Shown: positions 1-64,000 of the stretch, one piece after another
Position numbering within the stretch: position 1 is the stretch's first letter
Layout: the number at the start of each line of letters is the position of its first letter
Source: Pseudomonas sp. B21-015
GTDB taxonomy: Bacteria; Pseudomonadota; Gammaproteobacteria; Pseudomonadales; Pseudomonadaceae
DNA: 64,000 nucleotides
Direction: 5' to 3'
Assembly: GCF_024749285.1 (NCBI RefSeq)
Contig: NZ_CP087196.1
Coordinates: 3,348,001 to 3,412,000, forward strand
The notes under the pieces: generated by a model
The model's input: only the letters and a program-made list of their open reading frames with translations
Databases searched by the model: none
What the model was told of the DNA's origin: nothing
Program-made: the position numbers and the translations under genes

Positions 1-767
1 CCCGGGTAGTCGTAATCTTCCAGATCCGGTTTAGCGCTGCTCTTGGCATCGCTTTCCAGCTCGATCTTCGGTTTGACGAAATCGTAATCACGCCGCGTGG
101 TACGGCTGGTGCGCGTGGCCAGGCGCAGCCCGAAACGCTTGACCACCGGTTTGTCTGCCACCAGGCCCGAGTCCTGCTGATAGGCCACGGGCGCCAGTTT
201 CGGGAACACCGTCTGGTCATCGCCGAAGGTCAGTTTGTGGCCGCTGGCGGTGTGCTGGAAGTGGTAGTGAATCCCCTCCTCCTCGCACAGGCGCTGGACG
301 AAGTGCAGATCCGTCTCGTCGTACTGCACGCAGTAGATGCGTTCCGGATATACCGCACTCAGTTGAAAGTGGTAATCACTGGCCAGGATGCCGTGTTCTT
401 CAAGCACCTGGCTGATGATTTGCTGCACGGTCATCTGCTGGAAAATTCGCTGATTGACCCGATGCGCGAGGTACGCCAGTTGCGGGCGCAGGGAGATCCG
501 GTAACGGGTCAGACGCTTGCCCGCCTCGCCCTGGGCGACGCTGTAGACCAGTCCGTGAATGCCCGTTCCGCTCGGCGAGAGCTGAAGGAACGCCAGTTTG
601 TGCAGCACGCTTTCGAGGTTGATCGAGGCCTTTTCACTGACCAGTTCCAACTCGAATTCAAAGGGGGTGTTGAGTGCCTCCCGACCGGTGAACGACAGCA
701 CCTGGAAATCGCTGTCGACGCCATCGATGGTCAGATTGAAATGAGGCTGGTTGGCCGGTGAGAACAT
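1..767 (-). CDS. vgrG: VgrG T6SS tip protein, N-terminal part (runs off window start)
   Basis: This is the 5' portion of a type VI secretion spike gene read on the minus strand; its 3' end lies before base 1. The start MFSPANQPHF has an AGGAAC-type ribosome site just upstream. The protein is collinear with the complete VgrG at 35974-38880: base 1 corresponds to base 38114 with no net indel over 767 bp, although many bases differ. VgrG trimers form the puncture tip on the Hcp tube and carry effectors. The hcp gene lies directly upstream, so the order hcp-vgrG matches the second module. The effector-bearing C-terminus is not visible, so the cargo is unknown. Confidence 0.93.
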   Translation of the reverse strand, partial: MFSPANQPHFNLTIDGVDSDFQVLSFTGREALNTPFEFELELVSEKASINLESVLHKLAFLQLSPSGTGIHGLVYSVAQGEAGKRLTRYRISLRPQLAYLAHRVNQRIFQQMTVQQIISQVLEEHGILASDYHFQLSAVYPERIYCVQYDETDLHFVQRLCEEEGIHYHFQHTASGHKLTFGDDQTVFPKLAPVAYQQDSGLVADKPVVKRFGLRLATRTSRTTRRDYDFVKPKIELESDAKSSAKPDLEDYDYP

Positions 768-847
768 CCCTTGTTCCTCGCGCAGTGCTGCGGCGCACGC
801 CGATCTCGTCAGGTACGGGGCACGCAGAAAATTCGTTGGGTGAACGC

Positions 848-876
848 CGCCCCGGTCAGCCGCGCTGGCCGGGGCG
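848..876. promoter_or_regulatory. Intercistronic hairpin between hcp and vgrG (copy 1)
   Basis: A 13-bp arm at 848-860 (CGCCCCGGTCAGC) pairs with 864-876 (GCTGGCCGGGGCG) across a 3-nt loop with a single G-T pair. It sits between the hcp stop and the vgrG start. The second module has a hairpin of unrelated sequence at the same place. Likely roles are partial termination or stabilisation of an abundant hcp message. This is inference from structure only. Confidence 0.55.
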
Positions 877-895
877 ATACAACCATCAGTCGCGA

Positions 896-1411
896 TTAAA
901 CGACTGGAACACGCCAATCATCGGAGCCCGAAGTACCGGAAACTTCGTGAGTCCAGGTGATTTTGCGATAGGTGAACTGCACTTCTTCCAGGTGGGTGAA
1001 GTGCGCGTTTGACGGATCCTGGCAGTTGTGCATTTTGTTGTTGATGGCGACGATGATCGCGTCTTCCAGTTTGGTGGTGTAGTAGTGCTCTTGGGTACCT
1101 TGAGCCGAAGTGCGGTACCACTGGATAACGATTTCGCTCATGCGCTCGCCAGAGGTCAGCGCCGCTTGCAGCAGTGGCGAAGACTTGTCGTAGACCTTGG
1201 TGATCACGACTGGTTTGTGTACACGCTGGCCGGTCGGTTGGCCGGACTGTGGGTCACGCGGGATGATCACGTCGTGGCTGAAAGCCTGAACCATGACCTG
1301 GTCTTCGTGACCTTCCTGGTAGGTGTTGCCAACGGAGTCGGCGGTGAACGCGCCGGCAGTGATCAGGCCTTGTTTCTCGCCGGTAACGGACATGTACGCT
1401 GGTGTAGCCAT
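896..1411 (-). CDS. hcp: Hcp family type VI secretion tube protein
   Basis: A 171-residue Hcp protein beginning MATPAYMSVTGEKQG. Hcp hexamers stack into the tube that the contractile sheath drives out of the cell, and they chaperone small effectors. The start at 1411 has a GGAG ribosome site about 8 nt upstream. It differs from the second copy (39004-39519) at only four residues: Ser for Thr in FSHD, Ser for Ala in KSSP, Ser for Gly in DPSN and Val for Ala near the end. It lies upstream of vgrG with a hairpin between them. The length is normal for the family. Regulation probably depends on the conserved inverted repeats and sigma54-like site upstream. Confidence 0.95.
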   Translation of the reverse strand: MATPAYMSVTGEKQGLITAGAFTADSVGNTYQEGHEDQVMVQAFSHDVIIPRDPQSGQPTGQRVHKPVVITKVYDKSSPLLQAALTSGERMSEIVIQWYRTSAQGTQEHYYTTKLEDAIIVAINNKMHNCQDPSNAHFTHLEEVQFTYRKITWTHEVSGTSGSDDWRVPVV

Positions 1412-1474
1412 GAGTGCTCTCCTTGCTGATGGATGGGGGCGCGGTAGGTGGGATTACCTGACAGGCGACCAATT

Positions 1475-1496
1475 GCTGTCAAAAAATGCGCCAACT
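1475..1496 (-). promoter_or_regulatory. Candidate sigma54-like promoter of hcp copy 1
   Basis: On the minus strand the sequence AGTTGGCGCATTTTTTGAC places GG (1492-1491) ten bases before G at 1480, next to A instead of the usual C. The same arrangement, TTGGC-N8-TTGA, occurs upstream of hcp copy 2. The spacing matches -24/-12 sites, but the -12 element is imperfect. The predicted start would lie about 55 bp before the hcp start codon. Confidence 0.4.
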
Positions 1497-1578
1497 TTTA
1501 TCCAACCCTTATAAACCAAGGGTTTGGTGAGGTTTTTTCTGCACAAGCGGCGAAATTGGCGAAAGAATTTATCGAAAA

Positions 1579-1702
1579 GTGCGCAAGAAGTTGCGCAGTG
1601 GTGTGCAAGAAGTTGCGCACTTGGCTGGAAGCCTTGAAATACTTGGGGTGTAGAGATTTATCGAGGGGAAGTGACGGGGCAAGTGCGCAAGAAGTTGCGC
1701 AC
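1579..1702. promoter_or_regulatory. Three inverted repeats upstream of hcp (enhancer/operator candidates)
   Basis: Three 20-bp units of the form GTGCGCAA-N4-TTGCGCAC lie at 1579-1598 (last base mismatched), 1601-1620 (one mismatch, GTGTGCAA) and 1683-1702 (perfect). The start-to-start spacings are 22 and 82 bp. Exactly the same spacings occur upstream of hcp copy 2 (39687, 39709, 39791), while the DNA between units has diverged. They lie about 85-190 bp upstream of the sigma54-like site, a typical distance for enhancer-binding activator sites. The binding protein is not encoded in this window as far as can be seen. Confidence 0.65.
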
Positions 1703-1932
1703 TTCCGAAGTGACCTGTCGGCTCTTCTCGCGGATGGCAAAAATACTAACAAAAAATGGTCAATGGCTATCTGATGACGTGGCTGCTTCCGGCAGAAGCT
1801 ACTTCTTGTTGTGACTACAGCCCCATGGGCGACTTAAGGAATTTAACTACAAGCGTCCATGCATGGTTCGTTAATTCTGCAGCCTTAGGTGCCTGGCTAG
1901 ACACCTGAAGGTTTGACTCAGTATCGTCGTGC

Positions 1933-1950
1933 GGTCAGCCAAGACTCGAC
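1933..1950. repeat. 18-bp direct repeat of the mvaU 3' end (upstream copy)
   Basis: The 18 bases GGTCAGCCAAGACTCGAC occur here and again at 2325-2342, where they encode the last residues of the MvaU-like protein. The two copies are 392 bp apart and bracket the small ORF at 2025-2234. A duplicated gene 3' end is a common footprint of site-specific insertion, but no integrase is nearby. Confidence 0.45.
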
Positions 1951-2024
1951 AGTGCCTGTTCGATCTTTACGATTTATCCACATTCTTATACTGCTACGCT
2001 GTCCTTTTCCACGGAGGAATCGCG

Positions 2025-2234
2025 ATGCCAAACTTTGATCTGCTCCCTTCCCTGCTATTCAAGATCAACGAAAATCAGCAAGCCCTTGAGGCTGCCATCA
2101 TGGAACTGACGCTCTGGGTCGAGCAACGTGGATCGGGTGAGATTGGAGGCAACGTGCGCGGTGCGTTGGACACGATCAGATCAAATGAAGAGTTCATCAA
2201 CATGACGCTCGCTGTGCTGATGACGCCGGAGTGA
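2025..2234 (+). CDS. Small conserved protein (69 aa), paralogue of 16288-16509
   Basis: This starts MPNFDLLPSLLFKINENQQA behind a GGAGG ribosome site. I do not recognise the family. It is clearly homologous to the 73-residue ORF at 16288-16509: both share ENQ-x-A-x-EAA-x-MEL, EQRGS and a later N-x-R-x-AL core. The upstream DNA is also related (CTGCTACGCT here, CTGCTATGCT there, then CGGAG), so promoter and gene seem to have duplicated together. The sequence is predicted to be mostly helical. It is convergent with the mvaU-like gene and separated from it by a bidirectional terminator. Function unknown. Confidence 0.7.
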   Translation: MPNFDLLPSLLFKINENQQALEAAIMELTLWVEQRGSGEIGGNVRGALDTIRSNEEFINMTLAVLMTPE

Positions 2235-2272
2235 CTCGTTTGCGAAGTCGATACCGCATTACCTTATCGCAG

Positions 2273-2303
2273 AAAAAAAGGGCTCTCGAAGGGCCCTTTG
2301 TTT
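2273..2303. terminator. Bidirectional intrinsic terminator
   Basis: AAAGGGC (2277-2283) and GCCCTTT (2293-2299) form a stem with a 9-nt loop, flanked by an A-run on the left and T-rich DNA on the right. It lies between the convergent small ORF (ending 2234) and the mvaU-like gene (ending 2319). Confidence 0.7.
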
Positions 2304-2318
2304 GTACTCAAACAAAAC

Positions 2319-2684
2319 TCACTTGGTCAGCCAAGACTCGACGGTATCGGAACCATATTTTGCTTTCCACTCCTTCAGAGTCTTGTGATTGCCGCCTTTG
2401 GTTTCGACGACTTCGCCGGTGTTTGGATTTTTGTAGATTTTGACTTGGCGCGGCTTACGTGTGCCGGATTTTGATTCGGCTACGGGGGCACGACGACCAG
2501 CTTGTGGATCAAGTAGATTGATCACGTTTTTCAAGCTGTAGCCGTACTCACCAAGCAAAGCGCGCAGTTTGCTCTCAAACTCCATTTCCTTCTTCAGGCC
2601 GGAATCGCTTTTCATGGACTCAAGCTCCGCCAGTTGGGCGGCCAGTTGCTGTTCAAGCTTGCGGTATTCAGCCAGACGAGACAT
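2319..2684 (-). CDS. mvaU: MvaT/MvaU-family H-NS-like silencer
   Basis: This is a 121-residue xenogeneic silencer. The N-terminal half (about residues 1-60) is a coiled-coil oligomerisation region beginning MSRLAEYRKLEQQLAAQL. The C-terminal half has the diagnostic DNA-binding motif KIYKNPNTGEVVETKGGNHK followed by LKEWKAKYGSDTVESWL. MvaT/MvaU proteins are the Pseudomonas counterparts of H-NS; they bind AT-rich DNA and silence acquired genes. The N-terminus looks more like MvaU than MvaT. Its place at the edge of a large accessory region is notable, because such proteins may be core or island-borne. The 3' end is duplicated at 1933-1950. Confidence 0.9.
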   Translation of the reverse strand: MSRLAEYRKLEQQLAAQLAELESMKSDSGLKKEMEFESKLRALLGEYGYSLKNVINLLDPQAGRRAPVAESKSGTRKPRQVKIYKNPNTGEVVETKGGNHKTLKEWKAKYGSDTVESWLTK

Positions 2685-2740
2685 CGGTAATTTCCCTCAA
2701 TTTGGATAACACGTGGTGTAGGGACACATGATAGATTGTT

Positions 2741-3097
2741 TTACAGTCCCAAATCTCTGTGGAGTTGGTCTTCTTGGATCACTTCAGTTGCGTGCCCACC
2801 CTTCACCAGATACCACTGGAGCTGAGAGCGTAGGTGGTCTTTGAGTCGAGACCGCAGTTCAAGGTAACCAGGAACATCAATACAGTATTCAGGATGAAGC
2901 CCTCGTTGCCGCAGAACTGCACGCAGTACCTGAACACCTAGCGGGCCAATGTCGGAGGCATACAATCGCACTAGAGGATCAAATCCCGGATGCCTCTTGA
3001 AGCTATCCACAATTCGCTGAATTAATGCTTCAAACGTTTTGGCATCGCATGTTTGCTGAACCGATAGCCACACTTCAGATTCGAGTTCACTATGCAT
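2741..3097 (-). CDS. Hypothetical protein (118 aa)
   Basis: An unrecognised 118-residue protein starting MHSELESEVWLSVQQ, with a GGAGAG-type ribosome site upstream. It is predicted to be largely helical, with many charged residues and no signal peptide, membrane segment or recognisable motif. It follows the same strand as mvaU, about 57 bp upstream of it, so co-transcription is possible. The coding appearance (good ribosome site, normal composition) supports a real gene; no function can be assigned. Confidence 0.55.
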   Translation of the reverse strand: MHSELESEVWLSVQQTCDAKTFEALIQRIVDSFKRHPGFDPLVRLYASDIGPLGVQVLRAVLRQRGLHPEYCIDVPGYLELRSRLKDHLRSQLQWYLVKGGHATEVIQEDQLHRDLGL

Positions 3098-3818
3098 TCA
3101 CACCTCTCTCCTCGCCCACCAGGAGCTCCCATCCAGATGTTGTACGACATGGGTATTTTTTCAAAAAATTGGATCGTTGTTTGAAATCAAACTGGAAAGC
3201 AGCGGCTTACGCCGCGAAGGGGCGATTTTGCTATGCCCATAGGGCGGTCATACGTCAGCGTCAGCAGGATACATCGCAAGAAAAGGCCAGAAGCAGGAGC
3301 ACTGCAAAAGCAAAAATCACATCGTTTTGCCAGAAGGGTCGGTGAAAGGTGGAGCGCCGAGATCCCTGCTTTTTGGTTGCTCTCAAATATAAAGATCCGT
3401 CGCTCAAAAAAATTTTCAAGGGGCCTCCTGAAAAAATATTTCTGTTGACACGATCGGAGCAAAGAAAAATACGTTCCGCTCTACCGCCTAACTCTGTGTA
3501 AACGACAGAACTGCGATAGGCTGGAGCTTGGGCATAACCGGACGCTTCCTCAATCATCCGGCCTGTTACGTGCCCCGAGTTCGTGGCTGCTCAGGTCAAC
3601 CGAACTTCTCTATCACTGATTTGAACAACGTATCCCGGTAGAAAAAACATCCATAGTCTAAGCTTTCGATCACTGGAGTGACTGTGACAGCTAGCGCTGT
3701 AGGGTTCGTTGATGGGCATTTTTTCCGATCAGTAGCGCTGCGTAGTCCATAGTTCTAGAGATGCATTTATCGGATACTGCCATTGCGCCAGCCCCCACCT
3801 TTCAAGGTTGAAATACTC
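3098..3818. other. Intergenic region, no supported gene
   Basis: About 720 bp between the divergent hypothetical gene and the Shango operon. Short open frames exist on both strands but lack convincing ribosome sites or family features. It probably contains the promoter for the downstream operon; I could not pick -35/-10 elements with confidence. Confidence 0.5.
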
Positions 3819-6236
3819 ATGGCAAGGAAGAAGGCAAAAAACTCTACCGGCACCGGCATCCTGATCATTTTTGCACTGGCTTTTGGTGCATTCGCTTCGA
3901 TCCCGAAGAATGCATGGATCGCTATTGGCATCGTCGCTTGCATCGTCGCCATTATGTGGTTGTTAGCCACTCGCACTAAACGACAGCTTGAACAGATTCA
4001 AAGGTCTGCTTCAGCGACAACGCACCTGCGGGAGCCGCGAAGTAAAGACGTGACCTTCTCCATGCATGAGGTTTCGTCGAGCAATATGTCTGAAGAACCC
4101 TCCGAATTTTATACCGTCCAACTCGGCGCCCCCCCTTCCGCCTCCTTTAAAATTCCAGACGCAAGCAAGCAGAAATCCGATACCCGCTGGGTTCCGGCGG
4201 GCGAATCGGTCACTGTGTCTGGTTTTTCACTTCCCAGTGGAATGCTCTATGTAGGAAGCGCACTGGGTCGATACGATGCGCAAGAACCATCACTGATCAA
4301 TCCCAAACTGCGGATAGCCAAATCGTACGTTGATATCGAAGAACGGCTGATGCCCTACTGGCCGAGCTTTCATTCCATTTCGCCAGAGGCTCGGCGCGGA
4401 TACCTGCAGTGGCTAGAAGGCGGACGTCGTGATCCGCTGGCAGACACCGGCTATGTCTTTTTATTTTTTTATGGCCTTGAGCGCCGTGCACTCGTTGATG
4501 CAGTAAGCGATCCGCAGGTGAAGGCGGAGATTCCTCTGATCACCAAAGAAGTCCAGCGACTTCTGAATATCTATGGAGAGAATCGGTCATTCAGGGGGTA
4601 CGCGGAGGGTTTCTTGGATTACCTGAGCAACCACACGGTTAATCCTAGTCAGTACCTTGGCCCACCTCCGGATGTAGTTGCTTACGGCTACGAAATGCCG
4701 CTTCCACTGCGCATAGGGTTAGGGCAACACGCCTCCAACAAACGACCACTTGATGCCGACTGGGCATTGGCATGGGCACTAGCCGACCCCAACATCAGCA
4801 AGCGCACCCCGGTAACTCGGTGTAAGGATGTCTTCGCTGCATTGTTCAAACTCAAGTACGCGAGTACCTACCCTACCGGGCTAATCCTCGCGCAAAACAA
4901 GACCAAGCTTAAAGCAAGCTATCGACCGGCTTCCGCAGTGTTAATGGCACCCGCAGTTAACCTGGGGGATCTTCCTGATGTCATGGCTACTTCAGGAACG
5001 CGTAAAAGCCTGCAATTGATTGTTGAGCTTTGCACCAGCGAGTTGGAGCCCTATAGCCGCTATCTGGGCCGAAACCCTGAAAGCGCAGAAGCGCTGGAGG
5101 GCCTTTTGCAGCTTCCTGTCGCGCTATGGCCGGCGCCGGCCCGTGCAGAATTGGACGATCTTCAACACAGGATCGGTGATGACCTGATCGCCATGAGTTT
5201 TGGCGAACTCGCTGGACGGTTCAAGAGCGCAGGGGCTTTGTCTCGCGACAAAGTACTGGCACTTGCCCGCGCGCTGGAGTCACTCCATATCGGTATGGAA
5301 CCTGACGTTCTGGCAGGCAGTAAAACACCGAAAGCCGAAGACCAAATTGCATTGTTCGTGACCCAACCAGAAGACGGATCACTGCGAGCTTCGGCGGCCT
5401 ATAACGCGGCCTCGGTCACTCTTGACCTAGCCAGTGCAGTGGCATCTGCCGACGGGGATACTTCAAATGAAGAAGTCACAATGCTGGGTCAGCACATTGA
5501 CTCATGGAGTCACCTGAGTGTTGCCCATCGCAAACGTCTCAAGGCGCACTTACGTATCCAAATTCAGCAACCTCCAACACTCGCAAGTTTGAAGAAAAAG
5601 CTCGACCCATTGACCGTCGAAGCAAAGCGCGCGATTGCCAGCTTCCTGGCCCACCTCGCACAAGCCGATGGCACCGTCAGCACATCTGAGGTGAAGCTTC
5701 TGGAGCGAGTGTATAAAGCGTTGCAACTGGACAGTCAGCTGCTCTACAGCGATCTTCACGGTGCTGCATCCGGAGCAAGGATTGCATCCGTCATACCACC
5801 CGCCAACACCACTCAGTCCGAGCCTGGGGTGCCCCTCCCAGTTAACGCCACGCAAGGGTTCGTGCTCGATCACGAGCGAATTGCTGAATTGCAACGAGAA
5901 ACAGCTGAGGTATCCGCCCTACTTGCTCAGGTGTTCACTGATGACCAGGTTGAGGAATCTGAGCAGCTTGTTGAGGATGTCGAATCGACTTCAGTGTCGA
6001 GTGCCGACGTTGCGGGTCTCGACTTAGAACATTCGGCGTTCCTACGCCTATTGGTCTCACGTCCAGAGTGGAGTCGATCTGAACTTGAGTCCGCTGCGAG
6101 CGACATGGAGCTAATGCTCGATGGTGCTTTGGAGCAAATCAACGACATGGCCTTTGACCGCTTCGATATGCCCATCACCGAAGGTGATGATCCCATCGAG
6201 ATCAATAAAGACATTCTGGAAGAGCTAGCCTTATGA
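3819..6236 (+). CDS. sngA: TerB-domain protein of a Shango-type defence operon (SngA-like)
   Basis: An 805-residue protein, counted from ATG at 3819; a TTG 36 bp upstream is less likely. Two membrane helices occupy about residues 10-50 (GILIIFALAFGAFASI and IAIGIVACIVAIMWLL). A long TerB-N-like region follows (YWPSFHSISPEARRGYLQWL is characteristic). A TerB-like helical domain lies near residues 600-640 with ADGTVSTSEVKLLERVYKAL. Known three-gene Shango systems consist of a TerB protein, an ATPase and a DEAD-box helicase and block phage. The gene overlaps the ATPase gene by 4 bp (ATGA), indicating translational coupling. The membrane segments suggest the complex sits at the inner membrane. 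The family call rests on gene order plus motifs. Confidence 0.85.
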   Translation: MARKKAKNSTGTGILIIFALAFGAFASIPKNAWIAIGIVACIVAIMWLLATRTKRQLEQIQRSASATTHLREPRSKDVTFSMHEVSSSNMSEEPSEFYTVQLGAPPSASFKIPDASKQKSDTRWVPAGESVTVSGFSLPSGMLYVGSALGRYDAQEPSLINPKLRIAKSYVDIEERLMPYWPSFHSISPEARRGYLQWLEGGRRDPLADTGYVFLFFYGLERRALVDAVSDPQVKAEIPLITKEVQRLLNIYGENRSFRGYAEGFLDYLSNHTVNPSQYLGPPPDVVAYGYEMPLPLRIGLGQHASNKRPLDADWALAWALADPNISKRTPVTRCKDVFAALFKLKYASTYPTGLILAQNKTKLKASYRPASAVLMAPAVNLGDLPDVMATSGTRKSLQLIVELCTSELEPYSRYLGRNPESAEALEGLLQLPVALWPAPARAELDDLQHRIGDDLIAMSFGELAGRFKSAGALSRDKVLALARALESLHIGMEPDVLAGSKTPKAEDQIALFVTQPEDGSLRASAAYNAASVTLDLASAVASADGDTSNEEVTMLGQHIDSWSHLSVAHRKRLKAHLRIQIQQPPTLASLKKKLDPLTVEAKRAIASFLAHLAQADGTVSTSEVKLLERVYKALQLDSQLLYSDLHGAASGARIASVIPPANTTQSEPGVPLPVNATQGFVLDHERIAELQRETAEVSALLAQVFTDDQVEESEQLVEDVESTSVSSADVAGLDLEHSAFLRLLVSRPEWSRSELESAASDMELMLDGALEQINDMAFDRFDMPITEGDDPIEINKDILEELAL

Positions 6237-7528
6237 CCACTATCAGAGCCAAGGATCGCGACGCGGTCATCCAATCGCTACGCGCCGGCGTCGTTCCTCG
6301 TGTCGGCCAACATTTGATTCAGGTCGGCCGGGTGGGCGAACTCGATGCGCTGATCACCGACGTTAACCGCCTAGTTGAAAGCGGTTCGGCATTTCGCGTC
6401 GTGATTGGTGAGTACGGCGCCGGCAAGACGTTTTTTCTCAACCTGGTACGAGCCATTGCGATGGAGCGCAAACTCGTAACCATGCACGCTGACTTAAACC
6501 CCGATCGCAGGCTGCATGCCACTGGGGGACAGGCACGCTCACTCTATTCCGAGCTGGCCAAGAACATGTCGACACGCACAAAGCCTGACGGTGGGGCTAT
6601 GCAAGGCATCGTCGAGAAATTCATCTCCCAAGCCAAAACAGAAGCCAAGGCAGCGGGTACTGACAGTGAGAGTGTCATCCGTACACACCTTGCTGAATTG
6701 ACCGAGATGGTCAACGGCTACGATTTCGCTGAAGTGATCGCTGCGTATTGCCGAGGTTTCGAGGACGGCAATGAGCAACTCAAGGCTGACGCCATCCGCT
6801 GGCTGCGTGGTGAGTTCACCACCAAGACCGATGCGCGTGCAGCTCTGGGGGTGCGAACGATCATTGATGACGCCTCCGTCTACGATCAGCTCAAGCTGCT
6901 GTCGAGATTCGTAAGACTTGCGGGCTTCGGCGGTCTGATGATCTGCCTTGACGAGTTGGTAAACCTTTACAAGCTGGCAAACACACAAGCTCGAAATGCT
7001 AACTATGAGCAGATCCTGCGTATCCTCAATGATTCGTTGCAAGGATCGTCTGAGGGGCTTGGCTTCGTATTGGGCGGTACTCCCGAGTTCTTGATGGACA
7101 CTCGCCGAGGCCTCTTCAGCTACCCTGCCCTGCAATCGCGACTAGCCGAAAACTCGTTTGCAAAAACAGGGCTGGTGGATCTTTCGGGCCCTGTTATTCG
7201 CCTAACCAGCCTCACCCCTGAAGACTTCTATGTATTGCTTCAGAAGCTTCGTCATGTCTACGCAGGCGGCGATGCTGAAAAATATCTACTGCCTGACGAA
7301 GCACTCCCACTGTTTATGGCGCATTGTAACCAGCGCTTGGGTGAAGCCTACTTCCGTACGCCGCGCACCACTATCACTGCGTTCATCAATCTGCTGGCCA
7401 TCCTGGAGCAAAACCCGGGAGCTAACTGGCGGACGCTGCTGGGAGGTGTCGAGATAGCCAAAGACCTCGGCGGAGAAGAGGACACGAAAGTCGACGCGGA
7501 CGATGAACTTGCCACCTTCTCACTCTGA
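6233..7528 (+). CDS. sngB: BrxD-like ATPase of the Shango-type operon (SngB-like)
   Basis: A 431-residue ATP-binding protein resembling BREX BrxD (DUF2791). The Walker A motif GEYGAGKT lies at residues 59-66, and a Walker B-like MICLDELVNL has the acidic pair at about 240-241. A sensor-like GFVLGGTPEFLMD follows the Walker B segment. It overlaps the upstream TerB gene by 4 bp and the helicase gene by 26 bp, so the three genes form one tightly coupled operon. In BREX and Shango loci this ATPase accompanies an Lhr-like helicase. The gene appears intact; without the helicase (see next entries) the system is probably not functional. Confidence 0.88.
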   Translation: MTTIRAKDRDAVIQSLRAGVVPRVGQHLIQVGRVGELDALITDVNRLVESGSAFRVVIGEYGAGKTFFLNLVRAIAMERKLVTMHADLNPDRRLHATGGQARSLYSELAKNMSTRTKPDGGAMQGIVEKFISQAKTEAKAAGTDSESVIRTHLAELTEMVNGYDFAEVIAAYCRGFEDGNEQLKADAIRWLRGEFTTKTDARAALGVRTIIDDASVYDQLKLLSRFVRLAGFGGLMICLDELVNLYKLANTQARNANYEQILRILNDSLQGSSEGLGFVLGGTPEFLMDTRRGLFSYPALQSRLAENSFAKTGLVDLSGPVIRLTSLTPEDFYVLLQKLRHVYAGGDAEKYLLPDEALPLFMAHCNQRLGEAYFRTPRTTITAFINLLAILEQNPGANWRTLLGGVEIAKDLGGEEDTKVDADDELATFSL

Positions 7529-8141
7529 GTCATCGGGTTTCGGCCAGCTAGAACCCCGTATTCAGCGATGGATTTGGGCTGAAGGCTGGACGTCCTTGCG
7601 TGACGCCCAAGAATGGGCAGTACCTGTTCTAGTGGACGCAGACCAGGATGTCATTATCTCTGCCGCAACAGCGGCGGGGAAAACCGAGGCTGCGTTCCTC
7701 CCCATTCTCACCCATTTACTCAACCACAATGACCCTCCCGGTTCCGTGCTGTACATCAGCCCCCTCAAGGCCTTGATCAATGATCAATGGGGCAGACTCA
7801 GTCGTCTTTGTGAGCAATTGGAAATTCCTGTAGTCGCCTGGCACGGGGACATCTCATCGAGCAAAAAGCACCGATTTCTGAAGTCGTCGGAAGGTGTGTT
7901 ATTGATCACCCCTGAGTCCCTTGAAGCACTGTTCGTCAATCGAGGCTCAAGCCTAGCTGGAGTTTTCCAGAACCTGCGTTACATCGTCATTGATGAGCTA
8001 CATGCCTTCATCGGTAGCGAACGAGGCAAACAACTGCAGTCCTTGTGTAGTGGTCTAATGAAACCGGACACCCATTTAGGCGAGAATGCTCGCCAGATAG
8101 AGGTGTCTGATGACCAAACAACGTCGTTCCTTTTCCGCTGA
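7503..8141 (+). pseudogene. sngC: Lhr/BrxHI-like DEAD-box helicase (SngC-like), 5' fragment cut by IS3
   Basis: The first 181 codons (7503-8045) encode helicase motifs I (AATAAGKT, residues 54-61), Ia (SPLKAL) and II (DELH, residues 164-167). At 8046 an IS3-family element begins, and the frame continues into it to a stop at 8141, giving a 212-residue chimera. The reading frame picks up exactly at 9283. Joining 7503-8045 to 9283-11004 restores an uninterrupted 754-residue protein through QLQSLMHRVE. The gene start overlaps the ATPase gene by 26 bp. The truncated protein lacks motifs III-VI and should be inactive as a helicase. Confidence 0.88.
8043..8045. repeat. 3-bp target-site duplication TTG of the IS (left copy; right copy 9280-9282)
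   Basis: TTG directly precedes the left inverted repeat and directly follows the right one. IS3-family elements usually generate 3-4 bp duplications. Removing one TTG together with the element restores the helicase frame. Confidence 0.8.
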
Positions 8142-8418
8142 ATTCAAACGCGAGGCCGCAGGCCTCGTGCTCGATCAAGGCTATAGCCATATCGAAGCCA
8201 GCCGCTCGCTTGGGGTGGTCGAGTCCGCGTTGCGTCGCTGGGTTAATCAACTCCAGCAGGAGCGCAGCGGCGTGACTCCGCAGAGTAAGGCGCTGACGCC
8301 TGAGCAGCAGAAAATCCAGGAATTGGAAGCTCGAATCGCTCGCCTTGAACGGGAGAAATCCATTTTAAAAAAGGCTACCGCGCTCTTGATGTCGGAAGAG
8401 CACGAGCGCACGCGCTGA
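8110..8418 (+). CDS. IS3-family transposase OrfA
   Basis: A 102-residue OrfA beginning MTKQRRSFSAEFKREAAGLV. It contains the helix-turn-helix (GYSHIEASRSLGVVESALRRW) and a leucine-zipper-like coiled coil (IQELEARIARLEREKSILKKA) that mediates multimerisation. In this family OrfA binds the terminal repeats and is fused to OrfB by -1 frameshifting at an A6G run, which is present near 8367-8373. The gene looks complete. Confidence 0.92.
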   Translation: MTKQRRSFSAEFKREAAGLVLDQGYSHIEASRSLGVVESALRRWVNQLQQERSGVTPQSKALTPEQQKIQELEARIARLEREKSILKKATALLMSEEHERTR

Positions 8419-8422
8419 TTGA

Positions 8423-9271
<849 letters not shown>

Positions 9272-9282
9272 CCACTACATTG

Positions 9283-11004
9283 ATGCATCGAGTCGAACTT
9301 GTCGTAGGGCGTCAACTCCCCCGAGTCGGACTATCCGCGACGCTAGGCGACAAGGAAATGGCATCGGAGTTTCTACGCCCTGGAAGCGCCGACAGAGTGA
9401 CAAAGATTGAGTCTAAAAACTCAAACCAGACACTCCAGGTGCAAGTACGCGGTTACATCCAACCGCCCATGAGCGACCTCAGAAAGATTTCCGTCCAGTC
9501 CTCTGAAGAGGAAGGCGATGAAGACGAAACGGAAAACAAAGCAAGCCCTGACTTTGCGATCGCCGACCATCTCTACAAGGTTCTGCGAGGAAGCAATAAC
9601 CTGATATTCCCGAACAGCCGCCAGCAGGTTGAATGGTACGCAGACCAACTGCGTCGTCGCTGCGAGAAAGACGGTGTCCCCAACGAGTTCTGGCCTCACC
9701 ACGGTAGCCTTTCAAAGGACTTGCGTGAGCAGGCTGAGCACGCGCTTAAAGCGGGTAACCAGGCGGCATCGGCAATCTGCACCACGACGCTTGAACTGGG
9801 AATAGACATCGGGAGCATCAAGACAGTGGTGCAAATTGGCCCCCCTCCCTCGGTGGCGAGTCTACGTCAGCGCTTAGGTCGTTCGGGAAGACGCCCAGGA
9901 GAGAATGCGGTACTGCGAGCGTACTGCAAAGAATCGCCACTCAAAGATGGATCGAGCCTTTCCGACCAACTGCGCCAAGGCCTGGTACAGACCATTGCCA
10001 TGGTTCGCCTGCTGATTCGAGGGTGGTTCGAACCTCCGAGAGCCCAAGGCGTTCACGCCTCCACCCTGGTTCAGCAAATCCTTTCCATCATTGCCCAGTG
10101 TGGAGGCGCATCAGCGGCAGATCTTTGGAAAAGCTTGATCGCCGAAGGGGCTTTTTCCAAAGTCGAAAGATCCGACTTCGTGAGGCTGCTCAGGTCATTG
10201 GGAGAGCATGAACTCATTGTTCAAGACAGTTCGGGATTGTTGCTTCCCGGGACGGTTGGAGAGCGTCTGATAAACCACTACGAGTTCTACAGCGCATTCA
10301 CCAGCGATGAAGAGTTTCGCCTCGTGTGTGATGGGAAAGCCCTGGGGTCAGTGCCAGTAAGCCGCCCGCTTACCAAGGATCAACGAATCATCTTTGGCGG
10401 GCGACGATGGCAAGTGCGTGACGTTGATCTCCAGGCCAAGGTTATTATTGTTACAGCCGCACGCGGCGGTGCTCCTCCCCAGTTCGATGGTTTGGGTGCA
10501 ATGGTGCATGACACCGTCCGTGAAGAAATGCGCGCAGTGCTGGCGGATACTTCGCCCTGCCTGTTTATTGATCGCGGAGCTCAAGAATTGCTCGACGAGG
10601 CACGGAAGACATTTGTCTCATTAGGCCTCGGTGAACACTACATCATCGAGTCGGGCGGTAAGTGTTATCTGATGAGCTGGCTCGGTGATCATGCCAACGA
10701 TGCACTGCGTCTGTTGCTCAATCATGTAGACCTATCTTGCGATAACGCAGGCCTTGCCATTGAGATTGACGCAGACATCAGTCGAACCCAAGCAGCGCTG
10801 GAGGATGTTGGTAGATTGGATGCAGGTGATCTCGATTCGATTCTTGCGAATGTGGAGAACATGCTGCGCGAGAAATGGGATTGGGCATTGCCGGAGTCAT
10901 TGCTGATGAAGTCGTTTGCGTCTATATCGCTGGATATCTCGACTGCTATCGCTTTTGCGCAAAGCCAATCTACGGCTAAGCAGAATGGCGTGGCCACGCC
11001 GTAG
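9283..11004 (+). pseudogene. sngC: Lhr/BrxHI-like helicase (SngC-like), 3' fragment after IS3
   Basis: The remaining 573 codons of the Shango-type helicase. Visible motifs are III (SAT in RVGLSATLGD), IV-like (HHGSLSK), V (TTLELGIDIGS) and VI (SLRQRLGRSGRR), followed by a C-terminal region resembling Lhr-like proteins. An acidic linker (SSEEEGDEDETEN) interrupts the second RecA lobe. The frame stays open a little upstream inside the IS (to 9268), so a start within the IS end is possible. A separate C-terminal fragment would lack the Walker A and DEAD motifs, so no active helicase is expected. Confidence 0.88.
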
Positions 11005-11149
11005 ATGCGTTTCAAACCCGTTTCGCGCTCACACGCGGCCTCTATGTAGGCCCGAGCAGCGTAAGACGTTGGCGCAGGAGATTCGGTAAATACAGAACAT
11101 TCAACACGCCGACAACTTCATTTCTGCTACTGAAGCAAAGCGAAAACGT

Positions 11150-12439
11150 TTAGTGGGCTGGAGGCTCCCAACTCTCAAAATGCTTCAGTGCGTTCAAGTC
11201 TCCGATTAACTCTCTCGCTTTGGTCAGTCGCTCTAGAACAGCTTTACGATCGGCATCCCCCAACCTCTGTGCAGATTGCTCGATGTCATCAAAGAAGGCG
11301 CGGATACTGTTCACCTTCGCCCAAGTCTCAATCACAGACTCAAGCCGATCACGGCTTTCCTGGATCACCTTGAGTCGGCGCTTTTCCTCTTCTTGTCTGC
11401 GCCTCTCCTCACACTCCAATAAAAACTTGTGATGCTCTCGCTCGCTCCGTTCACGCTCGACTTCGACTTTGTTGGCAAGCACCGGAGCCTCAGCAATCAA
11501 CAATTTGATGATGCCAGCAGTTTTGTTGACTAAGTCACCAGGCTTGTCCTCAATCCAACGACGTACCCATTCTGCGCGGTAGTAGGGAGAATAAACCTGC
11601 AGGCAAAGACGGCCAGTAGGCATGTCTTTGCTCATTACCCAACCATCATGAAATGGAGATCGTCGTTGACTCATGGGAAGCGAGCTCAGTCGAACATATT
11701 GCTTACCGACACTTTTCACTGGCACGTATTCACTGACTTCGTAGATGGTCAGCCCGAATTGGACATTTCCAATGTGAACCTCAGTGGGTCGCTGCGGCTT
11801 CCAGAGTGGAGGATGAACGTACCTATTCGACTCCTTTTCTCGGTGATCCACGGATTCACGATTCATGTATGTATCGGCATTTGAGAGCGCTACGGAAAAA
11901 CCTTTTTCCATCAGCGCCAAGTACAGCTGATTGGCAAAGTCCACGGCACGAGTGAGTCCGGTACGGCTCACAATGAGATCGGCCATAGAGCGTTTTGTCG
12001 GTCGCAAATAACCATTTTCGCTTTCCCTCGCCTTCAAGAAATGCTCTTCGATACCCAGCAACAATGGGTGTTTCCGAGGTAGCTTCACATCTATGTTATT
12101 TTTCCGCCGACCCAGCTTCCGGGGTGCTTTCGGTAGGGCCTGTGAAACCTTGAGAGGCGTGCCATTTCGACTCCAGGCAATGAGAGTGCCTGGCAACGCC
12201 GTTGGTAAAGGTGGGCGAGGCTTTCCTTTGCCCGCCGCAACCTGAGCCCAATACCCCACTGGCGGTCGAGGTACATTCAGGCTGGAATAGACCCGAGCCA
12301 GGTAGCTGGAAGAAACACCATATCGTTCCCCGATTTTAGTCATCGGCATCGACCAGGCTTGTTCGTACAGCGACTCTCTTGTCACAACGTCTTCGGAGGA
12401 GTCATCGGCTGGAATGTTTGATTCTGGCGTGTCTTCCAT
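11150..12439 (-). CDS. Uncharacterised 429-aa protein with N-terminal HTH-like region
   Basis: Residues 18-75 contain a helix-turn-helix-like stretch (ESLYEQAWSMPMTKIGERYG, then VSSSYLARVYSSLNVPRPPVGYW). This motif recurs in a family of unknown function that I associate with mobile or defence regions. The C-terminal third (about 330-400) is a highly charged coiled coil rich in Glu, Arg and Lys. There is no enzyme motif or membrane segment. It is convergent with the Shango operon and divergent from the next pair of small genes. A DNA-binding regulatory or structural role is plausible but unproven. Confidence 0.75.
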   Translation of the reverse strand: MEDTPESNIPADDSSEDVVTRESLYEQAWSMPMTKIGERYGVSSSYLARVYSSLNVPRPPVGYWAQVAAGKGKPRPPLPTALPGTLIAWSRNGTPLKVSQALPKAPRKLGRRKNNIDVKLPRKHPLLLGIEEHFLKARESENGYLRPTKRSMADLIVSRTGLTRAVDFANQLYLALMEKGFSVALSNADTYMNRESVDHREKESNRYVHPPLWKPQRPTEVHIGNVQFGLTIYEVSEYVPVKSVGKQYVRLSSLPMSQRRSPFHDGWVMSKDMPTGRLCLQVYSPYYRAEWVRRWIEDKPGDLVNKTAGIIKLLIAEAPVLANKVEVERERSEREHHKFLLECEERRRQEEEKRRLKVIQESRDRLESVIETWAKVNSIRAFFDDIEQSAQRLGDADRKAVLERLTKARELIGDLNALKHFESWEPPAH

Positions 12440-12766
12440 GGATAGGCGCTTCGAAAAAGGTGATCTGGAAGTAGGCTGCTGCTAAGTCATCCTAGCCTAA
12501 ACGTTATGACGATCCGATGCGGCAATAGGCTGAGTCATTGACCGATTCACACCCGCGCTACGCTCGCTGCCTCAAATGAAAAGCATTCGAACGCAGAGGA
12601 AACGAGTGAGCAATCTGCGCAACTACCAATAGTTGATTCAAAGCTGCAATGCTCGCTTCACGCGCGCGTCCATCCAGTAAAATTCGGTGCACCCAATTGC
12701 CCTTATGCTGATAGCGTAGCCAACACGAACCGCGAACTGATCTACATATACCGTGATAAGGAATCA
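12440..12766. other. Divergent intergenic region with a doubtful minus-strand ORF
   Basis: This separates the 429-aa gene from the gene starting at 12767. A minus-strand frame (12558-12767) contains a protein-like stretch, WLRYQHKGNWVHRILLDGRA, but has no clear ribosome site and would start exactly opposite the next gene's start. It may be a gene remnant. Confidence 0.35.
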
Positions 12767-13192
12767 ATGTTGGAAGCCGATCTAAAGACCTTATGGCAAC
12801 GCGAGCGAAAACGGCGCGACATACTGTGGACGCTAGAGCGCTTACGCCCTGGTGCTAAAGAAGCAAAACCATTCCTTGCCGAGCTCGAAGATATCGATCA
12901 CCAGGATCTCAAAAACCCAATCGGTGATGCCCATTCGATGTCGATTGATGAGTTGCGCGAACGAGTCCCAGAAACACCATTCCAAGGCAGCGATGGTCAC
13001 CCTTTCGTTATCGTACTCGACCAGCACATCCCACAACCTTGGCATGCACGATTCGAAGCGGCTAGTGCCTTATCTACCCGGCTCCCAGAAGGAAACTACG
13101 CAAGTGATTGGCGGCGATTTTTACGCGTGTGGCTGCGGGAAATGGAGCACCTCAAAGCTCACCGAGAGTGGAGTCAAAATGATCGAGTTTGA
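12767..13192 (+). CDS. Hypothetical protein (141 aa)
   Basis: An unrecognised protein starting MLEADLKTLWQRERKRRD behind AAGGA. It is acidic and helix-rich at the N-terminus, with a tryptophan-rich C-terminal segment (DWRRFLRVWLREMEHL). It has no signal peptide and no known motif. The stop overlaps the start of the next small ORF by 14 bp, so the two are probably a translationally coupled pair. No function can be given. Confidence 0.6.
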   Translation: MLEADLKTLWQRERKRRDILWTLERLRPGAKEAKPFLAELEDIDHQDLKNPIGDAHSMSIDELRERVPETPFQGSDGHPFVIVLDQHIPQPWHARFEAASALSTRLPEGNYASDWRRFLRVWLREMEHLKAHREWSQNDRV

Positions 13193-13343
13193 TTTGAACA
13201 CAAACGACTGTGAGGCGCTGTTGCGGCACTGCGAAAGCTTTGTCCCTGAGGGTGATGACCCAAGGGAGAAGCGTCGCTTGCTGGCGGGCTTAGAGGCCCT
13301 TCGAGAGGCGCTGATCGAGCATCTTAAAGAGAACGTTTTGTAA
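13179..13343 (+). CDS. Small hypothetical protein (54 aa) overlapping its upstream neighbour
   Basis: ATG at 13179 is preceded by GGAG and gives MIEFDLNTNDCEALLRHCES, ending HLKENVL. It overlaps the 3' end of the preceding gene by 14 bp in another frame. It is acidic and predicted helical. The coupled arrangement and a reasonable ribosome site support it being real. The family is unknown. Confidence 0.55.
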   Translation: MIEFDLNTNDCEALLRHCESFVPEGDDPREKRRLLAGLEALREALIEHLKENVL

Positions 13344-13460
13344 GAACAGGGACGACAAATTTTGGGGCAACGTACTGCCAACGTTAAGTGCCTGGCGGAG
13401 GCAGCACCAAAGCTGCCGAAATATCTGTTTCATGGGTTCGATGGCTTGCTTCAAATGAGC

Positions 13461-13838
13461 TCATTTGCAGTCATCTGAGGGTGACCAATTTTTATGGTCA
13501 AGACATCGTACGCTGAGCCAGCGTTCCCCTCCTAAAGTCCCTGTCAGCCCACAAACCTCGCAGGTCGACATCGACCTCTCTTCTGCAGCGGCAACCGCTT
13601 CACGGCACGCCATATCACCGCCGGCATAGTAGAAACGCAATCCGCCGAACTTTTCCTTCACCTGACGCACCCGGATTTGAGGCACCTCAGGATGAGCATC
13701 CAAATGACTTTTCAGCGTGCCACACAGCTCATCGATCAAATCCAACCATCCTGGCAGACACGCGATTTCGCGAAGAGGCGCGCTTGAAAAAAACTCCGGA
13801 TATCGATCACGCAAGATCGGCAACAGATTTTCAACCAT
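13461..13838 (-). CDS. Conserved hypothetical protein (125 aa) with Cys pair
   Basis: MVENLLPILRDRYPEFF is followed by a conserved-looking block RVRQVKEKFGGLRFYYAGGD and a C-terminal CEVCG plus a later Cys, which may bind metal. I recall proteins of this shape as widespread hypotheticals in accessory regions, but no function is known to me. The start overlaps the stop of the upstream 146-aa gene by 8 bp, so the two are coupled. Confidence 0.65.
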   Translation of the reverse strand: MVENLLPILRDRYPEFFSSAPLREIACLPGWLDLIDELCGTLKSHLDAHPEVPQIRVRQVKEKFGGLRFYYAGGDMACREAVAAAEERSMSTCEVCGLTGTLGGERWLSVRCLDHKNWSPSDDCK

Positions 13839-14271
13839 AGGTCTTCTCTACTCGCTTTATGTCAGCGGATATTGCCTCAACAGCGGGCAAGCTCACATGC
13901 TTGCGCGCGCCTCGGCCGGCCAAGATGAAGATCGTATGTTTGCTTTCAAAAATGCAGCCATCAAATGACCGTTGAAAATCACTGAGAATGCTGTCGCCAG
14001 GCTGGAGTTTGCTCTGGCTATCGAACACCGCTGCTTGGGCATACAAAAGAGTTGCCTCAAGGCCTTGCGCTTTGATTTCGCGATCTTGAGAGTCCGGGAG
14101 CATGACATCCAATAACATCCAACGTCGTACGATGCAAAAAGGCTTTTCTCCGAAGGTATCAGCGGCCAGTTCGATCAACTCATCGTCGCCAAGCGTTGAA
14201 CCCCCAAGTGGTTGTGCTGGCCCAAACAGTAAATCGCCTAAAAGGTCTGTGTCCGTAACGCTTGCGTTCAT
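13831..14271 (-). CDS. Hypothetical protein (146 aa)
   Basis: Starts MNASVTDTDLLGDLL. It contains a central segment FCIVRRWMLLDVMLPDSQDREIKAQGLEATLLYAQAAVFDSQSKLQ (quoted as ordered pieces: FCIVRRWMLLDVMLPDSQ, then EATLLYAQAAVFDSQS). There is no signal peptide or membrane helix. It overlaps the next gene by 8 bp. The function is not recognised; it may belong to a DUF seen in Pseudomonas accessory regions. Confidence 0.6.
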   Translation of the reverse strand: MNASVTDTDLLGDLLFGPAQPLGGSTLGDDELIELAADTFGEKPFCIVRRWMLLDVMLPDSQDREIKAQGLEATLLYAQAAVFDSQSKLQPGDSILSDFQRSFDGCIFESKHTIFILAGRGARKHVSLPAVEAISADIKRVEKTYG

Positions 14272-14391
14272 AATCGTGCTTTAACCTGCCCTTAACGCGA
14301 GTATCAGATCATCAGTCATTTGCCCGATCCCCATTGCCACCTGGATAACTCGAAAGCCTTTTCGCGCCACGTAGCCGTATCCGCAGATCGC

Positions 14392-14718
14392 TTAGTGATA
14401 AATGCGGTTCATGTAGACGTTGTGGCCGCCAGGCGCCCAACTGATCACTACATAGCGGCTGCCTGCCACCGTTTCAAACAATGAATAACCTTCGACGAAG
14501 ACGACGGTCGTTATCCGGGACGTCCGCATACTCGCGCCCTCCCGAAACCGCCCCGTGCTGTCGCCATAGATCGTTCCCATCAATACGGGTGGACTGTCGA
14601 CGGCTGCAAACAAAAACGCGGTGATGGGCATTCCGAAATCCTTCTCCATTGCCTCGGCGACTGCTGCCGGAATGGACAATTCACGCTGTTGCTCAATCAT
14701 CAAGCAGCTCGCCTGCAT
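14392..14718 (-). CDS. Hypothetical protein (about 100-108 aa)
   Basis: Two starts are possible: ATG at 14718 (MQASCLMIEQQ) or ATG at 14700 (MIEQQRELS), the latter having GGCGAG upstream. The body includes DFGMPITAFLFAAVDSPPVL and ends in ETVAGSRYVVISWAPGGHN, resembling small Pseudomonas hypotheticals. No functional motif is visible. It lies on the same strand as the preceding two hypotheticals but is separated from them by about 120 bp. Confidence 0.5.
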   Translation of the reverse strand: MQASCLMIEQQRELSIPAAVAEAMEKDFGMPITAFLFAAVDSPPVLMGTIYGDSTGRFREGASMRTSRITTVVFVEGYSLFETVAGSRYVVISWAPGGHNVYMNRIYH

Positions 14719-14829
14719 GGTCAGCCTGCTTACATTTGTCGTCGCCTACTCCACACATCGTTCGTCTCCCCTATCTTTTCAACATAGAACTGAGCCGAGC
14801 CCGCTTACGGCCCATGGGTAGGCGCGCAT

Positions 14830-15560
14830 TCAGGAAAGGTCAATTACAAAACCGTGATCGAAACCCGTCCGTTCACCTGGGTAACCTCTAGGGTTCGAGA
14901 CCACACGACAGCCATCCAGCGTGATATCAACCGCCCGGTGGGTATGTCCAAAAATCCAAAGATCCGCTTTATTCAGAAGCTCGTGCCAACGGTTTGAGTA
15001 AGCAGCACTCAAATGCCCTTCATGTTTATCACCCATTACTTCAGGGATGGGTGCGTGATGCGTAACGACCACAGTTTTGCCATCGAATGGCTCATCAAGC
15101 TCCTTGGCCAGCCAAGCGAACGACGCGTAGTTTCGACTGATGAGGTCGGACGGGCGCAGCCGGCGATAGTTTTCTCCAGTGCGAATGACTCGAAAATCAG
15201 TCATCCAATCCCATGCGGTTTGGGTTGCTGCAACGATGTTCCCGCTGGACGTAAAATCAGTCCAACCCGTTGCGCAAAGGAACCGTGTTTGGTTCCAAAT
15301 GAAGGTCTCGTTTTCTAAACATGAACGTGTGACGAAGCTCCCTTCTTCATCTTTCGCAACGTGTGATCAATGTGGCCGCCATAAAACTCATGATTGCCAC
15401 ACACGTAAATCACGGGGCAAACAAATACTTCATTCGCCCACTTCACCCCTCTCGCTTTGACATCAATATCCCCGGCTAGCACGACCAGATCGTAGTCTCC
15501 TGATACAGGTAAGAAAGGAGAAAATTCGTTGTGCAGATCTGAAAGCACGTAAAGCTTCAT
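14830..15560 (-). pseudogene. Calcineurin-like metallophosphoesterase, split by a one-base shift
   Basis: The first frame (15560 to 15315) encodes MKLYVLSDLHNEF, AGDID and CGNHEFYGG; the second (ending at 14830) encodes VVTHHAP and FGHTHRA. Together these are the complete metal-binding motif set of this phosphoesterase family. The first frame stops right after SHVHV at 15315. Reading one frame over gives ENETFIWNQTRFLCATGW and continues into the second part. The break is at a short T run (GTTTA on the minus strand; GTTTTA would restore the frame). Its start faces the XRE regulator gene. Either real inactivation or an assembly indel. Confidence 0.75.
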
Positions 15561-15657
15561 CTGTATTTCAATCTCGATTTACAGCTAAATTGATGGAGCA
15601 AATAAAAGGGGGCGGGACTGAGCTCTCGCAGAGTTTTAATCCGCAAACGAGCCAAGC

Positions 15658-15693
15658 GATCCACTCGTATGAATATATACATTTGAGTGGATC
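15658..15693. promoter_or_regulatory. Long inverted repeat, likely operator for the XRE regulator
   Basis: GATCCACTC (15658-15666) and GAGTGGATC (15685-15693) are perfect 9-bp inverted arms around an AT-rich 18-bp centre that includes TATATAC. It lies 44 bp before the regulator ATG and about 100 bp before the divergent phosphoesterase start. This is the expected position for an autoregulatory operator. The binding protein is inferred from position. Confidence 0.5.
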
Positions 15694-15736
15694 ATGGCAA
15701 TCACGGCATACAACTCTGTTTTTACGGAACGAAAAA

Positions 15737-16192
15737 ATGTCTGTGCGCACCGCATTCGCCGTAGCACTGAAGCTTTTGCGAACAAAGCGTGGCCTCACAC
15801 AGCATGAGCTGAGCAAAAAGGTCACTCAGTCGCATGTAAGCCGCATCGAAAATGAAATAACCTCCCCCAGCCTCGAAGCTATCATTGAGCTCGCCAGAGT
15901 TTTGGAGCTCAGCCCTGTTGCCCTCATGGCACTGGTGTGTGGTGCACAAGACGAACTGAGCGCGGGCGATGTCCTGAAAATCGCTGAAAAGGATCTCCAG
16001 GATATGGCGCTGCTGCAGGCTTCGATTCCGCTGGAAATTGAGGATATGCCTCACCCTCGCGTTACCGCTGCGGCAAAAATGCGAGAGGAAGTTCAAGCGC
16101 TCAAAGAACAAGGCCTTTCGCAGGCTGAAATCGCGAGGGAGCTGGGGATGGCAAAGACTACAGTTCAGCGTCATTGGCATCGTTCGGGCTGA
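15737..16192 (+). CDS. XRE-family regulator with additional C-terminal HTH
   Basis: A 151-residue protein from ATG at 15737; an upstream extension in the frame seems non-coding. The N-terminal Cro/CI-type helix-turn-helix reads ALKLLRTKRGLTQHELSKKV followed by TQSHVSRIENEITSPSLEAI. The C-terminus carries a second resolvase-like helix-turn-helix, GLSQAEIARELGMAKTTVQR. A symmetric operator candidate lies upstream. It is divergent from the phosphoesterase and precedes a small gene and the PrrC/RloC-like ATPase, so it may control one or both sides. Confidence 0.85.
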   Translation: MSVRTAFAVALKLLRTKRGLTQHELSKKVTQSHVSRIENEITSPSLEAIIELARVLELSPVALMALVCGAQDELSAGDVLKIAEKDLQDMALLQASIPLEIEDMPHPRVTAAAKMREEVQALKEQGLSQAEIARELGMAKTTVQRHWHRSG

Positions 16193-16287
16193 TCTTTTTT
16201 CTTGCTAACACCCCTCACCCGCCGACCGCTCCAGGCGATCATCGAACCACTGCTATGCTTTGCTCTCCATCCGAACGGAGTCGAGTC

Positions 16288-16509
16288 ATGGTCGAGCAAT
16301 ATTCCCTCCCCGACGTACTTGCAAGAATGTACGAAAACCAACTGGCGATCGAAGCTGCGCTGATGGAGCTCGTCCTTTTGGAGGAGCAGCGCGGATCATC
16401 TGAGGCTGGTGAGAATGCGCGTGCAGCGCTTGTAAGGATTGGCGAGAACGCCGGGCATATCAAGCAGGGGATTGCGAGGTTGGGGGGAGATGCGGGCACT
16501 TCTGCGTAG
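16288..16509 (+). CDS. Small conserved protein (73 aa), paralogue of 2025-2234
   Basis: Starts MVEQYSLPDVLARMYENQLA behind CGGAG. It shares the ENQ-x-A-x-EAA-x-MEL and EQRGS core with the ORF at 2025-2234, as well as related upstream DNA. It is predicted helical. The function is unknown. Two copies 14 kb apart in one accessory region suggest it belongs to a recurrent accessory family. Confidence 0.65.
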   Translation: MVEQYSLPDVLARMYENQLAIEAALMELVLLEEQRGSSEAGENARAALVRIGENAGHIKQGIARLGGDAGTSA

Positions 16510-16780
16510 TAAGTTCTAATCTTTTCCAAGCTTCCATCGCCCGAATAGTGCAGTACACCGTACTAGTACAACGCGCTCATTACACCGACCAAAAGCTCTC
16601 CCCCTGACCGCTGAAATCGTAACGCGGCATCATCATGGCCCAGCTAGACTCACAATCCATGCGGATCAGGATGTGAACGCGTGTCGCGAAGCCCTCCCCC
16701 GCAATCTCGCTAGTCGTGTACATAGAAGTCGGGGCGAAATCAGCGATTCAGCGCTGGGTGCACTGGAAAAAGGAGGCTCC

Positions 16781-19435
16781 ATGTCTGTTCTGCAGGAAGT
16801 CTTGTTGTGGACGAAAGGATTGCCGGCTTGGCAAGGAGACTGTGTAAGGCGCCTGTTGGGACAGGAGACTTTGACCCAACAGGATTTCGAGGATGTGCTC
16901 GCCCTGCTCAAATCAGCGCACGGAATCACTGACCCGGAAGGACGCATCCCCTCGCCGCTGAGTGAAGATCAAATCCCTGCTCCAATAAAGCCAACTACAC
17001 ACATTGAACTGCATTCAGTGAAAAATCTTGTTAACGTCAACGCGATCGCACCGGAACACAGCTTGGCATTTTCGCCTCAGGGGTTGACTGTAATCTACGG
17101 GGGCAATGGCTCAGGTAAATCAGGGTACTCCCGAGTACTGAAACGAGCATGCCGAGCACGGGATCAGTCAGAAACCATCTACCCTAATGCTAATCACCCC
17201 CTTCCAGCGGATGCGAATGCTCGGGCCACCTTCAGCATCGGCGTAAATGGTGTCAGCAGCGATGTGCTGTGGACTGACAACCAGCCCGCTCCAGCGGAGC
17301 TTTCAAGCCTTTCAATATTTGATTCTCGTTGCGCGAATGCATACCTCGTCAATGAGGCGGATTACTCCTATGTCCCTCATGGGCTGGATGTTTTTGAACG
17401 ACTCGCCGCGCTGCAGCAACAGTTGAAAACAGCGATTGAACAGGAGCAGAGAGAACACTCCGTAGACCTCTTCGCCTACTCACCGATGCAAGGGCCGACG
17501 GCAGTTGGAAGGATGATCGCTGCCCTTTCTGCCAAGACCAATCCAAACTCTGTTCAAACGCTTGGCACCCTTTCAGATGATGAGCTAACCCAGCACACAA
17601 CCATCGGCAAAAGTCTTCAGGAGAATAATCCCAAAGAAAAAGCCAATCAGCTGAAACGCCTGGCTCAACGAATATCCGTGATTACTGGGAACGCACTGAA
17701 CAAATCGCCACTGATCGACCACAACGTTGAGCAAGCCCTCAAGCAATCAGTTGAGGATTACAAAACAGCAAAATCTGCGGCCGAACTCGCCGCAAATAAA
17801 TTCAAAGAGCAACAAAACCTACTGCCAGGAACTGGTGGTGATGCGTGGCGGGAGCTTTTCGACGCGGCACGCAAATTCGCGCTTGAGTCCCACCCAGGCC
17901 AGGACTTCACATCTCTCGATCCGACCAGTCCATGCCCACTGTGCCAAGAAACGCTCAATGAAGGCGCTGCGCGGCTCGCTCGCTTTGAAGAGTTCATCCA
18001 AGAGGAGGCTGACAAGACATCTCAGGCCCGTCGTAAAGAAATGGTTGGGAAGTACACACCGCTTACGACGCTGGATGTGACGATCGGGCTCGATGAGGCC
18101 ACATGGGGAGAAATCCATACGCTGGCCCCAAAGGTCGCCACGGATTGTCGGGAGTTTGAGCGAGCACTAGGTGAGCGCCGTGACCAGATAGTCGCCGCAG
18201 TAAAATCGAGCAACTGGGCGGATATCCCCCCTCCCCCTCAAAACCCCTCAGCTGACTTGCAGACACTGGCAAACCAACTCAACCAACAAGCTCTCAACCT
18301 TGAACAAGCGTCCGATGAATTGGCAAGAATTCAACTTCAACAAACGTACGCTGAATTGGAAGCGCGCGTGTTGCTGAGCAAGGTAAAAGATGCAGTCATA
18401 AACTCCATCTCCCGGATGACCCATGTGGCGATTTTGGCAAAATGCGTCACTGCGCTTAGGACAAATGCCATCTCAACCAAAGCCACTCAGATTGGAGAGA
18501 CCGTAATCTCCACGTCGCTCCAGGACGCTCTTAATGCTGAGTTCAAAGCGCTAGGTGTAGGAGGCCTTCAGGTAGCCCTCCAGAGTCGTTCAGGGCGAGG
18601 AAAAATGCTGCACAAGCTCAAGCTGGAACTACCACAGAGTCGAAACCCGAAAGACCTACTCAGTGAAGGTGAGCAAAGAGCCATTGCATTAGCATCATTT
18701 CTGGCCGAGGTTGGGCTCAGTGAAAGCACAGGGGGCATCATCTTGGATGACCCGGTTTCCTCCCTGGATCACCGGCGTCGAGAGCGTGTCGCAACCAGGC
18801 TAGTTAAAGAAGCGATGCGTAGGCAGGTAGTCGTTTTCACCCACGATATCTACTTTCTTTGTGTTTTAGCGGAGCAGGCAGATTCGGCTGGTGTCACCGC
18901 ATTGACCCAAAGCATCGCTCAACGTACAGAAGGATATGGTGTCGCAACACCGGAGCTTCCTTTTGAGGGCAAAAATACGACTGGGCGCATCGCATCGTTG
19001 AAAGCTCGGCACCAGCACATTGCAAAGCTATTCAGATTGGGTGAAGAGGACGAGCACCGCAGGCAAACCGTCGAGGCATACTTCCTCCTTCGAATGGCAT
19101 GGGAACGTGCAGTCGAAGAGGTGCTTTTACGACGCGTCGTCCTACGCTTTCGCAAGGGTGTAGAAACTCAACGACTGTCCGAAGTCATCGTTGATGACAA
19201 TGACTACCTGCAGGTAACTGCCGGGATGGGCAAGTGCTCCAATTATGCTCATGACAAGGCAATGGCTGGCGGCGTAGCGGTACCGGATCCAGAGGAACTG
19301 CTGTCTGATATTCAGGCCTTGGACTCCTGGCGTACCCAAATCGAAACTCGCAGCACTGCAACAAGTCGCGCCAGGAAATCGGGTACCCCTTCTCCGCCTA
19401 TTGCGCCTACAGTGGAGGCCAAAATGGAAGGCTAG
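16781..19435 (+). CDS. PrrC/RloC-like AAA ATPase with zinc-hook motif
   Basis: An 884-residue protein from ATG at 16781, chosen for its strong AAAGGAGG ribosome site; the open frame extends upstream without one. Walker A GGNGSGKS is at residues 107-114 and Walker B IILDDPVSSLD near 653-663, followed by VVVFTHDIYFL. This is the AAA_13/SMC-like pattern. The middle is coiled coil with a CPLC motif at 385-388, as in Rad50 and RloC zinc hooks. The C-terminus has Arg771-x3-Glu775 (RMAWE) and His824 (YAHDK), reminiscent of the Arg-Glu-His set of PrrC/RloC anticodon nucleases, though the spacing differs. A phage-defence or RNA-targeting role is inference. Confidence 0.75.
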   Translation: MSVLQEVLLWTKGLPAWQGDCVRRLLGQETLTQQDFEDVLALLKSAHGITDPEGRIPSPLSEDQIPAPIKPTTHIELHSVKNLVNVNAIAPEHSLAFSPQGLTVIYGGNGSGKSGYSRVLKRACRARDQSETIYPNANHPLPADANARATFSIGVNGVSSDVLWTDNQPAPAELSSLSIFDSRCANAYLVNEADYSYVPHGLDVFERLAALQQQLKTAIEQEQREHSVDLFAYSPMQGPTAVGRMIAALSAKTNPNSVQTLGTLSDDELTQHTTIGKSLQENNPKEKANQLKRLAQRISVITGNALNKSPLIDHNVEQALKQSVEDYKTAKSAAELAANKFKEQQNLLPGTGGDAWRELFDAARKFALESHPGQDFTSLDPTSPCPLCQETLNEGAARLARFEEFIQEEADKTSQARRKEMVGKYTPLTTLDVTIGLDEATWGEIHTLAPKVATDCREFERALGERRDQIVAAVKSSNWADIPPPPQNPSADLQTLANQLNQQALNLEQASDELARIQLQQTYAELEARVLLSKVKDAVINSISRMTHVAILAKCVTALRTNAISTKATQIGETVISTSLQDALNAEFKALGVGGLQVALQSRSGRGKMLHKLKLELPQSRNPKDLLSEGEQRAIALASFLAEVGLSESTGGIILDDPVSSLDHRRRERVATRLVKEAMRRQVVVFTHDIYFLCVLAEQADSAGVTALTQSIAQRTEGYGVATPELPFEGKNTTGRIASLKARHQHIAKLFRLGEEDEHRRQTVEAYFLLRMAWERAVEEVLLRRVVLRFRKGVETQRLSEVIVDDNDYLQVTAGMGKCSNYAHDKAMAGGVAVPDPEELLSDIQALDSWRTQIETRSTATSRARKSGTPSPPIAPTVEAKMEG

Positions 19436-19673
19436 CCCTGTCAAAACTGGCTCTTCGAGGGCCTAACCATCAAATTACTCAATGTGGGCTCAATGCTCAC
19501 GCGTCCTTGAGGATGCAGTTCATAGCGCCTGGTAAACCCGCAACATTCCACCATTCTCCAGACGTACATGTGTAAAGCTTCAAGCAGTCACGCCGACAGA
19601 ATAGGATCATGCCCACGCTCCGCGTTTACGAGGATGCCTGGATTGGAAAAGCTGAAAACTTTAAGGAGAGCGT

Positions 19674-20450
19674 GTGGACGGCCAGAATTCGCTGAACAAT
19701 CAGCTGATCATTGTTTCAAAAGACGGCAAGGTAGAGCACAAGATTTCGGGACAATTACGCACCGTCAGGGAGAAAATGCTCAATGCCCCCCCCCTAGATT
19801 GGGTATCCATTCTTACGTCCAAAGCGGTGGAACAAGTTCTCAATACGATCGCAGAAGTCGATAATGTCTCGGTCGTCAGTGCACAAAACGCTGACGATCT
19901 CGAATTCCCACCAGGTCACCCGCGAGAGCGATTGGTTTATGCCAAGCATCCCGCTAAATCGACCATGTACTTCCCCTTGGCAACGTTTCATAGATTTACC
20001 TTCGAGCACAAATTCGCTGAAGTCATTCGCTTGCTGGCTGCGCTAGGTGCATCGAGTATCCAGGCGGAACACATCAAAGGTTTCGGGCGAGAGTTCGCGG
20101 CCAATCTGGCAGGTGCTTTTGCAGCTACAGGCGAGTCAGCAACCATGGAGGCTGGCCATTCACGTAATGACAACTCACGACTGCTCTTTACCTCAACCCT
20201 TGAAGGGCATGCTTCGCCGGCCATCCCGGATGATCTTGTCTGGTATCCCTTCGAACCAATGTGGCAGACGATTGCTAACAACCGGACAAAGCACAATCTC
20301 AAGCAGTTCTCGTTAACGCTGACATACACCGAAGACTTCGGCATCAATGCTGGCCTAAAGGCCCAACTCAATAAAGCGTCACTAGAGATCGGTGGCAACT
20401 TTGAAGAGCACCAGAGCACTGTGTGGTCGCTCTCGGGGGACTTTGGTTAG
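19674..20450 (+). CDS. Uncharacterised protein (258 aa) downstream of the AAA ATPase
   Basis: Starts at GTG 19674 with AAGGAGAG upstream, giving MDGQNSLNNQLIIVSKDGKV. I do not recognise the family. The sequence has mixed alpha/beta character, a conserved-looking YFPLATFHRFTFEHKFAEVI, and a beta-rich C-terminus (QFSLTLTYTEDFGINAGLKA onward) that resembles strands of a barrel or pore-like domain only in general pattern. It lies 238 bp after the ATPase gene on the same strand and could be its partner. No signal peptide. Confidence 0.6.
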   Translation: MDGQNSLNNQLIIVSKDGKVEHKISGQLRTVREKMLNAPPLDWVSILTSKAVEQVLNTIAEVDNVSVVSAQNADDLEFPPGHPRERLVYAKHPAKSTMYFPLATFHRFTFEHKFAEVIRLLAALGASSIQAEHIKGFGREFAANLAGAFAATGESATMEAGHSRNDNSRLLFTSTLEGHASPAIPDDLVWYPFEPMWQTIANNRTKHNLKQFSLTLTYTEDFGINAGLKAQLNKASLEIGGNFEEHQSTVWSLSGDFG

Positions 20451-20835
20451 ACGGGTCTTGCTGTCGATTAAATGTAGCTGGAGGCGGTAAGGAGCAAGAC
20501 AACGAATTTAGGTTTTTCTCCCCTCTTGCCCGTCCACTGAGTCATTCCGTCTTCCTGTCTACAACATTAGAATTTCTGCAACCAATGTTTAAGGGACATG
20601 CCTACAATTGAATGTAAAAACATCTTTAGTTTCATATCAAACGACAGGACTGTTCACTGCCTCAAAGCAGGAACCCAATGGCATAGCCGCCATCTACCAC
20701 GCGAATCTCTGCTGACAGGCGGGAAAATTCTCTTATTGGCTTGTCGACATCATTCTAGAGGGATAGGCTTGCGAGCTGATTTCTATAACTAGGGCTGAAA
20801 ACGCCCCGCTGGCTTAAGGCGCTCGTGAGGTTTAG
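20451..20835. other. Intergenic region, no supported gene
   Basis: About 385 bp. Short frames (for example 20598-20792) have no convincing ribosome site. A small GC-rich hairpin (GGGCTGAAAACGCCCC, around 20791-20806) lies just before the next gene. Confidence 0.4.
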
Positions 20836-21891
20836 ATGATGGATTCCGAAAAGCAGTTAATCGTAAAAATACCAGCCGCCCTTCAGTCTAAAATCGACAG
20901 CGGTGATTACGAATTAGAAGGGTATCGAGTTCGTAACAAATCAGGCAGGATCGTCGCCAACCTGAAAGCATTTGATACTCCAGATCACCTTCATTTTTCT
21001 CCGCAGATATTTGTTAGTTTCGAACAATGCTGCTTTATCTCTAATAATGCGGTGTCCGACACACTGCAGCGCGAATTGGAATCTGCCAGGGCGGAGCGTT
21101 CATCCCTAGAAACCAAAATTGACACTGTACTGGAACGACAAACGGGAGACCTCATTGCTTTAACTTCAGAGTTCAATGAGCACTTCACCAGCCTAAGAGA
21201 AAGAAATAGACTAACGGATGAAAAAACTGTTTTTGCTTCCGGGGTTAAAGCTGCCGCCGCTCTTGCTAACAACCTTGACAGCTATATAAAGGAATATTTG
21301 GATAGCGTTGAGGTGTGGTTTGGGCCAGCATCCGAAAAAATAAAATATGGGGAATATCAAAAAAAAGAAAAGACCAAGTGGAACACCGTAAAGGAAAGCA
21401 AATTCAATCGCTTCGCCCAGTTCGACATCAATCACATTGCGTACTCATTCCTCAGCATAATAAACAACTTAAACATTCTACATATTGCTTTTAATGAAGA
21501 AGTCCATTCCAGATACGAAAAAAACCTTCAAGAGCTGGAAAAGCGATTAAAAACCCTGCTGAAAAAACTCATTCTCGGCCTAGGTGAAGAGCGAGATATT
21601 TTCTCAATTATGTTTGCATCTGACAAACCTAGCTCCTACAAAAAAATTGACGTTTCGCGCATCCTGAAACACGAAACATCCATATCATTAGATAACTTGA
21701 TAATACGTTCCTACGCTAACGAAAATGAAATAAAGCGTGATTTTGAGCGAGTTGAATCAGTGATAGACATTATAGATATTCTTGATGAAATCGAAAATCT
21801 TCGAGCTCGTGCCACCTCACTCGAATCGGTTGAGCTATCAAATTCTACCGAAGTCAGTACACTAAAAAATACTCTCTTTGAGAGAACTTAA
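20836..21891 (+). CDS. AT-rich coiled-coil protein of unknown function (351 aa)
   Basis: Starts MMDSEKQLIVKIPAALQSKI. The N-terminal 75 residues look like a small beta-containing domain. A coiled coil follows (RELESARAERSSLETKIDTV), then a long helical body with many Lys, Asn and Ile codons, and a C-terminal helical segment. The base composition is clearly more AT-rich than its neighbours, which indicates recent acquisition. No enzymatic motif or membrane helix is seen. It lies between the ATPase/258-aa pair and the patatin operon. Function unknown. Confidence 0.65.
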   Translation: MMDSEKQLIVKIPAALQSKIDSGDYELEGYRVRNKSGRIVANLKAFDTPDHLHFSPQIFVSFEQCCFISNNAVSDTLQRELESARAERSSLETKIDTVLERQTGDLIALTSEFNEHFTSLRERNRLTDEKTVFASGVKAAAALANNLDSYIKEYLDSVEVWFGPASEKIKYGEYQKKEKTKWNTVKESKFNRFAQFDINHIAYSFLSIINNLNILHIAFNEEVHSRYEKNLQELEKRLKTLLKKLILGLGEERDIFSIMFASDKPSSYKKIDVSRILKHETSISLDNLIIRSYANENEIKRDFERVESVIDIIDILDEIENLRARATSLESVELSNSTEVSTLKNTLFERT

Positions 21892-21905
21892 TCCTTTTCC
21901 TGAAT

Positions 21906-21932
21906 GTGATGGCGAACTGACCACGCCATCAC
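21906..21932. terminator. Inverted repeat, possible terminator between convergent genes
   Basis: GTGATGGCG (21906-21914) and CGCCATCAC (21924-21932) are perfect 9-bp arms with a 9-nt loop just after the 351-aa gene. The T-tract is weak, so termination is only probable. Confidence 0.45.
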
Positions 21933-22101
21933 TGCCTTCTTGGCGTTCTTTTGGATAGGCCTTCGAAGTCATTAATAAGCTTAGGCCAATCACTATGCTC
22001 TGAGACTCACCAACCAACATTTAATGGATCCACCTGCCGCCTAGTCCACTCATGAAAACAATGGTCAATAGCCACCTAGACCAGGCTCCTTCGACACTCA
22101 C

Positions 22102-22623
22102 TTACCGATCTCTAAGATGCCGTTCCTGATCATTATCCCGAGCCACCCCGTCTGCAGGGGCTTCAGTTCGCAAGGAAACTCTCACACCATGATTACGACC
22201 GCCTCCGGAGCCATGGATCACTACCGTTGGTCGCCCATCGGCAGGACGATAAACAGGTTCCACGTGCGCTATTCCCTCTGTATTCGTCGCGATATCCACT
22301 GCTAGGAAATCCGTCTCACCATCGGCTCCAGCTGCAGATTGTTCCATCCTGTTTTTATTGATGAGAGCTTTGGTTTCGTCACGAATCTTATCGGCTAAGG
22401 TATCGAACGCACTTTCCAATTCAGCTCTTTCATCTCCGCTCACGCCTGACTCAAGCTCCTCGCCCAAACGCCTTAGCTCTATCCCGTCAGCGATCATGTC
22501 TCGGATTTTCCCCTTGCCAAAATTCGGTGACAAAACCTTATCAAGCTTGGCATTAATCCGATCAATCTCAGAGTCGCTGATCACTTTGGAAGATCCGTTC
22601 GCAAAACTGATTTTTAAAGCCAT
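22102..22623 (-). CDS. Partner protein (173 aa) of the patatin-like phospholipase
   Basis: MALKISFANGSSKVISDSEI opens a protein with an acidic helical middle (ELRRLGEELESGVSGDERAE) and a glycine-rich, basic C-terminus (VVIHGSGGGRNHGVRVSLRT). Its start overlaps the end of the patatin gene by 10 bp (ATGGCTTTAA holds both start and stop), so the two are translationally coupled. The family is unknown. A regulatory, immunity or sensing role for the lipase is a reasonable guess from coupling alone. Confidence 0.65.
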   Translation of the reverse strand: MALKISFANGSSKVISDSEIDRINAKLDKVLSPNFGKGKIRDMIADGIELRRLGEELESGVSGDERAELESAFDTLADKIRDETKALINKNRMEQSAAGADGETDFLAVDIATNTEGIAHVEPVYRPADGRPTVVIHGSGGGRNHGVRVSLRTEAPADGVARDNDQERHLRDR

Positions 22624-24365
22624 GTGTTAGCCCCTTGGGCATACCGCGCTAAATTCATATTTCCAGTATAGCGCTCAGCGGTGAGGATAATGGAAGTGCA
22701 GAATTCGCTGTACAGCTCCTCAAAATCGGGTGACGCTCGATCGAAAGCCATATTGCAGTCGATGATGAACACGAACGGGCGTGCCCTTCTACCTGGTCGC
22801 GGTTTAAATACGATAGGTAGGCAGAGAATCCACGTCCTATCTGACCACGATGACGAAGAAAGTGTGAAGCGTGGTGGATTACCACTTCTTAAGTCGTCGG
22901 CAATGACTTCCTTTCCGCCCCACGCAGCGCCTGCATGACTATCCTTGAGCAGCACTGTCAACTGTCCATCAGGATCATCCTTGCGATAACCGTAGGTAAA
23001 CGCTGTCGACAGCGTCTTCATGGAGCTACCACGCTGCACCGCAATTGCCACACGTAAACGATTTTTTGCAAGCCCACGAAAAAGTGAGCCCTGGAAAAGC
23101 GAGAACACGGTTTGCAGCTCTCCATACAAACCACGCACAGCCGCTTGCAGGACTGACGGCCCTCGAAGCGCGATGGAGAGCTCTTGCCTAACCCTGTTTC
23201 GGGCATTAGCGACCTCTTCATAAACATCGTTCGCTGGCAGATCAAAATCAAGTAGTGTTGCCCTCGTAGTCAGCGCTACAGTCAGAATTTTGTTAGGCGT
23301 CCGTGTATGGACTTCACTTGATCCATTGACCACCGTACCTGTAAGCGCTGCGAACCAGAACTTGTTGTTTACCGGCGACGGGGGGGACAAGCTCAAGGCA
23401 ATCGTGGGCACTCCTGGGTGCAGCAGCCTTTCCTCATCCAAGGCCCAGGCTGGAAGATTCGATACAAGCCCTCCATCCAAAAATGTCCCCGTCATCGGTA
23501 GGTCATTGAAAGGTGTTTTTCGGGTGAATTTCAGCCTCTTTGGCTTGAAGATGATTGGTAGGCAGATAGAAGCTGCGACGGCATCCGCTACTGCAACATC
23601 AGGTGTCCGCTCAGCGCAGAAAAGCTCAAGACTCTCTGTGGCTGTATTAGTGGCGATGATCTTGAGTGGTGGACACCCGACCCGTTCCATGTCCTCAAAA
23701 GTGATATTGCATTCTTTCTCGATACCTACTTCTCGCAAGCGCTCGCTCAGCTTTCTTGCCAATGTTAAGTCGATGATTTTTCGAATATTTCGTACAGAAG
23801 TGAGCCCCCACAACGCCCAAACCAAACAGGTGATCAGCAACCCCACAACCCAAGGGGCGGCATGAACTACTAGTCGCCACAGACCAGTTGAATAGGCATT
23901 GAAAGCCTCAGGCATTTCCACCGCCACCCAGATTAGAGCACCGAGAGGAAGACCAAAGAGGAAGCACCACCAAAGCATCAAGCCCCACATTTTAGTGAAC
24001 GGGGACAGAATTCTCTTGAGCAATCCAGGGAACGATTTAAACAAATATAGAATCAGCCAACCTTGGAGCGTGAAAAGCTGGGTGGGTTTGCTATAAGGCA
24101 AATCGCCCTTCTTCTTCCCAAAAGGAGGACGAAGGAAAATGTGCTTTTTCTCTGTGGGATCCGCAAGATCTCTTCCCGAGTAACCTGCAGCCACCAGCGC
24201 AGCCGCGATAGATCCAGCCGACGTACCTGCGATACCTTTGATGACAAGTTCTTCTTCTTCGATCGCGATCAGCCCACCGGCGTGAGCAATACCTTTTGCA
24301 CCGCCCCCCTGCATAACCAGAAAGATTTCTTTAACGTCGTGTTGCGTTTCGATTTCATCAGTCAT
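22614..24365 (-). CDS. Patatin-like phospholipase with internal transmembrane segments
   Basis: A 583-residue patatin-type lipase. The oxyanion loop QGGGAKG (19-25), nucleophile GTSAGS (Ser49) and catalytic Asp297 in FLDGGLVSNLP are all present, so the Ser-Asp dyad is intact. Unusually, about 110 residues between the nucleophile and the Asp hold hydrophobic helices at about 127-149 and 163-188, which should anchor it in the inner membrane. Patatin lipases act as membrane-damaging effectors in several anti-phage systems, but no nucleotide cyclase is adjacent here. It is followed by an overlapping partner gene. A toxin-like effector of an uncharacterised two-gene system is the interesting possibility. 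Confidence 0.85.
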   Translation of the reverse strand: MTDEIETQHDVKEIFLVMQGGGAKGIAHAGGLIAIEEEELVIKGIAGTSAGSIAAALVAAGYSGRDLADPTEKKHIFLRPPFGKKKGDLPYSKPTQLFTLQGWLILYLFKSFPGLLKRILSPFTKMWGLMLWWCFLFGLPLGALIWVAVEMPEAFNAYSTGLWRLVVHAAPWVVGLLITCLVWALWGLTSVRNIRKIIDLTLARKLSERLREVGIEKECNITFEDMERVGCPPLKIIATNTATESLELFCAERTPDVAVADAVAASICLPIIFKPKRLKFTRKTPFNDLPMTGTFLDGGLVSNLPAWALDEERLLHPGVPTIALSLSPPSPVNNKFWFAALTGTVVNGSSEVHTRTPNKILTVALTTRATLLDFDLPANDVYEEVANARNRVRQELSIALRGPSVLQAAVRGLYGELQTVFSLFQGSLFRGLAKNRLRVAIAVQRGSSMKTLSTAFTYGYRKDDPDGQLTVLLKDSHAGAAWGGKEVIADDLRSGNPPRFTLSSSSWSDRTWILCLPIVFKPRPGRRARPFVFIIDCNMAFDRASPDFEELYSEFCTSIILTAERYTGNMNLARYAQGANTWL

Positions 24366-24978
24366 CTTGGATGGAAATGCCTTTTTCTGGATTGTGGCGG
24401 CTATATGCTCGGCCCGTTCAGAGCCAAGAACCTAAGGACAATGAAGGTTTTCCAATTCTGCTCTGGATACTTTCACGTAAGCGCCAAGGGGGGCGAAGCT
24501 GCCGAAACGACGTCGATTGGATGGATGGGATGAAAATTTTGACCCTGCAAAATGACTATCACCGCCAAATACCGGGCGGCCTGGTTTAGCCAAGATTGAG
24601 CAGGTAAATTCAAGGTGGCCATCATAATACTGGCAGTCGCAGCGATGCTCCAGCGTCTTGCTTCAATACGACAACCGCAAATCTGCCGATCCGTGCAATT
24701 TACGTATCGTTTTCTAATAGGAACTAAGGACTCAACGACCATCGCCGTGGGACTGAATCACCGTAAAACACCTGATGGAGACCCTTCAGGATCAGTCGGC
24801 ATGCACTCGAATTTACGTCTTATTAAAAGTGTAAACAGGAGAGCCGAAATACAGCCTATTTTTACATTTTTGTAGATATGTTGATCAGGAATGCGAAAAA
24901 GCGCATTGCGGGATCAGATATCACGGGGATTGGTGGCAAATTATTATTTTTTACAGGGTCGTTGACAATCGGGAGTAT
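24366..24978. other. Intergenic region at the right edge of the accessory region
   Basis: About 600 bp with only short, unconvincing open frames on either strand. It ends at the truncated GntR gene. No RNA gene or repeat could be identified. Confidence 0.4.
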
Positions 24979-25140
24979 CTAGGCGTACTGGATGGTCGAG
25001 ATCGACACATTCAGACGGTCCGCCAACTGTCGCAACGAAGGCAGCCGCACGCGTGCATCACTGCCCGGCTCATTGATCAGGTTATTCAGGTAACGGTACA
25101 CCGCCTGGTACGCAAAATCGGTCTCTCGTGATCCTTTCAT
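24979..25140 (-). pseudogene. Truncated GntR/MocR-family regulator (first 53 codons)
   Basis: From ATG at 25140 the frame encodes MKGSRETDFAYQAVYRYLNN and then a winged-helix segment, RLPSLRQLADRLNVSISTIQ, before stopping at YA followed by TAG (24979-24981). In MocR-type regulators this motif is followed by several hundred more residues, including an aminotransferase-like domain. The gene therefore ends abruptly at the boundary between the accessory region and the core-like genes to its right, marking a junction or deletion endpoint. Confidence 0.75.
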
Positions 25141-25207
25141 GGGTAATGGCCGAACACGCTACAAACGCCGAGATGCATCCTTGATGAATCCGTCAAACCA
25201 GGCACGT

Positions 25208-26698
25208 TCACCGGCCCGTCGACCATTCGCCCGTCACGGCCGTTTCATTTTCAGGGTCGATCACTTCCGCGTGCACACCCACGTCGCCGCCTCCCGTGTC
25301 AGGCGCCCCGCCCTCATTGCGAACCACCGACCCCATGCGGTAAAGCTTTCCGATCAGACTGACCGGCAACCCGCTGACATCAACCATCCACTGCAGAACC
25401 TGCTCGGGCGCCGAATTGCCCAGCATTGCCCGGTGCAAATCCGGCAACGCCACGAGCATGCCGGGGTGGCGCTGACGGAGAAAATGCTCAAGCGCCGCGC
25501 CGTTATCGACAAACGGGGCGAAGAGCAGACACACCAGTTGGGCTTCGCTCAAACCGAGGTTCTTCTGGGCCTCGGCCGCCGCCAATTCGCGCTGGTCGGC
25601 CATTGTCAGCGGATTGCCAAAGGCCTCCATTGCCTGCTCGCAAAAGCGCTCGGGCAGCCGTTTACGACGCATCATCACCAGCGCCCGCTGCACGTACTCG
25701 CCGACACCCGACTCGTAGGTGCGACCGTGCACAAAGCACGCTTGCAAGCCCCGAAGGTGCGCGCAGATCGACGGGCTGACGTAGTCGTTATCACTGAGTT
25801 GAGCGGTCAGTTCGTCAGGTTGAAACCCGAGGAAGTCGGTGAGCAGCGGCCAGCGCTCCTCCAGATTGCTGACCAGCATGTCGTGAATGTCGATGAAGGT
25901 CGTGCGACGGCAGGCTTCAAAACAGTCGGCGGGACGCCATGCAACCTGAGCAGAATCAGGATAAAACTCGCGATAGCAGTCGCTACCCAGCTCATCGAGC
26001 CGTGCGAACAACCCTTCGTAGCCCGTTTCATTACGATTCGATGCCTTGAGCCCCGCCTTGGCCGCAGCACGGTTCAAGCCGTCGAGAAACTGCGCCTGCC
26101 GACGGGGTGTATCGCTACTGACCCATACATCGACGCCCCTGTCCCAGCGGGCGATTTGCCCATAAAACTCGCCGGTTGCCAGGTACCCGTCATCCCACAG
26201 ATCGAGTGGTCCGTCCCAGCTGCGACGGTGCCCGACCATCAGCAGATTGAGCCGATTCGACTCGCGACCGGCTTCGGAGATCGGCGCCAGGTGGTTGAAC
26301 GGCAGCACCTCGCGATTGTCGACCATCAACACTTCGACCCGAGGATCGTCGTAGAGGAACAATGCACTGCAGCTGCGATGGATGTTTTCCAGGGCGGTAG
26401 AGGACGTGCCGTTCAAGCGCAACGTCGCCACACGCAACTGGAACGTTGCCGGTGCCCGGCCGGCGATACTCAGCTGCGCGGCGCGCAGCAGCGCCAGTGT
26501 GTAGCAGCTGTCGCGGGATCCGGACTGGACCGCCAGTACCTTGTAATCACCGATACGCTCCATACCTCCGGCGGACACCACCAGGCGCTGAATCATCAGT
26601 TGCAATGCCGTGCGCTCGGCGCGAGAAAAAAAACTCAGCAAGCGCTGCAGTACTTGTTGATAAACATAGTTCATTGCCTGTTCATGGGTATGGGTCAT
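25208..26698 (-). CDS. Conserved Pseudomonas hypothetical protein (about 496 aa)
   Basis: A long, GC-rich, well-coded protein starting MTHTHEQAMNYVYQQ (ATG at 26698; another ATG one codon upstream). It contains segments such as QSGSRDSCYTLALLRAAQLS, RVEVLMVDNREVLPFNHLAP and LWDDGYLATGEFYGQIARWD. It resembles core Pseudomonas proteins of unknown function. There is no signal peptide or membrane helix. The truncated GntR regulator starts 67 bp downstream on the same strand. I cannot assign a role. Confidence 0.75.
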   Translation of the reverse strand: MTHTHEQAMNYVYQQVLQRLLSFFSRAERTALQLMIQRLVVSAGGMERIGDYKVLAVQSGSRDSCYTLALLRAAQLSIAGRAPATFQLRVATLRLNGTSSTALENIHRSCSALFLYDDPRVEVLMVDNREVLPFNHLAPISEAGRESNRLNLLMVGHRRSWDGPLDLWDDGYLATGEFYGQIARWDRGVDVWVSSDTPRRQAQFLDGLNRAAAKAGLKASNRNETGYEGLFARLDELGSDCYREFYPDSAQVAWRPADCFEACRRTTFIDIHDMLVSNLEERWPLLTDFLGFQPDELTAQLSDNDYVSPSICAHLRGLQACFVHGRTYESGVGEYVQRALVMMRRKRLPERFCEQAMEAFGNPLTMADQRELAAAEAQKNLGLSEAQLVCLLFAPFVDNGAALEHFLRQRHPGMLVALPDLHRAMLGNSAPEQVLQWMVDVSGLPVSLIGKLYRMGSVVRNEGGAPDTGGGDVGVHAEVIDPENETAVTGEWSTGR

Positions 26699-26701
26699 CA
26701 T

Positions 26702-27284
26702 TGTTTACCTGTTACTCATAAGTTCGATGCCACGCAAATAATGGTATGTACCGCGCGACGGGTTGCCTGTCATGAATGGAGTGCCGGGGTTAGTGTCGAA
26801 TGCTAGCACTTAAGCTTTGCGTAATTATTTGAAATGATTGCACATCACGGATACCCCAGACAGGGCAAGGTCGTCGCAATGCCCCGTAGAATGGGCGTGT
26901 TGCGCTCGCACGGGATTTCCTAGGAAATTTCCGACAACATCCCACAGACATGTAACACAAGAAATAAAGAAAGAAGTTGCCAGCAAATGCATGACAACCG
27001 AGGGAGGCGAAACTATTTGTTGAACATGTATTGCCAACATGCATTGAGAAGTTTCAAGCTGATACCCAGCCATGACTCTTTCCTTGAGATGAAATAATCA
27101 TTCAATTATCAGGGCTTATATGATGATTAGAAGATACAGATCGAGAGCAAAAACCAGTTCAGTTGCTGAACCGGCCCACTGACTGATCAATGGGATGTCT
27201 CATTTGGGAGGTGTTGCGAGCAGCAGAGTCCGTGCTGGCACGGACTCTTGGAGGCGCTTATACAAAAAGGCTCATGCAAAGGGC
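26702..27284. other. Intergenic region with one doubtful small ORF
   Basis: Relatively AT-rich. A minus-strand frame at 26825-27073 (82 codons, start MAGYQLETSQCMLAIHVQQ) has an AAGGAAAG ribosome-like site and a hydrophobic middle, but nothing else supports it. Otherwise nothing recognisable. Confidence 0.3.
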
Positions 27285-28307
27285 TTAGGCAGGTTCGACC
27301 TGAAGGGCGACCCGTTCGCGACATGGGCATTCGTCCATATAGCGGTGCGCTTCGACAAACTCGGAAAACGGAAAGACCCGAGTCTTGAGCGGCAGCAGCA
27401 CACGATCGGCAGTCAACTGGTTGATGTCGCGCAGAGCACGTTGCAGTGCAGCCTGATCCTGGATAATGCCCAGTTCCGGTTTGCCGGTGAAGTTGCCGAT
27501 GCAGTGCACGAAGAATTGAATGTTTTTCTGGAACGCTGCGCAGGCCGGGAACGGCGTCTGATTACCCCCTTGCAGGCCATAGAGCACCAGGCTGCCGCGA
27601 GGTGCGAGCACATCGCCGAGCATCGACATCTGCGGCCCGCCAAGGCCATCGAACACCACGTCGACGCCGCGGTTATCGGTGATCTTGTTGATCTGCATCA
27701 GCAGATCCTGTTCTTCGGTGACGATGACTTTCTCGGCACCCAGGGACAGCAGGTATTCACGTTCTTCCGCGGATTTGGTCGCGGCAATCACGCGCACGCC
27801 GAGAGCTTTGCCCAATTGCACGAACGACGGCCCGGCGCAATGACTGGCGTCGGTCACCAGAGCGAATTGCCCGGGCTTGACGCGCGCCAGATCGGCATAA
27901 GCAAAATAGGCAATCAACAACGGCGTGTAGTGCACGCTGGCTTCGATCGGGCTGAGCACGTCCGGATAAGAGGTCAGTGCCGAGCGCGGCAGAACGATCT
28001 GTTCGCCGTAGACCGGATAGTCGTTGGGGCTTTCGGCCGGGAAACTGGCGACCTTGTCACCGACAGCCAGGTCATCGACACCCTCGCCAAGCGCCGTGAC
28101 CACGCCGGCCATTTCATGACCCAGGCCTGAAGGCAGGCGAGCATGGGACGAAGCCAGGTTCTGGCGCCAGAGAATGTCGTACCAGCTGATGCCAATCGCC
28201 TCGACACGCACCTGCACTTCGCCCGGCGCAGGCAGAGCGGCCGCATGCTCTTCGCATTTGAGCACCTCGGCTGGACCAAACTTGTGAAAACGGATCGTGC
28301 GGGACAT
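27285..28307 (-). CDS. Zinc-independent MDR-family NADPH:quinone-type oxidoreductase
   Basis: A 340-residue medium-chain dehydrogenase/reductase from ATG at 28307 (MSRTIRFHKFGPAEVLKCEE). The GroES-like N-terminal domain includes GLGHEMAGVVTALGEGVDDL, and the Rossmann domain includes VVFDGLGGPQMSMLGDVLAP. Catalytic-zinc cysteines are not in their usual places, which fits a quinone-oxidoreductase-like enzyme using NADPH. It is divergent from the LysR regulator at 28576 with 268 bp between starts, so it is the likely target of that regulator. Substrate unknown. Confidence 0.9.
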   Translation of the reverse strand: MSRTIRFHKFGPAEVLKCEEHAAALPAPGEVQVRVEAIGISWYDILWRQNLASSHARLPSGLGHEMAGVVTALGEGVDDLAVGDKVASFPAESPNDYPVYGEQIVLPRSALTSYPDVLSPIEASVHYTPLLIAYFAYADLARVKPGQFALVTDASHCAGPSFVQLGKALGVRVIAATKSAEEREYLLSLGAEKVIVTEEQDLLMQINKITDNRGVDVVFDGLGGPQMSMLGDVLAPRGSLVLYGLQGGNQTPFPACAAFQKNIQFFVHCIGNFTGKPELGIIQDQAALQRALRDINQLTADRVLLPLKTRVFPFSEFVEAHRYMDECPCRERVALQVEPA

Positions 28308-28575
28308 CGCAAACCTCGTCAAAATAACCTCTAATGCCCTGAACTCTATCTGGGCTTTCTACCCAAGACCATCAGTGGCCATTAATAGTCGACATGCCTG
28401 TCATTGATTCCGCAGCGACGGCGACATCATCCAATGCCGTAAAAACCGAAGCAGCCTTCCAAGGAAAACTGAATTACCCTGTGCAGAGTACCAGTCTTTC
28501 CCCGTAAGATTCACGCCGGCCATTGTTCTCATATGGTCGCTCACGTCAAGTTTGCTGAATCTGCCAGGACTCCAG

Positions 28576-29490
28576 ATGAATCGTAATGACCTGCGTCGTG
28601 TCGACCTGAACCTGTTGATCGTTTTCGAAACACTGATGCACGAACGCAGCGTGACCCGCGCCGCGGAGAAGTTGTTCCTCGGCCAACCGGCCATCAGTGC
28701 GGCGCTCTCGCGCCTGCGCGGGCTGTTCGATGACCCGCTGTTCGTGCGCACCGGCCGCAGCATGGAACCTTCCGCCCGAGCGGTGGAAATCTTCGCCCTG
28801 CTCTCGCCGGCCCTGGACTCGATCTCCACCGCGGTCAGTCGTGCGGCGGAATTCGATCCGGCGACCAGTAACGCGGTATTCCGCATCGGCCTGTCGGACG
28901 ATGCCGAGTTCGCGTTGCTGCCAATGCTGCTCAAACGGCTGCGTGCCGAGGCACCGGGCATCGTGTTGGTGGTGCGTCGCGCCAATTACATCCTGATGCC
29001 GAACCTGTTGGCCTCGGGCGAAATTTCCATTGGTGTCAGCTACACCGCCGACCTTCCGGCCAACGCCAAGCGCAAAGTACTGCGCCGCAGCATGCCGAAA
29101 CTGTTGCGGGCCGACACCGTGCCGGGGCCGTTGAGCCTGGATGATTTCTGCGCCCGCCCTCACGCACTGGTTTCGTTCGCGGGTGACCTGAGCGGCTTTA
29201 TAGATGAAGAGCTGGAGAAACTGGGGCGCAAACGGCACGTGGTGCTGGCGGTGCCGCAATTCAACGGGTTGAGCACACTGATCAGCGGCACCGATATCGT
29301 GGCCACCGTCCCGGATTACACCGCCGAAGCGCTGACCGCGGCCGGTGGCGTTCGGGCGGAAGACCCGCCGTTGCCGGTGCGCAGTTTTGAATTGCACATG
29401 GCCTGGCGCGGGTCGCAGGATAATGATCCGGGTGAGCGGTGGTTGCGGTCGCGGATTCAGATGTTTTTTGGCGACCCTGAGAGTCTTTAG
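28576..29490 (+). CDS. LysR-family transcriptional regulator
   Basis: A 304-residue regulator from ATG at 28576 (MNRNDLRRVDLNLLIVFETL). The winged HTH lies at about residues 10-65 (SVTRAAEKLFLGQPAISAAL), followed by the substrate-binding domain to the end. It is divergently paired with the MDR oxidoreductase. Its last 26 bp (from 29461) are repeated at 40180 and 42437. Copy three there keeps a TGA stop, whereas this copy ends TAG. This implies that an insertion occurred within the 3' end and the end of the gene was rebuilt by the inserted DNA. Confidence 0.93.
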   Translation: MNRNDLRRVDLNLLIVFETLMHERSVTRAAEKLFLGQPAISAALSRLRGLFDDPLFVRTGRSMEPSARAVEIFALLSPALDSISTAVSRAAEFDPATSNAVFRIGLSDDAEFALLPMLLKRLRAEAPGIVLVVRRANYILMPNLLASGEISIGVSYTADLPANAKRKVLRRSMPKLLRADTVPGPLSLDDFCARPHALVSFAGDLSGFIDEELEKLGRKRHVVLAVPQFNGLSTLISGTDIVATVPDYTAEALTAAGGVRAEDPPLPVRSFELHMAWRGSQDNDPGERWLRSRIQMFFGDPESL

Positions 29491-29584
29491 GCGTCGTCTG
29501 GCAGGCTGTTCGGCTGATCATTTCTGCCTTTCCACAAACCATGGAGCTCCATTCACTTCCAGTGGATTGCTACATTGGGGGCAT
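29461..29584. repeat. Direct repeat R1: lysR 3' end plus downstream sequence
   Basis: About 121 bp here match 40180-40301 with a few differences. The first 26 bp (ATGTTTTTTGGCGACCCTGA and the next six bases) also match 42437-42462. A TGGGGGCAT motif at 29576-29584, its inverse ATGCCCCCAG at 29618-29627, and further copies beside the other repeats look like integrase arm-type sites. Interpreted as the left attachment junction of an insert. Confidence 0.65.
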
Positions 29585-29731
29585 ATTTGAGGGCATGCTT
29601 TGGATGGTTTGAAAAGGATGCCCCCAGCCTGAGGCCAAGCAGGCTATTGATGAGGATGGGTGGACTGAGGGAGATATGAACCCTCGACCCTACCCCGTAA
29701 AAACAACCGAAACGCATCGAGTCGTCGAGAG

Positions 29732-30097
29732 CTACTCCGCTTCGCTACATTTACCCGGCGAACCGTCGCATTCATTAGAATCAAGCGTTTTACTTTCCTT
29801 ATATTTATTTATGAATTTCTTACTTTCCGCCCCCCAGTCATTTTTATGCAAGAACCAATCATCCGAGAGCGCAATATGAGTGAGATTCCGCATAGCCCTA
29901 TCGAAATCAGAGAACAGATCATCGACGACATTCAATGGAAGTTCAACTCTAACCAGATGAGAGCTGGTCGCAGTTTGCGGTGCCACCTGGAGCTCTGGCG
30001 CAGTGCACCCAACGCCCAGTGATCCAAGTGATGAGCAAGCACTTAGCAGTGGTAAGGCCAGCAATGAAACCAGTTTGTATTTCAGCGACCCTTGCAT
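29732..30097 (-). CDS. Putative lipoprotein (121 aa)
   Basis: MQGSLKYKLVSLLALPLLSAC has a classic lipoprotein signal with lipobox LLSAC, so the mature protein should be anchored through Cys21. An RBS-like AAGGGG precedes the ATG. The mature part is acidic and unfamiliar. It is the last gene of the T6SS cluster (hcp, vgrG, PAAR, rhs, immunity, this gene), so a periplasmic immunity or accessory role is possible but unproven. Confidence 0.65.
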   Translation of the reverse strand: MQGSLKYKLVSLLALPLLSACSSLGSLGVGCTAPELQVAPQTATSSHLVRVELPLNVVDDLFSDFDRAMRNLTHIALSDDWFLHKNDWGAESKKFINKYKESKTLDSNECDGSPGKCSEAE

Positions 30098-30408
30098 CTA
30101 ACGCCCCTTAAAAGGGCGCGCAGCTTAAAGCGCAATGGCGCATCACACTAGCTTGCCTTTTAAAGAAGGTGTGTCCAATCATGGCTGAAATCCGGCAGCG
30201 CTCATGCGCTGCAAGCTGCCAGGAACATCCGTGGTCTCGTATCTTCCCTGAGAGACGTACGAAAGATCTCGAAACGTTCCAGACAGTCTTTGAAGCGAAG
30301 TCTCAATTATGGCCAACTGGCACCACTGCCCTTATCTCTCCTTTCGCTTCAGCAATGAACTCCGCTTCCCAGCTTCATTGCATGCTCGGTCCTTGGCGAT
30401 CTTAAATT
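30098..30408. other. Intergenic region between immunity candidate and lipoprotein
   Basis: About 310 bp. A plus-strand frame (30169-30405) has no supporting features. Nothing recognisable. Confidence 0.4.
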
Positions 30409-30840
30409 TTATTTAAAATCAAAATACTCAATCATCATTCTCATTGGCGTCATCATATCCACTTTCAAGAATCCCAGCACCTCAAAAAACCATGAAAGAT
30501 TATCTCCCATTACAGAAACATCATCTTCATCATTTGACAGCAGGCAGATAGCTAGCCGCGCCAGTAATACGTCCTTATCTTGAAAGTCACGTATTGCGCC
30601 TTTCTCATCGATTTTCGCCCACCAAACCGAAGCCTCGGCCTTACAGGCTTCAATTGGGATCTTGCCATTTACATAGTCTTTTGCAAGACGCAAAGGATCA
30701 TTCTCACAATCAGAGAATTTGATACCCAATGCATCCACAACCTTGACCAAAAATCCGATCTGTTGCTTAAGCGCTTCGCGATTGTCAGATGGCCGAATAA
30801 TCGCGCCAACGTTATATTTCTTAAAATCAATTTGATTCAT
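30409..30840 (-). CDS. Probable immunity protein for the Rhs toxin
   Basis: A 143-residue acidic protein (MNQIDFKKYNVGAIIRPSDN) whose start overlaps the rhs stop by 4 bp (ATGA). Small acidic genes coupled directly behind a polymorphic toxin tip are usually its cognate immunity gene. The composition is AT-richer than rhs, as expected for a swapped toxin-immunity cassette. It has no signal peptide, so it would act in the cytoplasm, which fits a nucleic-acid- or nucleotide-modifying toxin. The family itself is not recognised. Confidence 0.75.
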   Translation of the reverse strand: MNQIDFKKYNVGAIIRPSDNREALKQQIGFLVKVVDALGIKFSDCENDPLRLAKDYVNGKIPIEACKAEASVWWAKIDEKGAIRDFQDKDVLLARLAICLLSNDEDDVSVMGDNLSWFFEVLGFLKVDMMTPMRMMIEYFDFK

Positions 30841-33800
30841 ACGACGTTAACCTTGAAATGTTGTAAAAGGTCGGCACACGAGGAGCAAGGAGCCTTGTTT
30901 GTGCCATGACCATTTCCGGAACCACCAATATTAACGGTCCGAATGGTTCCTCCAGCAGGATCAATGCCTGCATTCATAGCTTTATCCAAGCAAACCACCT
31001 CTGCGCATCCGCCGTGCCATTGGGCGCGTTTATCTGCTGGCGTACCCATCAGCCCCGCCGTTACCTGGGAATTATGCGGCACTTCTTCACCGCTTACACC
31101 CGTAATAACGTGGTCTCCTTGGCGAAACTCAGATGCCGCCCCAGATGTTTTCCCTCCTGCTACCGCTGCGTCTGCTGCACCCTCGGCAGTGTTGGTTTTT
31201 TTGGAGCCAGATGTAGTGCCTTTTCGAGACAGTCCCAAAGCATCGGTCCAACCTGTCGGATTCGGTGCGTACTGATAAAGGTTCAACCCGGCATCGTAAC
31301 TGAGCGGATCCTTACTGATGAACCGCCCTACCGTGGGGTCATAGTACCGATGTCGGTTGTAATGCAGTCCCGTCTCATGATCATGATATTGGCCCTGGAA
31401 GCGTATAGGGTTCATCACCCCATTCTGCCGCGCCCATCCTGAGTGCTGTTCCGTCGCCTGCCCCCATGCCTTGTATTGCGCAGCCCAAGCCACGCTGCCT
31501 TGATAGTCAGTCAGTTCTTGGGGCGTACCTAAGTGATCGCACTGATACCAAGCCAACGCATCAAACGGTAACGCGCTAGCCTTGTGATTCCACAGCGGAT
31601 CTTCATCAAGGCTGTATTCACCACTGTAGTCCGGCTGGCCCATGAGGTTGATCGGTGCGTGGCGCACAGCTTGAGCGACCGGGACGAAGGTGCCTGGTTC
31701 GAATATGTAGTGAACCGTTCGACCCGGTTCACCATCGGCCTGCGCTGAGCTACTTTCCCAGGCGAGGTTGTCGCCGTCCCACCCATACAAGGTGAAACCG
31801 CAACCCAGTTCTCGCTGTTTGCGAGCATGCTCATTACGGTTCCAGAGCGAACCAGCTTCCGGACGCTGTTTGTAGTGTGCAAGGGAGTTTTTGCGCAGGC
31901 GCCGCCCCAAGGCGTCGTAAGCAAAATCGACGGATAATCTTGAGTCCTCGAAATGCACCAACCGATCAAACAGATCCCATTGCAGGTCACTGCGCTGACC
32001 GTTATGCCAACGCTGGATCTGGTTGCCGCGCTCGTCATAATCGTAGTGGGTGCCAGCGTACTCACGCAGCAGGTTGTCGACTAGCTTGCTTCGCGGTGGC
32101 GTTAAATCCAGTGGACGGCGAATTTCATTCGTTTTTTCGTCAAGTAGGTTACCTGCCGGGTCAAAAGCGAACGTTTCTACGCCTTGACGTGTAGTCGCGC
32201 TAAGCAGACGACCGACCGGATCATAACGATAAGTCAGAGGGCCACGGCGGCTATCATTGATGTCGGTCAGTTGGCCTACAGCATCGTATTTGTACTCGCG
32301 CTTGAGCAGGGTAGATTTGTCATCGCTGCGCCCCAAAACCTGTTCCTGCAAGCGCCCTGCCGGGTCCCAGCTTTGGGTCTGCAGTAGATGGTTACCTTGA
32401 TGACGGGCAATTTCGCGGTGTAAATCATCTCGCTCATAGCCGACCAGTTCGTGCTCATCCAGGCGCATGCCCAACAAGTGACCGCTGCCGTAAGTGAGCC
32501 AACTGACGCGATGCCCGTCCGGGCGAATGGTGGCTACACGCTGGTTGAGCAAGTCGTACTCATGCTGCCAAATCGCGACAGTGGCTTTTTCAAGACCGAG
32601 GTAATGCTGGTGTTCGCGCAGCAAATTACCCGCTGAGTCATGGAACCAATGCAGCAGACTGTCGGTGTTCTTGGCCAATACCAAACGACCGTTACCATCG
32701 TAAGCAAAGTTCTCGACTTGTGATTTTTCCCCCAAAGTAGCGCAACGTTCAGTCAAGCGCCCCATCGGGTCAAAGCTCATCGAAATCACACGTTCGCCAT
32801 TGACCGATTGTGCCAAGCGCCCCGTGACAGGGTCGTACTGATAGCGTGTGCTCCGCCCATCAAAGCCGCTTTCTTCCAGAATGCGACCGACCGGGTCGTA
32901 ATTAAAATGCGCGCGTTGCTCGTTTTCGTTTTCCAGGGCCGTTAACCGACCGAGACGGTCCCAGCGATAGCGCAAGGTTTGCTCAGCGGCGTCGACGCGT
33001 TCGGCAATCAGACCAGCAGCGTTGTAGCTCCATGTCGTGCAGCGATCCAGTCCATCAACATGGGCCAGCAAACGACCTTCAGCGTCGCGCTCAAAACGCT
33101 CCTCAGTCTTGTCCGGGTGCTTGATCAGCACCACTTGCCCGGCCTTGTAATCGTATTCGGTGGCGTTTCCGGCAGCGTCAGTAAAGCAGATCATCTGCCC
33201 AAATTCGTTGTACTCCCAGGCGCTGGTCTTGCCTGAGCAATCAACGTATTCAACTACTTGCCCGGAATCGTTGTAGCCCAAGGTCTTTTCGTTGCCGTTG
33301 GCATCTTTGATCGCCGTAGGCAGACCTGACTTGTTGTAGGCGTATTCGGTTTTGTTCCCCAGTGGGTCGATGGCTTCGACTAGATTGCCCATGTCGTCAT
33401 AAGCCCTTTGCCACTGGCCACCCTCGGCATCACTGATCTTGATCAGCTTATCCTGGTCGTCATAGGCGTAATGCATGACGGTATGATCGGCGCGGGTATG
33501 CTCAAGCAAATTACCGCGATCGTCATAACGGTAACGGTTGGTGCTGCCATCGGCTTGTACGTGGCGCACGACGTTTTTTGCGTCGTCACGGAAAAGCCAT
33601 TCCGAGCGTCCGTCAGCATGGCGAATGCGGTAGGTGTAGCCAAGGATGTCGTAGTAGTGCCAAGTTTCGTTGCCGTGGGCATCGGTGACGTAGGTCAGAC
33701 GAATGTTCTCGTCCCACTCCAAACGCGTGTCGAAACTGCCATCATCGGCCCATTCACGGATGGCTTTCGCGTTGGAGCCCTGCCCGTCCCACTCAAGGTT

Positions 33801-35555
33801 CATACCTCGGCCGGTACGGTCGGTGTAACGAGTGACCAGGTGATGCTGATACTGATACGACCAGGCCGAACCGTTCTCATCTTGCCCCTGAGTCAAATCG
33901 CCATAAGCGTCGTACTGATAGGCGCACAATTGGCGATGCGGTACGCCGTCACGAATTTCCCAGATACCGACCAAGCGGCCTTGACCATCAAGCATCGTGC
34001 CCAGGTGCGAATGCACTTTGCTGATGTCGTTTTCCTGATACGTGATCAGGTCTGAGAGTACCGACTGCTCGCCATGGCGATGCTCATAATGCAGCATGAC
34101 CCCGGCGCCATTGCGCCGCGAAATGTTGGTCAGCACATAGCGTTGGCCAAGGCGTATGTAGGTTTCCTTGCGCTCAAAACCGCGGCACAGTAACAACTGA
34201 TCTTCGCTGGCACGAATCAGCGTGACGTTCTCAATGGCGTCGTAGTGGAACAGACCGACTTTGGGTAAAGGATAACTGTGGTCGCGACCGTCAGCGCCGT
34301 AGAACGTCAGGCCATCATCCACGCAATCAAATCGTGTGGTGAATTCGCTGATCCAACGCGCACCGAGCTCGCTATGGTCGAATGCCCCCAGGCGAGAATT
34401 GTAGGTGCGCGTCCACTCAAGAGGAAAAGGACCCGGAAGGCTGAAATCGGTATGGCTGAGGCTTTCAGAACCCAGAGCAAAATTGATGCTGCGACGAGTG
34501 CTGGAGCAAGCGCAGTTTTTATCCGGGTTGGGCGCATGCGCTGCCGCAGCCTGTTGACCGGTGGCGCCTAGGCCGCCCTCTGAGGCGGTGTGATTCGCCT
34601 TACTGGTCTTGTCCGGTTGAACGCCCGCACTCTGGCCGTGGGCATTACGTTTACGCCAAAGAGTGACGGCAGTGGAGAGGGTCAGCAGTAACCAGCCAAT
34701 AGAGTTCTGAACTGACTCATCATCGAGCTTGCTCAACTGACTACGTAATTCAGGCCCCATTGCGCGGAGTTTTGCTGTCTCAGTGACCACCCGTTTCTTC
34801 ACATCATCAGGTAGCAGATTATCCGCCGCACTGTTGGCCAAGCCCTTGCCTGCAGCCTTATACGCACTGGCAGCCGCTCCGAATATATTGTCGATCGCCG
34901 CGAGTGGATCGTTCAGAAGTTGGTCGCCAGCGGTGCTGAGTTTTTGACTGGCGGCCTGCGCGTCGCCTTTGGCGTCGAGTTTACCGTTGGCAACCGTTTC
35001 CAAGCCTTTGGCAATCTCGTTGATGACGTCTTCACCGAGCTTGCCGGCGTCCGCCAAGATACCGGGTAGCTTGCCTTTGGCTTGTGCGACAAAGTCATCG
35101 AGAGTACCAACGATGGATTCGTTCAAGTGCCCTATCAAGACCTCAATGACCGATGAACTAAGCAGTACCTTGCCGGAGGCTTTCATCTCCTGACGCACAA
35201 GAAACAGCGTTGGACGCAAAGTCATGCGCGCCGCCGCCATCGCCGGTGGCAACGGCAACACACCGATCAGGTTGATACCCAAGCTCGCCCAAGCAAGCAG
35301 ATCTCGTTTCTGCGCATTCGACAAAGTAACGATGTCACCCAAAGCGTCGACCAACGCCATGATGTTACCCACTACGGGCAGTGCTCCGGCAACGTTTTTG
35401 ATCCGGTCAAGCGTGACCACACCACCACTAGCAGACTGTAGCCATGCATCAAATGTCGCTGCACTGCTTGCGACATCCTTGATGTCGATAGCATTGAGTG
35501 GAACGATGGCTACCTGGGGTTCACGTTTGTTTGCAACAGCAATATCAGTTGTCAT
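30837..35555 (-). CDS. rhs: Rhs-repeat T6SS effector with C-terminal deaminase-like toxin
   Basis: A 1572-residue polymorphic toxin. The N-terminal about 330 residues contain hydrophobic helices (LGINLIGVLPLPPAMAAARM; SIGWLLLTLSTAVTLW). Many YD repeats form the Rhs shell from about 370 to 1400, ending with the core motif DPLSYDAGLNLYQYAPNPTG then WTDALGLS. The 129-residue tip has HGGCAEVVC (Glu1519 with Cys1517) and APCSSC (Cys1557, Cys1560), the zinc and catalytic pattern of cytidine-deaminase-fold toxins such as YwqJ-type families. It is preceded by PAAR and vgrG and followed by an overlapping immunity candidate. Target (DNA, RNA or nucleotide) unknown. Confidence 0.9.
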   Translation of the reverse strand: MTTDIAVANKREPQVAIVPLNAIDIKDVASSAATFDAWLQSASGGVVTLDRIKNVAGALPVVGNIMALVDALGDIVTLSNAQKRDLLAWASLGINLIGVLPLPPAMAAARMTLRPTLFLVRQEMKASGKVLLSSSVIEVLIGHLNESIVGTLDDFVAQAKGKLPGILADAGKLGEDVINEIAKGLETVANGKLDAKGDAQAASQKLSTAGDQLLNDPLAAIDNIFGAAASAYKAAGKGLANSAADNLLPDDVKKRVVTETAKLRAMGPELRSQLSKLDDESVQNSIGWLLLTLSTAVTLWRKRNAHGQSAGVQPDKTSKANHTASEGGLGATGQQAAAAHAPNPDKNCACSSTRRSINFALGSESLSHTDFSLPGPFPLEWTRTYNSRLGAFDHSELGARWISEFTTRFDCVDDGLTFYGADGRDHSYPLPKVGLFHYDAIENVTLIRASEDQLLLCRGFERKETYIRLGQRYVLTNISRRNGAGVMLHYEHRHGEQSVLSDLITYQENDISKVHSHLGTMLDGQGRLVGIWEIRDGVPHRQLCAYQYDAYGDLTQGQDENGSAWSYQYQHHLVTRYTDRTGRGMNLEWDGQGSNAKAIREWADDGSFDTRLEWDENIRLTYVTDAHGNETWHYYDILGYTYRIRHADGRSEWLFRDDAKNVVRHVQADGSTNRYRYDDRGNLLEHTRADHTVMHYAYDDQDKLIKISDAEGGQWQRAYDDMGNLVEAIDPLGNKTEYAYNKSGLPTAIKDANGNEKTLGYNDSGQVVEYVDCSGKTSAWEYNEFGQMICFTDAAGNATEYDYKAGQVVLIKHPDKTEERFERDAEGRLLAHVDGLDRCTTWSYNAAGLIAERVDAAEQTLRYRWDRLGRLTALENENEQRAHFNYDPVGRILEESGFDGRSTRYQYDPVTGRLAQSVNGERVISMSFDPMGRLTERCATLGEKSQVENFAYDGNGRLVLAKNTDSLLHWFHDSAGNLLREHQHYLGLEKATVAIWQHEYDLLNQRVATIRPDGHRVSWLTYGSGHLLGMRLDEHELVGYERDDLHREIARHQGNHLLQTQSWDPAGRLQEQVLGRSDDKSTLLKREYKYDAVGQLTDINDSRRGPLTYRYDPVGRLLSATTRQGVETFAFDPAGNLLDEKTNEIRRPLDLTPPRSKLVDNLLREYAGTHYDYDERGNQIQRWHNGQRSDLQWDLFDRLVHFEDSRLSVDFAYDALGRRLRKNSLAHYKQRPEAGSLWNRNEHARKQRELGCGFTLYGWDGDNLAWESSSAQADGEPGRTVHYIFEPGTFVPVAQAVRHAPINLMGQPDYSGEYSLDEDPLWNHKASALPFDALAWYQCDHLGTPQELTDYQGSVAWAAQYKAWGQATEQHSGWARQNGVMNPIRFQGQYHDHETGLHYNRHRYYDPTVGRFISKDPLSYDAGLNLYQYAPNPTGWTDALGLSRKGTTSGSKKTNTAEGAADAAVAGGKTSGAASEFRQGDHVITGVSGEEVPHNSQVTAGLMGTPADKRAQWHGGCAEVVCLDKAMNAGIDPAGGTIRTVNIGGSGNGHGTNKAPCSSCADLLQHFKVNVV

Positions 35556-35675
35556 GAAAGCGTCTTACCGGCCAACAGGCTGGAGTTTCGAAGATGTATT
35601 GAAAGGCGCGGGTCCTCGTCGAGTTCGCGATTCGAGATCGCAGCCTCATGAGGCCGAAGCAATAATTTGGGTGAT

Positions 35676-35939
35676 TCAGCTAACAACCGCGCCTTTCGGG
35701 CCACTGGCAATAAGCACAGCACCGCAGGCGGTCTTCATGCCATCCAGCGCGATTGGCGTGCCATCGACGGTGTAGGTGCTGCTGCCCTCGGCAATCGGGA
35801 AAATCCCCTTGCACAACGGGCAACTGACCTTGTGACCGACCCCGGCAATCGGCTTGCCATTGAGGTCGGTTTGAGAGAAGGCTTCGAGCACCTTGCCACC
35901 GTGGGTGGTGGAGTCCCCCAAACGAATAGCGTCTTTCAT
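35676..35939 (-). CDS. PAAR-domain T6SS spike-tip protein
   Basis: An 87-residue PAAR protein from ATG at 35939 (MKDAIRLGDSTTHGGKVLEA). It includes the conserved GVGHKVSCPLCKGIFPIAEG and a final SGPKG. PAAR proteins cap the VgrG spike as a sharp cone and link effectors to it. It lies between vgrG (ends 35974) and rhs (starts 35555), in the order expected for a VgrG-PAAR-Rhs delivery module. Confidence 0.93.
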   Translation of the reverse strand: MKDAIRLGDSTTHGGKVLEAFSQTDLNGKPIAGVGHKVSCPLCKGIFPIAEGSSTYTVDGTPIALDGMKTACGAVLIASGPKGAVVS

Positions 35940-35973
35940 TGCGTCACTCCTTTGACTGAAATCGTTTCCGTTG

Positions 35974-38880
35974 TCATGACAGCATCTCACCCGCCAACAG
36001 GCCCGGGGTTTTCAAGGAAGGTTTTGGCAGACTCGGTGCAGGCAGGCTCGGCAAATTGCCCGCCTTGCTCGCCGCCCCCAGAATCCCCGACGCACTCGGC
36101 ATTGCCGCACTCGCCAGCTTCGGCAACCCGGCTACACCGCCCTGCACCACACCCTTAACCTGCTGCGCCGTTTGCATCGCACCTTGTGCGGTCTGCATCG
36201 CACTCATCCCTGTTTGCGCCATGTCCTTACCCTTCTCCAACATGTCCCAGCTCTTGCTCGGCAACACCTGTGCGACCATCGCCTGCACTTGGCTCGGCAC
36301 GTCTTCGGCCCCCGGCGGATTCAACGGCCATTCCGGCTTACCGATGTAACTGCCATCGCTCCAGGTATCCGCCGGATCCTTGCCGAACAGCACACGCGCC
36401 GGCCCCGGCGCAGCGCCGGCGACACTGGCGAAACCCTTGCCGTCGAGCTTGCCCTTGATGCTTTTGCCCAGCGCATCGATGACTTCGTAATCGCCGTCCT
36501 TGATGCCCTGACGTCCGGCGTACTGGTTGAACAATTCCAGATTGCCCTTGCCCGGTTTCGGCGGTTCCGGGAACACCCCGGCCAGACTTTTCGCGCCGGT
36601 GTAGGCGAAATTCGCCGCGTGTGCGGTGTACGGGCCGCTGGTGGCGTGGGTGATGCCGCCGGCGTTGTAGGTGGTGGCACTGCCGCCGCCCTGAATGACC
36701 AATTCGGTCTTGGCGGTGATGTTGATGCGGTCGGCGTTGGCGGTGATGTTGAGTTTGGCCAGCAAGTTGATGCTGTCCTTCAGCGCCCGTACGTCGATGT
36801 CGCCGGAGGCCGCGACCAGACGCCAGCCCATGCTTTGCACGAACAGGCGCATGCCGCGACTGGCACTGGCCAGCAGGCGTTTGCCGATCGACAGACTGGT
36901 GTGGCCGGTGCTGCTCAGCGCCAGGTGTTCGCCGGTGGCGATGTGGCTGGAGCGCGGCGTGGTCAGGGCGATGCCGGCCGGGCTGGCGAGCACCAGATGC
37001 GGTTCGGTGAACTCGGGAAATTCGTTAGCGGTGAGGTTCGCCGGGCCACTGCCAAGCACACCTTGGTGCTGGGCGTGCAAGGCCTTGGCGACGTCGTCCT
37101 GATCGCCGGCCTCCTGAGCCTGAAGCTCTTTAGCCTGAGTGGCGAAACCGTCCTGCTGATCGCTCGCAGCGGCGAGGCGCTCGGCGGTTTCCGGTAGGTC
37201 TTTGTGGTGCTTGGATTCGTTTGGACGCGGCTCAGTGGTGATCAACAATCCGGCGCCGGCACGCACCGCACCATGGCGGTCGGTGCGCAACTCGAAACCT
37301 TCGCCACGCGGCTGACCGCCGCTCGGACGCGGATGGGTCAAATAACCGAGGTTGATCGCACTGGCACCGTGATCACTGCGCAGCGCAATGCTGATCTCGC
37401 TGGTGGTGTCGTCGATACGCAGTTCGTTGGCGCGGCTGCCCTTGTATTCCTTGCTCTTGACCGTGGCGAGGGTCTTGAAGTCCGGCAGTTTGTACGGTGG
37501 CAGATTCGCGCCGTGATACAGGCAACCGGTAATCAGCGGCTGATCGGGATCGCCTTCAAGGAAGGTGATCAACACCTCCATGCCGACCCGCGGGATGTTG
37601 ATCGAGCCAAAGGTTTCGGCGGCCCAGCTCGACGCGACACGCATCCAGCAACTGGTCATGTCGTCGTGCTTGCCTTCGCGATCCCAGAAGAACTGCACCT
37701 TCACCCGGCCGTACTGGTCGCAATAGATCTCTTCGCCTTCAGGGCCGCAGACCACCGCGCTCTGGGTGCCGAGGACTTTCGGTTTCGGGTGATCGAGCGG
37801 CGGACGGTAAGGCACGTCCCACGGGATGGCGCTGAAGCGGTTGCGGTAGCCCTGGTGGAAATCGTCCTTGAGGTCGGTGGTGTCGCTGGTCACCGACTCT
37901 TCGAGCACCTGCGGCTGTTTGCCCTCGTGGAAGATTTCGGTGAGCAGCCACAAGTCATTCCACGTCGGGTTGGCGTGGTCGGTCAGGGCGAGGAAATGTC
38001 CGCTGACCAGAATCGGCTGGTCGCTGTTGCCTTCGGCCAGACGATAGTCGCTGCGATGGCGTTCCAGCGCGCGATTGGCCAGGTGTTTGCCGCGCTCGCG
38101 ATCGACGAAACGGCCCGGGTAATCGTAGTCTTCGAGGTCCGGTTGGGCGCTACTTTTGGCATCGCTTTCCAGCTCGATTTTCGGTTTGACGAAGTCGTAA
38201 TCGCGCCGCGTGGTGCGGTTGGTGCGGGTGGCCAGACGCAGGCCGAAGCGCTTGACCACTGGTTTGTCGGCGACCAGTCCGGAGTCCTGCTGATAGGCCA
38301 CTGGCGCCAGTTTCGGGAACACTGTCTGGTCATCGCCGAAGGTCAGCTTGTGGCCGCTGGACGTGTGCTGGAAGTGGTAGTGAATCCCCTCCTCCTCGCA
38401 CAGGCGCTGGATAAAATCCAGGTCCGACTCGTCGTACTGCACGCAGTAAATGCGCTCGGGATAAATCGCGCTGAGCTGGAAGTGGTAATCGCTGGCGAGG
38501 ATGCCGTGTTCTTCCAAGACCTTGCTGATGATCTGCTGCACGGTCATCTGCTGGAAGATGCGCTGGTTGACTCGATGCGCGAGGTAGGCCAGTTGCGGGC
38601 GCAGGGAAATTTTGTAGCGGGTCAGGCGCTTGCCCGCCTCGCCCTGGGCGATGCTGTAGACCAGCCCGTGGATCCCGGTACCGCTCGGCGACAGCTGGAG
38701 AAACGCCAGTTTGTGCAGCACGCTTTCGAGGTTGATCGAGGCCTTTTCGCTGACCAGTTCCAGCTCGAATTCGAACGGCGTGTTGAGGGCCTCACGACCG
38801 GTGAACGACAGGACTTGGAAATCGCTGTCGATGCCATCGACGGTCAGGTTGAAATGAGGCTGGTTGGCCGGTGAGAACAT
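35974..38880 (-). CDS. vgrG: VgrG T6SS tip protein (complete)
   Basis: A 968-residue VgrG from ATG at 38880 (MFSPANQPHFNLTVDGIDSD). It has the gp27-like base (residues 1-380), the gp5 OB-fold segment (SAVVCGPEGEEIYCDQYGRV, VQFFWDREGKHDD), a DUF2345 beta-helix, and a C-terminal extension. The extension holds TGAKSLAGVFPEPPKPGKGN and an alanine/methionine-rich helix (GMSAMQTAQGAMQTAQQ). The extension probably docks the PAAR-Rhs effector. It is the second copy of the module whose 5' part lies at 1-767. Confidence 0.95.
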   Translation of the reverse strand: MFSPANQPHFNLTVDGIDSDFQVLSFTGREALNTPFEFELELVSEKASINLESVLHKLAFLQLSPSGTGIHGLVYSIAQGEAGKRLTRYKISLRPQLAYLAHRVNQRIFQQMTVQQIISKVLEEHGILASDYHFQLSAIYPERIYCVQYDESDLDFIQRLCEEEGIHYHFQHTSSGHKLTFGDDQTVFPKLAPVAYQQDSGLVADKPVVKRFGLRLATRTNRTTRRDYDFVKPKIELESDAKSSAQPDLEDYDYPGRFVDRERGKHLANRALERHRSDYRLAEGNSDQPILVSGHFLALTDHANPTWNDLWLLTEIFHEGKQPQVLEESVTSDTTDLKDDFHQGYRNRFSAIPWDVPYRPPLDHPKPKVLGTQSAVVCGPEGEEIYCDQYGRVKVQFFWDREGKHDDMTSCWMRVASSWAAETFGSINIPRVGMEVLITFLEGDPDQPLITGCLYHGANLPPYKLPDFKTLATVKSKEYKGSRANELRIDDTTSEISIALRSDHGASAINLGYLTHPRPSGGQPRGEGFELRTDRHGAVRAGAGLLITTEPRPNESKHHKDLPETAERLAAASDQQDGFATQAKELQAQEAGDQDDVAKALHAQHQGVLGSGPANLTANEFPEFTEPHLVLASPAGIALTTPRSSHIATGEHLALSSTGHTSLSIGKRLLASASRGMRLFVQSMGWRLVAASGDIDVRALKDSINLLAKLNITANADRINITAKTELVIQGGGSATTYNAGGITHATSGPYTAHAANFAYTGAKSLAGVFPEPPKPGKGNLELFNQYAGRQGIKDGDYEVIDALGKSIKGKLDGKGFASVAGAAPGPARVLFGKDPADTWSDGSYIGKPEWPLNPPGAEDVPSQVQAMVAQVLPSKSWDMLEKGKDMAQTGMSAMQTAQGAMQTAQQVKGVVQGGVAGLPKLASAAMPSASGILGAASKAGNLPSLPAPSLPKPSLKTPGLLAGEMLS

Positions 38881-38959
38881 CCCTTGTTCCTCGCGAAATG
38901 CTGCAACGCGCATTAGTCACGAAGGACTGACGCGAAAAATTCTTTAAAGAAGAAGTGAA

Positions 38960-38982
38960 CTCGACCAGCGGAACTGGTCGAG
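38960..38982. promoter_or_regulatory. Intercistronic hairpin between hcp and vgrG (copy 2)
   Basis: CTCGACCAG (38960-38968) pairs perfectly with CTGGTCGAG (38974-38982) around CGGAA. It is at the same position as the hairpin at 848-876, but the sequence is different. Confidence 0.55.
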
Positions 38983-39003
38983 TGGTACAACGATCAGCCG
39001 TAA

Positions 39004-39519
39004 TTAAACGACTGGAGCACGCCAGTCATCGGAACCCGAAGTACCGGAGACTTCGTGGGTCCAGGTGATTTTACGGTAGGTGAATTGCACTTCTTCCAGG
39101 TGGGTGAAGTGCGCGTTACCTGGATCCTGGCAGTTGTGCATTTTGTTGTTGATGGCGACGATGATCGCGTCTTCCAGTTTGGTGGTGTAGTAGTGCTCTT
39201 GGGTGCCTTGCGCTGAAGTGCGGTACCACTGGATAACGATTTCGCTCATGCGCTCGCCGGAAGTCAGCGCTGCTTGCAGCAGTGGCGAAGCCTTGTCGTA
39301 GACCTTGGTGATGACCACTGGCTTGTGCACACGCTGACCGGTTGGCTGACCGGATTGTGGGTCACGCGGGATGATCACGTCGTGGGTAAAAGCCTGAACC
39401 ATGACCTGGTCTTCATGACCTTCCTGGTAGGTGTTGCCAACGGAGTCGGCGGTGAATGCGCCGGCAGTGATCAGGCCTTGTTTTTCGCCGGTAACCGACA
39501 TGTACGCTGGTGTTGCCAT
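39004..39519 (-). CDS. hcp: Hcp family type VI secretion tube protein (copy 2)
   Basis: 171 residues, MATPAYMSVTGEKQG start at 39519; an in-frame upstream ATG at 39567 is not supported by the alignment with copy 1. It is identical to copy 1 at 167 of 171 positions. It supplies the tube subunits for the vgrG-PAAR-Rhs module directly downstream. The upstream DNA contains the same three inverted repeats and sigma54-like element as copy 1. Confidence 0.95.
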   Translation of the reverse strand: MATPAYMSVTGEKQGLITAGAFTADSVGNTYQEGHEDQVMVQAFTHDVIIPRDPQSGQPTGQRVHKPVVITKVYDKASPLLQAALTSGERMSEIVIQWYRTSAQGTQEHYYTTKLEDAIIVAINNKMHNCQDPGNAHFTHLEEVQFTYRKITWTHEVSGTSGSDDWRAPVV

Positions 39520-39584
39520 GGGAGGTGCTCCTTGCTGTATCAGTGGATGAGTCATAGGTGAAATCACCTAAGAGACGGCCATTT

Positions 39585-39604
39585 GCCATCAAATTACATG
39601 CCAA
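39585..39604 (-). promoter_or_regulatory. Candidate sigma54-like promoter of hcp copy 2
   Basis: The minus strand reads TTGGCATGTAATTTGATGGC. GG at 39602-39601 is ten bases before G at 39590, followed by A rather than C. It is aligned with the element upstream of copy 1. Confidence 0.4.
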
Positions 39605-39686
39605 CTTTTTTTGGGCCTTATAAACCGGGGCTTGCGAGCGTTTTCCTTGCGAAGGCTGGGATAAATCCGCAGAAAATAATCGAAAA

Positions 39687-39810
39687 GTGCGCAAGTAGTT
39701 GCGCAGTGGTGTGCAAGAAGTTGCGCACTTGGCTGGAGACCACGATCTACTTGGGCTGTAGCGATTTATCGAGCCAAATATGCGGAACAAGTGCGCAAGA
39801 AGTTGCGCAC
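39687..39810. promoter_or_regulatory. Three inverted repeats upstream of hcp copy 2
   Basis: Units of GTGCGCAA-N4-TTGCGCAC type lie at 39687-39706, 39709-39728 and 39791-39810. Start spacings are 22 and 82 bp, as in copy 1. The third unit is perfect. Between the second and third units only part of the sequence is conserved. Confidence 0.65.
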
Positions 39811-40556
39811 TTTCAAAAAAGGCCCCCCACACATCAACGGATGAAATATTGATGGTGCCAGGGCATAACTGAATCGCTCTTGGTTTCGTAGACACCTCCA
39901 AGCCCAGTAAACCAATTACAGGGATGCAAATATTAGGTCGAACACAGCCGATCGGAGTTGCTGTTCTCGACCGAGAGCGGATTAGCTGGTCCTTGATGAG
40001 CCCTGCCCCCTCCCGCCAGATCCGATGAGGAGTTACACTGAAAGCCATCGACGACCACCCTGCTCCGCCTCAGAGATCGCCAATCTCGATCGCCCGCATA
40101 TCCCACGCTACGGGGAGCAAAACTGGGGGCATATTTTAGTTTTTCCGACCTGAAAATACTGCCCTAGAGCCTAGTCAAAATGTTTTTTGGCGACCCTGAG
40201 AGTCTTTAGGCGTCGTCGGACAGGCTCTTTATCTGATCATTTCTGCCTTTCCACAAACCATGGAGCTCCATTCACTTCCGGTGGATTGCTCCATTGGGGG
40301 CAAAGCCCTGCGCATGGTGCCCGCCATCGAAGCCAGCACGATGCTGGACCCAGCGGAGCCTTTTGGCGGCAAAAATCCTCGGGGATAGGCCGCCAGTTCG
40401 GCAGCGCTTTCGTTGATGATTACTTCGAGCTGAAGTCGTTGATGATTCGCTACTGAGCCCAACCTCGACATTTTTCGATTTTTATGTAACGGCTTTTGCA
40501 ACTCTGGCGATCAAACAACGCTAGAGTACTTGCTGTCTCACATAAGGAATTGACAG
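39811..40556. other. Non-coding stretch containing repeat R2
   Basis: No gene is supported. It holds a TGGGGGCAT motif (40124-40132), the repeat R2 (40180-40301), and short DNA of unknown origin up to the merR gene. A plus-strand tail ending FVDDYFELKSLMIRY before 40456 might be a gene remnant; I could not identify it. Confidence 0.45.
40180..40303. repeat. Direct repeat R2 of the lysR 3' end
   Basis: It matches 29461-29581 over about 121 bp with few changes and shares its first 26 bp with 42437-42462. The 60 bp to its left (containing GACCTGAAAA, CCTAGAGCC, CAAAATG) resemble the 60 bp left of R3. R2 therefore looks like the junction between two tandem inserts. TGGGGGCA motifs sit at both sides (40124 and 40295). 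Confidence 0.65.
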
Positions 40557-41003
40557 ATGTTCATTGGACGACTCGCCGAACTGACCGGCTGCACTCCAAA
40601 AGCCATTCGACTGTACGAGCAAATGGGCCTGATCAACGAGCCGGAGCGTGAGGGGCGGTATCGCCTCTACAATGCTCATCACTTGGAAATCGTCCACCTG
40701 ATCCGCAAAGCGCAGACTGCCGGGTTCAAGCTGGCCGAGATGAACCCGCTGATTGCCGCAAAAAACAAACTGAAGTCATTTCCGCTGGCGTTGGCCAACC
40801 AGGCCGTCGACGACAAGCGCCGCCAGGTCCAGGACAGGATCGCTGAACTGCAGGCGCTTGATCTTCACTTGATTGAACTCAAAAGCGAGATGAACTCAAT
40901 GTTTGCGCCTCGCCCTGTGGCGGGTTTTCATAAGGTTGATGCGCTTGTCTGTACAGATAAGCAAACGCTTGCCTCAAAGCCACTTCAGGCGGCCGAGGGT
41001 TGA
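40557..41003 (+). CDS. MerR-family transcriptional regulator
   Basis: 148 residues with the MerR winged helix at the N-terminus (MFIGRLAELTGCTPKAIRLY, EQMGLINEPEREGRYRLY) and a dimerisation coiled coil after residue 75. The C-terminus has no clear metal-binding cysteine cluster. Its 3' end overlaps the convergent epimerase gene by 125 bp, which is unusual; the last 40 or so residues may be a non-homologous extension. Confidence 0.85.
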   Translation: MFIGRLAELTGCTPKAIRLYEQMGLINEPEREGRYRLYNAHHLEIVHLIRKAQTAGFKLAEMNPLIAAKNKLKSFPLALANQAVDDKRRQVQDRIAELQALDLHLIELKSEMNSMFAPRPVAGFHKVDALVCTDKQTLASKPLQAAEG

Positions 41004-41922
41004 AGCCCAATTCATGTTTCGCCTTGGTGATGTTGTATTCCTGCGCCACGTTGTGAAACAGGCGCACCTGGCTCAAGAGTAGCTGGGCGGGCTTGCCGAC
41101 TAATTGCGCCCAGCGCTCCTGGAGCCAGGCCACGCCCAGCAATAACCAGCGTGGCGCTGAGACAGGCTGGCGATACCCGGGAGCTTGGGTGTTGGCGGCC
41201 TCGATCAAATCGCTGAGCGGCGACGAATGCTCATTGGCCAGGATATAGCGCTGCCCCGGCCGGCCCTTTTCGGCAGCGAGTATCATCCCGTCTGCCACAT
41301 CGCGAACATCCACGAAGTTGAAGCGAAACCCCGGATCAAACGGCATCTGCCGCTGCCGAACCGACTGAAGAAATCCCATGGTATCGGTGAGGTGAGCAGC
41401 ATTGGGGCCAACCATGGCCGAAGGTAATACCGACACCATGTTCACCCCCAACGTCTCAGCGCACTGCCAAGCCGCCTGCTCGGAAAGTATCTTCGATTTG
41501 TAGTAGGCGTTTTCGCTTTCCGTATTCCAGTGCGCCTCATCCAGCGCCGTACCATCATGACCGACGGCGGCCACCGAACTAACGTAGACCACACGCTGCA
41601 CACCCGCCCGTGAAGCGGCTTGCAGCACACGCCGCGTGCCTTGAATATTCGGCTCGACAATCTCGGCCTCCGGGTTGCGAGCCCAGTGCTTGAACACGGC
41701 GGCCACTTGAAACAGCACCTCCACGCCCTCCAGCGCCTTGTCCAAGGCCGCACGGTCCAGCAACTCGGCATACACCAACTCGCAGTCCAGCCCGGCAAAG
41801 GGTGTGTGGTTACATATGTCACGAACCCCGGCTCGAACCCGATAGCCCTGACCGAGCAGCGCTCGCACCAAAGTATTGCCCAGATGGCCGTTGGCACCTG
41901 TCACCAGACATAAACTTTTCAC
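40879..41922 (-). CDS. NAD-dependent epimerase / dihydroflavonol-reductase-like SDR
   Basis: A 347-residue extended short-chain dehydrogenase. The start is GTG at 41922 with AAGGAG upstream, giving VKSLCLVTGANGHLGNTLVR, rather than the ATG at 41985. The glycine motif TGANGHLG binds NAD(P). YVSSVAAVG and YYKSK (Tyr-x3-Lys; AYYKSKILSEQAA) form the catalytic pair. It is close in style to nucleoside-diphosphate-sugar epimerases and 3-beta-hydroxysteroid or dihydroflavonol reductases. Substrate unknown. It is convergent with merR and downstream of an hxlR remnant on the same strand. Confidence 0.85.
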   Translation of the reverse strand: MKSLCLVTGANGHLGNTLVRALLGQGYRVRAGVRDICNHTPFAGLDCELVYAELLDRAALDKALEGVEVLFQVAAVFKHWARNPEAEIVEPNIQGTRRVLQAASRAGVQRVVYVSSVAAVGHDGTALDEAHWNTESENAYYKSKILSEQAAWQCAETLGVNMVSVLPSAMVGPNAAHLTDTMGFLQSVRQRQMPFDPGFRFNFVDVRDVADGMILAAEKGRPGQRYILANEHSSPLSDLIEAANTQAPGYRQPVSAPRWLLLGVAWLQERWAQLVGKPAQLLLSQVRLFHNVAQEYNITKAKHELGFNPRPPEVALRQAFAYLYRQAHQPYENPPQGEAQTLSSSRF

Positions 41923-42099
41923 AGGAACTCCTTGTTGGCAGCGCGCCAGAGTGGGCGCTGGGAAAAAGCATACGAGGTGTCCCATGGGGCAGAGTCAAGT
42001 ACCCATTGGCACGTTAGTTTCAGTTTTAGATTTCAGCATCTCGGACACCTCTAGACACGTTTATAGTGAGTATTTAGCAAAGTATTATTTGCGGGGCAG

Positions 42100-42290
42100 T
42101 TATGACACGGCGGTTTTCCAAGTCTCTGTTAAACGCTTGTCAAATGCTGACTGGGCCATCAGAACAGCATTTGAATGATTGAGGCTCCAGTCGTATAACG
42201 CTCGAAATGCCCCCCTCAGTGTTTGCCCCAATGGGGTGATGCTGTATCCACCGCGATCAGCGCGGAGGGGATGACGCGGCGTGGAAGGGA
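42100..42290 (-). pseudogene. HxlR-family regulator, C-terminal remnant
   Basis: The minus-strand frame has GGYSITPLGQTLRGAFRALY and DWSLNHSNAVLMAQSAFDKR, the typical end of an HxlR winged-helix regulator. The N-terminal DNA-recognition part is missing, and the sequence before it is not HxlR-like. It lies about 180 bp upstream of the epimerase gene, which it may once have regulated, and just inside the right end of the insert. Confidence 0.6.
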
Positions 42291-42436
42291 GTCCACTGAA
42301 AGCCAGCCAAAGCCACACTGGTGTTATCAGAAATCGCCATTCATGATCGCTAGCACAGCCGGTGCAAGTGGGGGCAAAAATGGGGGCATAACTCTTTTTT
42401 TCCCACCTGAAACAATCGTCCTAGAGCCCAGGCAAA

Positions 42437-42462
42437 ATGTTTTTTGGCGACCCTGAGAGTCT
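42437..42462. repeat. Direct repeat R3 of the lysR 3' end
   Basis: 26 bp identical to the start of R1 and R2. Here the frame ends GAGAGTCTCTGA, which is probably the original lysR stop, and runs into a perfect hairpin (ATGGGCTGACG and its inverse) at 42467-42488 and a convergent gene tail. TGGGGGCA motifs lie at 42369 and 42381. Interpreted as the right attachment junction. Confidence 0.65.
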
Positions 42463-42466
42463 CTGA

Positions 42467-42488
42467 ATGGGCTGACGCGTCAGCCCAT
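42467..42488. terminator. Perfect palindromic hairpin, probable terminator
   Basis: The arms ATGGGCTGACG and CGTCAGCCCAT are fully complementary. It lies at the original 3' end of lysR and overlaps the stop of the convergent PLP-enzyme remnant, so it probably served as a shared terminator. Confidence 0.5.
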
Positions 42489-42567
42489 CTGATCAAACGC
42501 CTGAGCCAAATCCGCACACAGATCCGGCGCATGTTCGACCCCGATGTGCAGACGAATGAGATTCAGG
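42480..42567 (-). pseudogene. C-terminal remnant of a PLP-dependent Cys/Met-metabolism enzyme
   Basis: The minus strand encodes LNLIRLHIGVEHAPDLCADL then AQAFDQMG and a stop. This is the usual end of cystathionine-lyase / homoserine-sulfhydrylase family enzymes (NLIRLHIG-x-E). The rest of the gene is absent; a different gene fragment (GNAT) begins immediately upstream. This indicates a deletion junction near 42567. Confidence 0.6.
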
Positions 42568-42578
42568 GTTACGTTTTC

Positions 42579-42740
42579 TCATTCGAGCGTTTCCCTGGCC
42601 ATTGGGCTGAGTACCAACGGGGGCTGCCACGCCCGCATTTGTTCCTGGGTGTGGGCGCCGATGCATTGGTGTCGGATTGCTTGCAGGCGAATATCGAATG
42701 CCACTTGGGCATCGTCGGACCGAGCTCGTTTGATCTCCAT
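42579..42740 (-). pseudogene. GNAT acetyltransferase, N-terminal remnant
   Basis: It encodes MEIKRARSDDAQVAFDIRLQ then AIRHQCIGAHTQEQMRAW, the start of a GNAT fold, and then runs into unrelated residues and a stop. The acetyl-CoA-binding motifs are missing. It is adjacent to the PLP-enzyme tail. Confidence 0.5.
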
Positions 42741-42843
42741 CCTTTGAGTCTCCTTATTGAGCATATATTGCGTAGTAACCTGTTCAATGGACGAAGTCCG
42801 CCTGCGATCTGATTCTTGATTCAATTAATGGTATTTTCGGCAA

Positions 42844-43359
42844 ATGAACATACTCCGCAGTGTCATTTGTTTCGCAATACTTCTCTGCACTGGCTGTGCA
42901 AAAACGGCCAGCATTCCACCCGCCGACCTCACGTTATCGTCTTTCGGGCTTGGCCCCAGCAATTTGTTCACTGCCCGCTTTAGCTCCACTGTGGATTTGC
43001 AGAGCGCTTTCAATGACTACGAAAAGTCCAATCAACTCACACCTACCCTGATCTGCTCTCTCAATCGAGACATGGAATTTTCATCGGAGCATTCAATAGA
43101 TATAAAAGCCGAAGGACGAGTGACCGCGAACAGTAAAGCCAAACCCAATTACAAGTTTTCTTCCGAGCTCATCTTTTACTACACCAATCCGAATGGGACT
43201 CAACGCGACTTGAATGACTATGACACCATCAAGCCCCTGCTTGCGTCGCAAATTTCAATTCCATGCAAAGTCCGCATCACCGCCTATGGGTATAAAGCCT
43301 ATTACACTAATACGTTACTCATCCCCTCCAGGCTCATGATTGAGCAGATGTTTAGATAA
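42844..43359 (+). CDS. Putative lipoprotein (171 aa)
   Basis: MNILRSVICFAILLCTGCAK carries a lipoprotein signal with Cys18 (LCTGC) as the likely acylation site. The mature part is beta-rich (FSSELIFYYTNPNGTQRDLN) and of unknown family. It is flanked by gene remnants on both sides and is AT-richer than the core, so it is probably acquired. Confidence 0.65.
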   Translation: MNILRSVICFAILLCTGCAKTASIPPADLTLSSFGLGPSNLFTARFSSTVDLQSAFNDYEKSNQLTPTLICSLNRDMEFSSEHSIDIKAEGRVTANSKAKPNYKFSSELIFYYTNPNGTQRDLNDYDTIKPLLASQISIPCKVRITAYGYKAYYTNTLLIPSRLMIEQMFR

Positions 43360-43370
43360 ACATCGTAAAA

Positions 43371-43496
43371 GACTGGGCGATTGAACACGACGCTCAGGAC
43401 TTGCGGTTGATCGTCTGGCCGTTCAATGTACGCGCTGCGCGGATGTACGCCGAGTTCGGGTTCGAGAGCCGCGCGTTCGAAATGGGAGTGCGCCTC
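43371..43496 (+). pseudogene. GNAT acetyltransferase, C-terminal remnant
   Basis: The plus strand encodes DWAIEHDAQDLRLIVWPFNV then RAARMYAEFGFESRAFEMGV. This is the acetyl-CoA-binding end of a GNAT protein (N-x-x-A-x-x-MY-x-x-x-GF). The 5' part is missing and the lipoprotein gene lies where it should be. It may or may not come from the same gene as the N-terminal piece on the other strand. Confidence 0.55.
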
Positions 43497-43548
43497 ACGG
43501 CGGATCGAAGTTCTCCATCAGTTGATCCAGTCAAGGAAGATAAAAACA

Positions 43549-44595
43549 ATGAAAAAAGCTTTCGCCTCCCTGCTTCTGATCTGTCTCTCCGCCCACGCAC
43601 TCGCTGATGGCAACCCTATCGGCTTCCAGTCCTCGACCCTGCCAGACGCGCACAACGAGCGTGCGCTGGAGATGGTCGTCTGGTACCCGAGCGCAACCTC
43701 TGCCAAACCGCAATTGATCGCCGACAGCCCGGCGTTCGTTGGTGCCCTCGCCGTACGCAATGCGCCAGCGGCTGCCGGCGAACATCCGTTGGTGGTGCTC
43801 TCCCACGGCTTCCGTGGCAACTGGGGCAATCAGGATTGGCTGGCCAGCACACTCGCCCACCGAGGCTACATCGTCGCGGCGGTCAATCATCCGGGCACCA
43901 CCACCAGGGATCGCAACCCTGAAGCGGCCGCCCAGTTGTGGCAACGACCTGCCGACGTGAGCCGGGCCATCGATGCGGTCATGGCTCAGCCGGAACAGTT
44001 CGGCGCGGTCGCGAAGCGTCGAATTGCAGTGGTCGGTCATTCCCTCGGCGGCTGGACCGCGCTGGAAATCACCGGAGCACGCTTCGATCCCGAGCGGTTT
44101 GCCCAAGACTGCAAGGCGCATCCGCAGTTGGCCAGTTGCCGCGTTTACCAACAGATCAACCCCGGCAGCATCCCAGAGTCAAAGACTCGATTAAGCTCTG
44201 ACCTGAGCGACAAACGCGTCACCGCCGTTGTCTCGCTAGACTTGGGCCTGTCACGCGGGTTGACCGATGCGAGCCTCGCGGCGCTGCCGGTTCCGGCACT
44301 GGTGATCGCGGCGGGCGTGCCCTCTGAAGACCTTCCCGCGCAGTTGGAGTCCGCCGACCTGGCCAAACGGCTACCGCATGCCTCGACGCGCTACGTCGAG
44401 ATCAGCGACGCCAGCCACTTCAGTTTCTTGTCGCTGTGCAAACCGGGCGCGGTGAAGTTGCTCGAATCAGAGGCGCCGGGGGACGGCATGATTTGCCTGG
44501 ATGGCGACGGCGGGCGATCACGTGAGGTGATTCATCAGCAAGTGACGTCGCTGATTACTGAATTTCTGGGCCCGGCACCTCGTAATGAGCGGTAG
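43549..44595 (+). CDS. Secreted alpha/beta hydrolase (dienelactone-hydrolase-like)
   Basis: A 348-residue protein from ATG at 43549 with AAGGAAG upstream. The signal peptide is MKKAFASLLLICLSAHALA, so it is exported. The nucleophile elbow VGHSLGG and the oxyanion segment LSHGFRGNWGNQDWLA are visible, with a late ASHFSF likely giving the catalytic His. It resembles the platelet-activating-factor-acetylhydrolase/dienelactone-hydrolase branch found as predicted periplasmic hydrolases in Pseudomonas. Substrate unknown. Confidence 0.88.
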   Translation: MKKAFASLLLICLSAHALADGNPIGFQSSTLPDAHNERALEMVVWYPSATSAKPQLIADSPAFVGALAVRNAPAAAGEHPLVVLSHGFRGNWGNQDWLASTLAHRGYIVAAVNHPGTTTRDRNPEAAAQLWQRPADVSRAIDAVMAQPEQFGAVAKRRIAVVGHSLGGWTALEITGARFDPERFAQDCKAHPQLASCRVYQQINPGSIPESKTRLSSDLSDKRVTAVVSLDLGLSRGLTDASLAALPVPALVIAAGVPSEDLPAQLESADLAKRLPHASTRYVEISDASHFSFLSLCKPGAVKLLESEAPGDGMICLDGDGGRSREVIHQQVTSLITEFLGPAPRNER

Positions 44596-44617
44596 CCTCA
44601 CGTCGGTAGGTTTTTGA

Positions 44618-44830
44618 CTATCGTATTCCAGCATATCGACCTGCCGAAGCTGCCGAAACAGGCTTTTCCCTATTTCGGCAGGCCATAACTGTGCCCACTA
44701 ACTGCCGGGCTACCACGCAGGCGAGTTCGTCCAACGCTCCGTAGGAGATCTGTCGGCCACTGATGGTCAGCGCAATCTTGTCCGGCATTCGCTCGGCGTG
44801 GTCTTTTATATAGTCATGTAACTGTTTCAT
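44618..44830 (-). pseudogene. AMP-dependent ligase, N-terminal stub
   Basis: [20 protein letters not shown] then LTISGRQISYGALDELACVV is the start of an AMP-binding acyl-CoA or amino-acid ligase. After about 45 residues the homology ends. The start overlaps the MFS stop (ATGA), so it was once the next gene of that operon. A 9-bp inverted repeat (CTGCCGAAA / TTTCGGCAG, 44650-44681) lies in the tail. Confidence 0.65.
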
Positions 44831-46125
44831 CTGGCCACCTCGCTACCATCCGCCAAGGTTGACGACGAAGCGCCGTCTACCCTGTTCGCCTGTACGGCTT
44901 CGTTATCCTTGGGGACGAGCAGCACAATGGCCCCCACGATCACTTCGAAAATCCCGGCACCGACAATCACCAGGCCGGTTTCAAAACGGGCATACAGCGC
45001 AGCACCGCAGGCACCGGCAATCAGAATCGACGCACCCAGCGTGGCAAAGCGCAGCCTTGCCAGCCCGGCGATTTCGCTTTGCCTGAACCGGGTTTGAATG
45101 AGCAGAATGAATGAGATGTCGATCAGTGGCCCGCCGAGTGCCGCAAGACTTGCGCCGACCATCATCCCCGTCAAGACATGTTCCGGTGGCAGGTACAGCA
45201 CGGCCGCACCGATGATCGCGATGCCCAAGCCGTTGACCACGGAGCCGAAGGTAAACCCGTGATACAAGCGACGGATCTGCAGATTGCCCACAACAAAAAT
45301 GGAGATCAGGTTCCCTGCCCCGTATGCCCCCATGATCAGGCCGTAGGCAGCAAAACCCTGTACGCCGAATCCCTGGATATCGTATTTGACGACGGCCAGC
45401 GCCATGCCGATCGATATACCCACGCTCCAGGCGACATTGCCCAGTCCCGCACACACATACACCGCCTGCATCTGGCTGCGTCCCGCAAGACTTCTCCAAC
45501 CGGCGGTAAATCCGGCACGCCGGCTTGTTGCCTTGACAGGTTGGCGCGGCAACGTTTTGCCCAACTTCATGACCGCCCACGCAGAGATCAGGAAGGTGAT
45601 GCTGTTCAGGGTAAACAGATGCTCGATCGGAATCAGCAGCGTAATCGCCGCCGCCAGCATTGGCCCGATCACCCGGGCGACCCGGATGATCGCATCGAAC
45701 AGCGCGTTGACCGATTGCAGCTGGTCCGGCGCCGCGGCAATCCGCGGAAGACTGGCGCGCAGCGCCGGCTCGAACAATGAGTTGACGATCATCATGAGCA
45801 TGAGCGGCACCGCCAGCATCCACAGACTCATGATGCCGAGCCCCCAAGCCAGCACCGGAATCAAGGCAAGCCCGGCCCGCGCCAGGTCGGCGCCGATCAT
45901 CGTGCGACGGTGGTCCCAGCGCTCTGCCCATATCCCCCCCAGCAAAGCACCTGCCAACGCGGCGGCACCGCGTAAAGCACTGAGCCAGCTTGCATCGGTT
46001 CCTGCGATCTGTACCGCCATCCAGGCGATGGCTATCGCGAAGAGTTCGTCACCGATCGAAGAGAGCGCCAACCCTCCCCACAGCAAGGCTACGGGCCGCT
46101 GAAGCAACGGCCTGAACAATTTCAT
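44827..46125 (-). CDS. MFS transporter
   Basis: 432 residues with about 12 hydrophobic segments. The N-terminal part [20 protein letters not shown] and the loop [20 protein letters not shown] are typical of MFS drug or metabolite exporters in the MFS_3/enterobactin-exporter style. It sits between an ectoine-synthase-like gene and an AMP-ligase stub, with 4-bp overlaps on both sides. It is probably the exporter of a now-decayed biosynthetic operon. Substrate unknown. Confidence 0.88.
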
Positions 46126-46616
46126 ATCATCAACTCCGCACAGTCACTCAACAGTCTGAAAAAAGCCTGTCGTCTCGTTACTCGCTGGTTGGAAACGACT
46201 GGCCCGTCGAACAGGCAGTCCATTTCGGAACTCAGTACGAAGAGGCACTCTGATTGTTTATAGAGTGGCGCTCGGTGCCTGCGAGGGGAGGATTGAAAAC
46301 GCTGACCAGAATTAAGGTCCGTGAACTTTCCACCACGCAGATAGTGACGATCATGTTTGTCCAGAACGTACATATCTCCCGGACGGATTGCATGGATGGT
46401 GCCCTCCATGTCTTCGATTTCGCCCTCACCACCGATGCAATAGCAAGCCTCGAGATGATTGCGATAATGAAGCAGCGATTCCGTACCGGCTCGAACCACC
46501 GTGTGGCAAATGGTGAAGCCGACTCCGTCCTGCTCTGTCAGCAGGCGGTGGCTAGTGTCGACGAAAAAGTCGGTTTTCTCGACATCGCGAATGCTACGAA
46601 CAAACATATTCAGTTC
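46122..46616 (-). pseudogene. Ectoine-synthase (EctC)-like cupin with C-terminal frameshift
   Basis: From [18 protein letters not shown] the protein follows EctC closely: DDGVGF-like [59 protein letters not shown]. EctC should then continue into a VCVFNPPL-type strand. Here that segment ([17 protein letters not shown]) is in the next frame and stops at 46232. The frame itself instead runs on through unrelated residues and ends overlapping the MFS start at 46122. One extra base near 46311 (AATT on the plus strand) explains this. The start at 46616 gives the EctC-like N-terminus; an upstream ATG extends it to 46658. Confidence 0.65.
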
Positions 46617-46658
46617 CTTTTGAATAGTTGGACTGACCGCTTCATAAGTGCGAGGCAA

Positions 46659-47283
46659 ACACAGCGGCCGCGTCGGTAAACGCTAAACAGGTAACGCAGA
46701 GGCAGACTTGCGCACAGCAAAATGTTCGACAGTTCGTTTGAGGCGCCCACTCTAGGGAGTAGCGCTGTCTTTCGTAAGTCAAATGAAACACCAACCCTGA
46801 TCAAGGACAAATCACAATCAGATAACAGGATGCTTTCCTACAGGAAATGCAGGAAATCTTGTCGAAGGACGTGCCTGTGGCACGCATGCCATTACGGCAG
46901 ACCAGTCATTCCCTGACCCGGTTGTTGCTCCCTGAAGAGGCCTGATCCTACGTGGAAGAATTTATGGGTATCAACGGGCTTTTCCGACTGTTTCAACGCA
47001 GGCGACGGCACATTCGAGGTCCACACGCTTAGGTAGACTCTCCGAGTTGGCGCTTTCCTTGACGTAAGAGGCCGTATGCGTTTCAAGCCAATCCCTTACA
47101 CTCCCTGCAACACTGATTTGTCATCATTTCATTTGATAGCCCACCAATGGAAGGTGCATGCTAGAGGGCTCGCTTCGGTCTTATATCATTCCGAATGATA
47201 GTTACCTTTGCTTCATTCGATTCGTGCCATACAACCCCGCCAAGCATCATCCGCCCATTCTCAATAAATTGGCGGATGCTTCC
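46659..47283. other. Intergenic region upstream of mexE
   Basis: About 620 bp between the ectC-like gene and mexE. No gene is supported. It holds the palindrome at 47184-47200. I could not find the GTCGAT core expected of a MexT-type nod box. Confidence 0.45.
47184..47200. promoter_or_regulatory. Palindrome upstream of mexE (operator candidate)
   Basis: TATCATTCCGAATGATA is a perfect 17-bp palindrome 84 bp before the mexE start codon. This position suits a repressor or activator site for the efflux operon. Confidence 0.45.
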
Positions 47284-48537
47284 ATGGAACAGTCACTCAA
47301 ACATTTGCGCTTCCCCTTGGCCCTGTTGGCCGTATTGGTGATGAGCGCCTGCGGCAAGACCCCGGACGCTGCCGCCACCATGCCCGCGGCCAAAGTCAGC
47401 GTAGCCAAGGTGCTGGAACAACCGGTCAACGAGTGGGACGAATTCACCGGGCGCCTTGAAGCGCCGGAAACGGTAGAGATTCGTCCACGGGTCTCCGGCC
47501 AGATCGATGACGTGGCCTTCACCGAAGGCGCGCTGGTCAAAAAAGGCGACCTGCTGTTCCAGATCGACCCGCGCCCCTTCCAGTCTGAGGTCCGCCGCCT
47601 CGAAGCTCTGGTTGCCCAGGCTCGTGCCACGGCCACCCGCAGCGAAAACGAAGCTCAGCGCGGCGAACGTCTGCGTACCAGCAACGCGATTTCCGCCGAA
47701 CTCGCCGACTCGCGCACCAGCGCGGCTCAAGAAGCCCGCGCCGCCGTCGGCGCCCTCCAGGCACAACTGGACCTGGCCAAACTGAACCTGAGTTTCACCC
47801 GCGTCACTGCGCCCATCAGCGGCCGTGTCAGCCGTGCGGAAATCACCGCCGGCAACCTGGTGACCGCCGATACCACCGCGCTGACCAGCGTGGTCTCCAC
47901 CGACAAGGTCTACGCCTACTTCGACGCCGACGAGCGTGTGTTCCTCAAATACACCCAGCTCGCCCGCCAGGGGCAACGCGGCGCAACCACGCCGGTTTAC
48001 CTGGGCCTGTCCAATGAAGACGGCAACCCGCACCAGGGCCAGATGAACTTCGTCGACAACCAGGTCAACCCGAAGACCGGCACCATCCGCGGTCGCGCGG
48101 TGTTCGACAACAGCGACGGCACCTACACCCCTGGTCTTTACGCACGCCTGAAACTGGTGGGCAGCGGCACTTACTCCGCCATGTTGATCAATGACGAAGC
48201 GGTCGGTACCGACCTGGGTAAAAAGTTCGTGCTGGTGATGGATGCCGACAACAAAACGACTTACCGCCCCGTCGAGTTGGGTCCGAAGATCGAAGGGCTG
48301 CGCATCGTGCGCAGCGGCCTGAACAAGGACGACACCATCATCGTCAAGGGCTTGCAACGGGTTCGCCCTGGCTCACCGGTCACCCCTGAAGTGATCCCGA
48401 TGGCCAGCAAGGAAACCCTCGCGGCCCTCGCTCAACAACGACAAGCGCTGGAAGCCAGCAACCTGCCCCAAGTCGCACCTGCCAAGGTCGCGCCGGGCAC
48501 GGTTGTGAAACTGGCTGCTGCGACTCCACGCGGTTAA
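47284..48537 (+). CDS. mexE: RND efflux periplasmic adaptor MexE
   Basis: A 417-residue membrane-fusion protein. The lipoprotein signal is MEQSLKHLRFPLALLAVLVM then SACGK (Cys at about 23). The barrel-sandwich and hairpin regions follow (EWDEFTGRLEAPETVEIRPR, LVKKGDLLFQIDPRPFQSEV), closely matching MexE. It bridges MexF and OprN across the periplasm. mexF starts 16 bp downstream. The upstream in-frame ATG at 47158 would lengthen the protein beyond the normal MexE size and place residues before the signal, so 47284 is preferred. No mexT is adjacent. Confidence 0.93.
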   Translation: MEQSLKHLRFPLALLAVLVMSACGKTPDAAATMPAAKVSVAKVLEQPVNEWDEFTGRLEAPETVEIRPRVSGQIDDVAFTEGALVKKGDLLFQIDPRPFQSEVRRLEALVAQARATATRSENEAQRGERLRTSNAISAELADSRTSAAQEARAAVGALQAQLDLAKLNLSFTRVTAPISGRVSRAEITAGNLVTADTTALTSVVSTDKVYAYFDADERVFLKYTQLARQGQRGATTPVYLGLSNEDGNPHQGQMNFVDNQVNPKTGTIRGRAVFDNSDGTYTPGLYARLKLVGSGTYSAMLINDEAVGTDLGKKFVLVMDADNKTTYRPVELGPKIEGLRIVRSGLNKDDTIIVKGLQRVRPGSPVTPEVIPMASKETLAALAQQRQALEASNLPQVAPAKVAPGTVVKLAAATPRG

Positions 48538-48552
48538 GGGACAATTACTCCG

Positions 48553-51500
48553 ATGAATTTTTCCCAATTCTTCATTTCACGGCCGATCTTTGCAGCGGTA
48601 CTGTCGCTGCTGATCCTGATCGCCGGCGCCATCTCGCTGTTCCAGTTGCCGATCAGCGAATACCCGGAAGTCGTGCCGCCGACCGTTGTGGTCCGTGCCA
48701 ACTTCCCGGGCGCCAACCCTAAAGTCATCGGTGAAACCGTGGCCGCTCCTTTGGAGCAAGCCATCACCGGCGTCGAGAACATGCTGTACATGTCCTCGCA
48801 GTCCACCGCTGACGGCAAGATCACTCTGACCATCACCTTCGCCCTGGGCACTGACCTGGATAACGCGCAGGTACAGGTTCAGAACCGCGTGACCCGGACC
48901 GAGCCCAAACTTCCCGAGGAAGTGACACGCATCGGTATCACCGTGGACAAGGCTTCGCCCGACCTGACCATGGTTGTGCACTTGACCTCGCCGGACAAAC
49001 GCTACGACATGCTCTACCTGTCCAACTACGCCTTGCTCAACATCAAGGATGAGCTGGCGCGTCTGGGCGGTGTCGGTGATGTGCAGCTGTTCGGGATGGG
49101 CGATTACTCGCTGCGGGTGTGGCTTGATCCGAACAAGACCGCTTCGCGCAACCTGACCGCCACCGATGTGGTCACCGCGATTCGTGAACAGAACCGTCAG
49201 GTCGCCGCCGGTGCCCTGGGCGCTCCGCCAGCACCGAATGCCACGGCGTTCCAGCTGTCGGTCAACACCCAAGGCCGTCTGGTTTCCGAGGAAGAGTTCG
49301 AGAACATCATCATTCGTTCCGGCGAAAACGGTGAAATCACTCGCCTGAAAGACATCGCTCGCGTCGAACTCGGCTCCAGCCAATACGCCCTGCGCTCGTT
49401 GCTGAACAACCAGCCAGCAGTGGCGATCCCGATCTTTCAGCGCCCTGGCTCCAACGCGATCCAGATCTCCAACGACGTTCGGGAGAAAATGGCCGAGCTG
49501 AAGAAGAACTTCCCGGAAGGCATGGACTTCAGCATCGTCTATGACCCGACAATCTTCGTGCGCGGTTCCATCGAGGCGGTGGTTCACACCCTCTTCGAAG
49601 CGCTGATCCTCGTTGTGCTGGTGGTGATCCTGTTCCTGCAAACCTGGCGCGCCTCGATCATCCCGCTGGTGGCGGTGCCGGTTTCGCTGATCGGTACGTT
49701 TGCCGTGATGCACCTGTTCGGCTTCTCGCTGAACGCCCTCTCGCTGTTCGGGCTGGTACTGGCCATCGGTATCGTGGTCGACGATGCGATTGTGGTGGTG
49801 GAGAACGTCGAGCGAAACATCGGGCTGGGATTAACGCCCGTAGAAGCCACCAAGCGTGCGATGCGTGAAGTAACCGGCCCGATCATCGCGACGGCGCTGG
49901 TGCTGTGTGCGGTGTTTATTCCGGCTGCGTTCATCTCCGGCTTGACCGGGCAGTTCTATAAACAGTTTGCCCTGACGATTGCGATTTCGACCGTGATCTC
50001 GGCCTTCAACTCGCTGACTTTGTCGCCGGCGTTGGCCGCCGTGTTGCTCAAGAGCCACGACGCGCCGAAAGACCGCTTCTCCAAGGTTCTGGACAAGATC
50101 TTCGGTGGCTGGTTGTTCCGTCCGTTCAACCGCTTCTTTGACAAGGCCAGCCATGGTTATGTCGGCACCGTGGGTCGGGTTATCCGCAGCAGCGGTATCG
50201 CTCTGCTGGTGTACGCCGGCCTGATGGTGTTGACGTTCTTCGGTTTCTCCAACACCCCGACCGGTTTCGTACCCGGCCAGGACAAACAATACCTGGTGGC
50301 CTTCGCGCAACTGCCGGACGCCGCGAGCCTGGACCGTACCGAAGACGTGATCAAGCGCATGTCCGACCTGGCCCTGAAACAGCCTGGCGTGGAAAGCGCC
50401 GTGGCCTTCCCGGGTCTGTCGATCAACGGTTTCACCAACAGCCCGAACGCCGGCATCGTGTTCGTCACCCTGAAGCCTTTCGACGAGCGCAAGGATCCGA
50501 GCATGTCTGCCGGTGCGATTGCCGGTGCATTGAACGGCCAGTACGCCGGGATCCAGGAAGCCTACATGGCGATCTTCCCGCCGCCGCCGGTACAAGGCTT
50601 GGGGACCATTGGCGGTTTCCGCCTGCAGATCGAAGACCGGGGCAACCTGGGCTATGACGAGCTGTACAAAGAAACCATGAACATCATCACCAAAAGCCAC
50701 AGCGTGCCGGAACTGGCCGGTCTGTTCACCAGCTATACCGTGAACGTGCCGCAGGTCGATGCCGCCATCGACCGGGAAAAAGCCAAAACCCACGGCGTGG
50801 CCGTCAGCGACATCTTCGACACCCTGCAGATCTATCTGGGCTCGCTGTATGCCAACGACTTCAACCGCTTCGGTCGCACCTATCAGGTCAACGTTCAGGC
50901 CGAGCAGCAGTTCCGCCTCGAATCGGACCAGATCGGTCAGCTGAAAGTGCGTAACAACCGAGGCGAGATGATTCCGCTGGCGACCTTCATCAAGGTCAGC
51001 GACACCTCGGGGCCAGATCGTGTAATGCACTACAACGGCTTCATCACCGCGGAAATCAACGGTGCGGCAGCCCCCGGCTACAGCTCCGGCCAGGCCGAGA
51101 AAGCCATCGAGAAACTGCTCAAGGACGAATTGCCCAACGGCATGACCTACGAATGGACCGACCTGACCTACCAGCAGATTCTGTCCGGCAACACGGCCCT
51201 GTTCGTGTTCCCGCTCTGCGTACTGCTGGCGTTCCTGGTGCTCGCGGCTCAATACGAAAGCTGGAGCCTGCCACTGGCGGTGATCCTGATCGTACCGATG
51301 ACCCTGCTGTCGGCCATTACCGGGGTGATTGCCTCGGGCGGCGACAACAACATCTTCACCCAGATCGGCTTGATCGTACTGGTGGGACTTGCGTGTAAGA
51401 ACGCGATTCTGATCGTCGAGTTTGCCAAGGATAAACAGGAAGAAGGCCTCGGCCCGCTGGCAGCGGTACTGGAAGCTTGCCGTCTGCGTCTGCGGCCGAT

Positions 51501-51744
51501 CCTGATGACCTCCTTCGCGTTCATCATGGGTGTTGTGCCTCTGGTCTTCTCCAGCGGTGCCGGTGCCGAAATGCGTCATGCCATGGGTGTGGCGGTGTTC
51601 TCCGGGATGCTCGGGGTGACCTTCTTCGGTCTGTTGCTGACGCCGGTGTTCTACGTACTGATTCGCAACTTTGTGGAGCGCGGTGAGCAACGCAAAGCGG
51701 CCAAGGCGCTGAAATTGGAAAAGCAACTGGAGGCGCAACAATGA
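48553..51744 (+). CDS. mexF: RND efflux inner-membrane pump MexF
   Basis: A 1063-residue HAE1-type RND transporter. It has the N-terminal helix FFISRPIFAAVLSLLILIAG, the porter-domain segments, the proton-relay helix GLVLAIGIVVDDAIVVVENV with the paired Asp residues, and the C-terminal MTSFAFIMGVVPLVFSSGAG block. The length is normal for MexF. MexEF-OprN exports chloramphenicol, fluoroquinolones and quorum-signal precursors in P. aeruginosa. It overlaps oprN by 4 bp (ATGA). Confidence 0.95.
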   Translation: MNFSQFFISRPIFAAVLSLLILIAGAISLFQLPISEYPEVVPPTVVVRANFPGANPKVIGETVAAPLEQAITGVENMLYMSSQSTADGKITLTITFALGTDLDNAQVQVQNRVTRTEPKLPEEVTRIGITVDKASPDLTMVVHLTSPDKRYDMLYLSNYALLNIKDELARLGGVGDVQLFGMGDYSLRVWLDPNKTASRNLTATDVVTAIREQNRQVAAGALGAPPAPNATAFQLSVNTQGRLVSEEEFENIIIRSGENGEITRLKDIARVELGSSQYALRSLLNNQPAVAIPIFQRPGSNAIQISNDVREKMAELKKNFPEGMDFSIVYDPTIFVRGSIEAVVHTLFEALILVVLVVILFLQTWRASIIPLVAVPVSLIGTFAVMHLFGFSLNALSLFGLVLAIGIVVDDAIVVVENVERNIGLGLTPVEATKRAMREVTGPIIATALVLCAVFIPAAFISGLTGQFYKQFALTIAISTVISAFNSLTLSPALAAVLLKSHDAPKDRFSKVLDKIFGGWLFRPFNRFFDKASHGYVGTVGRVIRSSGIALLVYAGLMVLTFFGFSNTPTGFVPGQDKQYLVAFAQLPDAASLDRTEDVIKRMSDLALKQPGVESAVAFPGLSINGFTNSPNAGIVFVTLKPFDERKDPSMSAGAIAGALNGQYAGIQEAYMAIFPPPPVQGLGTIGGFRLQIEDRGNLGYDELYKETMNIITKSHSVPELAGLFTSYTVNVPQVDAAIDREKAKTHGVAVSDIFDTLQIYLGSLYANDFNRFGRTYQVNVQAEQQFRLESDQIGQLKVRNNRGEMIPLATFIKVSDTSGPDRVMHYNGFITAEINGAAAPGYSSGQAEKAIEKLLKDELPNGMTYEWTDLTYQQILSGNTALFVFPLCVLLAFLVLAAQYESWSLPLAVILIVPMTLLSAITGVIASGGDNNIFTQIGLIVLVGLACKNAILIVEFAKDKQEEGLGPLAAVLEACRLRLRPILMTSFAFIMGVVPLVFSSGAGAEMRHAMGVAVFSGMLGVTFFGLLLTPVFYVLIRNFVERGEQRKAAKALKLEKQLEAQQ

Positions 51745-53162
51745 GCCTGAAAGCCTTCCTGCCGAGCCTTCTGGTACTGGCACTGAGTGCCTGTGCCGTC
51801 GGCCCGGATTACAAAACCCCAGCCACCGAGGCGGCCAACATCACGGCCGCCACCGATGGCAGCGCCGGTCAGAAGAACTTCGACCGCGCCCGTTTCGAAG
51901 GCATCTGGTGGCAGCAGTTCGAGGATCCGACCCTCAATCAGCTGGTGACGCAATCCTTGCAAGGCAACCGTGATTTGCGCGTGGCCTTTGCCCGCTGGAA
52001 AGCGGCCCGGGCGATTCGTGATGACGCCAGCAATGACGCCATGCCGACCATCACCAGCCGCGCCAGCAGTGATTTGGCCAAAGGGCAGATTCCCGGCCAG
52101 ACCACTAAACGCGTCAGCAGTGAACGCTATGACCTGGGCCTGGACATGGCCTGGGAACTGGACTTGTTCGGTCGCATCCAGCGCAACCTGGAATCCAGCG
52201 ACGCTGAACAGCAGGCGGCCGAAGCCGATCTTTACCAACTGCAAGTCACCATGATTGCCGAACTGGTGGACGCCTATGGCCAACTGCGCGGCGCGCAGTT
52301 GCGGGAAAAGATCGCCCTGGCGAACCTGAACAACCAGCAGGAGTCGCGCAAGATCACCGAAAGCCTGCGTGATGCCGGTGTCGGCGATCAACTGGACGTA
52401 GTCCGCGCCGATGCACGCCTGGCGTCTGTCGAAGCCAGCGTGCCGCAACTGCAGGCCGAACAGGTGCGTCAGCGCAACCGCATCGCCACCCTGCTGGGTG
52501 AGCGCCCGGACAAGCTGACCGTCGACCTGAGTCCAAAAGACTTGCCGGCGATCGCCAAAGCCCTGCCAATCGGTGATCCGGGCGAACTGCTGCAACGGCG
52601 TCCGGACATCCGCAGCGCCGAACGCAAATTGGCGGCCGCCACCGCCCGTATCGGCGTGGCCAAGGCTGATTTGTTCCCACGGGTCAGCCTCAGCGGCTTC
52701 CTCGGCTTTACCGCCGGGCGCGGTTCGCAGATCGGCTCGTCGGCAGCCAACGCCTGGGCACTGGGCCCAAGCATTACCTGGGCGGCGTTCGACCTGGGCA
52801 GCGTGCGCGCCCGTTTGCGCGGCGCCGATGCTGAGGCCGAAGGCGCCCTGGCGACCTACGAGCAGCAAGTACTGCTGGCGCTGGAAGAGTCGGAAAACGC
52901 CTTCAGCGATTACGGCAAGCGTCAGCAGCGCCTGGTCTCGCTGATTCGTCAAAGCGAATCAAGCCGCGCCGCTGCCGACCTGGCCGATATTCGCTACCGC
53001 GAAGGCACCGTGGACTTCCTCGTGCTGCTCGATGCTCAACGTGAGCGTTTGGCGGCAGAAGACACCCAGGCCCAGGCCGAAGTCGATTTGTATCGCGGCA
53101 TTGTCGCGATCTACAAAGCCCTCGGCGGCGGCTGGCAGCCAGAGACGGTCGCCAGCAAGTAA
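51741..53162 (+). CDS. oprN: Outer-membrane efflux channel OprN
   Basis: A 473-residue TolC-type outer-membrane factor of the NodT family. The lipoprotein-type signal MSLKAFLPSLLVLALSACAV is followed by GPDYKTPATEAA. The two OEP repeats include LGLDMAWELDLFGRIQRNLE and ELLQRRPDIRSAERKLAAAT. It completes the tripartite MexEF-OprN pump. It is followed by a strong intrinsic terminator. Confidence 0.93.
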   Translation: MSLKAFLPSLLVLALSACAVGPDYKTPATEAANITAATDGSAGQKNFDRARFEGIWWQQFEDPTLNQLVTQSLQGNRDLRVAFARWKAARAIRDDASNDAMPTITSRASSDLAKGQIPGQTTKRVSSERYDLGLDMAWELDLFGRIQRNLESSDAEQQAAEADLYQLQVTMIAELVDAYGQLRGAQLREKIALANLNNQQESRKITESLRDAGVGDQLDVVRADARLASVEASVPQLQAEQVRQRNRIATLLGERPDKLTVDLSPKDLPAIAKALPIGDPGELLQRRPDIRSAERKLAAATARIGVAKADLFPRVSLSGFLGFTAGRGSQIGSSAANAWALGPSITWAAFDLGSVRARLRGADAEAEGALATYEQQVLLALEESENAFSDYGKRQQRLVSLIRQSESSRAAADLADIRYREGTVDFLVLLDAQRERLAAEDTQAQAEVDLYRGIVAIYKALGGGWQPETVASK

Positions 53163-53209
53163 TGATTTAAGAGCTCCTTTGGTTGGCCGCAACCCAACCA
53201 AATTTTTTG

Positions 53210-53248
53210 CCCCGCGCCTCATTCGGTCGCGGGGCTTTTTTTTGGCTG
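53210..53248 (+). terminator. Intrinsic terminator of mexEF-oprN
   Basis: GCCCCGCG and CGCGGGGC arms with an intervening 10-nt loop, followed by eight T residues. Confidence 0.85.
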
Positions 53249-53276
53249 CATGCTTGTTGAATCCACCACATTCCCT

Positions 53277-53367
53277 TGTGGGAGCGGGCTTGCCCGCGAT
53301 GACGATTGCACATTCAGCATTGATGTTGGCTGACCCACCCTCATCGCGGGCAAGCCCGCTCCCACAG
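53277..53367. repeat. Inverted pair of Pseudomonas REP elements
   Basis: TGTGGGAGCGGGCTTGCCCG (from 53277) and its inverse ending at 53366 (GCAAGCCCGCTCCCACA) are head-to-head REP sequences about 40 bp apart, forming a BIME-like unit between convergent operons. REP sequences are common Pseudomonas intergenic repeats mobilised by RAYT transposases; none is seen here. Confidence 0.85.
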
Positions 53368-53369
53368 GG

Positions 53370-54335
53370 TTAGCGGTGTTCTTGAGTCTCGCGGCTTTCC
53401 AGGATTGTCACGGTGGCCGTGGTCCCGGCACGCAGGCGGTTTTTAGCGACATAGTCGGCGTCGATCTGAATCCGCACCGGCACCCGTTGTGCCAGCTTGA
53501 CCCAGGTGTAACTGGGGTTGATGTTGGCCAGCAGGCGACTTCCCGGGGAGTTCTCGCGGTCGGCAATCGCAAAAGCGATGCTTTGCACGGTGCCGCCGAA
53601 GGTCTCGCCGCTCATCAACTCTACCCTGACCCGGTCGCCCTCCTCGATTCGTGGCAGCTTTGTTTCTTCAAAGTAGCCGCTGACATAAAACGAGTCGCTG
53701 TCCACCAGCGCCAACAACGCGCCCCCGGCAGTGGCGTAATCACCCTGACGCGTCAGCAGGTTGGTCACGTAACCACTGACAGGCGCTGCGACCCGCGTGC
53801 GCTGCAAGTCCAGCTCGGCCTGAGTCAATGCGGCGATCGCCAGTTGCACGTTGGCTTGTGCCAGGCCCAGATTAGCCTGATTGCGCAACAGCTCAGCCTG
53901 CGCCACAGCCACTTCGGTACTGGATTTTTCCCATTCTTCGCCGGAGATCGCGAAGCGCTGCTTGAGGGTTCGACGGCGATGCTCTTCGCTTTGCCGCTGT
54001 CTGAGCAGCGCTTCGCTGGCGACAATCGTAGCTTCAGACTGGCCAAGCGAGGCTTTCGCGACTTCCACCGAACGTTTGGCATGCTCCACTGCCAGCGTGT
54101 AACGAGCCGGGTCGATCTCCAGCAACAACTGGCCCTTCTCAACATGCTGGTTGTCTTGAACACCCAGGCTGACGATGCGCCCCGAGACATCGGCGGACAA
54201 CGTCACCACATCGGCGCGAACCCGTGCATCCCGGGTCCAGGGTGCGCGGGTGTAATGCTCCCAGGCGAACCAGCCGAGGATGAAGGCCAGCACTACCACT
54301 GCCAGGGTCGCGAGTCGGGCAAGGATCGTCTTCAA
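53370..54335 (-). CDS. HlyD-family efflux adaptor (AaeA/EmrA-like)
   Basis: 321 residues. An N-terminal membrane anchor (LATLAVVVLAFILGWFAWEH) is followed by TRDARVRADVVTLSADVSGR, a lipoyl half-motif, coiled-coil hairpin and GYVTNLLTRQGDYATAGGAL. This is the periplasmic adaptor class paired with FUSC pumps (aromatic-acid efflux AaeAB style). It is the third gene of a FUSC-DUF1656-HlyD operon, starting 4 bp after the DUF1656 stop. Confidence 0.9.
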   Translation of the reverse strand: MKTILARLATLAVVVLAFILGWFAWEHYTRAPWTRDARVRADVVTLSADVSGRIVSLGVQDNQHVEKGQLLLEIDPARYTLAVEHAKRSVEVAKASLGQSEATIVASEALLRQRQSEEHRRRTLKQRFAISGEEWEKSSTEVAVAQAELLRNQANLGLAQANVQLAIAALTQAELDLQRTRVAAPVSGYVTNLLTRQGDYATAGGALLALVDSDSFYVSGYFEETKLPRIEEGDRVRVELMSGETFGGTVQSIAFAIADRENSPGSRLLANINPSYTWVKLAQRVPVRIQIDADYVAKNRLRAGTTATVTILESRETQEHR

Positions 54336-54339
54336 GGCA

Positions 54340-54540
54340 TCAGGCTCCCATCACCAGGACCAGGGTTGCGCATACGCAGGCATATAACGCGCCTTCGAAC
54401 AGGGCTTCATGCCAGACGAACCGCAGCACGCCAAAGCGGCGCAAGATCCAGTCCAGCAGCAGGAAAATCGGCAGGGCCAGCAGTAAAGCCTGAGCAATCG
54501 GCGGCAAGTAGACGCCACCCAATTCAAAATCAATGGGCAA
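54340..54540 (-). CDS. DUF1656 small membrane protein (AaeX-like)
   Basis: A 66-residue protein with two hydrophobic segments (PIAQALLLALPIFLLLDWIL; ALYACVCATLVLVMG). It sits between the FUSC pump and its HlyD adaptor, as AaeX does. It overlaps the FUSC stop by 11 bp. The role is unknown beyond association with the pump. Confidence 0.88.
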   Translation of the reverse strand: MPIDFELGGVYLPPIAQALLLALPIFLLLDWILRRFGVLRFVWHEALFEGALYACVCATLVLVMGA

Positions 54541-56677
54541 GGGCTGGCGCTCCTTCCGTTTGGGCGGGTTGAAAGTATTGGCGATGTCGCTCCAGAAACG
54601 ACACCACGATCAACAATGCCACGCGCATCCTGAATACCGACCACAGGTGTTCATGAACGTCCAAATGCAAGTCGTCCAATTCATCGCCCAAGACACGCAA
54701 GTTTCCGAGCAGCGGCTCGAGGTCAATCCCGGGGCGCCCGGCGATCAATCGTCCGGTCTCCCGGACGGCAGCCAGCAAACGGTTTTGTTGTTCTGTACTC
54801 AGCAACGTGTTGCTTTGCCCCTGTTGCCTGAGCTGGTTCAAAGCCACACCCAGTGCCATACACCCGAGGCTGACTTCGAACAGCTCGCTGGAATGCTTGT
54901 CGTTGGTAGCCGGCAATAGCCCCAGCATCATGGTCAGGCGATCGACCATGCGGCTTTCAAACGCAAATTGCTGTTCATCGGTGGCCGGCGTCTTCAGCAA
55001 AGCGTAGACCTGTTCGCAGTTTTCATTGAACAGCCGGTGTATCCGCAAAACGGGCCTGAACGGAAAGATCAAGGCGTAGACACTGAGCGCCAGCGCGGTT
55101 GCGCTGATATACGCACCGGCAAACTCGAACCACGCAATGGCACTGTTTTGGCCAACTCCTGCGTTTTGAGGGCCCAGCAACAGCATTGTCGTCAGTCCAA
55201 GACCAATGCCTGTGCCCGTGGTTGACGGACTGGACAGCCCCACCGCGACGGCATACAGCAATGGGGCAAGCAACAAGGCGAGTAACTCGAAGTTACTGAT
55301 CATCGGTATGAGCAGGAACAGATAGAGCGCCGACACCACCAAGGCCAGACCCAGCCCCCTGGCAAAGCTTTGCGCGGCCAGCAACGGCCGCGGAAAAGTC
55401 GCCATCAGCGAACAGAGAATCCCCACCACAATCATGCCGCCACGGGCACCGTCCCAAGCGGTCTCGATCCAGATCAGACCGGCCACCAGCAACGCGGCAA
55501 ATGCCCGGATTGCATTCATTGCCGCCAATGTGAAGTCCAGATGCAGCGGATTTTCCTGGCCAAGGAACACGCAACTGGCTTCACGCCCTTCCTGGATCGC
55601 GTCGCTCAGTTCCAGAACATGCCCCAGTTGCTCTAACATCCGTGCCTGCTCCCAGCGCAGTGCCCAGGCCAATGAACGCAGGGTGGCAGGCATCGTCTCG
55701 GTGAGTTGTTCGGCCTTGTAGGCCTGGTCATCGAAGCGCTGTTGCAGTGCGGCGAAATGGTGCCGTGCCTCGCTCGACAGTGAACGCCCTTGCAGGGCCA
55801 ACTCATCGAGAAACGCCAGTTCTTCGGCGCGCAAACGTTGTATCTCTTCCGGCAACGCGCCTTCCCAGCGTTCAGTGAGCAGTAGCCGCTGGTGACGCAA
55901 GGCCGTCAACCGCGAAGTCAGCAGCACCAGTTGATTGCCCAGCAGTTGCACCAGACTATTGGCGCTGCGCAACCGTGGCGCATCGTAATATAAATGCCGA
56001 CGTACCCCCTCCAGAGCGCTGATTGCACCGAGCAGCTGCATCTGCCGCCGATGGAAATCGGCCTCACTTTCTTCGGTTCGGATGACGGCGGCAGCGTGGG
56101 TCGCGAGCAGCTTGATGACCTGATCGATCTTGGCGAAGTAATCCCGCGCCACCGCTTCCGGCCGCGCCGTGAGAAGGCTGACCACGCACACGCAAGCCAC
56201 CGCCAAAAGCGTCTCGGTCACACGAGTGACCGCCAGCAGGAACGTGCCCTCCTGATCGGGCACCGCCAGCAGCGCCACGACTACCGCCGTGTACCCGCTC
56301 AGAACAAATGCCTGGGAACTGGTGTAGCGCAACAGGGTGCCGCCGGCGGTACAGAATGCCAGCCACAAGGCCAGGGTGAGGATGAAAGGCAGGGGCGCCT
56401 GAGGAAAGATCGCCATGATCAACACCGCCACCACCGCTCCGAACGTGGTGCCGATGACCTGGCCAAAGCTTCGGGCCAGGGCCATGCCACCCAATGGTTG
56501 GCTGACGATGACCACCGCCATGATCGACCACTTGGGCTGTTCAAGGTCGAACAGGAAGGCCAGATACAGCGTCAGCAGGCCGGCCACAATGGTCCTCAGG
56601 GCGAACAGCAGTACCTCTCGCCCAGGGTTGAGGATCGCCTTGAAGTATTGAAGCAGCGGTTGCATGGGAGCGCTCAT
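54530..56677 (-). CDS. FUSC-family inner-membrane efflux protein (AaeB-like)
   Basis: 715 residues with two sets of hydrophobic helices (about 20-175 and 365-525) separated and followed by cytoplasmic helical regions, the FUSC layout. Motif-like segments are YLAFLFDLEQPKWSIMAVVI and GGMIVVGILCSLMATFPRPL. The family exports aromatic acids. It is the first gene of the three-gene cluster. The start is MSAPMQPLLQYFKAIL at 56677; Met5 is an alternative. Confidence 0.9.
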   Translation of the reverse strand: MSAPMQPLLQYFKAILNPGREVLLFALRTIVAGLLTLYLAFLFDLEQPKWSIMAVVIVSQPLGGMALARSFGQVIGTTFGAVVAVLIMAIFPQAPLPFILTLALWLAFCTAGGTLLRYTSSQAFVLSGYTAVVVALLAVPDQEGTFLLAVTRVTETLLAVACVCVVSLLTARPEAVARDYFAKIDQVIKLLATHAAAVIRTEESEADFHRRQMQLLGAISALEGVRRHLYYDAPRLRSANSLVQLLGNQLVLLTSRLTALRHQRLLLTERWEGALPEEIQRLRAEELAFLDELALQGRSLSSEARHHFAALQQRFDDQAYKAEQLTETMPATLRSLAWALRWEQARMLEQLGHVLELSDAIQEGREASCVFLGQENPLHLDFTLAAMNAIRAFAALLVAGLIWIETAWDGARGGMIVVGILCSLMATFPRPLLAAQSFARGLGLALVVSALYLFLLIPMISNFELLALLLAPLLYAVAVGLSSPSTTGTGIGLGLTTMLLLGPQNAGVGQNSAIAWFEFAGAYISATALALSVYALIFPFRPVLRIHRLFNENCEQVYALLKTPATDEQQFAFESRMVDRLTMMLGLLPATNDKHSSELFEVSLGCMALGVALNQLRQQGQSNTLLSTEQQNRLLAAVRETGRLIAGRPGIDLEPLLGNLRVLGDELDDLHLDVHEHLWSVFRMRVALLIVVSFLERHRQYFQPAQTEGAPALAH

Positions 56678-56998
56678 CGAGTCCTATCAGCAAGCGTAGT
56701 CATTGCTGCAGGGCCTCGACAGGTTTCAGTGCCGACAAAACCTGTAGGCAAACTCGCCGATGGGCACGCTTATTTTGATAGACCCCGTCGATTACTCTGT
56801 CAGCCATACCAATTGGAGAACGATCTGCCATTGTGCGCACACTGGAGCGCGAAGTGCTGGCAGCGCTGGGGCACACCGATTTGCCACCCGCTCTCGAACC
56901 CGACGACTACGTGCTGAATTGAGTCAGGGTTTGACTCACAGCCCTGCCTGACCGAAGCTGGTGACTTTGCAAAAGCCCGCCAGCTCCCGGATTCCTGC
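56678..56998. other. Intergenic region with a possible gene tail
   Basis: A plus-strand frame from about 56782 to 56923 reads SAIVRTLEREVLAALGHTDL then PPALEPDDYVLN and stops. It looks like the tail of a protein but has no start region, so it may be a remnant. Otherwise nothing is seen apart from promoters that must lie here. Confidence 0.3.
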
Positions 56999-58054
56999 AT
57001 GCCTCAGTCCCGCCGCTATCTGCTCCTCAGCCTCTGCGTACTGCTTGCCCTCGCCCTCGCCTGGTTTTTCCTGCGTAGCACGACACCTGTGGTGCCGGAG
57101 GCAATCAGGCGCGGCTACAGCGAAGCGCTGACCCAGGCACGCGCGGGGCAACCGGGAGCGGCGCGGGTCCTTTACCAGCAATTGAGCCGCCCTGACCTGT
57201 CAGCCAAGCGCCGCGTCTGGCTGCATGCCGAACTGCCCAACTACCCCAGCCCCCAAGCTCTGAAACTGGCGGATGCGGACCTGCAACATCCATCGGCGGA
57301 TGTGCGCATCGCGGCCATCAAAAGCGTCGGCGGGCTGGTGCCCAATGGGCAACGCAGTCTGTTGCTGGGGCCCTTGCTCGATGACAGCGACCAAAGCGTC
57401 CGGTTTGCGGCGGTCAACGCCTTATTGGGCCTGTCCCCGGATGAGCTGGGGTTGTATTTCGGGCCGTTGGAGCAAGCCATCGACGCTTGGGAACAGGTCC
57501 TCAAGCGTCAGCCGCAAAGCGCTGAAACCCAGTACCAACTGGCGCGTCTGCATTTGCACAATGCCGAACTGAAGGACGCGCAGCAGGCACTGGAGCGCAC
57601 CTTGCAACTGGCGCCCGGCAACCTGCCGGCGCTGGTGATGCAGATCGAAGTGCTGGATAGACAGGGCCAAAGCGATGCCGCCAGGCAGTTGTTGGCGAAG
57701 CAGTTAAAGGCCCAGCCCGATTCGGCCTACCTGCAACATGCGTTGGGGCTCTGGCTGCTGCACCACGGGCAAAGTGAGTTCGCCCTGCTCGGGCTGTCCA
57801 AAGCTGTGGAACTGGAGCCGGACAACAAGGACTACCGTTACGACCTGGCCACCACGCTGCATGGCGAGCAGGAGCTGGAAGCGGCGCAGAACCAGTTGCA
57901 GGAAATCGTCCAGCGCCACCCGGCCGATCGCAAGGCGCGCGTGCTGCTGATCAACTACTGGAAGGAAAGCGGGCAGTTGCAGAACGTGCAGATCCTGTTG
58001 GCGCAGCTGGAGCAGCTCAATCCGGATGATCCGGCGTTGCAGCAAGGGCTTTAG
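56999..58054 (+). CDS. Membrane-anchored TPR/HEAT-repeat protein
   Basis: 351 residues. A transmembrane anchor lies at about 7-24 (YLLLSLCVLLALALAWFFL). It is followed by a HEAT-like section (ADVRIAAIKSVGGLVPNGQR) and several TPR units from about 160 (AETQYQLARLHLHNAELKDA, PDSAYLQHALGLWLLHHGQS). It probably scaffolds periplasmic or membrane complexes. It stands alone between the FUSC cluster and the signalling operon. Specific role unknown. Confidence 0.8.
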   Translation: MPQSRRYLLLSLCVLLALALAWFFLRSTTPVVPEAIRRGYSEALTQARAGQPGAARVLYQQLSRPDLSAKRRVWLHAELPNYPSPQALKLADADLQHPSADVRIAAIKSVGGLVPNGQRSLLLGPLLDDSDQSVRFAAVNALLGLSPDELGLYFGPLEQAIDAWEQVLKRQPQSAETQYQLARLHLHNAELKDAQQALERTLQLAPGNLPALVMQIEVLDRQGQSDAARQLLAKQLKAQPDSAYLQHALGLWLLHHGQSEFALLGLSKAVELEPDNKDYRYDLATTLHGEQELEAAQNQLQEIVQRHPADRKARVLLINYWKESGQLQNVQILLAQLEQLNPDDPALQQGL

Positions 58055-58059
58055 ATCAA

Positions 58060-58096
58060 GATCAAAAGATCGCAGGCTGCGCCAGCTCCTACAGGG
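58060..58096. repeat. Pseudomonas intergenic repeat (GATCGCAG...CTCCTACAGGG type)
   Basis: AAAAGATCGCAGGCTGCGCC followed by AGCTCCTACAGGG matches a short repeat I know as frequent between genes in P. fluorescens-type genomes. It lies just after the TPR gene. Confidence 0.5.
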
Positions 58097-58130
58097 CCGT
58101 GCGGTCAGGATTGATCCGTGCGACGCAGCT

Positions 58131-58508
58131 TCAGGAGAGCATGTCCTGCATGATCTGCTGCAACACATCCAGATCGAACGGCTTGCCCAGGATCGGCGCT
58201 TTGCGGGTGATCGGGCTGTCGGTCTCGCGGATTTCCTGCGGGTAACCGCTGATAAAGATCACCTTGAGCTCCGGTCGCAACTTCACCGCAGGTTCGGCGA
58301 TCTGTACGCCAGAAATCCCGCCCGGCAGGCGGAAGTCGGTGATCATCATGTCCAGGTGCGGCTTGCTCGCCAGAATTTCAAAGGCTTGCTCGCCGTTTTC
58401 GGCTTGCAGCACCCGATAACCCTCACCCGACAAATAAGCAGACAACACCATCAAAATCGAAGGGTCGTCCTCGACGATCAGTACCACATCTTGCGCATCT
58501 TCACTCAT
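58131..58508 (-). CDS. Stand-alone response regulator (REC domain)
   Basis: 125 residues from ATG at 58508 (MSEDAQDVVLIVEDDPSILM). It has the receiver acid pair EDD, phosphorylated Asp in MMITDFRLPGG, and conserved Lys in ILGKPF. No output domain is present, so it works as a phosphorelay or protein-interaction partner. It is the last gene of the hybrid-kinase operon, 45 bp after the REC-kinase stop. Confidence 0.9.
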   Translation of the reverse strand: MSEDAQDVVLIVEDDPSILMVLSAYLSGEGYRVLQAENGEQAFEILASKPHLDMMITDFRLPGGISGVQIAEPAVKLRPELKVIFISGYPQEIRETDSPITRKAPILGKPFDLDVLQQIMQDMLS

Positions 58509-58552
58509 GGAAAGCCTTTGTTCGGTCAATTGCTGCTGATACGACCGTATGG

Positions 58553-59767
58553 TCACACAGAGGTTGCGTTTATCGGGCTGTTTTCCTGCAGCGGCAGACA
58601 AACGCGAAACAAGGCGCCTTCGCCAATCCGGCTCTCGACAGTGATGGAGCCGCCATGGGCGGCGACAATCTGCTGCGAAATAAACAGCCCCAGGCCCAGG
58701 CCCGCCACAACGGTCTTGGCGGAAACCCGCTCGAACTGCTGAAAAATGCGCTGCTGATTCTCTTCACTGATCCCGATACCGCGATCCTGAATCTCAACCC
58801 GCGCTTGCCCGTCGTGATTGTACACGCGTACGTCGATCGGATTCCTGGAGCCATAACGCAACGCATTGGTCAACAAGTTGGAAATCACTTGTTCGATACG
58901 GAACTCGTCCCAGCTGCCCACCACGGGCTGGTCGGCGGTCAAGGTGACCGATGAGGCTGCGGCCTCGACCTGGGGTGCGAAGTTCTGCAGGAGATTCTTC
59001 ACCAGTTGCACCAGGTCAAACCGACTGGGGCGGATCGACAGCTTGCCGGTGCGGATCCGTGACACATCGAGCATGTCTTCGATCAGGCGGATCAGGCTTT
59101 TGATCTGCCGCTCGTCGCGATCGACCATGGCGTGCATCTTGTCCAGGGTGAACGCCGCGGCGTTCGCCCGCGCCAGATGCATTTTGCGCAGCTGGGTTTC
59201 CAGAATCAGGCCATTGAGCGGCGTACGCACCTCATGAGCGACGATGGACATGAAATCGTCACGCATGCGCACCGCTTGCTCCAGCTCATTCCGGGTGGTT
59301 TGTAACTGTTTGAGCAGCGCCTCCTGCTCACGCCGACTTTGCTCCAGCGCTTCGACCTGCTGCTTCATCGCCTTGCTCTGGCGATACAGGTCGACGAAGA
59401 CATTGACCTTGCTCTTGACCGCGTGAACATCCAGCGGTTTGTACAGGAAGTCCACGGCCCCGCTTTCGTAGCCCTTGAACGCGTAATTCAGCTCGCGGCC
59501 GGCCGCACTGACGAACACAATCGGGATGTTTTTGGTTTTTTCCGTGCCGCGCATCAATTCGGCCAGTTCAAAGCCGTTCATGTCCGGCATCTGCACATCG
59601 AGAATGGCCATGGCGAATTCGTGTTGCAACAACAGCGACAACGCTTCGTCAGCGGACAGGGCTTTATAGACGATACGGTCCTCACGCCTGATCAAGGCCT
59701 CGAGCGCCAGAAGGTTCTCCGGCAGGTCGTCGACGATCAGCAATTTGGCCTGAATGTTACTTGGCAT
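58553..59767 (-). CDS. REC-HisKA-HATPase sensor kinase
   Basis: 404 residues. The N-terminal receiver domain (LLIVDDLPENLLALEAL, Asp in AILDVQMPDMNG, Lys in FLYKPLD) is followed by a coiled coil, HisKA with FMSIVAHEVRTPLNGL, and HATPase_c with NLLTNALRYGS, DRGIGIS and GLGLGLFIS. It is soluble, with no membrane segment. It is downstream of cheR and the cheB remnant. It probably relays signals from the large hybrid kinase to the small REC protein. Confidence 0.92.
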   Translation of the reverse strand: MPSNIQAKLLIVDDLPENLLALEALIRREDRIVYKALSADEALSLLLQHEFAMAILDVQMPDMNGFELAELMRGTEKTKNIPIVFVSAAGRELNYAFKGYESGAVDFLYKPLDVHAVKSKVNVFVDLYRQSKAMKQQVEALEQSRREQEALLKQLQTTRNELEQAVRMRDDFMSIVAHEVRTPLNGLILETQLRKMHLARANAAAFTLDKMHAMVDRDERQIKSLIRLIEDMLDVSRIRTGKLSIRPSRFDLVQLVKNLLQNFAPQVEAAASSVTLTADQPVVGSWDEFRIEQVISNLLTNALRYGSRNPIDVRVYNHDGQARVEIQDRGIGISEENQQRIFQQFERVSAKTVVAGLGLGLFISQQIVAAHGGSITVESRIGEGALFRVCLPLQENSPINATSV

Positions 59768-59849
59768 GCGATTCGTTCCAGCTCGACAAGCAGACGGCCG
59801 AGGCGCCGATCACGATAACCTCTACAGAAGACAAACCTGCACTGTTCAT
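59757..59849 (-). pseudogene. cheB: cheB remnant (30 codons; internal deletion)
   Basis: Starting at ATG 59849 (overlapping the cheR stop by 4 bp), the frame reads MNSAGLSSVEVIVIGASAVC then LSSWNESHAK and stops overlapping the next gene's start. VIVIGASA is the start of the CheB methylesterase domain, which normally continues GG and about 170 more residues. Start and stop contexts are preserved, so the middle seems to have been deleted in frame. Such operons commonly have a full cheB between cheR and the REC-kinase. Confidence 0.65.
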
Positions 59850-60661
59850 GATTTGCGGTAGATCCGCTCTGGTTTGACCAACGGATCAAACTGATTGCCG
59901 TAGGCCGAGAATTCCAGGGTTTCCTTGCTGCCCAGTGCCAGAAAACCCCGATGACAAAGGGATTCGTGAAACAAGCCAAAGGCGCGATCCTGAAGTTTTT
60001 TATTGAAATAAATCAATACATTACGACACGAAATTAATTGAGTTTCCGAGAACACACTGTCGGTGGCCAGGCTGTGATCGGCAAAGGTCACGTTGTCACA
60101 CAGGCTCTTGTCGAAAATGGCGTAGCCATAGGCCGCCGTGTAGTAGTCGGCGAACGAACGCTGACCACCGGCCTGCTGATAGTTGTGAGTGTAGGCCCGG
60201 ACATTCTCCATGGAAAAAATCCCCTGCCTGGCTTTATCCAGCGAGCGCGGGTTGATGTCAGTGGCATAGAGGATGGTGCGCTCCAGCAAGCCCTCTTCGC
60301 GCAGCAGAATCGCCATCGAATAGACCTCCTCGCCGGTGCTGCAACCGGCGATCCAGACCTTGATCGACGGATAGGTCTTGAGCAGTGGCACCACTTCCTG
60401 ACGCAGGGCGAGGAAGTGTGAAGGGTCGCGAAACATTTCACTGACCGGGATCGTGAGCAATTGCAGCAGTTGCATGAACGCGGTCGGGTCGTGCAGGACC
60501 TTCTCTTGCAGCGCCGAAATGGTATTGCACTCCAATTGGCTCAACGCATGACTGACCCGACGCTTGATCGACGCGCCGGAGTAATCGCGAAAATCGTAGC
60601 TGTACTTGAGGTAGATCGCCTCGATCAACAACCTCAACTCGATTTCGGGATTGCGCTCCAT
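59846..60661 (-). CDS. cheR: CheR-type protein methyltransferase
   Basis: 271 residues from ATG at 60661 (MERNPEIELRLLIEAIYLKY), which overlaps the hybrid-kinase stop (TAATG). The helical N-terminal domain is followed by the SAM-binding fold with WIAGCSTGEEVYSMAILLRE, YATDINPRSLDKARQGIFSM and LISCRNVLIYFNKKLQDRAF. It should methylate glutamates on a receptor-like protein, here possibly the adjacent hybrid kinase module rather than a classic chemoreceptor. The cognate CheB is lost (see remnant). Confidence 0.9.
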   Translation of the reverse strand: MERNPEIELRLLIEAIYLKYSYDFRDYSGASIKRRVSHALSQLECNTISALQEKVLHDPTAFMQLLQLLTIPVSEMFRDPSHFLALRQEVVPLLKTYPSIKVWIAGCSTGEEVYSMAILLREEGLLERTILYATDINPRSLDKARQGIFSMENVRAYTHNYQQAGGQRSFADYYTAAYGYAIFDKSLCDNVTFADHSLATDSVFSETQLISCRNVLIYFNKKLQDRAFGLFHESLCHRGFLALGSKETLEFSAYGNQFDPLVKPERIYRKS

Positions 60662-63600
60662 TAGATGCGTTCCATCTTCGGTAACCACACTCTAATCAAC
60701 GAAAAGAGGCGATCCAGGTCGATGGGCTTGGCCAGATAATCGTTTGAGCCGGCCTGCAAGCAGCGCTCCTGATCGTCCTTCATGGCCTTGGCCGTCACTG
60801 CGATGATCGGCAGCTTGCGCCAGCGCGGATCCTTGCGGATTTCGAGGGTGGCTTCGAAACCATCCATTTCCGGCATCATCACGTCCATCAGCACCAGGTC
60901 GATGTCCTCGACTTCATTCAATCGCTCGATCGCTTCACGGCCATTGCGGCCAATGACCACGACGGCGCCCTTTTGCTCCAGTGCACTGGTCAGGGCGAAA
61001 ATGTTGCGTACATCGTCATCCACCAGCAGCACTTTGCGCCCCTCGAAGACCTTGTCGCGGCTGCGGGCGGTCTTGAGCATCGTTTGGCGTTCATGGGACA
61101 ACCGCGATTCGACTTTGTGCAGAAAGAGTGTCACTTCATCCAGCAACCGCTCGGGCGAGCGCGCGCCCTTGATGATGATCGAACGTGAATACTTGCGCAG
61201 CTCGGCCTCTTCGTCCCGGGTCAGGTTGCGCCCGGTATAGACGATCACCGGCGGGAACGAGCAGATATCCTCGGTGGACATGCGCTTGAGCAAGTCGTTG
61301 CCGAGCATGTCCGGCAGCTTCAGGTCGATGATCATGCAGTCGAAAATCGTGGTGCGCAGCAGGTCGAGTGCATCCTGCGCCAGGCCGACGGCTGTGATCT
61401 CGATGTCTTCGTCGCCGATCAGTCGGGCGATGCTGTCGCGCTGCACATTATCGTCTTCGACCAGCAATATGCGTTTGACCTTCTGGGTCAGCCTGGCTTC
61501 GAGGCGGGCAAACACCTCCTTGAGCTCCTCGCGCGTGGTCGGCTTGACCGCGTAACCGATGGCGCCCATGTGCATGGCGGTCTCGACGCGGTCTTCGACC
61601 GAAATCACGTGAACCGGAATATGCCGGGTTTCGGCCTGTTCTTTCAGACGCTGCAATACCGACAGCCCGGAATGATCCGGCAGGCGCATGTCCAGCAGGA
61701 TCGCATCGGGAATGAATTGCCTGGCCAGGTCGTAGCCTTCATCGGCACCGTGGGCCACCAGGCACTGATAACCCAGTTCATGGGCCAGATCGTAGAGGAT
61801 GTGCGCAAAGTCCGGCTCATCCTCCACCACCAGGATGCAACGAGTGGCGAATGGCGCGTTGTTGCGATCATCGTCGAAGCGCGGAATGTCGACGTCGGCA
61901 ACCAGCGGCACAGGCGCGGCAACCTCGGCGCTTTTCGATATAAGAGCCGGCACGGCCACCGGTGTGGCTTTCATCGTTTCGACAGGCGTATCGCCCGGTT
62001 CGACGTAGTGCTGCGGCAAGACCAGGGTGAACACGCTGCCCTGCCCAGGCGTGCTGGTCAGGCTGATGGAGCCGCCCAGCAACTTGGCCAGATCACGGGA
62101 AATCGACAGGCCCAGGCCGGTACCGCCGTAACGACGGTTGGTGGAGCCATCGGCCTGACGGAAAGCTTCGAAAATGCTTTCCTGCTGCTCGGGCGCGATG
62201 CCGATCCCGGAATCGCGGATGATAAAGGCAATGCCGTCGCCCGGCACAGCGGCGACGCTCAGGCTGACGGTGCCCTTTTCGGTGAACTTCACCGCGTTGG
62301 ACAGCAGGTTCTTGATCACTTGCTCCAGACGCTGGCGGTCGGTGAACACCAGCAGCGGCGCATCGGCCTGCAACTGGACCTCAAAATCCAGTTTCTTGTC
62401 TGCGGCCAACGGCTGGAACATGCCATGCAGACCTTCCACCAGGCGCTCGACGCTGGTGTTCTCCGGACGCACGTCGAGCTTGCCGGCCTCGACCTTGGAA
62501 ATGTCGAGAATGTCGTTGATCAGGTTGAGCAAGTCGTTGCCGGCGGAGTAGATCGACTCGGCGAACTTGACCTGCTCGGCGCTGAGGTTTTCCTGCGGGT
62601 TTTCCGCCAACAGTTTGGCCAGAATCAGCGAACTGTTCAGCGGCGTGCGTAGCTCGTGGGACATGTTCGCGAGGAATTCGGACTTGTACTTGCTGGAGCG
62701 CTGCAACTCTTCGGCACGCGCTTCGAGCTCAACCTGGGCCTGATTCAATTCGGTGTTCTTCAGGTCCATGGCATCGCGTTGCTCGGCCAGTACCTGCGCC
62801 TGTTCGGCAAGTTGCTCGTTGGTTTGCTCCAGTTCGATTTGCTGGGCTTCCAGGTGAGCCTGGGACTTCTTGAGAATCCGCGATTGCCCTTCCAGTTCTT
62901 CATTGGCGGTCTTGAGCTCTTCTTGCTGAACCTGTAGCTCTTCGTTGAGTTGCTGGGTTTCGGCCAGCACCTCCTGCAAGCGCTGGCGATAGCGAGCCGC
63001 CTCTATCGAGGTGCCAATGTTGGCGGCAATCAGTTCAAGCAGTTCGACGTCACGATCCGTCAGCGGCCGCAGGAACCCCAGCTCAATCACACCGTTGACC
63101 CGGTCATCGTCGCTGGTCGGCGCCACCAGCACGCTATGTGGCAAACCTTCGCCCAGGCCGGAGCTGACTTTGAAGTAGTCGCCCGGCACGTCATCAAGAC
63201 GAATCAGGCGCGCCTGTTGCGCCACTTGGCCGACAATGCCTTCACCACTGTAAATCTGCTGTTCAAGCGCCTCCTGTTCCCGGGAGAAACCATAAGACGC
63301 AATGCGCTTGAGGCCACCATGCTCCTCACGGACATAGATCGCCGCGACGGCAGTGCCCAGATATTGTGCGCAGAACTGCAGAATGTTGCGCCCCAACAGA
63401 TTGAGGGATAACTGCCCCAGGACTTGCTCGGCCAGTTCGGTCTGGCCGTTGCGCAACCAGGCTTGCTGCTCCAGGCGCTGGGCGCTGGCCTGTTGCGCGG
63501 CGAAGTTGGCACTGTAGCTCTGGGACAGGTTGAGCAAATCCCGGCGGCCAATGTAGGCCAGCAACCCGCTGATACCGGCCACGAACAACAGATAAAGGGC

Positions 63601-64000
63601 GATGCTCCAAATCGTGGTACGACGCACTTCCTCGTTGCGCGTGGCACGCAACTGCTGCTCCATGTCGATCACGTCTTCGAATTGCTTGCGAATCTCATCG
63701 GTCAGCCGCTTGCCACGCCCGGCCTTGATTGCGCTGCGGTAGTCACCGCTTGCGCGCTGCAAATCGATCAACGATTGCGCGTAATTGGCCCATTCCGTGT
63801 GCAAGGCCTGGAGCCGGTGCAGGCGGTCGGTCTGGACCGGGTTGTCTGCGGTCAGTTCGAGCAAGGTATTGAGGGCGACCTCTATTCTTGGCTTGGCCGT
63901 CTCATAGGGCTCAAGAAAATGCTCGTCGCTACTGAGCAGGAAGCCGCGCATTCCGGTTTCCAGATCAACGGTCAGCTTGATCGCCTCATTGGCATTATTG
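60661..64000 (-). CDS. Hybrid sensor histidine kinase with CHASE3, GAF and three REC domains (5' end beyond window)
   Basis: More than 1100 residues are visible; the N-terminus runs off base 64000. In order: CHASE3-like periplasmic region (DLETGMRGFLLSSDEHFLEP), membrane helix (IWSIALYLLFVAGISGLLAY), GAF domain, long coiled coil, HisKA (FLANMSHELRTPLNSSL), HATPase_c (NLLSNAVKFT, GGTGLGLSIS) and three receivers (CILVVEDEPD, RILLVEDDNV, KVLLVDDDVR). It heads the operon with cheR, cheB remnant, REC-kinase and REC. Confidence 0.93.
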   Translation of the reverse strand, partial: NNANEAIKLTVDLETGMRGFLLSSDEHFLEPYETAKPRIEVALNTLLELTADNPVQTDRLHRLQALHTEWANYAQSLIDLQRASGDYRSAIKAGRGKRLTDEIRKQFEDVIDMEQQLRATRNEEVRRTTIWSIALYLLFVAGISGLLAYIGRRDLLNLSQSYSANFAAQQASAQRLEQQAWLRNGQTELAEQVLGQLSLNLLGRNILQFCAQYLGTAVAAIYVREEHGGLKRIASYGFSREQEALEQQIYSGEGIVGQVAQQARLIRLDDVPGDYFKVSSGLGEGLPHSVLVAPTSDDDRVNGVIELGFLRPLTDRDVELLELIAANIGTSIEAARYRQRLQEVLAETQQLNEELQVQQEELKTANEELEGQSRILKKSQAHLEAQQIELEQTNEQLAEQAQVLAEQRDAMDLKNTELNQAQVELEARAEELQRSSKYKSEFLANMSHELRTPLNSSLILAKLLAENPQENLSAEQVKFAESIYSAGNDLLNLINDILDISKVEAGKLDVRPENTSVERLVEGLHGMFQPLAADKKLDFEVQLQADAPLLVFTDRQRLEQVIKNLLSNAVKFTEKGTVSLSVAAVPGDGIAFIIRDSGIGIAPEQQESIFEAFRQADGSTNRRYGGTGLGLSISRDLAKLLGGSISLTSTPGQGSVFTLVLPQHYVEPGDTPVETMKATPVAVPALISKSAEVAAPVPLVADVDIPRFDDDRNNAPFATRCILVVEDEPDFAHILYDLAHELGYQCLVAHGADEGYDLARQFIPDAILLDMRLPDHSGLSVLQRLKEQAETRHIPVHVISVEDRVETAMHMGAIGYAVKPTTREELKEVFARLEARLTQKVKRILLVEDDNVQRDSIARLIGDEDIEITAVGLAQDALDLLRTTIFDCMIIDLKLPDMLGNDLLKRMSTEDICSFPPVIVYTGRNLTRDEEAELRKYSRSIIIKGARSPERLLDEVTLFLHKVESRLSHERQTMLKTARSRDKVFEGRKVLLVDDDVRNIFALTSALEQKGAVVVIGRNGREAIERLNEVEDIDLVLMDVMMPEMDGFEATLEIRKDPRWRKLPIIAVTAKAMKDDQERCLQAGSNDYLAKPIDLDRLFSLIRVWLPKMERI

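What the first reader, a model, noticed from the sequence alone, without database searches (positions are those of the whole stretch)
3819..11004. Shango-type anti-phage operon inactivated by an exactly reversible IS3 insertion
TerB protein, BrxD-like ATPase and Lhr-like helicase are coupled by 4- and 26-bp overlaps, the gene set known for Shango. The helicase is split after codon 181, between motifs II and III, by a 1234-bp IS3 element with a TTG duplication. Deleting the IS plus one TTG rejoins 181 + 573 codons in frame with no lost residue. The other two genes look intact. The defence may have been switched off recently, for instance because of cost or self-toxicity.
Basis: partly seen in the sequence, partly recalled or inferred. 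Interest (0 to 1): 0.8.

Follow-up and report, generated by a model that had tools for sequence, protein, structure and literature searches.

The report
Anti-phage operon broken by insertion sequence
A Pseudomonas chromosome carries a known three-gene anti-phage operon (Shango) whose helicase gene is cut in two by an ordinary jumping element; related bacteria show this operon damaged in other ways too.

Summary
sngA (3819-6236), sngB (6233-7528) and a split sngC (7503-8045, 9283-11004) match the PADLOC Shango models strongly. The insert is a 1234-bp IS3-family element (8046-9279) flanked by TTG. Three near-identical copies elsewhere in the genome also have 3-bp duplications. SngC reads through this site in 79 of 80 related loci, so the insertion is derived.

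Three interpretations change. 'Exactly reversible' is no special property: any clean IS insertion has it, IS3 elements move by copy-out/paste-in (passages), and this copy's own second transposase frame is broken. 'Recent' is plausible but undated: no other lesion was seen, and dN/dS lies within (3' part) or slightly above (5' part) that among close relatives. 'Cost or self-toxicity' is untested: 7 of 46 Shango loci (window included) in 398 genomes of the genus are damaged, by varied lesions; one BREX gene gives 1 of 18 (p 0.42). Verdict: an ordinary IS-inactivated member of a known defence system.

The parts
3819..6236 (+). sngA: TerB_N / TerB / TerB_C protein, 805 aa, no break
   Evidence: PADLOC SngA 1.1e-121; Pfam PF13208, PF05099, PF15615 over cut-off; no internal stop
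6233..7528 (+). sngB: BrxC/BrxD-like ATPase, 431 aa, no break, 4-bp overlap with sngA
   Evidence: PADLOC SngB 7.4e-185; Pfam PF10923 1.1e-152; no internal stop
7503..8045 (+). sngC 5' part: residues 1-181, with AATAAGKT and DELH motifs, 26-bp overlap with sngB; the frame runs on 31 codons into the IS to a stop at 8139-8141
   Evidence: PADLOC SngC 3.7e-86, profile 3-174 of 720; motifs at residues 54 and 164; ORF 7503-8141, 212 aa
8043..8045 (.). left copy of the 3-bp target duplication (TTG)
8046..9279 (+). IS3-family insertion sequence, 1234 bp, in the same orientation as sngC
   Evidence: three further copies of 1235 bp in the genome, one base different; NCBIfam transpos_IS3 1.3e-80 for its orfB product
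8110..8418 (+). orfA of the IS (HTH_Tnp_1), 102 aa
   Evidence: Pfam PF01527 4.4e-20
8537..9271 (+). open 3' part of orfB of the IS (rve domain); in this copy the frame that overlaps orfA ends early, in the other copies it is whole
   Evidence: Pfam PF00665 4.5e-31; frames compared with copy L003; the three other copies each differ from the window's copy only by the same one base
9280..9282 (.). right copy of the 3-bp target duplication (TTG)
9283..11004 (+). sngC 3' part: residues 182-754 and stop, with SAT motif and Helicase_C domain
   Evidence: PADLOC SngC 1.2e-200, profile 174-718 of 720 (the query began at 9277); Pfam PF00271 6.9e-15; motifs at residues 199 and 377

Best explanation
This is a chromosomal Shango anti-phage operon (sngA-sngB-sngC) that lost function when one of the strain's IS3-family elements inserted into sngC by ordinary transposition, leaving a 3-bp target duplication. 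The insertion cuts the DEAD domain of the helicase between the DELH and SAT motifs. The cell can then make only a 181-residue fragment with a 31-residue IS-encoded tail, plus, at best, a 573-residue C-terminal fragment. SngA and SngB remain open but lack their helicase partner, so phage defence is most likely abolished. Shown: gene identities, the insertion, its family, its duplication, near-identical copies in the genome, and the uninterrupted site in relatives. Inferred: loss of helicase activity and of phage defence, and a recent date.
For: Shango profiles match all three genes and Pfam domains agree. IS ends, 3-bp duplication and IS3 transposase. Three other copies in the genome differ by one base, and each has its own 3-bp duplication. 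The two parts of SngC are contiguous in 79 of 80 related loci; the other, L070, is broken upstream of this point. SngC stays open for 700 codons or more in 76 of 80. The Pfam DEAD match ends at profile position 140 of 167. No second SngC-grade helicase in the genome: the next best match has 243.8 bits in a 1503-codon frame, like the long frames of about 250 bits common in the genus (taken to be Lhr, recalled).
Against: No expression or phage data. The two fragments could in principle be made separately and associate. The one-base shortening of this IS copy means either some age or a sequencing error, and dN/dS of the 5' part (0.029-0.035) is slightly above that among the three closest relatives (0-0.015), so 'very recent' is not proven.
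Confidence: 0.93

Rival explanations
1. Selected loss: the insertion rose in frequency because Shango was costly or self-toxic in this strain.
For: Shango is damaged in 7 of 46 loci (window included; 6 of 45 without it) of 398 genomes of the genus, by independent lesions in sngA and sngC: IS3, IS1182, nonsense, frameshift, deletion.
Against: BrxC of BREX in the same genomes is damaged in 1 of 18, not significantly different (Fisher p 0.42), though one gene is there set against three. Neutral turnover predicts the same pattern. No toxicity data seen.
Confidence: 0.2
2. Phase-variable switch: the IS enters and leaves sngC, so the population keeps a reversible defence.
For: Clean 3-bp duplication and no other break in the gene.
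Against: IS3-family elements are listed as moving by copy-out/paste-in (passages), so the donor site normally keeps its copy (inference); 3-bp direct repeats give little for precise deletion (recalled); this copy's orfB frame is broken, though whole copies elsewhere in the genome might act on it. In 79 of 80 related loci nothing lies at this position.
Confidence: 0.02
3. Split but working helicase: both fragments are translated (the 5' frame overlaps orfA; orfB's stop overlaps a TTG start at 9268 in the frame of the 3' part) and assemble.
For: Overlapping frames: ORF 7503-8141, orfA from 8110, orfB ending at 9271, ORF 9268-11004.
Against: The cut is inside the DEAD domain. The orfB frame that overlaps orfA ends early in this copy. 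No relative with both SngC parts around an insert was seen among the 80; L039 and L070 are broken but end at contig ends.
Confidence: 0.03

Closest known systems
Shango (Pseudomonas aeruginosa PA14 and E. coli type)
   Same: TerB-domain protein, BrxC/D-like ATPase and DEAD/DEAH helicase in one operon; all three PADLOC Shango models match; the gene set is described in PMC10250203 (passages)
   Different: sngC is interrupted by an IS; the locus lies beside T6SS-type genes (Hcp, VgrG, Rhs), and whether this corresponds to the P. aeruginosa hotspot cDHS1 was not tested
BREX (BrxD, BrxHI)
   Same: SngB and SngC are homologues of BrxD and BrxHI; a published tree puts SngC with BrxHI, DruE and DpdJ (PMC12278908, passages)
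   Different: SngB scores 142 bits against the BrxD cut-off of 350; no BrxC match in this genome at E 1e-60
IS3-family insertion sequences of Pseudomonas plasmids
   Same: the 12 listed of 66 plasmid records match over the whole element at 82.5-86.5% identity; 11 of the 12 are annotated IS3 family transposase
   Different: no listed plasmid copy is closer than 86.5%; three of the 66 records have a best place at 90% or more but are not in the listing, so presumably partial; no ISfinder name could be assigned here

Membership tests
Shango | SngA: TerB-domain protein | tested here: met
   1.1e-121; TerB_N, TerB, TerB_C over cut-off
Shango | SngB: BrxC/D-like ATPase | tested here: met
   7.4e-185, profile 4-439 of 439
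Shango | SngC: DEAD/DEAH helicase | tested here: met
   two parts, 3.7e-86 and 1.2e-200, together profile 3-718 of 720; not one open frame in this strain
Shango | order A-B-C, same strand, overlapping | tested here: met
   A/B overlap of 4 bp in 77 of 79 relatives
Shango | protection against phage | not testable with these tools
   no experiment; predicted lost
BREX | BrxC and a BrxD equivalog | tested here: not met
   G000 has no BrxC match at E 1e-60; BrxD 142 of 350 bits. PglZ and PglX were not tested
IS3 family | orfA/orfB overlap with HTH and rve domains, terminal inverted repeats, short target duplication | tested here: met
   the orfB frame is broken in the window copy and whole in copy L003
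phase-variable switch | IS-free and IS-bearing states in one population | not testable with these tools
   needs reads from the strain

The most novel reading that the evidence does not exclude
Partial Shango operons that keep SngB (and here also SngA) while losing SngC are retained for a residual function, or the split helicase still works as two chains. SngB was uninterrupted in all 43 copies that one search listed, including the four loci whose sngA or sngC is broken (G000, G219, G404, G156 contig 20). Against it: that call listed only matches better than 1e-50, the remnant in G406 does keep a truncated SngB (residues 1-104), and with so few lesions chance explains the pattern equally well.
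Probability: 0.03. Interest if true: 0.45.

Novelty: new member of a known kind. Interest (0 to 1): 0.15.

Why it matters
Searches that score genes one by one still find Shango here, although the system is very probably dead. The genus sample suggests that roughly one Shango locus in seven is damaged (7 of 46), which would matter when phage resistance is predicted from defence-gene counts.

Tried and rejected
A second helicase in the genome that could replace SngC: none at SngC-grade score. Relaxed selection on the split gene: against L009-L011, dN/dS is 0.029-0.035 for the 5' part and 0.11-0.17 for the 3' part; among L009-L011 it is 0-0.015 and 0.10-0.20. The 5' part is thus slightly above, on 4-5 against 0-1 amino-acid changes, too few to tell; dS differs between the genes, which suggests recombination. 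A lesion bias against sngB: no break in the 43 copies, but its threshold hides fragments (G406 has one), and the 80-locus set was itself chosen by SngB. Shango damaged more often than BREX: 7 of 46 against 1 of 18, p 0.42. That yardstick is loose: one gene against three, G073 lacks the first 98 profile positions of BrxC but was counted whole, and whether a contig end cut G090 was not checked. A promoter in or before the operon: 0 sigma-70-like sites in 3500-11300, shuffles 3.8, uninformative. G182 was dropped from the Shango count: its match (412 bits) has only 41% and 27% identity to the window's parts and a 25% neighbour, so it looks like a BrxHI/BrxD pair. Papers: in the listings, most of them capped, no title concerned an IS-interrupted Shango operon; this is not a claim of absence from print. 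The passages read in PMC12458937 do not mention Shango. Millman et al. 2022 was not looked up and not seen.

Full report
What is there. The window lies at 3,348,001-3,412,000 of a 6.59-Mb single-contig genome. The nearest relatives of the operon in the named collection are Pseudomonas fluorescens, P. mandelii and P. citri, and one genome of the host's unnamed genus is the same as the P. mandelii record L010, so the host is very probably a Pseudomonas; its species was not determined. Three overlapping genes on the + strand match the PADLOC Shango models: SngA at 3819-6236 (1.1e-121), SngB at 6233-7528 (7.4e-185), and SngC in two parts, 7503-8045 (3.7e-86) and 9277-11004 (1.2e-200). Pfam agrees: TerB_N, TerB and TerB_C in the first; BrxC_BrxD in the second; DEAD and Helicase_C in the two parts of the third. 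No internal stop occurs in any of the four pieces.

The insertion. Between the two SngC parts lies a 1234-bp element with matching ends and an IS3-family transposase, flanked by TTG on both sides. Three copies of 1235 bp elsewhere in the chromosome differ from it by one base, and each shows its own 3-bp duplication (read from the flanks printed). Partial relatives at 81-83% identity are also present. The element sits in the orientation of sngC. The break falls after residue 181, between DELH (164) and SAT (199), inside the DEAD domain, whose profile match stops at position 140 of 167.

The empty site. In 79 of 80 related loci chosen by SngB similarity, the two parts of SngC are contiguous at this point; the exception, L070, is broken before it. 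SngC stays open for at least 700 codons in 76 of 80. Two more are cut by contig ends (L068, L086). Two are broken elsewhere close to contig ends (L039, L070), in sequence that looks like IS termini by eye; a family search of a short L039 peptide gave nothing. L010 has a SngC of 754 aa, equal to 181 + 573; L009 has 747 aa. DNA identity to L009, L010 and L011 is 93-95% left of the IS and 90-93% right of it. The site is therefore ancestral without the IS.

Is it reversible? Any IS insertion with a target duplication would restore the original sequence if the IS and one duplicate were lost, so this is not a special property. IS3 is named among the families shown to move by copy-out/paste-in (PMC7780238, passages read), in which the donor copy normally stays (inference). 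In addition, the orfB frame that overlaps orfA ends early in this copy, while it is whole in copy L003, and the three other copies show the same single difference. Sequencing error cannot be excluded for that difference.

Is it recent? The four IS copies are nearly identical, and no other break was seen. dN/dS against L009-L011 is 0.029-0.035 for the 5' part and 0.11-0.17 for the 3' part; among L009-L011 it is 0-0.015 and 0.10-0.20. The 3' part shows no relaxation; the 5' part is slightly higher, on 4-5 amino-acid changes. A recent event is likely but not dated.

How common is it? The sample is 398 genomes of the host's genus, one per species, the window's own included. SngB was listed in 43 copies in 42 genomes, none interrupted, at E 1e-50 or better. 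SngC of full length was listed in 41 copies in 40 genomes. Damaged loci: the window (IS3 in sngC); G219 (sngA truncated, sngC frameshifted); G404 (IS1182-family element in sngA); G156 contig 20 (stop in sngA; the same locus as L010); and remnants in G406, G155 and G003. That is 7 damaged of 46 loci (6 of 45 without the window), 39 without a seen break. 'Without a seen break' means an uninterrupted profile match; starts were not checked. The SngC search scored few candidates per genome and its listing was cut near 248 bits, so weaker remnants may be missed. G182 was dropped as BrxHI-like. As a loose yardstick, BrxC is damaged in 1 of the 18 genomes that have it; the difference is not significant (p 0.42). 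In the 80-locus set, sngA is also broken in L010 and L028 (stops) and L031 (IS21-family element upstream of a remnant). The two collections overlap, so these counts must not be added.

What it does. Shango from P. aeruginosa PA14, expressed in PAO1, gave a modest 10-100-fold drop in plating for many phages on solid medium, though not for all phages tested, and generally strong protection in liquid (PMC10250203, passages). No mechanism was found in the passages read. A published tree groups SngC with BrxHI, DruE and DpdJ (PMC12278908, passages). Loss of the helicase most likely abolishes defence; this is inference.

Verdict. The added claims, reversibility as a feature and cost or self-toxicity as a cause, are not supported. 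The finding is an ordinary IS-inactivated member of a known defence system.

Noticed in passing
window 16673-19435 (+): 920-aa AAA protein matching the PADLOC candidate defence model PDC-S06 (7.8e-216), about 5.7 kb downstream of Shango: a possible second defence gene.
   Followed up: partly
window 896-1411 (-), 30837-35555 (-), 35974-38913 (-); L137 12158-18993: Hcp, Rhs and VgrG-type genes and, upstream of the window, further Rhs- and VgrG-like frames (judged by eye) bracket the Shango locus, so it sits among type VI secretion genes.
   Followed up: no
window 11150-12439 (-) and 12767-13192 (+): A 429-aa gene without a Pfam or PADLOC match follows sngC here and in L009 and L010, and by DNA similarity in L017; the 141-aa gene beside it lies in the block shared with L009 and L010. 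Possible Shango companions.
   Followed up: partly
L005 (G000:C1:5018542-5019615 and flanks): A diverged relative of the IS lies beside genes that look like paralogues of window 1929-2234 and of the 429-aa gene at 11150-12439 (judged by eye).
   Followed up: no
G156 contigs C20 and C36: One genome carries two Shango operons, one with a stop in sngA and one without a seen break.
   Followed up: partly
L055, L056, G072: Tandem second copies or parts of sngA (in L055 also a piece of sngB) lie upstream of sngB.
   Followed up: no
plasmid records H13-H17: Five of 669 plasmid records with some match hold one place covering at least 80% of the sngB-sngC query at 67-69% identity; the Aeromonas ones (H14, H15) are annotated with a TerB-domain protein beside them, so Shango-like operons also occur on plasmids.
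   Followed up: no
window 22614-24365 (-): Patatin-like phospholipase (Pfam 2.4e-24) with only a weak match to phospholipase effectors of defence systems (2.5e-8).
   Followed up: no
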